DNA of 34,944 nucleotides from Lachnospiraceae bacterium (GTDB taxonomy: Bacteria; Bacillota; Clostridia; Lachnospirales; Lachnospiraceae), in contig JAILAF010000053.1 of NCBI GenBank assembly GCA_024681775.1, positions 1 to 34,944 of the forward strand. The letters are read 5' to 3'. Within the stretch, counting starts at the first letter, position 1, and each line of letters begins with the position of its first letter. Positions 1 through 34,944 of this stretch are shown here, one piece after another. The notes beneath the pieces were generated by a model. It saw only the letters and a list, made by a program, of their open reading frames with translations, made no database searches and had not been told where the DNA came from. The position numbers were made by a program, and so were the translations under genes.

Positions 1-91
1 CACAAGATCGGCTTTTCTTTGATGTCCTGGCTTATTTTAGCTTTGAACCGGACTTAGTTTTGGGATACAAATTTGAAAGGAGTATAAAACT

Positions 92-2113
92 ATGTCAACA
101 TCGAGTCCCAGTCAAAAGAAAAGTGGAGGAGTCAAGAGCAGATTAATTCTCACGATGGTACTGATCACGGCGATCCCGCTGATCCTTCTGACGCTTATCA
201 GCTATCAGAATACCATCAAGCGCTCTCTTGCAGATGCGGAGGAGATCAACCTCAAGCAGGTGACCATCATCCAGGGAGATATTCTGGATATTATCAATCA
301 GAGCTTCCGGGCGATCGAAGCAGCAGCCAATAACCCCGGAACCCGTGATTTTGTCAAAATGTCCGAGGCAGAGCGCGAGGGACAGCTCGATCGCATGGCA
401 GCTTATCTTGCTACGATTGATGCCTCCTGCGGCGACTCGAACTCGACCGTTATCTCCGATGCGACCGGTCAGAACCTGGCCAGATCCAAGGGGAATTTTA
501 CCAACGTCGGTGAGCGCGGATATTTCAAGACCGCGATTGCCGGTACGGCGAACCTGTCCGAGGTGTCCGTGAGTAAGACCACCGGTTCCCGCATTGTCGT
601 TCCGGCGGTTCCCATCTATGACGAAGATGGCAAGACCCCGATCGGTACCGTAACCCGTAACTTTGATATCAGCATTCTTCACGAATTCCTTGCGACGGAA
701 GCAGCCGGTCATCAGCAGCTTCTGATCTGCGGCGTCGACGGCATCGTGATCGCGGATTCCAAACAGGAGATCACCGCCGACATGGAAGATGACGATCGCT
801 CCGGCACGGAGTATTATAAAAATGCGCAGACCGCCGAAGGGTCCATGATCACCGAAATAGATGGTGTGAAGAGCATTGTTTCCTATCTGAAGGAGCCCAC
901 CACCGGATGGACGGTCATCAACATCCGTGATTACAAGTCCACCATGGCTTCGGCTACTTCCGGAGCGATGATCCAGATCGTTCTTTTCCTGATCGCACTG
1001 GCCATCGCCGTAGTTGTGGCCTTCCTGATGGCGAACAGCTTCGTGGCTCCGATCCAGGCAGCCAACAGATCTCTCACGAAGCTTGCAGAGGGCGAATTCG
1101 TTGAGATGGATGCCAAGTTCCTGAAGAGAACCGATGAGTTCGGTGAGATGGCTTCCGAGGTGCATCAGGTGATCGAGAAGCTGTCCGTGATCGTAGCGGA
1201 TATCAAGTCCAGTACCGCTACCATTACCGGTTCTGCCGACGAACTGGCGGATACCAGCGCGCAGATCTCCCAGACGGCGGATGATGTCGCCAATGCAGTG
1301 CAGGAGATCGCCAGCGGCGCGACCCAGCAGGCCGACGAGATTCAGAACGCGACCGAGAATACCGGCGTGATCAACGAGAATCTGCGCTCCGTTATGGACA
1401 ATACGGAACATCTGGATGCTACCGCTCAGAATATGAACAACAACAGCAAGGCTTCCATTCAGGATCTCGAAAAGCTGCGTGTATCTTCCGAGCAGATGAA
1501 GGCAGCCATCGAGGAGATCTCGGAGAAGATCGGCGCTACCAGCCGTGCCGTATCCGTGATCAATACCAAGGTAGAAGCCATCAATTCCATCGCATCCCAG
1601 ACCAACCTGCTCGCTCTGAATGCTTCGATCGAGGCAGCGAGAGCCGGAGATGCGGGCCGCGGATTTGCAGTGGTCGCACAGGAGATCGGTACTCTGGCGG
1701 ACGATTCCTCCAAGGCTGCGGTGGATATCCGCAAGGAGATGGAGAACCTGCTTAAGGAGTCCCAGGCAGCTGTGGCGCAGGCGGGCACCGTGCGCGAGAC
1801 CATGGAGGAGCAGAATGAGATCCTCAGCGCTACCGTGGAGAGCGTCAATGTCCTGATTGGTGACATCCAGACCACCGTCTCGGGTGTTCAGGAGATTACG
1901 GATGCCACCGAGAAGTGCGACAAGGAGACGGTTCAGGTGGTCGACGCCATGAATTCTCTTTCCGCAATCTCGCAGGAGAACGCGGCTGCGGCCGAGGAGA
2001 CCGGCGCGTCCATGGAGGAACTCAACGCAACGGTCAATACCCTTGCAGCTGCTGCTCAGTCCCTGAAGGATATCGCGGAGCAGTTGACCGAGGAGATGGG
2101 ATTCTTCAAGTAA
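92..2113 (+). CDS. Methyl-accepting chemotaxis protein with dCache-type sensor
   Basis: Membrane chemoreceptor of 673 aa that would pass an extracellular signal to CheA/CheW. Visible order: short basic N-terminus; TM1 about residues 18-36; a large extracytoplasmic domain about 38-290 that resembles a double Cache domain (RGYF motif at 142-145); TM2 about 294-316; HAMP about 313-370; a long helical signalling region. The conserved hairpin tip is near residues 505-540 ([16 protein letters not shown] followed by [11 protein letters not shown]). The ATG has a good ribosome site (GAAAGGAG at 75-82, 9-nt gap). The dCache amino-acid signature (Y..R.WY) is not present, so the ligand is unknown. The gene stands alone, closed by a strong terminator. 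Glu/Gln-rich helices suit methylation. Family assignment is secure; ligand is not predicted. Confidence 0.96.
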
Positions 2114-2141
2114 GAGAAGAAGACAGATACAGAAAAGCTCG

Positions 2142-2175
2142 AGGGAGAGCCGCCAGGGTGGCTCTCCCTTTTTTT
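2142..2175 (+). terminator. Rho-independent terminator after the chemoreceptor gene
   Basis: A perfect 9-bp stem, GGGAGAGCC (2143-2151) with GGCTCTCCC (2160-2168), 8-nt loop, followed by a run of seven T. It begins 28 bases after the stop codon. Confidence 0.93.
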
Positions 2176-2213
2176 GCGCACATGTGCTAATTGTTTAAAG
2201 CGTTAAAGTTTTT

Positions 2214-2243
2214 GTGGCAAGGGACGTATTCCTGTGGTATTAT
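2214..2243 (+). promoter_or_regulatory. Candidate promoter of the AGCS symporter gene
   Basis: GTGGCA (2214-2219, four of six matches to TTGACA), 18-bp spacer, and an extended -10, TGG plus TATTAT (2238-2243). This predicts a leader of about 40 nt that includes the ribosome site GAGGAGG (2276-2282). Read by eye only; the gene lies between two terminators, so it needs its own promoter. Confidence 0.45.
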
Positions 2244-2289
2244 AAGTAAGATTTTAAAAGATGATCAAGGGGTGTGAGGAGGAAAAAGT

Positions 2290-3825
2290 ATGGATAATTT
2301 TATGTCGACACTGACCAGTGTCAACGACGCGATCAACTCCTTTGTGTGGGTTAAGATCGGCCTGGTACTGCTTCTCGGTACGGGTCTGGTGACTTCCGCC
2401 ATCACCAAATTCTTCCAGATTTCGCATCTGGGACATTGGTGGAGGAAGACCATCGGAGCCGTATTCAGCAAGGATACGCACGCGAAGCTTGGGAAAAAAT
2501 CCGGCTCCGTGTCCCAGTTCCAGGCACTTTGCACGGCACTGGCAGCAACCATTGGTACCGGTAACATCGCGGGTGTCGCCGCAGCAATCTGCATCGGCGG
2601 TCCCGGAGCCGTCTTCTGGATGTGGGTCGCAGCCTTCTTCGGAATGATGACGAATTTCTCCGAGAACATCCTCGGTATCTACTACCGCAGGAAAAATGCG
2701 GAGGGGGAATGGTCCGGCGGTGCCATGTATTATCTGAGGGACGGACTCGGTTCCTATAAGGGCTGCAAAAAGATCGGTTCGATCCTGGCAGGCCTCTTCT
2801 CCGTATTCGCCATCCTCGCTTCCTTCGGTATCGGAAATATGGGCCAGATCAACAAGATCACCCTCAACCTGAAATCCGCATTTTTCAGCAATATCGATGC
2901 TTCCGAGATCGCCGGTGTCTCCTTCGTGAACTGGGCCATCGGCTTTACCCTGATGATTGTCGGCGGTTTCGTCATCATCGGCGGACTGCAGAGGATCGCC
3001 TCTTTCGCGGAGCGCGTGGTCCCCTTCATGGCCGTGGCTTATGTGGTGGGCTCTCTCATCGTATTTATCGTGCATATCAACAGCGTTGGACCGATGTTTG
3101 CTTCCATCTTCCGGTTTGCGTTCGGCATCAAGGCAGCTGCCGGCGGCGCGGCCGGTGTGGCAATCTCCCAGGTGATCACGCAAGGCTGTAAGAGAGGCGT
3201 CTTCTCCAACGAGGCCGGTCTCGGTTCTTCCGTCATGGTCCATTCCAATTCCAATGTCAAGGAGCCGGTCAAGCAGGGACTCTGGGGCATCTTTGAAGTA
3301 TTTGCGGACACTATGGTTGTATGTACGATGACGGCGATCGTCGTCCTGTCTTCCGGTGCGATCGATCTGGAAACCGGTCTGGTGCAGGAGGGCACGGATG
3401 ATGCAACGCTTGTTGCCACTGCCTTTGGCCGTGTCTTCGGCAAGCCCGGCGAGTGGTTTGTAGCGCTTGCGGTTCTGCTCTTTGCATTCACGACTGTGCT
3501 CGGCTGGTCCCATTACGGATCCAAAGCGGTGGAATATCTCTTCGGTGTAAAGGGCGCCAAGGTCTATCGTGTGATCTTTGTGCTCATGATGATGTCCGGC
3601 GCGATCATGACCTCTTCGCTGGCCTGGGATATTTCCGATACCTTCAACGGACTGATGATGATTCCCAACCTGATCGGTGTCCTTGCGCTGACACCGCTCA
3701 TTATCAAGCTGGTGAACAATTATGTGGACCGTAAGATCAAAGGAAAGGACATCGAACCGATTCTCTCCTTTGATGAGAAGATCCAGGCGAAATATGCACC
3801 GATGGTTAAGGCAGGAGAGGACTGA
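2290..3825 (+). CDS. Sodium:alanine/glycine symporter, AGCS family
   Basis: Inner-membrane carrier of 511 aa expected to import alanine, glycine or a related small amino acid with sodium. The hydrophobic profile gives about ten to eleven membrane helices along the whole protein. Two conserved family blocks are clear: TALAATIGTGNIAGVAAAI with the following GGPGAVFWMW (about residues 82-120), and GCKRGVFSNEAGLGS (about 298-312). Length is normal for the family. The start has GAGGAGG 7 nt upstream. The gene is monocistronic, with its own probable promoter and a bidirectional terminator shared with pepC, which converges on it. Which amino acid is carried cannot be read from the sequence. A nutritional link with the aminopeptidase next door is plausible, but only position suggests it. 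Confidence 0.95.
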   Translation: MDNFMSTLTSVNDAINSFVWVKIGLVLLLGTGLVTSAITKFFQISHLGHWWRKTIGAVFSKDTHAKLGKKSGSVSQFQALCTALAATIGTGNIAGVAAAICIGGPGAVFWMWVAAFFGMMTNFSENILGIYYRRKNAEGEWSGGAMYYLRDGLGSYKGCKKIGSILAGLFSVFAILASFGIGNMGQINKITLNLKSAFFSNIDASEIAGVSFVNWAIGFTLMIVGGFVIIGGLQRIASFAERVVPFMAVAYVVGSLIVFIVHINSVGPMFASIFRFAFGIKAAAGGAAGVAISQVITQGCKRGVFSNEAGLGSSVMVHSNSNVKEPVKQGLWGIFEVFADTMVVCTMTAIVVLSSGAIDLETGLVQEGTDDATLVATAFGRVFGKPGEWFVALAVLLFAFTTVLGWSHYGSKAVEYLFGVKGAKVYRVIFVLMMMSGAIMTSSLAWDISDTFNGLMMIPNLIGVLALTPLIIKLVNNYVDRKIKGKDIEPILSFDEKIQAKYAPMVKAGED

Positions 3826-3864
3826 TCCGAAGCGGGATCGTTCCGAAATACAGAAACATGAGAT

Positions 3865-3905
3865 AAAAAAGCACCTCTGCAAAGAAATCTGCAGAGGTGC
3901 TTTTT
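3865..3905. terminator. Bidirectional terminator between symporter and pepC
   Basis: Perfect inverted repeat, GCACCTCTGCA (3871-3881) with TGCAGAGGTGC (3890-3900), flanked by an A-run on the left and a T-run on the right, so it has a U-tract on both strands. It ends 1 base before the pepC stop codon and serves two converging genes. Confidence 0.93.
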
Positions 3906-3906
3906 C

Positions 3907-5253
3907 TTAGTCGGCCAGTGTTCCGAACGGATCCCAAGGCTCAAGTTCCCTCAGCGGCTGATCAAGGAGCTTCTGCGTCGCCTTGTCCAGGTATTTTTTG
4001 TTGACCACGACCTGATAGACATAGTCTTCAAACCATTCCTGCGAAGCGACGTAATATCCTTCGTTGCCGGCATCCTTGCCCCAGCTGTTCTCGATCCTCC
4101 AGCGGTTCGGCTGCTTCTTCTGATCCAGATTCACGCCCAGGATCACCATCGCGTGATTCATGGCCGAATCGCCATAGGTGAGCGCTTCGCCCTTGGTGAA
4201 TCCGAACTTCACATTCCAGAGCTGCTCGAGTGCGACGGAGGCACGATCGAAAATACCTTCCTTGCGGGTCGCGAACTGGACACAGTCGGACCCGAACCAG
4301 ACGGGATGTCCGTCCTTCAGCTGGGCGATGGCCGCCTTCTGGATCTTCTTCATATCCAGATTCAGATAGGAGACCGGTTTGCCCTCGACCACATTGCCGA
4401 GATATTTGACCGTATACATTTTGCCAAAGGGCTTATCCGGGGTCGGTGCATGGATCAGACTGACATAGTCATCGAGAATCAGCCCGACATATTTTTGGAA
4501 AAATGCCTGCGGGGTGATGCCGAATTCCTGCGTCACCTTGTCATCCTTGTCGCGCAGCGTCAGGTCGAAGGACTTCGGTGGCTCGCCGAGGCAGATGCAC
4601 AGAATGCGGTAGATCTCGGAGAGCATCTCACCCTTGCGCTTCTGAAGCGCAGCGGCCTTTTTGCCTTCCTTCACCATATTGCGCAGAATCATCGCGTCCT
4701 CGCGAAGCTTCGTGGTAAGGTACTGGTCGAAGCGCCCGGAAGCGGTGGAACTTGCCGCATCGTCGTAGGCCTCCTTCGGAACCACACCGTATTTTTTGAC
4801 CAGGTTGGCCAACATGTCCCACTGACCTCCGTCACAGAGCGGATCCAGATTCAGGAAGCTGTAGAGTCTGCCATCCACCGGCTCGTCCGTGGTCTTCAGG
4901 ACATTCTCCAGAAAATAATTCGCTTTTTCCAGCTTGTCGTAGAAGAAGAGATAGTTCTGGGAGAGTTCGAAATTCTCCAGGTTGTACTTCTTCATGATCT
5001 CATAGCGGAAGGTGTTCAGCGCGGAGAAGATCCAGCAGCGTCCGCTGGACTTCTGGTTGGTGATCTTTCCGGTCTTGAGGTCGATCGAGAAGGTGAAGGG
5101 CAGCCGACTGACCGCGGCATAGTCGGTGGCGGACTCGAGGAGTCCCGCATGAACGACCGCGTTGGCGGCTATCAGATTGGCGCGGTCCGAGCGGAATTCT
5201 TCGCTCAGCGCACCCAGCATTTCGGTGGAAATGCCATTTACTTTTTTGGGCAT
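3907..5253 (-). CDS. pepC: Aminopeptidase C (bleomycin-hydrolase family, C1B)
   Basis: Cytoplasmic cysteine aminopeptidase of 448 aa that removes N-terminal residues from peptides. The papain-type triad is complete: Cys73 in SSGRCWIFSALN, His367 in MNHAMVILGV and Asn389 in RIENSWG. Spacing and length match lactococcal-type PepC. No signal peptide is seen, as expected for the hexameric cytosolic enzyme. The start ATG has AAGGAGAT 7 nt upstream. It begins only 43 bases after the hydrogenase-chemoreceptor gene on the same strand with no terminator between, so the two are probably co-transcribed. The product C-terminus (GTLAD) is close to the position where the C-terminal arm of this family reaches the active site and limits it to aminopeptidase action. 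Identity is secure. Confidence 0.96.
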   Translation of the reverse strand: MPKKVNGISTEMLGALSEEFRSDRANLIAANAVVHAGLLESATDYAAVSRLPFTFSIDLKTGKITNQKSSGRCWIFSALNTFRYEIMKKYNLENFELSQNYLFFYDKLEKANYFLENVLKTTDEPVDGRLYSFLNLDPLCDGGQWDMLANLVKKYGVVPKEAYDDAASSTASGRFDQYLTTKLREDAMILRNMVKEGKKAAALQKRKGEMLSEIYRILCICLGEPPKSFDLTLRDKDDKVTQEFGITPQAFFQKYVGLILDDYVSLIHAPTPDKPFGKMYTVKYLGNVVEGKPVSYLNLDMKKIQKAAIAQLKDGHPVWFGSDCVQFATRKEGIFDRASVALEQLWNVKFGFTKGEALTYGDSAMNHAMVILGVNLDQKKQPNRWRIENSWGKDAGNEGYYVASQEWFEDYVYQVVVNKKYLDKATQKLLDQPLRELEPWDPFGTLAD

Positions 5254-5296
5254 AGCTTATATCTCCTTAGGAAGGTTTATTGGCGGAGCGATAGGG

Positions 5297-7252
5297 TCAG
5301 GTCATTTCCCGGCTCAGTGCGTCCAGAGACTGCTTGATGGAGTTCGCAGCGTCCAGCACGATGGTAGTGGCAGAGGACATCTGTTCCGTAGAGGCGGCCA
5401 GATTCTGTGTTCTGCCGTTGACCTCCTCGATGATCCGCACCAGATGCTCCGCTTCACTCAGCAGACGGTTGATGGCACCTTCGATCTTCTGATGGTTCTT
5501 GTCGCTCTGTTCTGCGGTCTCCTTGGAACTTGCGGAGAGCTTGTTGATCTCGCCGGCCACGACCGCAAAGCCTCTTCCGGCTTCCCCGGCTCTCGCCGAC
5601 TCGATGGATGCGTTCAGGCTCAGCAGATTGGTTTCGCTGGCGATATCGAGGACCTTTGCATTGTCTGCTTCCAGATTTTCCACGAGCTTCTGGATCTCGG
5701 AGAGCGAATCGCGAATCTTCTGCATGAAGTCTGCCACATCCCCCATGTCACCGGCGATATGGGTACTCTCGGAGGCGTTGTTCTCGTTCTCGGAATTCAT
5801 GTGCTCGATGGACTCGTACAGGGTGGTAAAATGCTGCTCCACGGACTCGATGGTGGAGCCGATGGCATCCTGCTGGCGCTGAATGGCTTCCTTCTCTGTC
5901 TCCAGATTTGCGGCGAGCTCTCTCGCATCGCCGAGCAGAAGGATTTCATCCTTCTCGTAGTGGATGCAGTTTTCCTTGTGGTTGAATCCGTTGAAGATCG
6001 CGGTCACCATGTCCTGGCAGGTTGCGTAGCCGCAGCAGGAACAGTTGATCACGCGGGATTCCGGCGTGGTCTTGTGCAGGGATTCGAAAATCCTGTCCGC
6101 CTGTTCCTTCGTCGGAATGCGGATCGGGCAGGTGGAAGAGCGGTCCGTGTACTTGCGCAGGTAATCCTCCAGACGCAGGGATTTGAACTGCTGATTCAGC
6201 TTTGCCAGACGCTGTGCGGGCGTGAGCGGTCTGCCCCAGGCGGTTTTTTTGTTGTTCTTCTTGCTTTCGGTCTTGATCTTGAGCAGGGCGTAGAGTGCAT
6301 CGTCGGTCTCGCTTTTTTCGGGATCGGTCGCGGTACCGCAGATGCAGCCGTTCGCGCAGTTCAGAGCGTCGATGAAGGTGAAGGGCGTTTTCTGTTGCTT
6401 GATGCGGTCCTTATTTTTCTGCAGCCACTCGTACATATGCTTTTCGCCCTCGATCTGGCGGATGGCGACATCCTCACCGAGGAACCAGTACACATTTTCC
6501 TTCAGACCGCCGGGCGTCGGATAGATGGATCCGAGACCGTATTCGATCTCGTCCGTGGCCAGATTGCCCGAGAGATTGTGCGCTTTGATGTACTTCATCA
6601 GGTGATCGAAGGTCACATTGTACTGCACCAGACCCTTGTTGTGGGGATCGTCGATCTCCATCTTCTTGGCGATGCAGGGGCTGATGAAGGCAAATTTATC
6701 CGTGATGCCGAGCTCCTTGCGCGCATAGATCGCGCCGCACATCAGCGGGCTCTGCACAGGGAAAAGCTTCGGAAGCAGCTCCGGCAGATAGTGCTCGATG
6801 TAGGAAACCACGGCCGGGCAGGGCTGGGAGATCCCGCCGACGAAATTGTACTTCTGGATATAGTTCAGATAGCCCCAGGTGCAGATATCCGCGCCGAAGG
6901 AGATGGAGATGATACGGTTTACCCCGGCGCGCTTCAGTCCGCCGAGCACCTTTTCGTATTCCTGCGGGTAATTTGCCTTGAATGCAGGCGCCACGAGGAT
7001 GGAGATTTTCTCTCCGCGCTTCAGATCTGCGAAAAAGCGCTCCGTATCATCGCAAAATTCCCGCGCCCCATGCTCACAGGCATCGATGCAGGCACCGCAG
7101 GCGATGCAGCGATTCCCATCCACATCAATGCGGGGCTTTCCGTCCACGACGGACGATACGCAGGCCCCCATCGCCGAGCAGGCACTGATACATTTATTAC
7201 ACCCGATACACTTCTCATTCGTAAAAACCAAGCTGTTCCCCATGTTTTCCAT
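5297..7252 (-). CDS. Soluble ferredoxin/[FeFe]-hydrogenase-domain/chemoreceptor fusion, probable H2 or redox sensor
   Basis: A 651-aa protein with no membrane segment. N-terminal 2[4Fe-4S] ferredoxin (Cys15, 18, 21, 25 and Cys49, 52, 55, 59); [FeFe]-hydrogenase large-subunit domain about 85-310; a further Fe-S motif, Cys404, 407, 412, 429 (CSCCGYATC type); then a methyl-accepting signalling domain about 465-651 with the tip [16 protein letters not shown] at 541-556. Three H-cluster motifs are recognisable: SQPCP (Cys145), PCIAKKME (Cys193) and NCANGC (Cys299, Cys303). In catalytic enzymes the first motif is TSCCP; here the proton-relay Cys is Pro, which fits a sensory group. The start at 7252 is preferred to an in-frame ATG at 7294 because AAAGGAG lies 8 nt upstream. 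I infer that H2 or redox state is converted to a chemotaxis signal. Loss of catalysis is not proven. Confidence 0.9.
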
Positions 7253-7294
7253 ATATTCTGCTCCTTTATGTATGTTCCCCTTCATAAGCAGCAT

Positions 7295-7336
7295 CCGCAG
7301 TCGCCCTGCGGTAATGGTTCATCCGTTTCAACCATT
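7295..7336. repeat. Two adjacent inverted repeats in the leader of the hydrogenase-chemoreceptor gene
   Basis: CCGCAG/CTGCGG (arms 7295-7300 and 7306-7311) is followed at once by AATGGTT/AACCATT (arms 7313-7319 and 7330-7336). Both are perfect. Neither has a T-run on the reverse strand, so they are not ordinary terminators. They lie between the ECF-type gene and the fusion gene and could be leader stem-loops, a processing site or operators. Function unknown. Confidence 0.4.
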
Positions 7337-7371
7337 CGTATAACGGAAAGGCGCCGGCTCCCCGACCGGTC

Positions 7372-7911
7372 TCAGATCCCTTCCGTCTGCATGATTTTTT
7401 TCAGCGGGATCCATACAAGGAAAGCGATCACGGATCCGATCAGAGCGGTGACGAGCTGCACCAGCGAAAAATTCATCTGCAGCGTGGAGAGCTTCGGTGC
7501 CATCTTCTCCGGCAGAAAGGCGGGCAGGAGCCAGAGGGAGATCGTAAGTCCCATGACCAGCGCCTTTACGACACTGCCGATGCCCATGCCCAGGCAAAAA
7601 CGCAGGTTGGTTTTGCACCCGAAGAAATAGACGAATACCACCAGTACCACATTTCCCACCATGATCATGGGCATCAGTGCCGGAATCGCGGCCATGACGG
7701 GATTGCCGGTGATAAAAAACGCGGTGACCGGTGCGATGATCGAGAGAATGATCCCGGGAATCAGCCCGGATACCACCGTGACCAGGATGAGGCAGGCATT
7801 CACGATCGGGCCGGTGATAAAGACGCTCAGGTTCTTGAAAACCTGGCTGACGATACACACGGCCAGAAGCAGGCCTGCAGTTGCGATCTGTTTTGTTGTC
7901 AGTTTTTTCAT
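7372..7911 (-). CDS. ECF-transporter substrate-binding (S) component-like membrane protein
   Basis: A small integral membrane protein of 179 aa with about six hydrophobic helices: a short basic start (MKKLTTKQIATAG), paired Gly/Pro-rich helices (SVFITGPIVNACL, SGLIPGIILSIIAPVTAF) and a charged C-terminal tail. This pattern and size match S components of energy-coupling-factor transporters, which bind a vitamin or other micronutrient and borrow a shared EcfAAT energy module encoded elsewhere. No EcfA or EcfT gene is nearby. The start has GGAAAGGA 7 nt upstream and a good promoter. The predicted leader is only about 30 nt, too short for a riboswitch, so the substrate cannot be inferred from regulation. 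It might alternatively be an uncharacterised small permease. Confidence 0.7.
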   Translation of the reverse strand: MKKLTTKQIATAGLLLAVCIVSQVFKNLSVFITGPIVNACLILVTVVSGLIPGIILSIIAPVTAFFITGNPVMAAIPALMPMIMVGNVVLVVFVYFFGCKTNLRFCLGMGIGSVVKALVMGLTISLWLLPAFLPEKMAPKLSTLQMNFSLVQLVTALIGSVIAFLVWIPLKKIMQTEGI

Positions 7912-7948
7912 GAGACCATCCTTTCCAGTAAAAAAATTAAGCGAAATC

Positions 7949-7978
7949 AGTATAGCACAAATCCAGGTAAATTGGCAG
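7949..7978 (-). promoter_or_regulatory. Promoter of the ECF S-component-like gene
   Basis: On the reverse strand: CTGCCA (7973-7978, four of six to consensus), 18-bp spacer, and an extended -10, TGC plus TATACT (7949-7954). It predicts transcription starting near 7942 and a leader of about 30 nt. Confidence 0.6.
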
Positions 7979-8016
7979 AAAATTCCCTATTAACTCTTTT
8001 TTCTGTCGGATGAATT

Positions 8017-8025
8017 TGCTATATT
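8017..8025 (+). promoter_or_regulatory. Candidate extended -10 promoter for the oxidoreductase operon
   Basis: TGC plus TATATT (hexamer 8020-8025) is a good extended -10; only a T-rich stretch stands at -35. It lies about 130 bases before the oxidoreductase start. The leader between (8033-8155) holds no ORF or strong hairpin that I can defend. Confidence 0.4.
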
Positions 8026-8155
8026 AAAGAGGTGGTGCCCGCGGGGATTTTCAGGGCATGCACGGACAGCAGAGTCAGGCCGGACAAACCGTGTTTTGGC
8101 AGGACGTGCCTTGTGGGGACAGGTACGCTTCGCTGCCGCTTGAAGGAGAGGGAGT

Positions 8156-9121
8156 ATGGGGAATCATGCATTTGGCTGGTGCTTTATCGGGTGCGGCACG
8201 CTCGCCGGGATCGTGGCGGAGCAGATTACCGCTTCGGGGAAGCACCGGATCGTATCGGCATATACCAGGCGCTTTGACGCCTGTAAGGAATTTACCGAAA
8301 AATACGGCGGGACCGCCTATGCGTCGGCAAAAGAAGCCATTCTGGCGCCCGGTGTCGAAGGCGTGTATATCGTGACGCCGCACAGCAGCCACGCGGAGTA
8401 TGCAAAGCTGGCGATCAAGTGCGGAAAGCCCGTACTGTGCGAGAAGCCCTTTGCCATGAATACGGAGCAGACCGAGGAAGTGCTGAAGCTGGCGAAAGAG
8501 GATGAAGTATACGTCGCAGAGGCCATGTGGAGCTTCTTTTCTCCTGTGTCGAAGCGTGTGCAGGAGTGGATGCAAAGCGGCGCCTTCGGTCAGGTGAAGG
8601 AATGTTTGGCGGACTGCCGCACCAACGGTACCTTCGCAAAGCGTGTGACGGATCCTGCCGTGGGCGGCGGAGCCGTGCTGGATGTCGGTGTCTATACCCT
8701 TTACTACATGTACAAGCTCTTCGGTGTGCCGGAGAAAATCGAATGCGTGGGTGATGTACGGGACGGGATCGACTGGTCGGAGAAGATTACCCTCACCTAT
8801 CCCGGAGGCGGAACCTTTACGGCGCTGTCCTCGGTCAACGATGACGGTCTGCCCCAGTTCTTCCGGCTGACCGGTGAGAAGGCCACGCTGGAGATCCCGG
8901 GGATCTTCTGCATGGGGCACGCCGAGTACACCGACGAAGCCGGTGCCCTGCATGAGATCACGGCAGACGGAAGCTACCTGAATGAATTCAATATCGTCGC
9001 GGACGAGATCAAGGAAGGCCTTAAGGAGAGTCGTTACATCACGCACGCAGACACCAGGATCGTCATGGGACTGTTGGATGAATGCCGTCGCCAGATGGGA
9101 CTGAAGTACGAATGCGAATAA
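8156..9121 (+). CDS. Gfo/Idh/MocA-family NAD(P)-dependent oxidoreductase
   Basis: Cytoplasmic dehydrogenase of 321 aa, probably acting on a sugar, inositol or trans-dihydrodiol type substrate. The N-terminal Rossmann fold carries GCGTLAG (residues 12-18); the family EKP motif with the usual catalytic Lys is at 96-98 (CEKPFAMN). The C-terminal half has the alpha/beta substrate domain, including GGAVLDVGVYTLYYM. Length is on the short side of normal and resembles dimeric dihydrodiol dehydrogenase-like members. The start ATG follows GAAGGAGAGGGAGT closely. It leads a group of four closely spaced forward genes (oxidoreductase, macro, MBL, PIN-like), but the 33-base gap to the next gene leaves room for independent regulation. 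Substrate is not predictable from sequence. Confidence 0.9.
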   Translation: MGNHAFGWCFIGCGTLAGIVAEQITASGKHRIVSAYTRRFDACKEFTEKYGGTAYASAKEAILAPGVEGVYIVTPHSSHAEYAKLAIKCGKPVLCEKPFAMNTEQTEEVLKLAKEDEVYVAEAMWSFFSPVSKRVQEWMQSGAFGQVKECLADCRTNGTFAKRVTDPAVGGGAVLDVGVYTLYYMYKLFGVPEKIECVGDVRDGIDWSEKITLTYPGGGTFTALSSVNDDGLPQFFRLTGEKATLEIPGIFCMGHAEYTDEAGALHEITADGSYLNEFNIVADEIKEGLKESRYITHADTRIVMGLLDECRRQMGLKYECE

Positions 9122-9154
9122 TGATAACGGACGTTATTAACCGAGGTAACCCCG

Positions 9155-9685
9155 ATGAAAAAGCCGATTCTTGAAACGGATCACATTACAACCCTGAACG
9201 TGGACGCCATCGTCAATGCCGCCAATGCCGGATTGCAGGCAGGCGGCGGCGTGTGCGGCGCGATCTTCCATGCGGCCGGTGCCGCAAAGCTGCAGGCGGC
9301 CTGTGACCGGATCGGTCACTGCGACACCGGAAGCGCTGTGATCACCGATGGCTTTGATCTCGAGGCCGGATACATCATCCATGCTGTGGGCCCGGTGTAC
9401 GACAGGCAGCACCCGGAAGAGAGCAGGGCGCTTCTGGAAAAATGCTACCGCAGCATACTGGATCTCGCGATGGAACATGAGCTTCACAGTGTTGCGATCC
9501 CCTGCATTTCCACCGGGATCTTCGGATATCCCCTGGAGGAGGCGTCCGAGACGGCTTCCGCTACGGTCTGTGCCTGGATCCGGGAGCATGCGCAGTATGA
9601 TCTGGCCGTGCATTTTGTCTGCTATACCATCCGGGAGACGCATATCTATCAGGAGCTGGAAGCTGACTGGGAGGAGCTGGGATGA
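9155..9685 (+). CDS. Macro-domain protein, probable ADP-ribose / O-acetyl-ADP-ribose hydrolase
   Basis: A single macro domain of 176 aa. Such proteins bind ADP-ribose, and many remove acetyl groups from O-acetyl-ADP-ribose or mono-ADP-ribose from proteins. Conserved parts are present: NAAN at residues 21-24 (substrate Asn), the glycine-rich loop GGGVCGAI at 30-37, the AVGP strand at 77-80, and the second phosphate loop STGIFGYP at 119-126. This places it in the MacroD/YmdB-like group. The start follows GAGGTAA. Its stop overlaps the next start (ATGA at 9682-9685), so translation of the hydrolase downstream is probably coupled. Its true substrate in this organism is unknown. Confidence 0.9.
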   Translation: MKKPILETDHITTLNVDAIVNAANAGLQAGGGVCGAIFHAAGAAKLQAACDRIGHCDTGSAVITDGFDLEAGYIIHAVGPVYDRQHPEESRALLEKCYRSILDLAMEHELHSVAIPCISTGIFGYPLEEASETASATVCAWIREHAQYDLAVHFVCYTIRETHIYQELEADWEELG

Positions 9686-10329
9686 AGGATATCATGGCGT
9701 GCATCCGCTTTTTTACGCAAAACAGTATCCGTCTGGAAGACGGGGAGATTTTCTACATCGATCCTTTTAAAATGCAAGAGTCCTTTCAGGATGCCGATGC
9801 CGTTTTTTTCACGCATGATCATTATGACCATTTTTCGCCGGAAGATATTGCGAAGGTGATCCGCAAGGGGACGACCTATGTGGCGCCGGAGAGCATGCGC
9901 GGAGCGGTTCAGGCGATCTTGCCCGAGGGGAGCGAGCTCGTGACGCTTCGTCCCGGCGAGTCCGTTACCGTCTGCGGACATCCGGTCACCGCGGTGGCGG
10001 CGTACAACCTGATGAAACCTTTCCATATGAAAAGTAAGGAATGGGTCGGCTATGTGATTCAGATCGCGGACCGGAAGGTCTACATAGCAGGAGATACCGA
10101 TGCCACCCCGGAAGCGCGGCAGGTTTCCTGCGACGTCGCTCTGGTGCCGATCGGCGGCACCTACACGATGGATGTTGCCAAGGCCGCGGAATTTGTAAAC
10201 ATAATTACACCAAAGATCGTGATCCCCGTGCATTACGGTTCCGTCACCGGAAGTAAGGAATCGGATGCGCAGGAATTTGGCAAAAAAGTAAACCCCGAGA
10301 TTCAGGTACAAATCATAAAGGAGTATTGA
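9682..10329 (+). CDS. Metallo-beta-lactamase-fold hydrolase, UlaG-like
   Basis: Cytoplasmic metal hydrolase of 215 aa. The metal motif THDHYDH (His45, Asp46, His47, Asp49, His50 in HxHxDH style) is followed by AGDTDATPE (Gly-Asp near residue 139) and a C-terminal IPVHYGS histidine, the ligand set of a two-metal centre. The compact size and lack of extra domains match the UlaG-like/UPF0173-type branch, which acts on phosphoester, lactone or nucleotide substrates. It overlaps the macro gene by 4 bases; this pairing hints at shared nucleotide or ADP-ribose chemistry, an inference from position only. The next gene's ribosome site lies inside its last codons. Confidence 0.9.
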   Translation: MKDIMACIRFFTQNSIRLEDGEIFYIDPFKMQESFQDADAVFFTHDHYDHFSPEDIAKVIRKGTTYVAPESMRGAVQAILPEGSELVTLRPGESVTVCGHPVTAVAAYNLMKPFHMKSKEWVGYVIQIADRKVYIAGDTDATPEARQVSCDVALVPIGGTYTMDVAKAAEFVNIITPKIVIPVHYGSVTGSKESDAQEFGKKVNPEIQVQIIKEY

Positions 10330-10333
10330 ACCC

Positions 10334-11158
10334 ATGTCACTGATTATCACCGATATTCCCACCTTATCCGCACAGACCCCCGCGTCCCTCGCCAGGCTGA
10401 CGCCGAAGGATCGCGTCATTGTGCTTTCCCCGAAGGATGCAACCATTCCGGTTTCCCTTTTCGCGGCGCTTTCCTCCCTGAAGGCCAGACTGGAATTTGA
10501 GGATCTGCCGGAAAATGCGCAAAATGACCCCTTTGCACTCGGATTTACCTGCGGTCTCTTTGCAGGCCAGGCAAAACCCGGCGAGGAGGTCCGGATCCAG
10601 ACGGCGGAATCCGGAAACATTCAGGAACTGAATCGGAAGCTGAACAAATCGGCCAAGAAGAAAAATCCGCCGGCAGCTCCCGCCGCGCCTGCAGCCGCGC
10701 AGCCGGCTCCCGCAGCAAAACCTGCCCAGACCCCGGCTCCCGCAGCAAAGCCCGCTCAGGCCCCTGCTCCCGCGGAGAGGCAAAATGCCGCAGCAAAGCC
10801 CGCCCAGACCGGGAACTCTGCCGCGCCGTCCGCTAAGTCTGCCGCACCGGCAAAGCAGAATGCCCAGACCCCTGCGAAAGCAGAGGCTCCCGCCCCCGCA
10901 AAACGGGAGGAGCAGCCCGCACAGAAGCGCAGATCGCACCATGAACCGCCCAAGAGCGTGGCGCTGCCCCTGGTAAAAAAGGCCTTCGCGGACCAGAATT
11001 ATACACAGTATCTTCAGGAGCAGATTGCGGTCGGCATTGAGCAGGCGACCGATAAGGATGTCAGCCTGCCGTTCATGATCAAGCTCAACTCCGGCGTGGA
11101 CATGAAGGGAGAGCTCCTCACCCGCGCGGAAAAGATTTTTGACCAGATTCATAAATAA
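10334..11158 (+). CDS. Unknown protein: divergent PIN-like N-domain, long Ala/Pro/Lys linker, small C-domain
   Basis: 274 aa in three zones. Residues 1-105 form an alpha/beta domain; the run KDRVIVLSPKDATIPVSLF followed by SLKARLEFEDLP resembles PIN-like proteins common in Lachnospiraceae, where the strand reads like VYIFYSENADT. In those the nuclease acids lie in DYEN, ALDF and TNDRG; here only the first Asp (Asp7) is evident, and the other two places read FALGF and TAESG. Residues 110-205 are a low-complexity linker with repeats such as PAPAAKPAQTP. Residues 215-274 form a helical, partly charged tail. Start: AAGGAG 10 nt upstream, inside the end of the MBL gene. I infer a binding or scaffold role rather than a nuclease. 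The PIN assignment is tentative. Confidence 0.6.
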   Translation: MSLIITDIPTLSAQTPASLARLTPKDRVIVLSPKDATIPVSLFAALSSLKARLEFEDLPENAQNDPFALGFTCGLFAGQAKPGEEVRIQTAESGNIQELNRKLNKSAKKKNPPAAPAAPAAAQPAPAAKPAQTPAPAAKPAQAPAPAERQNAAAKPAQTGNSAAPSAKSAAPAKQNAQTPAKAEAPAPAKREEQPAQKRRSHHEPPKSVALPLVKKAFADQNYTQYLQEQIAVGIEQATDKDVSLPFMIKLNSGVDMKGELLTRAEKIFDQIHK

Positions 11159-11163
11159 TCCGG

Positions 11164-11200
11164 CAAAGACCGCCGAGGGATCGGCGGCCTTTGTCTTGTT
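11164..11200 (+). terminator. Terminator closing the oxidoreductase operon
   Basis: Stem CCGCCGA (11170-11176) with TCGGCGG (11181-11187), GGGA loop, extended by CAAAG/CTTTG across one mismatch. A modest T-rich tail follows (TTTGTCTTGTTT). It starts 6 bases after the stop codon. Confidence 0.75.
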
Positions 11201-11251
11201 TGGAGCATCTTTATCCGGGCCTGACGGTCAGGGATCGGGAGGAATCAGACG

Positions 11252-12040
11252 ATGTCTGCAAGAAAGGGCATTTTCAGACCCAAAATACGAATCCTGTGGG
11301 CCGTGCTGGCGCTGGGAACCCTGCTGTACGCGCTTCTGGTTTACGGGATCGGAAGCGGAACCAATTCTTTTGTTCTCTGGCTGATGGGCAGCGCCTTCTT
11401 TTTAGCATGCTTTTTCCTGTCCGGAAAAGGCAGGTGGAAGAGGGTACCCAGGCTTTTCCGTGGCCTGGCATACTTCCTGATCGGGGCGGCACTTACGGTC
11501 TTTATCATCTGCTGCGCTGCCATCTTTTCTCATTTTTCTGATGAAGGGGAACCGGATCTCGATTACATCATCGTCCTGGGGGCCCAGATGAGGGAGACCG
11601 GGCCCAGTCTTATCTACGGATACCGGCTGGACAAAGCGGCCGAGTATCTCGCCGGGAATCCGGATACGATCTGCATCGTCACAGGAGGCACCGGAAGCAA
11701 CGAAAGCATCAGTGAAGGCGAAGGCGGCGCGATCTATCTTCGGGACGTCCGGGGAATCGATCCCTCCAGGCTGCTTGTGGAAGACCGTTCGGTGGACACC
11801 TCGGAAAACATAAGAAACGCCCTGTCGATCCTGCAGGGACAGGGGATTGATACGGATGGCCTGCGGATCGGGATCGTAACCAACGGTTTTCATGTCTATC
11901 GGGGCATCCACATCGCCCGGAAAAACTGTGATGCAAAGGTATGCGGGATCGCAGCTTACATGAAACCGCTGTATGTCCCCAACAATGTGCTGCGGGAATG
12001 CTTCGGAATTGTAAGAGATAAGCTTTCCGGCAGGATGTGA
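11252..12040 (+). CDS. YdcF/SanA-type DUF218 membrane protein
   Basis: 262 aa with three N-terminal membrane helices (about 14-32, 39-57 and 70-92) followed by a DUF218 domain about 103-255. Family hallmarks are IIVLGAQM (105-112), the TGGTGSNE turn (144-151), SVDTSENIRNA and the IVTNGFHVYR strand. DUF218 proteins are linked to cell-envelope integrity and vancomycin tolerance (SanA, ElyC), but their reaction is not established. The start ATG follows GGGAGGA with an 8-nt gap. The gene lies between the terminator at 11164-11200 and the sensor operon. Its TGA stop codon is also part of the extended -10 of the next promoter. Confidence 0.87.
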   Translation: MSARKGIFRPKIRILWAVLALGTLLYALLVYGIGSGTNSFVLWLMGSAFFLACFFLSGKGRWKRVPRLFRGLAYFLIGAALTVFIICCAAIFSHFSDEGEPDLDYIIVLGAQMRETGPSLIYGYRLDKAAEYLAGNPDTICIVTGGTGSNESISEGEGGAIYLRDVRGIDPSRLLVEDRSVDTSENIRNALSILQGQGIDTDGLRIGIVTNGFHVYRGIHIARKNCDAKVCGIAAYMKPLYVPNNVLRECFGIVRDKLSGRM

Positions 12041-12046
12041 TATAAT
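12038..12046 (+). promoter_or_regulatory. Consensus extended -10 promoter placed for a near-leaderless sensor mRNA
   Basis: TGA plus a perfect TATAAT (12041-12046), with no good -35. The sensor ATG is at 12056, only 9 bases after the hexamer, so transcription would start about 2-4 nt before it. No ribosome site exists at a usable distance; the nearest AGGA is about 20 nt away. Confidence 0.55.
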
Positions 12047-12055
12047 ACTTTCGCA

Positions 12056-13138
12056 ATGAAGAAAAAAACAATTTCCGGTAAAAAACTGTTTCTCTATCTG
12101 ATCCTGACGGCGATCTTCTCGGTGGCCGTTCTTTCCGTTGCCGTGATCTATTTTCGGATCTACACGGCGGAGGTGAGCGACGATTCCTACAGCCGGACGT
12201 TTTCCCATTATTATGCCATGATCACCGACGACTACAAATCCTCCTTCTGGCAGTCTGTCTACCGGGGGGCCTCGGAGGAGGCGCTGGAGGACGGTGTCTT
12301 TGTAGAGCTCTTCGGGTCCAACCTGACCTACAACTATTCTTCGGAGGAGCTGATGGAGATGGCCATCTCCGCACAGGTGGACGGGATCCTGGTGGCGGGA
12401 AACGGCCGGGAGGAGATGACGCAGCTCATCGGCCGGGCATCGGACCGGGGGATCCCGGTGGTGACCATGTATTCGGACAATGAGGATTCCGCCCGTTGCA
12501 GCTTCGTGGGCGTCAACGGGTACAACATCGGCAGCGAGTACGGCCGGCAGGTCATCCGGGCCAGGGAGGATCTCCTGCGCCTGGCGGAGGCCACGGGAAA
12601 TGAAGTCTGGACCGGCCAAAACAAGCAGGTCACTTCCATTGCGGTGCTTTTTGACGACAAGACTTCCGCATACGACCAGAACGTGATCCTCTCCGGCATC
12701 GTGGATGCCATGAGTGCCCAAATGAATAATTCGGAGTTCGACATCCGCACCGTGGCGGTGGACAGCACCAACCCCTTCTCCGTGGAGGAGTCCGTTCACA
12801 GCGTCTTTATGGAGGAGCAGGTGCCGGATATCTTCGTATGCTTAAGCGAGCTTGACACCACGGTCGTTTATCAGGCGGTGGTGGATTTTAACATGGTGGG
12901 AAAGGTCAAGATCCTGGGGTATTACGACTCGGAGAAGATCCTCGACGCCATCAGCCGGGGCGTGGTCTTTTCCACGCTGACGGTGAATACGGACGAGCTG
13001 GGGAGATTCGGCGTGAAGGCTCTGGTGGAGTACAGCGAGTACGGCAACACCAGCCAGTATGTTACGGCGGATGTCATCATCATCGACAGGAGCAATGTGG
13101 CGGAGTACATGAAGAAGGTGGAGGAAGATGAAGAATAA
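12056..13138 (+). CDS. Membrane-anchored sugar-binding-protein sensor (XylFII-like)
   Basis: 360 aa with one N-terminal membrane helix (about 10-33) and an extracytoplasmic type-1 periplasmic-binding-protein fold. Seen are the first lobe (SSFWQSVYRGASEEA, VDGILVAGNGRE), the hinge region (RGIPVVTMYSD) and the second lobe (KVKILGYYDS). There is no lipobox, so it is anchored by the helix. In Clostridium beijerinckii a binding-protein-like sensor, XylFII, works with LytS and YesN to control a xylose transporter; the gene order here is the same. I infer that it binds a monosaccharide or liganded partner and controls the kinase encoded next, which it overlaps by 11 bases. The exact sugar is unknown. 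Its own start seems to lack a Shine-Dalgarno sequence. Confidence 0.86.
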   Translation: MKKKTISGKKLFLYLILTAIFSVAVLSVAVIYFRIYTAEVSDDSYSRTFSHYYAMITDDYKSSFWQSVYRGASEEALEDGVFVELFGSNLTYNYSSEELMEMAISAQVDGILVAGNGREEMTQLIGRASDRGIPVVTMYSDNEDSARCSFVGVNGYNIGSEYGRQVIRAREDLLRLAEATGNEVWTGQNKQVTSIAVLFDDKTSAYDQNVILSGIVDAMSAQMNNSEFDIRTVAVDSTNPFSVEESVHSVFMEEQVPDIFVCLSELDTTVVYQAVVDFNMVGKVKILGYYDSEKILDAISRGVVFSTLTVNTDELGRFGVKALVEYSEYGNTSQYVTADVIIIDRSNVAEYMKKVEEDEE

Positions 13139-14627
13139 GATCAAAAACATTCCTCTGTCCGTAAAGATCAGCGGGATCTTCATCATGGCCAACATCTTCA
13201 GCCTGGTGGTGATCGTGGTGCTGCTACTGGGGATCAACTCCCTGTCCAGGCGGATGGAGGAATCCTACCAGGACAATCTGCACCTGAACGAAGCCATTGA
13301 GGCTCTGGACAATCTGCAGCGGGCCATGACGGAGTATCTCAACTCCAAGTCCACGGATTCCCTGTCGGATTACTATTCCAGGGAGCAGGCCTTCTCCGGA
13401 ATGGTGCGGGAGCTGAACGAGCGCATCACCGACAGGACCCCGGACCGGATGGAGCGGAATATCAAGTTCATGTCGGAGGATTACCTGGAGCGGGTGGCGG
13501 AGACCATTGAAGCCAAGCGCGGCAGGAACATCGAAAAATACAGGACCAGCTACGAAGAGACCAACCGCCAGTACGAGTACATCAAAGCCTACATGCGAAG
13601 CCTGAATGAGGAGCGGTTCGCGGAGAACTCGGCCCGCTATACCGCCCTTGCCAGGAATTTCCGGCGGTTTGAATTCCTGGCCATGTCGGTGATGATCGTG
13701 GTGCTTTTGGGCAGCGCTTTTCTCATCACGGGCCTCACGGGAACCATCATCTATCCCTTACGGGAGCTGGCCCGGACAGCAGACGAGGTGTCCAACGCCA
13801 ACTTTGATGTGGAGCTCCCCGCGAGCTCCGGCAGCGATGAGGTGGGCAGACTCAACACCGCCTTCCGCAAGATGCTCATCAGCATCCGGGACTACATCGA
13901 CCGCCTGCGGACCAGTATGGAAAATGAGCAGATCATGCAAAAGCGTGAGCTGATGATGGAGACCCATCTGAAAGATGCACAGCTCAAATACCTCCAGGCC
14001 CAGATCAATCCGCATTTCCTCTTCAACACGCTGAACGCCGGCGCACAGCTGGCCATGATGGAAGGGGCGGACAGGACCTATGAATATGTGCAGACCGTGG
14101 CGGACTTTTTCCGCTATAATGTAAAAAAGCTGGATGCACCGGTGACCATCGAGGAAGAGGTGAATCTGGTGGATGCCTACATCAGCATCCTCAACGTGCG
14201 CTTTTCCGGGGACATTCACTACGACCGGCAGGTGGACAAACGCCTCCTGAACGTGAAGATGCCGGGTATGATCCTGCAGCCTATCGTGGAAAATGCGGTC
14301 AACCACGGGATCCGTGAAATGGGCGACCGCGGGCACATCGACCTGAAGGTCTACCGGGATGAGGACAGAGTCTACATCTCCGTCCGGGACAACGGAAAGG
14401 GTATGAGCCCGGAGGATATCGAAAAGGTGGTGGCCTGCCGCTGGGAGAGCGACGAGAAAAAGAGCGACGGGGGCGGCATCGCCATGGACAATGTGATCTC
14501 CCGCTTAAAGCTCTATGCCGGCCGTGAGGATGTGGTGGAGATCCGCAGCGGCGGCTCGGATCAGGGGACGGAAGTGATCATCAATTTTACCCCGCATGAG
14601 GACGAGGAAATAGAAGACGGAGAATAA
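13128..14627 (+). CDS. LytS/YesM-type sensor histidine kinase
   Basis: 499-aa kinase of the His_kinase (PF06580) group. TM1 about 17-37; a mostly helical extracytoplasmic segment of about 145 residues (38-182); TM2 about 183-205; HAMP about 200-252; then the phosphoacceptor block QINPHFLFNTLN with His296, and an ATPase domain with the N-box VENAVNHGI (Asn389) and the glycine motif DNGKGMS near 421-427. The small helical outer domain lacks a ligand-binding fold, which fits signalling through the binding-protein sensor encoded upstream. The start overlaps the sensor gene by 11 bases with GTGGAGGAAG just before it. The partner regulator starts 2 bases after this stop. Confidence 0.94.
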   Translation: MKNKIKNIPLSVKISGIFIMANIFSLVVIVVLLLGINSLSRRMEESYQDNLHLNEAIEALDNLQRAMTEYLNSKSTDSLSDYYSREQAFSGMVRELNERITDRTPDRMERNIKFMSEDYLERVAETIEAKRGRNIEKYRTSYEETNRQYEYIKAYMRSLNEERFAENSARYTALARNFRRFEFLAMSVMIVVLLGSAFLITGLTGTIIYPLRELARTADEVSNANFDVELPASSGSDEVGRLNTAFRKMLISIRDYIDRLRTSMENEQIMQKRELMMETHLKDAQLKYLQAQINPHFLFNTLNAGAQLAMMEGADRTYEYVQTVADFFRYNVKKLDAPVTIEEEVNLVDAYISILNVRFSGDIHYDRQVDKRLLNVKMPGMILQPIVENAVNHGIREMGDRGHIDLKVYRDEDRVYISVRDNGKGMSPEDIEKVVACRWESDEKKSDGGGIAMDNVISRLKLYAGREDVVEIRSGGSDQGTEVIINFTPHEDEEIEDGE

Positions 14628-14629
14628 CC

Positions 14630-16225
14630 ATGTACAGGATCATGCTTGCGGATGACGAGGGGATCGTCATCGACGCGATGAAGTTCATCATAGAAAAGGA
14701 ATTCGGAGATCTGTGTGAGGTGGAGTATGCCAAAACGGGCAGGAGCGTCATCGAGCTGGCCGAGCGTTTCCGGCCGGACATCGCCGTGATGGATATCCAG
14801 ATGCCGGGCATCAACGGCATCGAAGCCATGAAGGAGATCCGCCGCTTTTCCGTGGGTACGGTCTTCATCGTCATGAGCGCTTATGACAAGTTCGACTACG
14901 CCCGGGAGTCCATCAAGCTGGGCGTCCTGGAGTACATCAACAAGCCCATGGACAAGACCAAGATCGTGGCAGCGCTGCGAAAGGCCATGGAGATCATCGA
15001 CAACGAGCGGACCAAGCGCAGCAACGATCTGCTGATCAAGGAGAAGCTGGAGAGCGTCGAGCCTATCATCGAGAACGGACTCATTTACAACATCCTGTTC
15101 CACGAGCATTTCGACGAGGATGTGGACAATTACAGGACCATGCTGGACGTGAACGTGGATTACGGCTACATGATGTGCGTGGTCTGCGGTGATTCCCAGG
15201 AGGGGAACCACATGACCAACGCCGTGGGAAGCTCGGTGCGGATGTCCAATCAATACACCGAGGTCCGGGAGGGGTTGAAGGAATTCTTTCCCTGCAAGGT
15301 GGGCTCCGTCATGGCCAACAAGATCGCGGTGCTGGTGCCCTGCGAGACGGCGGAGCTGGACTATAACGCCCGCATCGAGCAGATCGACAAGGGCAGGGAG
15401 CTGGTGCGCTATCTGCGCAGAAAGCTGGATATCAGCTTCCGACTGGGCATCGGCGGAGTGAAGCCCTTACGGCAGCTGGAAAAATCCTACCGTGAGGCGG
15501 TGAACGCCCTCATCGCCACCACGGATCCCGTGGCCCATGCGGACGATCTGCCCATCGGCTGCGATTACGAGAAGGACTACCCCGTGGATCTGGAAAAGGG
15601 GCTCTTCGAGAGCATCCAGAGGGGGGACTATCCGGAAGCCGCGGTCTATGCGGACAAATTCGTCGCCTGGATGGAGGACTACGACGGACAGAATCTGATG
15701 GCCATCCGTCTGAAGCTTCTGGAATTCACCCTTTGGGCGGAGAAGCTGGCCTACGAGAACGGCGGTATGACCTACCGCTTCGGCTCCCGGGACTCCTATC
15801 TGCCGGAAATCATGTCCATGGAGTCCGTTCCTTCCTTAAAAGAATGGTTCCTGGGAAAAGTCAGGACCTCCTGCGAGAACATCGTCTCCAAGCGGGAGGA
15901 GAGTTCCTCCGACACCATCCGGACGGCGAAGGAATACATCCAGCAGAACTTTGCCAAGGAGGTCTCCCTGGATGAGGTCTCGCGGGTGGTGAACATCTCT
16001 CCCTACTATTTCAGTAAGCTTTTCAAGGAGGCGGTGGGAGAGAACTTCATCGACTATCTGACGGGGATCCGGATCGAGAAGGCGAAGGAGCTGCTTACGG
16101 GCTCGGCCCTGTCCATGAAGGAGATCTGTGCCGCCTGCGGGTATCAGGATCCCAATTATTTCAGCAGGAATTTCAAGAAAAAGGTAGGACTTACTCCCAC
16201 GGAGTATAAGGAAAAATATGCATAA
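14630..16225 (+). CDS. YesN/AraC-type response regulator
   Basis: 531-aa transcription factor. Receiver domain at the N-terminus (acid pair at residues 8-9, phospho-accepting Asp55 in VMDIQMPG); a long middle region about 130-425 typical of YesN-like regulators; and an AraC-type double helix-turn-helix at the end (about 428-530), including VSLDEVSRVVNISPYYFSK and ICAACGYQDPNYFSRNFKK. It is expected to be phosphorylated by the kinase upstream and to activate sugar-uptake genes, most simply the ChvE/Mms operon downstream. The start is 2 bases after the kinase stop. Its end overlaps the lipoprotein gene by 8 bases, so all four genes are translationally linked. Confidence 0.95.
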   Translation: MYRIMLADDEGIVIDAMKFIIEKEFGDLCEVEYAKTGRSVIELAERFRPDIAVMDIQMPGINGIEAMKEIRRFSVGTVFIVMSAYDKFDYARESIKLGVLEYINKPMDKTKIVAALRKAMEIIDNERTKRSNDLLIKEKLESVEPIIENGLIYNILFHEHFDEDVDNYRTMLDVNVDYGYMMCVVCGDSQEGNHMTNAVGSSVRMSNQYTEVREGLKEFFPCKVGSVMANKIAVLVPCETAELDYNARIEQIDKGRELVRYLRRKLDISFRLGIGGVKPLRQLEKSYREAVNALIATTDPVAHADDLPIGCDYEKDYPVDLEKGLFESIQRGDYPEAAVYADKFVAWMEDYDGQNLMAIRLKLLEFTLWAEKLAYENGGMTYRFGSRDSYLPEIMSMESVPSLKEWFLGKVRTSCENIVSKREESSSDTIRTAKEYIQQNFAKEVSLDEVSRVVNISPYYFSKLFKEAVGENFIDYLTGIRIEKAKELLTGSALSMKEICAACGYQDPNYFSRNFKKKVGLTPTEYKEKYA

Positions 16226-17267
16226 GTTCATTCGAAAAATCGTGTGCCTTCTCCTTGCAGCAATGATGCTTGCTTTGGTTCCCGGCTGCGGCGCTTTGGA
16301 AGAGACCGGCGACGCTTCCGGGGAGGAGGAGGTCAGCACCATCGAGATCGGAATGTGCTTTGACTCCTTTGTCATCGAGCGGTGGCAGAGGGATCGGGAT
16401 ATTTTCGTTCAGGCGGCCAAGGATCTGGGGGCGGAAGTCAATGTCCAGAGCGCCAACGGAGACATTGAGGAGCAGAAAAAACAGATCAAGTATCTGATCC
16501 AGAAGAAGGTGGATGTGATCGTCATCGTCTGCATCGACTCCGACTCGCTGGCGGAGAGCGTGGCGGATGCCAAGGAGGCGGGGATCCCCGTCATCGCCTA
16601 CGACCGCATGATCAACAATGCGGACCTGGACCTGTACATCTCCTTTGACAATGAAAAGGTGGGGACCCTCATGGGGGAGAGCATGATCGATGCCGGCCTC
16701 GCCGGAGGCAAGGTCATCATCATCGGCGGCTCCCCGAAGGACAACAACGTGTCCCTGGTGGAGAACGGCTTTACCGCGGTCATGGAGGAAAACGGGGTGG
16801 AGGTCCTGGATACCACCCATTGCGACGGCTGGCGTGCGGAGCTGGCATCGGAGTATGTCTATGAGAATGCGGATCTGGTGGCGGACTGTGACGCCATCAT
16901 GTGCGGAAACGACAGCCTGGCCGGTCAGGTGGTCAGCGCTCTGGCCGTTCAGATGCTGGCAGGGAAGGTGCTTGTGACGGGGCAGGATGCGGATCTGGAG
17001 GCCTGCCAGCGGATCGTGGAGGGCACCCAGCTCATGACCGTCTACAAGCCGGTGGAAACCCTGGCCCGCCGGGCTGCGATGTGTGCCGTGCAGCTGGGGA
17101 AGGGAGATCCGGTGACCGGCGACGATGTGGGCAGCATTTCCAACGGCGCCTATTCCGTGCCCTACGTTCGCCTTGAGCCCGTGAAGGTGACCCGTGAGAA
17201 CATGGACGAAGCCGTGATCGGCAGCGGTTTCCACATGAAGGAAGACGTCTATATAAATGTTAAGTAG
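16218..17267 (+). CDS. XylF-like sugar-binding lipoprotein in the sensor operon
   Basis: 349-aa exported lipoprotein: basic start, hydrophobic core and lipobox VPGC with Cys24. The mature part is a type-1 binding-protein fold of the xylose/ribose class. It contains FDSFVIERWQRDRD near the start and the VIAYDRMI motif shared with XylF and with ChvE downstream, then the second-lobe CGNDSLAG and TGQDADLEACQ strands. It is distinct from the main ChvE lipoprotein and is translated from a start that overlaps the regulator gene. I infer one of two roles: a second, higher-affinity delivery protein for the transporter, or a ligand presenter for the membrane sensor in its own operon. A strong terminator follows it. 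Confidence 0.88.
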   Translation: MHKFIRKIVCLLLAAMMLALVPGCGALEETGDASGEEEVSTIEIGMCFDSFVIERWQRDRDIFVQAAKDLGAEVNVQSANGDIEEQKKQIKYLIQKKVDVIVIVCIDSDSLAESVADAKEAGIPVIAYDRMINNADLDLYISFDNEKVGTLMGESMIDAGLAGGKVIIIGGSPKDNNVSLVENGFTAVMEENGVEVLDTTHCDGWRAELASEYVYENADLVADCDAIMCGNDSLAGQVVSALAVQMLAGKVLVTGQDADLEACQRIVEGTQLMTVYKPVETLARRAAMCAVQLGKGDPVTGDDVGSISNGAYSVPYVRLEPVKVTRENMDEAVIGSGFHMKEDVYINVK

Positions 17268-17280
17268 TTTCCGAAAAGGA

Positions 17281-17336
17281 CTTTATTGCGATAAAGAAAC
17301 CGTGCGATGGCAAAAAATTGCTAGCACGGTTTTTTT
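17281..17336 (+). terminator. Terminator of the sugar-sensor operon
   Basis: A small hairpin CTTTAT-TGCG-ATAAAG (17281-17296) is followed by the main stem AAACCGTGC (17297-17305) with GCACGGTTT (17324-17332) and a T-run. It separates the sensor operon from the transporter operon. Confidence 0.88.
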
Positions 17337-17368
17337 GTGAAAAAAAACGAAACAAGAAAGTGCTGTAT

Positions 17369-17398
17369 TTCGCAAACATCTTCTACCGAAGCTATGAT
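17369..17398 (+). promoter_or_regulatory. Candidate promoter of the ChvE/Mms transporter operon
   Basis: TTCGCA (17369-17374, four of six to consensus), 18-bp spacer, TATGAT (17393-17398). The weak -35 would suit activation by the AraC-type regulator. No clear repeated half-sites were recognised by eye in 17340-17369. Confidence 0.45.
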
Positions 17399-17414
17399 AC
17401 CATCGGTCTTGCAA

Positions 17415-17440
17415 GGGGCTGAGAGCCCCAAAACAGTTTT
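17415..17440 (+). promoter_or_regulatory. Two perfect inverted repeats in the chvE leader
   Basis: GGGGCT-GAG-AGCCCC (17415-17429) is joined directly to AAAAC-A-GTTTT (17430-17440). They lie just after the expected transcription start and 22 bases before the ATG. They could be a 5' stabilising stem, an operator, or a weak attenuator-like hairpin. Only the structure is seen. Confidence 0.5.
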
Positions 17441-17462
17441 TCACTATTGGAGGGAATAAAAT

Positions 17463-18536
17463 ATGAAAAAACTGACTAGTATCTTACTTGGGATTGCCCT
17501 CGTGGCAACCCTGCTCACGGGATGCGGATCTTCCGGTGGAGCAAGCAACTCTGACGCACCCAAGAAGGTCGGCGTTTCCATGCCTACCAAGGATCTCCAG
17601 AGATGGAACCAGGATGGTGACAACATGGAGAAAGAGCTGAAGGCTGCAGGCTTTGAAGTAGAGCTTCAGTACGCAAACAACGATCCCCAGACCCAGCTGT
17701 CCCAGATCGAGACCATGATCTCCAACGGCTGCAGCGTTCTGGTCATCGCAGCTGTCGAGGGTAACTCCCTGGGCGAGGCTCTGGATATGGCTAAGGCTGC
17801 CAACGTTCCCGTGATCGCTTACGACCGTCTGATCATGAACTCCGATGCAGTTTCCTACTACGCAACCTTCGATAACTACAAGGTTGGTGTGGTACAGGGA
17901 ACCTACGTTAAGGATACCCTGAACCTTGACTCCGCAGCAGGCCCCTTCAACATCGAGTTCACCGCAGGTGACCCCGGCGACAACAACGCAGGCTACTTCT
18001 TCAACGGCGCTTACGAAGTTCTGAAGCCCTACATTGAGAGCGGCAAGCTGGTAGTCGTTTCCGGACAGAGCACCTTCGAAGAGGTTGCTACTCCTCAGTG
18101 GAAGTCTGAGACCGCACAGAACAGAGCTGAGAACATCCTCTCCTCCTTCTATGCAGACGGAACCAACGTTGACGTATGGCTTTGCTCCAACGACTCCACC
18201 GCACTTGGTGTTGAGACCGCACTTGCTACCAACTACAACGGAACCTATCCCATCATCACCGGCCAGGATTGCGACAAGGAGAACACCAAGAACATGATCG
18301 CCGGCAAGCAGTCCATGTCCGTGTTCAAGGATACCCGTACCCTTGCTTCCCAGGTTGTTAAGATGGTTGGCCAGATCCTGAAGGGCGAGACCGTTGATGT
18401 CAATGATACCAGCACTTATGACAATGGCGTAAAAGTGGTTCCTTCCTTCCTGTGCGAGCCCGTCTTCGCAGATGCAAACAACTACAAGACCATCCTGATC
18501 GATTCCGGTTACTACACCGAGGACGATCTGAAGTAA
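17463..18536 (+). CDS. chvE: ChvE-type multiple-monosaccharide-binding lipoprotein
   Basis: 357-aa substrate-binding lipoprotein of an ABC sugar importer. The signal peptide ends in LLTGC (Cys21). The mature protein starts with [20 protein letters not shown], the ChvE hallmark, followed by [14 protein letters not shown] and [11 protein letters not shown]. ChvE proteins bind several aldoses (xylose, glucose, galactose, arabinose and others). The start has GGAGGG 8 nt upstream. Codons are more uniform than in neighbours (many aac, gca, gtt, ctg), as expected for a very highly expressed binding protein. It leads the transporter operon and is followed by a stable stem-loop before the ATPase gene, a common arrangement that keeps binding-protein mRNA in excess. 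Family is secure; the exact sugar range is not. Confidence 0.95.
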
Positions 18537-18561
18537 TTTCGGAAATAATGAACGACTCAGG

Positions 18562-18585
18562 GCAGGCGGGGCAAAACCCGCCTGC
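18562..18585 (+). promoter_or_regulatory. Intercistronic stem-loop between chvE and the ATPase gene
   Basis: Perfect 9-bp GC-rich stem, GCAGGCGGG (18562-18570) with CCCGCCTGC (18577-18585), loop GCAAAA. No T-run follows, so it is probably a 3' stabiliser or partial terminator for the binding-protein message rather than a full stop. Confidence 0.7.
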
Positions 18586-18615
18586 TTATGGGTGAAGCAA
18601 AGTGGAGGTGTGACC

Positions 18616-20154
18616 TTGGGCAAAATCCTGCTTGAAATGAAGAATATCACCAAGACATTTCCGGGCGTGAAAGCGCTTGACAATGTCAATCTGCAGGTGG
18701 AAGAGGGCGAGATCCATGCACTGGTAGGAGAGAACGGTGCCGGCAAGTCCACGCTGATGAACGTGCTCAGCGGCATCTACCCCTACGGAACCTACGAAGG
18801 AGACATCGTATATAACGGCGAAGTATGCGCCTTTCAGAAGATCACCGATTCCGAGAAAAAGGGCATCGTGATCATCCACCAAGAGCTGGCTCTGGTTCCC
18901 CAGATGTCCATCGGCGAGAATATGTTCCTGGGCAACGAGAGAGGGAAAAAAGGCGCCATAAATTGGAATGAGACGTACAGCGAAGCTGACAAGTACCTGA
19001 AGATGGTAGGCTTGTCGGAATCGTCGCGCGTGTTGATAAAGGATATCGGAACCGGCAAACAGCAGCTGGTGGAGATCGCGAAGGCGCTGGCCAAGAAGGC
19101 AAAGCTCCTGATCCTGGACGAGCCCACCTCATCTCTGAACGAGACGGACTCCAGAGCGCTGCTGGATCTGATGCTGGAGTTTAAGAAACAGGGCATGACC
19201 ATGATCATCATCAGCCACAAGCTCAATGAGGTAGTCTATGTGGCGGACAAGATCACGGTCATCCGTGACGGCTCCACCGTGGAGACCCTGGACTGCCATA
19301 CCATGGAGATCGACGAGGACCGCATCATCAAGGGCATGGTAGGTCGTGAGATCACGGACCGTTTCCCGAAGCGGAGCGGCGTGGAGATCGGCAATGTGAA
19401 TATGGAGGTTCGGAACTGGACCGTGTTCCATCCCCTGTACGCGGAGCGCAAGGTGGTGGATGATGTCAGCATGACCGTCCGAAAGGGCGAGGTTGTGGGC
19501 ATCTACGGACTCATGGGCGCCGGCCGGACCGAGCTGGCCATGAGTATCTTCGGCAAGTCTTACGGCTCCGACATTACCGGACAGCTCCTGATCGCCGGAA
19601 AAGAAGTCCATCTGAAGAACCCCAAAGAGGCCATCCATGCAAAGCTGGCCTATGTGACCGAGGACCGGAAGGGCAACGGACTGGTACTATCCAATCCCAT
19701 CCGCGTCAATACATCCCTGGCCAATATGGCAGGTGTCAGCAACCGGGGCGTCATTGACAGGGACAAGGAGTACCAGGTGGCAGTGGAGTACAAGGACAAG
19801 CTGCGGACCAAGACGCCTTCCGTTGAGCAGAATGTGGGCAACCTCTCCGGAGGAAACCAGCAGAAGGTGCTCCTGGCAAAATGGATGTTCACGGATCCGG
19901 ATATCCTGATCCTGGACGAGCCCACCCGAGGCATCGATGTGGGTGCAAAATACGAGATCTACTGCATCATCAACGACCTGGTAAAAGCCGGGAAATCCGT
20001 TGTGATGATCTCTTCCGAGCTTCCCGAGGTCATCGGTATGAGCGACAGGATCTACATCATGAATGAAGGCCGCTTTGTGGGCGAGATGAAAGCCTCCGAA
20101 GCGACACAGGAAAATATCATGGCTTGCATCTTGCAGTCGGGAAGGGGCGAATAA
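18616..20154 (+). CDS. mmsA: Sugar ABC transporter double ATPase (MmsA/GguA type)
   Basis: 512-aa cytoplasmic ATPase with two ABC domains, as in all CUT2-class sugar importers. First half: Walker [10 protein letters not shown] (38-46), signature region [14 protein letters not shown], Walker [12 protein letters not shown]. Second half: a degenerate P-loop (GLMGAGRTE), canonical LSGGNQQK and [14 protein letters not shown], also typical of this class, where one site is weak. I take TTG at 18616 as the start because GGAGG (18604-18608) is 7 nt upstream and the family N-terminus ([18 protein letters not shown]) follows. An in-frame GTG at 18592 has no ribosome site and lies before it. It powers import through the two permeases that follow 2 bases later. 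Confidence 0.95.
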
Positions 20155-20156
20155 GT

Positions 20157-21329
20157 ATGAATCTGAAAGTATTGGATGTCTTAAAGAAATATACGATGGT
20201 ATTTGCCCTGGTAGCGGTCATGATCTTCTTTTTCTTCCAGACCGACGGCAAGATCCTGTATTCCCAGAACATCAATAACCTGATCTCCCAGAACGCGTAC
20301 GTCTTCGTGCTGGCGGCAGGTATGCTCCTTTGTATCCTCACCGGTGGTAACATCGACCTGGCCGTGGGTTCCGTGGTCTGCTTCGTCGGCGGTATCGGCG
20401 CAGTGATCATGGACCGGAGCATCAACATCTGGGTAGCCGTGGCCATCATGCTGGTGGGCGGCCTGCTGGTGGGTCTGTGGCAGGGCTTCTGGATCGCCTA
20501 TGTGAAGGTTCCTCCCTTTATCGCCACACTGGCAGGTATGTACGCCTTCCGCGGATTTTCCAACGTGGTCATGAAAGGTCTGACCGTGGGTGTCAGAGAC
20601 GAGACCTTTCTGAAGGTCTTCGGCGGCGGCTCCGATTGCTACATCCCCGACCTCTTCGGGGGCGGCAATTTCAACATTACCTGTATGGTGGTGGGTGCCA
20701 TCTGTGTGGTTGTCTATCTGGTCCTCACCCTGCGAAAGCGGGCGGCTGCCAAGTCCAAGGGGATCGAGGTGGAGAGCCTCACCTCCATGATCGTCAAGAT
20801 GGTCGTCATTTCGGCCGTGCTTTTGTGGGTATTCTACAAGTTGGCTACCAACGGCGGTAAGGGTATCCCTACCAGCCTGATCTGGATCGGTCTGGTGCTG
20901 ATCGCTTACGAGTATGTCACCACCAAGACCACCGTGGGTCGTTACCTGTACGCCGTAGGCGGCAATGAAAAGGCCACCCGGCTCTCCGGTATCGATTCGA
21001 GAAAGGTTTATCTCTTTGCTTATCTGAACATGGGTCTCATGGCCGGTCTCGGCGGTATTCTTACCATCGCCAGAGCTCAGAACGCAGCGCCCACCTTCGG
21101 CGTCGGTTACGAGATGGATGCCATCGCAGCCTGCTTTATCGGCGGAGCCTCCGCATACGGCGGTGAGGGCAACATCTTCGGCGTCATCATCGGTGCGGTC
21201 CTGATGGGTGTCATCAACCAGGGCATGAGCATCATGGGTATCTCCGCCAACTATCAGAGTGTGGTCAAGGGCATCGTGGTGCTCCTCGCCATCGTCTTTG
21301 ATGTGGTGTCGAACAAGAAGAAAAAGTAA
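20157..21329 (+). CDS. mmsB: Sugar ABC transporter permease 1 (MmsB/GguB type)
   Basis: 390-aa membrane protein of the CUT2 permease family. It has about ten hydrophobic helices and the conserved blocks GGNIDLAVGSVV, VPPFIATLAGMYAFRG, TTVGRYLYAVGGNEKATRLSGI and EMDAIAACFIGGASAYGG. I place the start at ATG 20157 (2 bases after the ATPase stop, preceded by AAGGGG); an in-frame ATG at 20124 would overlap the ATPase gene and add an unrelated 11-residue tail. It forms the membrane pore, probably together with its paralogue encoded next. It differs from permease 2 by a Gly-rich periplasmic loop (LFGGGNFN). Family assignment is secure. Confidence 0.94.
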   Translation: MNLKVLDVLKKYTMVFALVAVMIFFFFQTDGKILYSQNINNLISQNAYVFVLAAGMLLCILTGGNIDLAVGSVVCFVGGIGAVIMDRSINIWVAVAIMLVGGLLVGLWQGFWIAYVKVPPFIATLAGMYAFRGFSNVVMKGLTVGVRDETFLKVFGGGSDCYIPDLFGGGNFNITCMVVGAICVVVYLVLTLRKRAAAKSKGIEVESLTSMIVKMVVISAVLLWVFYKLATNGGKGIPTSLIWIGLVLIAYEYVTTKTTVGRYLYAVGGNEKATRLSGIDSRKVYLFAYLNMGLMAGLGGILTIARAQNAAPTFGVGYEMDAIAACFIGGASAYGGEGNIFGVIIGAVLMGVINQGMSIMGISANYQSVVKGIVVLLAIVFDVVSNKKKK

Positions 21330-21340
21330 GGAGAAAAGCT

Positions 21341-22510
21341 ATGGCAAAATATTTGGATGTACTGAAAAAGAATGCAATGCTGATCATCCTTGTGCTGGTA
21401 TTTCTCTTCTTCACGGCACAGACGGGCGGAGCGATGCTGTCTCCCCTGAACTTCAACGCATTGATCATTCAGAACGCATATGTGTTCATTCTGGCCACCG
21501 GTATGCTGATGTGTATGCTCACCGGCGGTAACATCGACCTGTCCTGTGGTTCCTTTGTCTGCTTCATGGGTGCTGTCGGCGGCGTCCTTATGGTGGTGAA
21601 GGAGAGAGGCACCGGCGTGTCCATCCTGCTGATGCTCCTCATCGGTATCCTGTACGGATGTGTGCTGGGCTTCCTGGTGGCCTATGTGAATATTCCACCC
21701 TGGATCGCCACCCTGGCAGGCTATCTGGCCTTCCGCGGATGGGGAACCGCCATCCTGCTGAACAACAGCACCACCGGCAGTATCGCTCCCATCCCTGCAG
21801 GCTTTTTGAAGATCTTCTCCGGCAAGATCTTTGAGACGCCCATCAATCAGTTCAATGTGGTGTGCTTTGTGGTGGGGATCATCGCCAGTATCGTTGTGGT
21901 GGCGCTGAATATCTTCACCAGAGCTTCCAAGCTCAAGAAGGGCTACGAAGCGGATTCGCTGGTATCCATGATCGTCAAATCGGTCCTGTCCGTCTTTGTG
22001 ATCATGCTCTTTGCCTACAAGCTGGCAAAGGCAGGCGGAATCCCCACTGCCCTGGTGTGGGTGGTCGCCATCGTCCTGCTCTACAGCTTCATCACCTCCA
22101 AGACCACCCTGGGCAGATACTTCTACACCATCGGCGGCAACAAGGAGGCAACCCGCCTCTCCGGCGTGGACACCCGACTGATCATGTTCTTCGCTTATCT
22201 GAACATGGCAGTGCTGACGGTCATCACCTCCTTTGTGGTGCTGGCCAGAACCCAGGCGGCCAATTCCACCGCAGGAACCAACTACGAGATGGATGCCATC
22301 GCAGCCTGTGTGGTGGGCGGCGTTTCCGCATACGGCGGATCCGGCTCCGTCTTCGGCATGGTGGTGGGTGCAACCCTGATCGGTGTCATCAACCTGGGCA
22401 TGCAGCTCATGAACGTGGATGCCGACTGGCAGAAGATCGTAAAGGGTATCGTCCTGCTGGCAGCCGTGGTCTTTGACATTCTGGCTGCGAAGAAGAACCA
22501 GAGCAAGTAA
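21341..22510 (+). CDS. Sugar ABC transporter permease 2, paralogue of permease 1
   Basis: 389-aa CUT2-type permease, clearly a tandem duplicate of the preceding gene. It shares VLKK near the start, NAYVF(V/I)LA.GML, GGNIDL, FIATLAG/WIATLAG, GRY.Y..GGN and EMDAIAAC.GG.SAYGG. It lies 11 bases after the first permease with GGAGAA as ribosome site, and a strong terminator follows. Canonical systems of this class use one permease gene as a homodimer. Two full-length copies suggest a heterodimeric pore, or two pores with different sugar preference using the same ATPase. Both keep the conserved motifs, so neither looks like a decaying copy. Confidence 0.93.
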   Translation: MAKYLDVLKKNAMLIILVLVFLFFTAQTGGAMLSPLNFNALIIQNAYVFILATGMLMCMLTGGNIDLSCGSFVCFMGAVGGVLMVVKERGTGVSILLMLLIGILYGCVLGFLVAYVNIPPWIATLAGYLAFRGWGTAILLNNSTTGSIAPIPAGFLKIFSGKIFETPINQFNVVCFVVGIIASIVVVALNIFTRASKLKKGYEADSLVSMIVKSVLSVFVIMLFAYKLAKAGGIPTALVWVVAIVLLYSFITSKTTLGRYFYTIGGNKEATRLSGVDTRLIMFFAYLNMAVLTVITSFVVLARTQAANSTAGTNYEMDAIAACVVGGVSAYGGSGSVFGMVVGATLIGVINLGMQLMNVDADWQKIVKGIVLLAAVVFDILAAKKNQSK

Positions 22511-22523
22511 GGACAAAATACAC

Positions 22524-22563
22524 GGAGTCATCGGGAAAGTTTTCCCGGTGACTTCTTTTTTTG
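22524..22563 (+). terminator. Terminator of the sugar transporter operon
   Basis: Stem GTCATCGGGAAA (22527-22538) with TTTCCCGGTGAC (22541-22552), one G-T pair, then TTCTTTTTTT. It starts 16 bases after the permease stop. Confidence 0.9.
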
Positions 22564-22637
22564 TAGTGATTTTGATAAAATAAAAAAAATTGTCCGATGG
22601 TTTTTTCTGAGAGCTTAGGGAGGCTCGTAGACGTATT

Positions 22638-24647
22638 ATGGTATATGCATCGGTTGGAATTCTGGCTCTGCTCCTGAATGCGATATTAAATTGGAAAACC
22701 ATGTCGGAAGCGAAATTCCGGTCAGATCCCGAGGATAAAAAACAGCGGGTGATCAACCGTTACGGCGGGTTCCTGATTGCGGCAAACTGCTTTTTTATCA
22801 GTGATATCCTCTGGGGCATTCTGGATCAGCACCATACGATACCCGGGATTTTATTCTTCCTTTATTCCGCAGCGATACTCTATTTTGTCTTCATGCTTCT
22901 GACCATGCTGACATGGTTCCGCTATGTGGTGTCCTATCTGGATAAGGATAATTTTGCGTCCCGTCTCCTCCTGGTCTCCGTATGGATGGTTTTTGTCATC
23001 GGGTTTATCGAGCTGATGCTCAACTACTTTCATCCCTTCATTTTCTCCTTTGATGCAGAACAAAATTATATACCCGAAGCCGGCAGAAATTATGCCTTCC
23101 TTCTGCAGGTGATCTTCTATTTTCTGGCAGCCGGTCAAATGCTCGGAATATCCTTCCGGGCGGTATATCGGCTGCGGATCCGTTATCTGGCCGTGGCACT
23201 GACCTGCCTTTCTCTGGGAACTTTCCTGGGCCTGCAGGTTTTCGACTCCTCCCTCCCTTTTTACTCCGTGGGACTGATGGTGGGCATCGCTGTGGTCCAC
23301 ACCTTTGTGGAAGCCGGTGAGAAGAAAGAGAAAGAGGTTCGCGATCATATCGCCTCCATCATGGCGGAGGATTACGAGGTCATCTATTTCATCGATCTGG
23401 AGACGGGGGATTACCTGGAATTCTCCAAGAGTGACCAGTACCGATCCATGGACGTCCCTTCTGCCGGCAAGGATTTCTTCAAAGAGACCATGGAGAACAT
23501 CAAAACCTATGTGTATCCCGATGATATCCCCTATGCAAATTCCTTTTATTCCAAGGAGGCCATGCTGGAGAACCTGGAGGGCAGACGTTCCTTCTCGTAC
23601 AAGTATCGCATTCTGGTGAAGGGAGAGCCCAGATATTTCCTCTTTACGGTCATGCGGGACAGTGCAAGCCAGTACCTTGTCTTTTATGAGAAGGATATCC
23701 AGGACGAGCTTGTGGCGGAGAAGAAGCAGCGGGAGACCCAGAAAAAGACGGTCACCTTCGGTCAGATCGCTGAGAGCCTGGCGTCCAACTACGATGAGAT
23801 CTATTATGTGAATGTGACGGATTCCTCCTATGCCAGCTACGAAGTCAACAACATCTACGGGCAGCTGGAGGTCAGCAACTCCGGCGCGGATTTCTTCGGG
23901 GATTCCTATAGCAACATTCCCCAGATCATTCACAAGCGGGATCAGGAGAAATTGATGGAGTTCCTGAACAGGGACTTCCTGCTTTCAGCGTTGGAAGGCA
24001 GAAAGAGAACCGGTATCGATTATCGGATCACCATGTCCGGAATGACGCATTATCTGCGCATGACCGTCCGCAGGACCAGCGACGGAAGCCACTTTATCAT
24101 CGGTGTGGAGAACATCGATGACGAGATCAAGCGGGAAAAGCAGCATATGAGAGCCCTTCAGTCGGAGAAGGAACTGGCCAGAAGGGATGAGCTCACCGGC
24201 ATCAAGAACAAGAATGCTTACATGGAGCTGGTGGAGTCGATCCAGAACAATATAAACAATGGCATGGACTACCTGCCCTTTGGTCTGGTGGTCTGTGATG
24301 CCAACAATCTGAAGACGATCAACGACACCCAGGGCCACGCGGCGGGAGATGAATACATCAAGGCCTCTGCCCGCTTGCTCTGCGATATCTTTGTCCACAG
24401 CCCTGTCTTCCGTGTGGGAGGAGATGAGTTTGTCGTCTTCCTACGGGGCAGCGATTATACGGAGAAAGAGAACCTGATGAAGAAGCTCCGGGATCAGGTT
24501 CTGGAAAATAAAGAGACCGGATCCGGCCCCATCCTGGCTTCCGGAATGGCGGAGTATGTCCCCCGGATCGATAACTTTGTGACAGAGATCTTCGACCGGG
24601 CAGATAAGGAGATGTATGAGAACAAGCAGGATCTGAAAAGTGACTGA
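22638..24647 (+). CDS. Seven-helix, double-PAS diguanylate cyclase
   Basis: 669-aa membrane enzyme predicted to make c-di-GMP. Seven hydrophobic helices fill residues 1-225; two PAS-like modules follow (about 240-355 and 380-497, each with an EIYY/EVIYF strand and a closing strand such as FIIGVENID); then GGDEF about 505-665. The catalytic motif is intact (GGDEF at 594-598, with DANNLKTINDTQGHAAGDEY upstream). The I-site RxxD expected five residues before it is absent (FVHS), so product inhibition is not predicted. The ATG at 22638 has GGGAGG 14 nt upstream, longer than usual, so the exact start is less certain. It sits between a terminator and its own, separating the sugar operon from the phosphorelay operon. 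Its ligand is unknown. Confidence 0.92.
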   Translation: MVYASVGILALLLNAILNWKTMSEAKFRSDPEDKKQRVINRYGGFLIAANCFFISDILWGILDQHHTIPGILFFLYSAAILYFVFMLLTMLTWFRYVVSYLDKDNFASRLLLVSVWMVFVIGFIELMLNYFHPFIFSFDAEQNYIPEAGRNYAFLLQVIFYFLAAGQMLGISFRAVYRLRIRYLAVALTCLSLGTFLGLQVFDSSLPFYSVGLMVGIAVVHTFVEAGEKKEKEVRDHIASIMAEDYEVIYFIDLETGDYLEFSKSDQYRSMDVPSAGKDFFKETMENIKTYVYPDDIPYANSFYSKEAMLENLEGRRSFSYKYRILVKGEPRYFLFTVMRDSASQYLVFYEKDIQDELVAEKKQRETQKKTVTFGQIAESLASNYDEIYYVNVTDSSYASYEVNNIYGQLEVSNSGADFFGDSYSNIPQIIHKRDQEKLMEFLNRDFLLSALEGRKRTGIDYRITMSGMTHYLRMTVRRTSDGSHFIIGVENIDDEIKREKQHMRALQSEKELARRDELTGIKNKNAYMELVESIQNNINNGMDYLPFGLVVCDANNLKTINDTQGHAAGDEYIKASARLLCDIFVHSPVFRVGGDEFVVFLRGSDYTEKENLMKKLRDQVLENKETGSGPILASGMAEYVPRIDNFVTEIFDRADKEMYENKQDLKSD

Positions 24648-24688
24648 CGATACATGGTATGAGAGAAGCACAGGACAGGTAAAAAGGG

Positions 24689-24726
24689 GAGGTCCTCCGC
24701 CATACGGGCGGGGGATCTCTTTTTTT
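24689..24726 (+). terminator. Terminator after the diguanylate cyclase gene
   Basis: A 13-bp stem with two G-T pairs, GAGGTCCTCCGCC (24689-24701) with GGCGGGGGATCTC (24707-24719), then seven T. It isolates the phosphorelay operon from upstream transcription. The 120 bases that follow hold a possible -10 (TACAAT, 24813-24818) but no convincing -35. Confidence 0.9.
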
Positions 24727-24850
24727 GTTTCTTTGACCATTCGAACGCTCAAAACAACCGCTTGGCCGATCCTGCTTGCGCCTCGATCCTCTTTTTCGAT
24801 ATCCTACTTTTGTACAATTATACCCAAAAGAGAAAAGGGAGATAACTCTG

Positions 24851-26545
24851 ATGACGGACAATCTGATCATCATCGTAGACGATGACGCGGACAGTCTTGC
24901 AAATGCCAAAAGCCTGCTGGAGGGCCAGTACACAAAGGTCAGGGCCATTCGCAGTGGTGCGGATCTTCTGAAACTGACGGCAAAGCATGCACCGGACATG
25001 ATCCTTCTGGATATCCTGATGCCGGAGATGGATGGGTTTGAGGCCTACCGGCTTTTACGGGAGCAGGAAAAAAAGCTGGGACGCAATCCTGCGCCGGTGA
25101 TCTTTCTCACCGGTGAAAACGATACCATTTCGGAGCAGCACGGACTCACGATCGGGGCGTCCGATTTTATCCGCAAGCCCTTTAACCGGGAAATCCTGCT
25201 CCGGCGCATCCAGAACGCGATCCAGAGTGCAAAGACCATCGAAAACCTCACCGAGGAGGCCACGGTAGACAAAATGACGGGGCTTCTCAACAAGGCGGGG
25301 GCCACCGGGAAGCTTCCGACGCTTTGCGCGGAGGAAGAGGGGACCCTGACGATGCTGGATCTGGACAATTTCAAGCTCGTCAACGATCTCTACGGACACG
25401 AGATGGGAGACAACGTTCTGAAGGCCTTCGCCCGGATCCTGCGGGAGGCTTCCCGTGAGGGAGACTGCCTGTGCCGGACCGGCGGGGATGAGTTTCTGGC
25501 GTTCTTTCGCTGCATCCTTCGGAAAAAAGAGGCAGATGCCCTGGCAAAGGAACTGAACATGCGGATGGTGCAGGCCTGCAGGGATCTGATGGGAGCGGAG
25601 TTTGACATTCCCATAGGGGTATCTCTGGGGATGGCGCGTGTGCCGGAATGCGGACGCTCCTATGACGAGCTTACCCGGTTTGCGGACGCGGCGCTCTATC
25701 AGGTCAAACAGGGGAGCAAGCACAGTGCGGCCATCTACTCTCCCGATCCCCAGGCGGGAAAGGAAGATGATCTGGAGAGCGAAATGTCACGCCTGACCCA
25801 GATCCTGAAAGAACGGAACCGTCCCGGGACAGCCATGTGGCCCGGACAGGAGGGGATCACCTGGATCTACCGGTTTTTGAGCCGGTATGCCAACCGGGCA
25901 ATGAAGCTCCTCTTTTCCGTGACGGTGGCGGAAGCAGATTCCAAAGAGAGCTTCGCGGAAGCGGTGAAGGGCTTTTCGGAGGTCCTGGCAGATACGCTCC
26001 GGGAGAGTGATGCGATCCTGCAGAGCCGGCCGGGCAGATTCTTTGTCCTGCTCCCGGATCTGGGAGAGGAGGATGCACAGCAGATCGTGCGCCGTATCCT
26101 GGATGGCTGGGCGGAGAGCGGGACACACGCAGGCGTGAAGGTGGAGTATATCCTGCAGCCGCAGGAGCTTTCCTCGCCGCAGGCCGGAGATGTCTCCCAG
26201 ATCGCGGTGTATGACGGAGGAAGGATCGCCCTCCTGCATCCGAAGGATTTCATCCGGATCTATACCGAGAACCGGAGGCTGTGTGTCATGGCGACCTCCG
26301 GAAGATACGAATCCCGTATCACACTTCGGGAATTCGAGGATCTTCTGGATCCGGGCATCTTTGTACGGATCAGCCGGTTTGAGATCGTGAATCTCCGAAA
26401 GATCAGCAGTTTTGACCTGAGCATGGCGGGCACCATTCGGATCATTTTTTCCAATGGGGAGGAAACCTGGGTAGCCCGCAGATATGTCCGGGAAATCCAT
26501 TCCAAACTGGATCAGCTGAGCAAAGGAGGTGAGGCGCATGAATAA
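24851..26545 (+). CDS. Response regulator: receiver, GGDEF, degenerate GGDEF, LytTR DNA-binding
   Basis: 564-aa regulator with four parts. Receiver 4-125: acidic pocket Asp10/Asp11, phospho-Asp54 (LLDILMPEMDG), Lys109. GGDEF about 135-297: intact catalytic motif 211-215 and I-site RxxD (REGD, 202-205) exactly five residues before it. Second GGDEF-like unit about 310-435: catalytic motif replaced by RPGRF (393-397), but RxxD kept (RESD, 384-387) again five residues before. LytTR about 450-553: FVRISRFEIVNLRKI and a VARRYVREI end. The start at 24851 follows AAGGGAG; an in-frame ATG at 24776 lacks a ribosome site and adds unrelated sequence. I infer a phospho-controlled c-di-GMP synthase that also binds DNA. 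Domain calls are firm except the second GGDEF, inferred from pattern. Confidence 0.9.
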   Translation: MTDNLIIIVDDDADSLANAKSLLEGQYTKVRAIRSGADLLKLTAKHAPDMILLDILMPEMDGFEAYRLLREQEKKLGRNPAPVIFLTGENDTISEQHGLTIGASDFIRKPFNREILLRRIQNAIQSAKTIENLTEEATVDKMTGLLNKAGATGKLPTLCAEEEGTLTMLDLDNFKLVNDLYGHEMGDNVLKAFARILREASREGDCLCRTGGDEFLAFFRCILRKKEADALAKELNMRMVQACRDLMGAEFDIPIGVSLGMARVPECGRSYDELTRFADAALYQVKQGSKHSAAIYSPDPQAGKEDDLESEMSRLTQILKERNRPGTAMWPGQEGITWIYRFLSRYANRAMKLLFSVTVAEADSKESFAEAVKGFSEVLADTLRESDAILQSRPGRFFVLLPDLGEEDAQQIVRRILDGWAESGTHAGVKVEYILQPQELSSPQAGDVSQIAVYDGGRIALLHPKDFIRIYTENRRLCVMATSGRYESRITLREFEDLLDPGIFVRISRFEIVNLRKISSFDLSMAGTIRIIFSNGEETWVARRYVREIHSKLDQLSKGGEAHE

Positions 26546-26960
26546 ACTGGCAAAAAAAGGACTCCTCCTGGGCGGGATCGGGTTTGTGATCGGGCTCCTG
26601 ATCGGTCTGGGTGTATGGCTGGCCAGCTCCGGAGGACATCCGGTCCTGTCCGAGATTTCCCCCTTTGAACTGATCGTCGGCGGGATCTATGGCATGCTGG
26701 CCATGGGGGGATCCGTCTCCTATGATGTGGAGCACTGGAGCATTCTGCGCTGTACCCTCACGCATCTGGTTCCCACATTTCTGGGCTTCTATGTGATGGG
26801 ATTTGTCCATGGATGGCTGATCCCCGGAAGCGCCCTGTTCTGGATCATGACGGTCTGCTGGCTGGTGGCTTATCTGATCATCTGGCTGTCTCAGTATCTG
26901 ATCTGGCGCAAAAAGATCAAGGCCCTCAATGAGGAGCTGAAGAAAATGAAAAAAAGGTAA
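26538..26960 (+). CDS. DUF3021-family membrane protein, LytTR partner
   Basis: 140-aa membrane protein with four hydrophobic helices (about 8-29, 43-62, 75-97 and 100-125) and a basic, helical C-terminal tail (RKKIKALNEELKKMKKR) facing the cytoplasm. The layout and the SYDVEHWSILRCTLTHL segment fit DUF3021. In Firmicutes such genes usually follow a LytTR regulator gene; in comparable LytTR systems the membrane partner restrains the regulator. Start ATG 26538 is chosen because AAAGGAGG precedes it by 8 nt; it overlaps the regulator gene by 8 bases, so both are made together. I infer that it anchors or inhibits the LytTR output at the membrane. Direct interaction is not shown by the sequence. 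Confidence 0.84.
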   Translation: MNKLAKKGLLLGGIGFVIGLLIGLGVWLASSGGHPVLSEISPFELIVGGIYGMLAMGGSVSYDVEHWSILRCTLTHLVPTFLGFYVMGFVHGWLIPGSALFWIMTVCWLVAYLIIWLSQYLIWRKKIKALNEELKKMKKR

Positions 26961-26987
26961 CGCAGTGGAAAGAAAGAGGAGACCGAT

Positions 26988-27596
26988 ATGACGGTAGAGG
27001 AAAATCTGGCGGTACTCTCGGAACTTGGCCTGGATACCCAGTCGGGGATCACCTATACCGGAGGGCCGGAAAAATATATCGCAGCGATCCAGCGGTTTTT
27101 CAAAAGTTTTGAAAAGAACAGGGGGAAGGTGCTCTCGTTTTTTGAGGCGAAGGACTATGAGAGCCTGATGATCACGGTGCACGCTCTGAAGAGCAACGCC
27201 GGGATGATCGGAGCGGATCCCTTAAGCAAGGCGTTTGAAGCGCTGGAGATGGCGGCTAAGGGAAATGACATCGCTTATATCGAGGCAAATACGGAACAGA
27301 CGCTGGAGGATTACGCGCGTCTGGTGGGAGCACTGGAGCCGGTGGGAGCCGGTGAGACCGTAAAGCCGGCGGATGAACTGACCGCATCCCAGGCCCGGGA
27401 AGTGGCAGATGCCCTGCTGGCGGCGCTGGATGATTTTGATGATGAGCAGGCCGGAAAACTTGCGGAGAAGCTTTCCGGATACCCGTTCCGGATGACGCAG
27501 GCTGGGATGCTCCGGCAGGTCCGGGACCGGATCGCGGATTTTCTCTATGATGAGGCAGCGGAACTGGTACGGCAGATCGCGGAAACCATTGAGTAA
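26988..27596 (+). CDS. Stand-alone histidine phosphotransfer (Hpt) protein
   Basis: 202-aa soluble protein. An Hpt four-helix domain occupies about 20-115 with phospho-accepting His65 in the canonical HALKSNAGMIGA motif. A second helical segment (about 130-202, EVADALLAALDDFDDEQAGKLAEKL) follows; similar tails occur after Hpt domains in clostridial hybrid kinases. There is no membrane segment and no kinase domain. It sits 27 bases after the DUF3021 gene and 17 before the first hybrid kinase, with AGAGGAG as ribosome site. Since neither kinase carries its own Hpt, this protein is the natural shuttle from their receiver domains to the receiver of the GGDEF-LytTR regulator. Confidence 0.93.
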   Translation: MTVEENLAVLSELGLDTQSGITYTGGPEKYIAAIQRFFKSFEKNRGKVLSFFEAKDYESLMITVHALKSNAGMIGADPLSKAFEALEMAAKGNDIAYIEANTEQTLEDYARLVGALEPVGAGETVKPADELTASQAREVADALLAALDDFDDEQAGKLAEKLSGYPFRMTQAGMLRQVRDRIADFLYDEAAELVRQIAETIE

Positions 27597-27613
27597 GGAA
27601 AGCTGGTGCGGAA

Positions 27614-30139
27614 TTGAAAAAGATCAGACTCGCATTGTCCGTGATACTGATCCTGGTATTCGGATATATCTTCATCGGGGAACTGGTTTTCCCGGCAGAT
27701 ACGCCTCTCAACGGGCGGATCTGTGATACGCTTCCCGGAGACCGGTGGGTGCAGGTCCTTGACGACGGCAGCCGGGTCCCCTTTGCAGTGCCCGGTCGGA
27801 CGGAGGGGGACATTGTTCTGGAAACCACGATCCCGGAGGAGTTTGACCGGGACTACAGCGTGCTTTGTCTGCGGGGCATGGATCTTTGCGTTTATGTGGG
27901 AGACGAGCTCCGGGCACAGTATAAGACCACGGACTACGCCCTGCTTGGGGACCGGTCCGCGGAGTGCTATGTCTTTGCCTCCGTCTATCCGGAGGATGCG
28001 GGGAAGACCCTCCGGGTCTGTTATGAATACAATTCCGGCATGGTCTATGAGGTCTACATCGGAACCCGGATCGGGATCCTGGCAGAGCTGTTCCACCAAT
28101 ACGGGCTGGAGCTGTTTGCGGGACTGTCCATCCTGCTCCTGGGCGTCATCTGCCTCATCGCCTCCGTCACCTACAAATGCATCCACAAAACCTATCTGGA
28201 GCTGGAGCACCTGTCCATCGGTGTCATCATCGGGGCCTGCTGGGTGCTGTCCAATTCCATCTTCCGGCAGCTCTATACCAGAAATATCTCCGTTATGTCG
28301 GATATCCCGTTCCTCATGGTGATGATCATGCCGCTGCCCTTTTTTGTCTTTATCGACTCCCTGCAGGAGGGCAGATACCGGAAGGCCAATCTGGCGGTCA
28401 GTATTCTGGAGATCGCCGATTTTCTGGTCTGCATTGCCCTGTTCGTGTCGGGAAAGGTCCCCCTGGTCCGGAGCTTTCCGATTTATGCCCTGTGTGCGCT
28501 CATCGCCATCATCGTGATGTTTGCCACCATCATCCTGGACGCCCGGAAAGGCCTGCTTGGAAGCTACCGCGTGGTGGCCGTGGGTTTTGCCCTTTTGGCC
28601 GTCGCAGCCGTCATCCAGATCCTGGTGTATCAATTCGCACACAACGGCGTTTTCTCCGGACTGTTCATGGCCTTCGGACTGTTCGGATTCATGATCTGCG
28701 CCATCATTCATACCATCAAGCAGCTCATTGCCATCCGCCTGCATGCCAATGAGCTGATGCACAAAAGTCAGGCGAAGGACGACTTTCTGGCGAACATGTC
28801 CCATGAGATCCGAACGCCCTTAAACGGGATCCTGGGGATGGATGAGATGATCCTCCGGGACACCCGGGAAAACAGGGTGCGGCAGTATGCCCTGGAGATC
28901 CGCAGCGCGGGGAACACCTTGCTTTCCATCATCAATGACATCCTGGATCTGTCCAAGATCGAGTCCGGGAGCTTTGAGATCATCCCGGTGGAATACGACC
29001 TGGCGTCGGTCCTGAATGATGTGCTGAACATGACCCGGCACCGCGCACAGAAAAAAGATCTGACCTATGATCTGAAGGTGTCGGAGAAGATCCCCTCCAG
29101 GCTCTTCGGTGACGAGATCCGGATCCGGCAGATCCTCTTAAACCTCATCAACAATGCCATCAAATATACGGAAAAAGGCGGTGTCACCATCGAGATCACC
29201 TCGGAGCCGGCCATGATGGGAAACGATGCGAATCTCATCTTTCGGGTGTCGGATACGGGCATCGGGATCCGGGACGAGGACCGGGAAAAGCTGTTTAAGA
29301 GCTTTTCCAGACTGGAGGAGCGGAGAAACCGCAGCATCGAGGGAACCGGGCTGGGTCTGCATATCACCATGCTCCTTCTCCAGATGATGGAGGGGCAGAT
29401 CGAAGTCGAGAGCGAGTATGGGAAGGGCAGCACCTTTACGGTCACTGTCCCCCAGCGGGTGGTGAGCGCGCAGCCTCTGGGAGATTTTTCCAGAGCGGTG
29501 CGCAGTTATCTGAACCACATCGAAACAGATGAAGTGTGTCTCTATGCGCCGGAAGCACATGTGCTGGTGGTGGATGACAACGAGATGAATCTGGAGGTCA
29601 TGGAAGGACTTCTGCGGGATACTGCGGTCAAAACAGACCTGGTGAACTCCGGAGCGGCCTGCATCGAAGCGGTAGCGCAGACAAAATACGACTGCATCCT
29701 GCTGGACCAGATGATGCCGGAGCTGAGCGGAGAGGAGACGCTGAAGGAACTGAAAGCAAGAGGCCTCCTTGGCGGAACGCCCGTCATCGCACTGACGGCG
29801 GACGCCATCATCGGTGCCAGGGAAAACTATCTGGCAAAGGGCTTTACAGACTATCTGAGCAAGCCGGTCAAATATGACAAGCTCGAGCAGATCCTGCGGG
29901 AGTATATTCCGAAAGAAAAGCAGCAGATCCGGCAGTCGGAGGAGCAGCTCCCGGTCCTGGTGATCTGGGGAACGGATCCGGAACTGCTGCGGGCGGAAAA
30001 AGAGCGGCTGGACGGTATTTATAAATGCGTCTGTATCACGGGAAGCGCCGCTGCCGAAAAGTATCTGGAAAAGCACAGCCCGGTGGCTGTAATGCATGTA
30101 ACGGCGGGGCCTGCGCAGGCGCCGGGATCGGAGAGTTGA
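27614..30139 (+). CDS. Hybrid histidine kinase 1, seven-helix (7TMR-DISM-like) sensor
   Basis: 841-aa membrane kinase. TM1 about 5-22; an extracytoplasmic beta-rich domain about 25-160 (jelly-roll-like, several Tyr/Cys); a block of about seven helices 163-376; HisKA with His397 (ANMSHEIRTPLNG); ATPase domain with N-box (LINNAIKYTEKGG), DTGIGI and GTGLGL; receiver about 649-765 with phospho-Asp698 (LLDQMMPELSG). After it, residues 779-829 resemble the first half of another receiver (strand, helix, strand, helix, strand) without acidic residues. The start is TTG at 27614, because the basic signal-like N-terminus (KKIRLALSV) needs it; GGTG precedes it closely. The layout resembles 7TMR-DISM sensors. 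Ligand unknown. Confidence 0.92.
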   Translation: MKKIRLALSVILILVFGYIFIGELVFPADTPLNGRICDTLPGDRWVQVLDDGSRVPFAVPGRTEGDIVLETTIPEEFDRDYSVLCLRGMDLCVYVGDELRAQYKTTDYALLGDRSAECYVFASVYPEDAGKTLRVCYEYNSGMVYEVYIGTRIGILAELFHQYGLELFAGLSILLLGVICLIASVTYKCIHKTYLELEHLSIGVIIGACWVLSNSIFRQLYTRNISVMSDIPFLMVMIMPLPFFVFIDSLQEGRYRKANLAVSILEIADFLVCIALFVSGKVPLVRSFPIYALCALIAIIVMFATIILDARKGLLGSYRVVAVGFALLAVAAVIQILVYQFAHNGVFSGLFMAFGLFGFMICAIIHTIKQLIAIRLHANELMHKSQAKDDFLANMSHEIRTPLNGILGMDEMILRDTRENRVRQYALEIRSAGNTLLSIINDILDLSKIESGSFEIIPVEYDLASVLNDVLNMTRHRAQKKDLTYDLKVSEKIPSRLFGDEIRIRQILLNLINNAIKYTEKGGVTIEITSEPAMMGNDANLIFRVSDTGIGIRDEDREKLFKSFSRLEERRNRSIEGTGLGLHITMLLLQMMEGQIEVESEYGKGSTFTVTVPQRVVSAQPLGDFSRAVRSYLNHIETDEVCLYAPEAHVLVVDDNEMNLEVMEGLLRDTAVKTDLVNSGAACIEAVAQTKYDCILLDQMMPELSGEETLKELKARGLLGGTPVIALTADAIIGARENYLAKGFTDYLSKPVKYDKLEQILREYIPKEKQQIRQSEEQLPVLVIWGTDPELLRAEKERLDGIYKCVCITGSAAAEKYLEKHSPVAVMHVTAGPAQAPGSES

Positions 30140-30142
30140 CGG

Positions 30143-32554
30143 ATGGAGGAACTGGAAACAGGAAAAAAAGAAGAGGCCAAAAAGGGATCCGGTGGCAGGA
30201 AAAACAGCATGCTTCTGCCTCTTTTGCTGGTTTTTCTCTTCGTGGCCGTGATGGTCATCTACGCCTCGCGGATGATGTACCGGGCAGCCGTCTCCAACGC
30301 GGCGGCGGTGATGGAGGACCGGATGCTGGGCGTCTCCTCCATGATCGAAAACCACATCGGAACGGCGGAGAATGTGCTCCATGTGACGGCGGACTCCGTG
30401 TATCACATGCTCATCAGCGGTTCCACCCCCGCGCGGATCCATGAATTTCTGGTGGAGGAGACCGACAACATTTCTCATCATTTTAATCCCAACTTCAACG
30501 GCCTCTACGGATATATCATGACCAAGTATCTGGACGGGCTGAACTGGGAACCGCCGGAAGATTATGACCCTCGGACCCGGGACTGGTACATCAGCGCAAA
30601 AGAGGCCGACGGAGAGGTGGTGATCGTCCCGCCTTATGTGGATGCCCAGACCGGGGAGATCATCATATCCGTGTGCCGGATGCTGCCGGACCGGCAGAAT
30701 GTCCTGTCCCTGGACGTGTTCCTGAACGATATTCAGGAGATGGTCCGGGAACTGAACATCGGCGGCAAGGGATACGGTTTCGTGGTGGATGATAACGGAC
30801 TGTTCATTGCGCACCGGGAGGAAAGTCTGCGGGGGACGATGATGACGGATACCCCGGAGGGAGCCGCCTTTCTCCAGATCATCCGGGAGAAGGGACCTTC
30901 CACCTATACCTGCACCTGCTACGGGGAGAAGAGCACCGTGTATGTGACCCGTGTGCTGGATCTGTGGTATGTGGTGATGGTAGTCAGCAACCGGGAGCTC
31001 TATGCGGATGTTCGGGGGCAGCTGAGCCTGAACGTCTTTATCAGTACCCTCATCTTCCTGGTGATCGCGGTCTTCTCCTACAACATTTACCGGAATGAAA
31101 GACGCTATACCAGAAAAATGCAGGAGATGCGTCTGGAGGAGCAGAAAGCATCCTACGAGCGGCGGATGCTGGAACTGGAAAAGGATGCGGCCAATGCCTC
31201 CAACAAGGCCAAGAGCGATTTCCTCGCCCGCATGTCCCATGAGATCCGGACCCCCATGAATGCCATCATCGGCATGGACGAGATGATCCTGCGGGAACCG
31301 GTCAGCCAGCGGGTGCGAAAATATGCCATGGACATTCGAAGCGCCGGCAAGACCCTCCTGTCCCTCATCAATGATATCCTCGATCTGTCCAAGATCGAGT
31401 CCGGGAAGATGGAACTGGTTCCCGTGGAGTACGGCTTTGCCTCCGTCTTAAACGATGTGGTGAACATGACCAGGGAAAGAGCGCGGGATAAGGGACTGGA
31501 ATATCATCTGCAGGTATCCCCGGAGATCCCGTCGCTTCTGTGCGGAGATGAGATCCGGGTCCGGCAGGTGATGCTGAACCTCATCGGAAATGCCATCAAG
31601 TATACCCAGAAAGGGAGCGTCACCGTGGATGTTTCCTTTGAATCCGGATCCGGCATGCTGCAGATCATCGTAGCCGACACGGGCATCGGGATCCGGGAGG
31701 AGGACCGGGCCAAGCTCTTCGGTGCTTTCCAGAGGCTGGAGGAGGACCGGAACAGAAAAGTAGAGGGAACCGGTCTGGGGCTGAACATCACCCTGCAGCT
31801 CCTCAAGATGATGGAGGGCAGCATCGATGTGGCCAGCGTATATGGGGAGGGAACGACCTTCACTGCCCGGATGAAGCAGCGGGTGATCGATCCGGCTCCC
31901 ATCGGAGATTTTGCTGTCCAACTGGCGGATCTGCAGGATCAGCAGGAGAACTACAGTGCAACCTTTACCGCACCGAAGGCCCGGCTGCTGGTGGTGGATG
32001 ACAACGAGATGAACCTGGAGGTCATTTCCTCGCTTCTGGAGGAGACGAAGATTCAGGTGACCACAGCAGAGTCCGGCCGGGAATGCCTCGCTCTTATGCA
32101 GGAGGAGCGCTTTGATCTGGTCCTGCTGGATCAGATGATGCCCGGCATGTCGGGAGTGGAGACCCTGGAAATCCTGCGCAAGCAGCATCTGGCGGATGAT
32201 ACACCCGTGGTGGCCCTGACGGCAGATGCCATCGTGGGAGCCCGGGAGAACTACCTGCGGGAGGGTTTTGCGGATTATCTGAGTAAACCCGTCATGTACC
32301 GGGCACTGGAAGAAGTCCTGCGCAGGCTCTTAAATCCCGCCCTTGTGGAGGAGATTTCAAGCAGCAAGGAGACTTCCCGCGATGCAAAGGCCCCGGGCAG
32401 TACAGGGGAAGGAGAGACACCGGTGGTCATCGGTATCAGTCCCTCCTCCGAAAAGCTGCGGGAGCTTAAAACCCTTCTGGGAAGCGGATATAAAGGCGTT
32501 TTCGTGAAGGATATGGAGAGCGCCGCCAGATATGTGGAAAAGAACAGAAGATAA
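30143..32554 (+). CDS. Hybrid histidine kinase 2, dCache_1 sensor with amino-acid motif
   Basis: 803-aa membrane kinase. TM1 about 23-41; dCache_1 domain about 45-290; TM2 about 296-315; coiled coil about 318-350; HisKA with His366 (RMSHEIRTPMNA); ATPase domain with N-box IGNAIKYTQKG, DTGIGI and GTGLGL; receiver about 614-730 with phospho-Asp663. The Cache domain carries Tyr141, Arg146, Trp148, Tyr149 and Asp191, the spacing of the amino-acid-binding signature of dCache_1 domains, so an amino acid or amine ligand is predicted. A tail at 759-803 is again receiver-like and stops after the second helix. The cytoplasmic half is closely similar to kinase 1. It starts 3 bases after kinase 1. Confidence 0.93.
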   Translation: MEELETGKKEEAKKGSGGRKNSMLLPLLLVFLFVAVMVIYASRMMYRAAVSNAAAVMEDRMLGVSSMIENHIGTAENVLHVTADSVYHMLISGSTPARIHEFLVEETDNISHHFNPNFNGLYGYIMTKYLDGLNWEPPEDYDPRTRDWYISAKEADGEVVIVPPYVDAQTGEIIISVCRMLPDRQNVLSLDVFLNDIQEMVRELNIGGKGYGFVVDDNGLFIAHREESLRGTMMTDTPEGAAFLQIIREKGPSTYTCTCYGEKSTVYVTRVLDLWYVVMVVSNRELYADVRGQLSLNVFISTLIFLVIAVFSYNIYRNERRYTRKMQEMRLEEQKASYERRMLELEKDAANASNKAKSDFLARMSHEIRTPMNAIIGMDEMILREPVSQRVRKYAMDIRSAGKTLLSLINDILDLSKIESGKMELVPVEYGFASVLNDVVNMTRERARDKGLEYHLQVSPEIPSLLCGDEIRVRQVMLNLIGNAIKYTQKGSVTVDVSFESGSGMLQIIVADTGIGIREEDRAKLFGAFQRLEEDRNRKVEGTGLGLNITLQLLKMMEGSIDVASVYGEGTTFTARMKQRVIDPAPIGDFAVQLADLQDQQENYSATFTAPKARLLVVDDNEMNLEVISSLLEETKIQVTTAESGRECLALMQEERFDLVLLDQMMPGMSGVETLEILRKQHLADDTPVVALTADAIVGARENYLREGFADYLSKPVMYRALEEVLRRLLNPALVEEISSSKETSRDAKAPGSTGEGETPVVIGISPSSEKLRELKTLLGSGYKGVFVKDMESAARYVEKNRR

Positions 32555-32575
32555 CGGGATAGAAGGAGAGCGCAT

Positions 32576-33892
32576 ATGAAAAAGAAGATTTTAAGCCTTC
32601 TGCTGGCAGCCGCGATGGCTCTGGCACTGGCTGCCTGCGGATCCCGGCCGGCCGCGCAGACGCCGGATCCCGGTAATACTACTGCAGCCACAGAGGAACA
32701 GACCGGTCCCGGGACGGATGCAGGGGCGGATCCCGCCGGGGCAGAGAGCGCTGCGGTGACAGAGCCGGATGGTACGGACTACCGCATCGGGATCGTGACC
32801 GGGTCCATGGCCCAGTCCGAGGATGACAGACGGGGCGCGGAAGCCTTTCGGGAAAAATATGGCGAGGAACAGGTCACCCTGGCCATCTATCCGGACAATT
32901 TCGAAGAGGAATATGACACTACGGTGCAGACCATCGTAAACCTGGCAGAGGATCCGAAGATGAAGGCCATCATCGTAAACCAGGCGGTACCCGGAACCGC
33001 GGAGGCCTTCCGGCAGATCCGGCAGATCCGCCCGGATATCATCTGCATCGCCGGGGAGGCGCACGAGGACATTCCGGAGATCAGCGAAGTGGCGGATCTG
33101 GTAGTGCTCAATGACTTTGTGGCCAGAGGGTATCTCATTGTACGCTCCGCGCATGAACTGGGGTGTGATACCTTTGTCCACATCTCCTTTGAGCGCCATC
33201 TGTCCTACGATACCATCGCCAGAGAAGTGGCCATCATGAAGGCAGCCTGTGAGGAATTCGGCATGACCTTTGCCATGGAGGAAGCGCCGGATCCCATCAC
33301 GGAGGTGGGAGTTCCGGGAGCCCAGGCCTACATCACGGAGCATGTGCCCGGGTGGCTGGAGACCTACGGGACGCAGACGGCGTTCTTCTGCACCAACGAT
33401 GCCCATACGGAACCGCTGATCCGGGAGCTGTTAAAGCTCGGGGGATTTTTTATCGAAGCGGACCTTCCCTCTCCCATGATGGGATACCCCGGGGCACTGG
33501 ATCTGGATCTGACCGAGGAATCGGGAGATTTCGAGAAGATCCTGCGGACCGTGGAGCATGCGGTCTGTGAAAAGGGCGGAGCCGGCCGGTTCGGAACCTG
33601 GGCTTATTCCTACAGTTATACCGTCTCGGCCGGACTGGCAGAGCATGTGCGGAACGTGATCCTGGGAGAGGCGAGTCTTACGGACAACGGTGACATTGCC
33701 AAAGCCTTTCAGGTATTCTCCCCCGGCGCAGACTGGAACGGCAGCAAATACATCGATACGGCGACCGGCAAGACGGTGAGCAATACGATCCTCATCTATC
33801 AGGACACCTATATCATGGGAGACCCCGGATATTATATGGGAAGCACCAAGGTGGCGGTGCCGGAGAAGTACTTTATCCTTGGCGGGCCCTGA
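32576..33892 (+). CDS. DUF3798-type binding lipoprotein
   Basis: 438-aa exported lipoprotein. Signal peptide with lipobox LAAC (Cys21); a low-complexity Pro/Thr/Ala/Gly-rich linker about 22-62; then a periplasmic-binding-protein-like fold about 65-430 (YRIGIVTGSMAQSEDDRRGAE, MKAIIVNQAVPGT, CDTFVHISFERHLSY, FFCTNDAHTEPLI). This matches DUF3798, whose members are usually next to ABC transporter genes. Here no transporter gene is adjacent; the gene is the last of the phosphorelay operon, 21 bases after kinase 2, with AAGGAG before the ATG. I infer that it captures a ligand for one of the two kinases. It could still serve a transporter encoded elsewhere. The fold is fairly clear; the ligand is unknown. 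Confidence 0.86.
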   Translation: MKKKILSLLLAAAMALALAACGSRPAAQTPDPGNTTAATEEQTGPGTDAGADPAGAESAAVTEPDGTDYRIGIVTGSMAQSEDDRRGAEAFREKYGEEQVTLAIYPDNFEEEYDTTVQTIVNLAEDPKMKAIIVNQAVPGTAEAFRQIRQIRPDIICIAGEAHEDIPEISEVADLVVLNDFVARGYLIVRSAHELGCDTFVHISFERHLSYDTIAREVAIMKAACEEFGMTFAMEEAPDPITEVGVPGAQAYITEHVPGWLETYGTQTAFFCTNDAHTEPLIRELLKLGGFFIEADLPSPMMGYPGALDLDLTEESGDFEKILRTVEHAVCEKGGAGRFGTWAYSYSYTVSAGLAEHVRNVILGEASLTDNGDIAKAFQVFSPGADWNGSKYIDTATGKTVSNTILIYQDTYIMGDPGYYMGSTKVAVPEKYFILGGP

Positions 33893-33911
33893 TGCATGGG
33901 ATAGCGAAAAC

Positions 33912-33960
33912 AAAAAAGGAGTCAGAGAACCGGCACCATTGGTTTCCCTGGCTCCTTTTA
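33912..33960 (+). terminator. Terminator of the phosphorelay operon
   Basis: Long hairpin: AAAAGGAG (33914-33921) with CTCCTTTT (33952-33959), continued inward by TCAG/CTGG and GAACC/GGTTTC pairings. A-run and T-run flank it, so it may act in both directions. Confidence 0.82.
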
Positions 33961-33991
33961 TCAATGCTGCAGACATTTATGGAAAGGAGGG

Positions 33992-34031
33992 TTGACATTC
34001 GGTTCCCAAAGTGTATATATTGAATATACAC
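33992..34031 (+). promoter_or_regulatory. Promoter and palindromic operator of the GntR-ABC operon
   Basis: Perfect -35, TTGACA (33992-33997). A perfect palindrome, GTGTATAT (34011-34018) and ATATACAC (34024-34031) with a 5-nt spacer, covers the -10 (TATATA at 34014 or TATATT at 34016). A repressor bound there would block RNA polymerase; autoregulation by the YtrA-like protein encoded next is the obvious reading. Confidence 0.75.
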
Positions 34032-34091
34032 AATATGACAACCGGAAGGCCTGGCCACCTTCCGCCAATTGCGCAAAAAAGGGAAAAATCC

Positions 34092-34481
34092 ATGGATATC
34101 ATTATCAACAATTCCTCGGGCGTGCCCATTTACGAGCAGATCGAGGAGCAGATCAAAGAGCAGATCCTGTCGGGAGAACTGCGCGAAGGGGACGCCCTTC
34201 CCTCCATGCGGGTCCTGGCGAAGGATCTGAAGATCAGCATCATCACCACCAAGAGAGCATACGAAGACCTGGAGCGGGACGGCTACACCGAATCCGTTGT
34301 GGGGAAGGGCAGCTTCGTGAAGGGCGTAAGCACCGAACTGCTGAAGGAAAATATGCGCTTCGCCATTGAGGAATTCCTGGATAAGGCGGTGGACAAAGCC
34401 CTCCTGGGGAAGATTTCCCTGGAGGAGATGGAGGAGATGCTGCGCCTGATCTATGGCGAGAAGGCTGAGGGAAAACGATGA
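34092..34481 (+). CDS. GntR-family repressor, YtrA subfamily
   Basis: 129-aa transcription factor with an N-terminal winged helix (about 10-76: PIYEQIEEQIKEQILSGEL, GDALPSMRVLAKDLKISIITTKRAYEDLE, GKGSFVKG) and a short helical C-terminal dimerisation segment (about 80-129). The short tail without a ligand-binding domain is typical of YtrA. Such repressors sit in front of ABC transporter genes that respond to cell-wall antibiotics or other envelope stress. I take ATG 34092 as the start because it matches the family N-terminus (MDIIINNSSGVPIYEQI); the frame opens upstream through the operator, which cannot be coding. Its stop overlaps the ATPase start (ATGA). Confidence 0.93.
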   Translation: MDIIINNSSGVPIYEQIEEQIKEQILSGELREGDALPSMRVLAKDLKISIITTKRAYEDLERDGYTESVVGKGSFVKGVSTELLKENMRFAIEEFLDKAVDKALLGKISLEEMEEMLRLIYGEKAEGKR

Positions 34482-34944
34482 GAATGACGGAAAGTGACGA
34501 GACGAAAAATGTGATCGAGCTGGCAGAAGTGGTGAAGGATTACGGCGACTTTCAGCTGGACCGGGTGAGCTTCTCCGTGCCGGAAGGCTCCGTGTGCGGC
34601 TTCATCGGTCAGAACGGGGCCGGCAAAACCACCACCATCAACCTGATCCTGGATATCATCTCCCGGGACAGCGGTGAGGTGAAGCTCTTCGGCGAGAACG
34701 TGGGTGCAGACAAGGCCTACCTCCGGGAAGATGTGGGCGTGGTCTTTGATGAGATGGGCTTCCACGATTTCATGACCGGCAGGGACATAAACCTGATGAT
34801 GAAAAACATTTACAAAAACTGGGACGAGACGGCCTTTTTCGACTACCTGAAGCGCTTCTCCCTGCCCTCCCGCAAGGCCTGCGGAGCCTTTTCCCGCGGC
34901 ATGCGGATGAAGCTGCAGATCGCCGTGGCCCTGTCCCACCATGC
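34478..34944 (+). CDS. ABC transporter ATP-binding protein, YtrB-like (truncated by window end)
   Basis: The first 155 codons of an ABC ATPase; the rest lies beyond the window. Walker A is GQNGAGKTTT (about residues 44-53), the Q-loop region VGVVFDEMGFHDFMTGRDI follows, and the signature region FSRGMRMKLQIAVALSHH is reached just before the edge. The sequence resembles YtrB/BcrA-like exporters, whose genes follow YtrA-type repressors. The start overlaps the repressor stop by 4 bases, so the two are translationally coupled and under the palindromic operator. A membrane permease gene is expected next. The gene is not broken, only cut by the window. Confidence 0.92.
   Translation, partial: MRMTESDETKNVIELAEVVKDYGDFQLDRVSFSVPEGSVCGFIGQNGAGKTTTINLILDIISRDSGEVKLFGENVGADKAYLREDVGVVFDEMGFHDFMTGRDINLMMKNIYKNWDETAFFDYLKRFSLPSRKACGAFSRGMRMKLQIAVALSHH

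Follow-up and report, generated by a model that had tools for sequence, protein, structure and literature searches.

The closest described systems are the Vibrio LuxPQ/CqsS-LuxU-LuxO relay, the HptB pathway of Pseudomonas aeruginosa, the LytTR Regulatory Systems (LRS) and the PleD/WspR-type REC-GGDEF cyclases. In Vibrio, the kinase LuxQ is partnered by the binding protein LuxP, and the output regulator LuxO is a sigma-54 activator. The HptB pathway has, to our knowledge, a partner-switch output and neither LytTR nor DUF3021 nor DUF3798, and we know of no LRS regulator with a receiver. The CqsS-LuxU-LuxO cascade is set out in the accessible part of its source (PMC3310172), and the available portion of a second paper places the P. 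aeruginosa kinases PA1611, ErcS' or SagS upstream of HptB and HsbR, with a link to the diguanylate cyclase HsbD (PMC5085249). An LRS, in the accessible text of PMC6193735, comprises a LytTR gene and a gene for an inhibitory membrane protein, which is DUF3021 in some, and its direct repeats, most of them with 12 bp between their edges, lie some 10 bp ahead of the -35 element. The same text sets LRS apart from two-component systems, with five S. mutans membrane proteins lacking kinase domains, and calls the input signals of HdrRM and BrsRM unknown (PMC6193735).

The window, by which we mean the whole stretch of 34,944 nucleotides analysed, contains a six-gene operon that probably encodes a multi-sensor phosphorelay in which one free Hpt protein drives LytTR and its partner DUF3021, with a c-di-GMP branch added in this operon.

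Operon layout and protein features

The six genes (24851-33892) lie on the + strand with junctions of, in order, -8, 27, 17, 3 and 21 bases between consecutive genes, and their coordinates (Table 1) bear out the initial annotation, which had described six same-strand genes with gaps of at most 27 bases and had placed the Hpt gene in the operon of the kinases. The terminators it reported on either side were recovered as hairpin-like structures. Domains above the curated Pfam cut-offs are REC, GGDEF and LytTR in the regulator, DUF3021, Hpt, HisKA-HATPase-REC in both kinases, dCache_1 in kinase 2, and DUF3798.

Table 1. Positions of the operon genes and flanking elements in the window
Feature	Position	Strand	Details
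Terminator-like hairpin, upstream of operon	24682..24726	+	20 pairs
Degenerate LytTR-type direct repeat	24736..24765	+	ACCATTCGA-N12-ACCGCTTGG, 21 bp apart; ends 10 bp before possible -35
Candidate promoter of operon	24776 (-35), 24800 (-10)		TTGCGC (-35), TATCCT (-10)
Response regulator, REC-GGDEF-(perhaps degenerate GGDEF)-LytTR, 564 aa	24851..26545	+	Pfam; D54, GGDEF, RxxD I-site
DUF3021 membrane protein, 140 aa	26538..26960	+	Pfam PF11457, E 8e-19
Free Hpt phosphotransfer protein, 202 aa	26988..27596	+	Pfam Hpt; H65
Hybrid kinase 1, membrane sensor-HisKA-HATPase-REC-half-receiver tail, 841 aa, without Hpt	27614..30139	+	TTG start
Hybrid kinase 2, dCache sensor-HisKA-HATPase-REC-tail, 803 aa, without Hpt	30143..32554	+	
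DUF3798 lipoprotein, solute-binding-protein-like	32576..33892	+	PF12683, E 2e-113, 378.6 bits; lipobox LAAC
Terminator-like hairpin, downstream of operon	33912..33960 (about)	+	folded, -22.3 kcal/mol; absent from the terminator scan's list

The regulator has a terminal receiver with a phosphorylatable aspartate (D54, together with K109), a GGDEF motif at residue 211 and an RxxD motif (REGD) upstream of it. The diguanylate cyclase signature and the I-site are both intact, and the GGDEF domain should make cyclic-di-GMP. The LytTR domain scores 81.7 and 71.3 bits against Pfam in the two copies of the operon. An additional domain at about residues 300-445, missing from the list in the initial annotation, is perhaps a degenerate GGDEF; as the structure model is poor overall (pLDDT 67.8, with PleD, WspR and DgcR as best Foldseek matches), the support for this assignment comes from a weak profile hit (probability 44, E 2e-4) and from the order of predicted elements. 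Of the other fetched loci, 10 carry a gene of the REC-GGDEF-MID type, which adjoins fused-Hpt kinases in 9 of them, and among such proteins with their ends read LytTR was not found outside the window's genome (G000) and a congener (G305). Four loci were picked for a MID protein of about 600 residues: two (L119, L120) end in a second receiver, two (L121, L122) gave no MID match, and LytTR was found in none of them. Three LytTR genes score above the cut-off in the 2.9 Mb of the window's genome, two of which are copies of this operon. Two further LytTR-like genes occur there, as does one PilZ protein, a possible c-di-GMP reader.

The DUF3021 gene starts with an ATG after AGGAGG and overlaps the regulator gene by 8 bases. 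Its product is a possible LytTR inhibitor, and DUF3021 adjoins LytTR on the same strand in all 54 loci in which both are separate genes. The Hpt protein combines an Hpt bundle, which carries H65, with a conserved C-terminal four-helix part (133-198), and its structure model has a pLDDT of 95.5. H65 is invariant in 89 of 89 aligned rows (88 distinct). The protein scores below the curated threshold against the LuxU model (18.4 of 140 bits, E 0.002), and a Foldseek search with the structure model gave no match at E 0.001 or better, the first being a weak one to HptB (7c1i, E 0.12).

Pfam domains and a residue check agree with the earlier description of the kinases as having His and Asp sites and no Hpt, the phospho-acceptors being H397/D698 in kinase 1 and H366/D663 in kinase 2. 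Both residues are invariant in relatives (56 of 56 for kinase 1, 47 of 47 for kinase 2); conservation rows throughout comprise only proteins long enough to align, with short or contig-cut ones left out and duplicates included. Kinase 1 has a sub-threshold match to 7TMR-DISM (14.6 of 29 bits), and against the curated LuxQ model the two kinases reach 286.9 and 276.2 of 1200 bits, both below the cut-off. The C-terminal slot is occupied by the half-receiver tail in 126 of 134 distinct kinases of free-Hpt loci versus 0 of 28 elsewhere, a contrast that is partly built in because the free-Hpt loci also supplied the tail profile and those used for comparison were chosen via Hpt-, sensor- or GGDEF-type matches. 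Among the eight tailless kinases of free-Hpt loci, three have a terminal Hpt (L026, L105, L110) and three an Hpt ahead of the final receiver (L081, L093, L094), so that some kinases in these loci own an Hpt. Cross-talk is possible in the window's genome, since further kinases with an Hpt and a protein of the REC-GGDEF-MID type are also encoded there. For the DUF3798 lipoprotein, a structurally characterised relative is PDB 3qi7 (E 6e-26), deposited as a putative transcriptional regulator, and PF12683 appears in the accessible part of a paper on solute-binding proteins (PMC9602780).

Recurrence and the usual form

The window's genome contains a second complete copy of the operon (G000:C47), whose Hpt is 71% identical, and the congener has orthologues of both copies. 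Scanning genomes with the free Hpt left 80 loci, of which 66 are titled Lachnospiraceae and 74 are not on query source contigs. These 74 have a hybrid kinase nearby in 67 cases, a receiver partner in 68, the LytTR+DUF3021 pair in 52, the kinase-1 sensor in 51, the kinase-2 (Cache) sensor in 43 and DUF3798 in 32, while LytTR, DUF3021 and the double receiver were found in none of the 36 control loci (0/16 ABC-linked DUF3798 loci, 0/20 fused-Hpt/GGDEF loci). Some loci share a contig (L025/L093, L023/L056, L024/L090, L031/L040, L032/L039 and L010/L037/L085), L027 and L129 overlap, and L046/L058 and L075/L088 are pairs from one MAG each. A check of whether the homologues occur together only rarely gave the opposite answer, the families recurring jointly around the free Hpt. 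The second copy, the congener copies and the further loci rule out that the genes are together by chance or through misassembly. The carriers are some gut bacteria, many from ruminants, and the membrane sensors in the cluster, two or more of them, appear to share one phosphate carrier. Lachnospiraceae XBB2008 and Butyrivibrio CB08 are among the carriers of the usual form.

The one-system reading of the initial annotation is upheld in the co-occurrence of the families and departs from the usual form, where LytTR, DUF3021 and the double receiver each have their own gene, kinases vary in number and GGDEF is mostly absent. Among the 80 loci, a separate REC-GGDEF protein was seen in 6, the fusion in 2 (congener) and neither within 9 kb in 72. 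LytTR is fused to REC-GGDEF in G000 and G305, the sole genomes in which all six genes were seen with a GGDEF-bearing LytTR protein, and the set as first described is not supported as a general form. The double receiver and Hpt are adjacent on the same strand in 65 of 70 cases, and Hpt and kinase 1 in 47 of 52. The Asp of the double receiver is invariant in 72 of 72 aligned rows (70 distinct); its N-terminal half, found in G320, G319 and G112, matches REC weakly (probability 9, E 0.004), and as Pfam finds one receiver in the protein, the name "double" is given by eye. A receiver partner is missing in 6 of the 80 loci, some of them cut by contig ends; L044 lacks one though it is not contig-cut, and is otherwise close to the window's arrangement.

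Upstream repeats and the proposed relay

The window's own direct repeat was equalled by 410 of 500 shuffles and is not above chance, and its position and spacing resemble those of the second copy, for which 3 of 500 shuffles were as good. Repeats with an ordered promoter lie upstream of the C47 copy and of its orthologue. Direct repeats 21 bp apart (at most 4 mismatches of 22) were found upstream of LytTR in 25 of 61 regions versus 0 of 1220 shuffles, with a motif derived from the same regions; three duplicates of the original 64 were dropped, and regions with another gene ahead of LytTR were retained. ACCGTTC-N14-ACCGTTC has one perfect site in the window's genome, that of the C47 operon. With one mismatch allowed, four congeneric genomes have 13 sites versus 10 for the reversed pattern (5 versus 3 in G000), which puts matches beyond the C47 operon at chance level. 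No Pfam match above cut-off was obtained for four proteins near the extra sites.

The complete path from ligand to DNA and c-di-GMP that the initial annotation saw in the operon is putative. In the proposed relay, the DUF3798 lipoprotein would bind a solute and signal to kinase 2 through its Cache sensor, and a second cue would be sensed by kinase 1. Phosphate would pass from the His of each kinase to its own receiver, for which the residues are present here and which is established for hybrid kinases in general. As suggested by gene association and domain complementarity, both kinase receivers would then pass it to H65 of the common Hpt, which would replace the missing Hpt domains. The Hpt would phosphorylate D54 of the regulator, or in most relatives the double receiver, and the activated regulator may bind the direct repeats at its own operon promoter via LytTR, opposed by DUF3021, with c-di-GMP made by its GGDEF domain as a predicted second output.

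It is unlikely, though the best of the alternatives, that the locus joins two systems in one neighbourhood, namely a phosphorelay and an ordinary LytTR/DUF3021 pair that is ruled only by DUF3021, with LytTR receiving no phosphate signal and the usual double receiver having other targets. The distinction drawn between S. mutans LytTR/membrane-inhibitor pairs and two-component systems in the accessible text of PMC6193735 would suit such a division, as would the LytTR+DUF3021 pair not being in view in 22 of 74 loci (9 of the 37 with at least 8 kb on both sides) and the differing order in L025/L093 and L081, where another kinase intervenes. Against it, a single protein unites REC and LytTR in the window as well as in the paralogous and congener copies, and the repeats of G337 are found ahead of LytTR, of the double receiver-Hpt unit and of a kinase unit. 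Also, neither G000 nor G305, both with the fused regulator, yielded the double receiver; these genomes are 92% and 89% complete, so that it may have been missed.

DUF3798 could instead have no part in sensing and, as an orphan solute-binding protein, supply an ABC transporter whose genes lie elsewhere, an improbable reading that is compatible with the relay. In the family sample, 16 of the other 18 DUF3798 loci have an ABC ATPase that is adjacent or about 2 kb distant (L011, L019, L020), for which reason DUF3798 alone was rejected as a marker of the system. In the relay loci, however, DUF3798 adjoins the kinase 2 homologue on the same strand wherever both occur (34 of 34, window included), and a single clade, supported at 0.98 and separate from the ABC-linked sequences, unites 40 sequences from relay loci (with one contig counted twice), the lone exception being a second DUF3798 gene in L106. 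The lipoprotein is a likely partner of kinase 2. That the regulator mainly sets c-di-GMP, with LytTR a relic or dimerisation part and DNA binding minor, would fit its intact GGDEF and I-site and the recurrence of REC-GGDEF-MID proteins in the family, where ends read show LytTR only in G000/G305, but is very improbable given the good LytTR match in both copies and the repeats with ordered promoter before the C47 copy and its orthologue.

The individual parts of the relay are already known. No description of the gene combination was found among the literature matches listed, subscription journals being mostly outside the coverage. We tentatively suggest, at somewhat less than even confidence, an undescribed signalling class in which variable sensor kinases, some partnered by a binding protein or FIST, signal through a dedicated Hpt to a LytTR/DUF3021 switch. 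A half-receiver tail would replace the Hpt domain in most of the kinases; in one genus receiver, diguanylate cyclase and LytTR are fused, which would couple the second messenger to direct transcription control, and some relatives may switch large surface or secreted proteins. If correct, the relay would provide a concrete input route for LytTR/DUF3021-type systems and would be modular and repeatedly rearranged in ruminant-gut Lachnospiraceae. DUF3798 would gain a testable sensory role, and the regulator would be a naturally occurring link between phosphate, c-di-GMP and DNA binding within one protein.

Comparison with known systems

The operon resembles the Vibrio relay in the proposed convergence of several hybrid kinases on a single free Hpt with one regulator behind it and in the likely pairing of one kinase with a binding protein. 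It differs from that relay in that the output is LytTR (with GGDEF) accompanied by DUF3021 and the binding protein is DUF3798. The HptB pathway shares the order of kinases, Hpt and regulator and the tie to a diguanylate cyclase; its kinase genes, in the accessible part of the source, are at loci other than hptB (PMC5085249). Like PleD/WspR-type cyclases, the window regulator joins REC to GGDEF, and unlike them it continues beyond GGDEF with a further domain and a LytTR domain for DNA binding. As in an LRS, a LytTR regulator is followed by a membrane protein of the DUF3021-or-DUF2154 kind, whereas this operon includes a phosphorelay, and REC and GGDEF are part of its regulator. Owing to the REC on its regulator and the two kinases, the operon is not classed as an LRS; it looks like an LRS-like unit coupled to a relay.

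The window operon, its copies, and its surroundings

The window operon is made up of six genes on one strand with junctions of -8, 27, 17, 3, and 21 bases and a terminator-like hairpin at each end. Pfam identifies the products of all six genes as a REC-GGDEF-LytTR regulator, DUF3021, an Hpt protein, two HisKA-HATPase-REC kinases, and DUF3798. Both kinases are without an Hpt domain, and kinase 2 carries dCache_1. The full set of phospho-acceptor residues was found in the operon proteins. The regulator retains an intact GGDEF signature with an RxxD I-site, and the profile of its region between GGDEF and LytTR (MID) gives a weak GGDEF alignment that lacks this signature. A second complete six-gene copy lies on contig C47 of the same genome (G000). 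Both copies have orthologues in the congener G305, where the neighbors are similar, namely a transporter-like gene (MATE by eye) at one and a homologue of the diguanylate cyclase preceding the window operon at the other. This cyclase, which may belong to the same pathway as the operon, also has a homologue near a similar module in locus L044.

Coordinates of the operon and of features observed beside it or in related loci
Feature	Source	Coordinates	Strand	Remark
Six-gene operon	window	24851-33892	+	
Membrane diguanylate cyclase	window	22638-24647		immediately upstream of operon
Cyclase homologue	L032 (G305)	9377-10204		adjoins operon copy; contig-cut
Sugar-uptake island	window	12056-22510		by ORF reading only: binding proteins, sensor kinase, AraC-type regulator, ABC ATPase, two permeases
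REC-GGDEF-MID protein beside sensor kinase	L130 (G000, contig C122)	1684-5891		kinase is kinase-2-like, with fused Hpt
Large secreted- or surface-type protein	L010	2-7789		follows an extra repeat site

A recurrent module around a free Hpt

A ten-row Hpt alignment scanned against 84,980 species, one genome each, gave 146 relatives. Among the best 80 of these 146 loci, which were retained, 66 are titled Lachnospiraceae and the rest Eubacterium, Butyrivibrio, Oscillospiraceae, Ruminiclostridium, Clostridiaceae, or Clostridia, with rumen or ruminant gut named in many titles. The commonest gene order is LytTR, DUF3021, double receiver (~268 aa), Hpt, kinase 1, DUF3798, and kinase 2, and some loci contain an additional kinase and a FIST protein (FIST_N and FIST_C in the one protein scanned). 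Removal of six query source contigs from the best 80 of 146 left 74 loci, 37 of which have at least 8 kb on each side; with the counts for these 37 in brackets, a hybrid kinase is present in 67 (37), a receiver partner in 68 (34), LytTR with DUF3021 in 52 (28), the kinase-1 sensor in 51 (27), the kinase-2 sensor in 43 (27), DUF3798 in 32 (23), FIST in 11 (6), and every component except FIST together in 22 (18).

Gene adjacency, counted with the window locus included, is also conserved. DUF3021 adjoins LytTR, as separate genes, in 54/54 loci, and the kinase-2 homologue adjoins DUF3798 in all 34 loci with both; the double receiver neighbors Hpt in 65/70 and Hpt neighbors kinase 1 in 47/52. The FIST protein adjoins its ~504-aa kinase in 11/11 loci (L043, L049, L051, L061, L065, L066, L071, L076, L088, L095, and L099), a pair which we take to resemble NosP/NahK of Pseudomonas, where nitric-oxide sensing provides input to HptB. 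None of 16 ABC-linked DUF3798 loci (292 kb) has LytTR, DUF3021, the double receiver, the kinase-1 sensor, or a free Hpt. Another 20 control loci, which contain fused-Hpt kinases or relatives of GGDEF (286 kb; two of the loci overlap), likewise lack LytTR, DUF3021, and the double receiver, while the kinase-1 sensor occurs in one and a free Hpt in two. Sequence data show the components and their residues, how they recur, and the fusion and repeats described below, and we consider it probable that the components form a multi-sensor phosphorelay through one free Hpt driving the LytTR/DUF3021 pair. That two separate systems are co-located is unlikely. In the probable relay, DUF3798 would bind the signal, phosphate would pass through Hpt, LytTR would be activated, DUF3021 would inhibit, and c-di-GMP would be synthesized.

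The Hpt subfamily is patchy, with matches at E 1e-45 in a 391-genome class sample restricted to G000 and G180, a genome of the same family. The Hpt model is confident (pLDDT 95.5) and consists of an Hpt bundle and a conserved C-terminal four-helix part; its first Foldseek match, HptB of P. aeruginosa, is weak (E 0.12). DUF3798 is present in 21/299 family-sample genomes (19 above cut-off) and 4/31 genomes of the genus. Because a sugar-type ABC ATPase lies near DUF3798 in 16/18 other family loci (three of these at ~2 kb) and only the remaining two (G052 and G112) have it adjoining a kinase-2 homologue with Hpt in the same locus, DUF3798 alone is no marker of the system and the free Hpt is a better one. 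Of the relay-locus DUF3798 proteins, 40/41 (one contig counted twice) form one clade with support 0.98, the outlier being a second DUF3798 gene of L106, distant from the relay genes. The G180 relay (L023/L056) has no DUF3798 nearby; after it come a protein of 350 aa, an ABC ATPase, and a lipoprotein-like protein of 500 aa, so that a different binding protein may fill its place.

Regulator fusion and kinase tails

In both G000 copies, window and C47, and in those of G305, a REC-GGDEF protein terminates in LytTR. G320, G319, and G112 have the N-terminal half of the double receiver, which was not found in G000 (92% complete) or G305 (89% complete). Related MID matches occur in 91/299 family genomes at E 1e-5. 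Ten loci among L119-L132 encode a REC-GGDEF-MID protein, in every case without LytTR, and a fused-Hpt kinase is next to it in 9/10 (~0.8 kb between in L128); a second receiver is present in those of L119, L120, L129, and L132. Read most simply, REC-GGDEF proteins of this kind would take their input from an Hpt, and one of them would have become linked to the LytTR switch in this genus, replacing the double receiver. This reading leaves L044 unexplained, with neither receiver partner within 9 kb. The L130 pair in G000 possibly reflects cross-talk or the origin of the fusion.

Most relay-locus kinases continue past their receiver into a tail that corresponds in alignment to a receiver's first half (probability 96.6, E 5e-10). 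Among 162 distinct kinases, the tail is found in 126/134 from free-Hpt loci, with a terminal Hpt in three and neither in five, compared with 0/28 elsewhere, where 20 have a terminal Hpt and eight neither. Because the tail profiles were built from the same free-Hpt loci and the comparison loci were picked via related hits, this contrast is a consistent pattern and not an independent test. One of the five is contig-cut (L109), and those of L081, L093, and L094 are HisKA-HATPase-REC-Hpt-REC kinases, with Hpt before the last receiver, located beside a double receiver and free Hpt; these are intermediate between the fused-Hpt and free-Hpt types.

Upstream repeats and comparison with known systems

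Many loci have two ACCGAATARAC copies, 21 bp apart, upstream of LytTR. With up to 4 mismatches in 22 positions, they were found in 25/61 upstream regions, from which the motif itself was derived, versus 0/1220 shuffled. A genome-wide scan (up to 2 mismatches) of 12 host genomes, mostly chosen for having repeats, gave 19 sites versus one with the reversed pattern, and in 11/12 one of the sites is located before the LytTR gene; in G336 (AB2028) the sole site is followed by a small gene and a peptidase-C39 ABC exporter. Four additional sites in G337 lie before the double receiver-Hpt unit, a unit containing a third kinase, an ORF at least 2596 aa long that has repeat domains of surface type, and another secreted-type gene. 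One additional site in G332 lies upstream of a secreted-type gene, and two in G338 lie before a secreted-type and an unassigned gene (secreted types by eye). The large secreted- or surface-type proteins behind extra sites in G337, G338, and G332 (L010, L150, L136, and L145) may be switch targets.

With promoter boxes taken as the best of a small scan, the C47 repeats (ACCGTTCGG/ACCGTTCAG) lie 9 bp before TTGCCC-18-TATGAT (3/500 shuffles equally good), and those of its G305 orthologue, 20 bp apart, lie 9 bp before TTGCGT-18-TATTAT (1/500). The window candidates (ACCATTCGA/ACCGCTTGG), 10 bp before TTGCGC-18-TATCCT, are not above chance (410/500). The repeat-promoter layout matches that reported for LytTR Regulatory Systems (LRS) (PMC6193735).

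Each part is already known, as hub-Hpt relays (Lux; HptB, PMC5085249), LytTR/DUF3021 pairs, and REC-GGDEF proteins, and no description of the three combined was found among the papers listed by literature searches. Unlike an LRS as defined, the window operon has a receiver and kinases, and for this reason we file the system as a free-Hpt phosphorelay variant coupled to an LRS-like switch.
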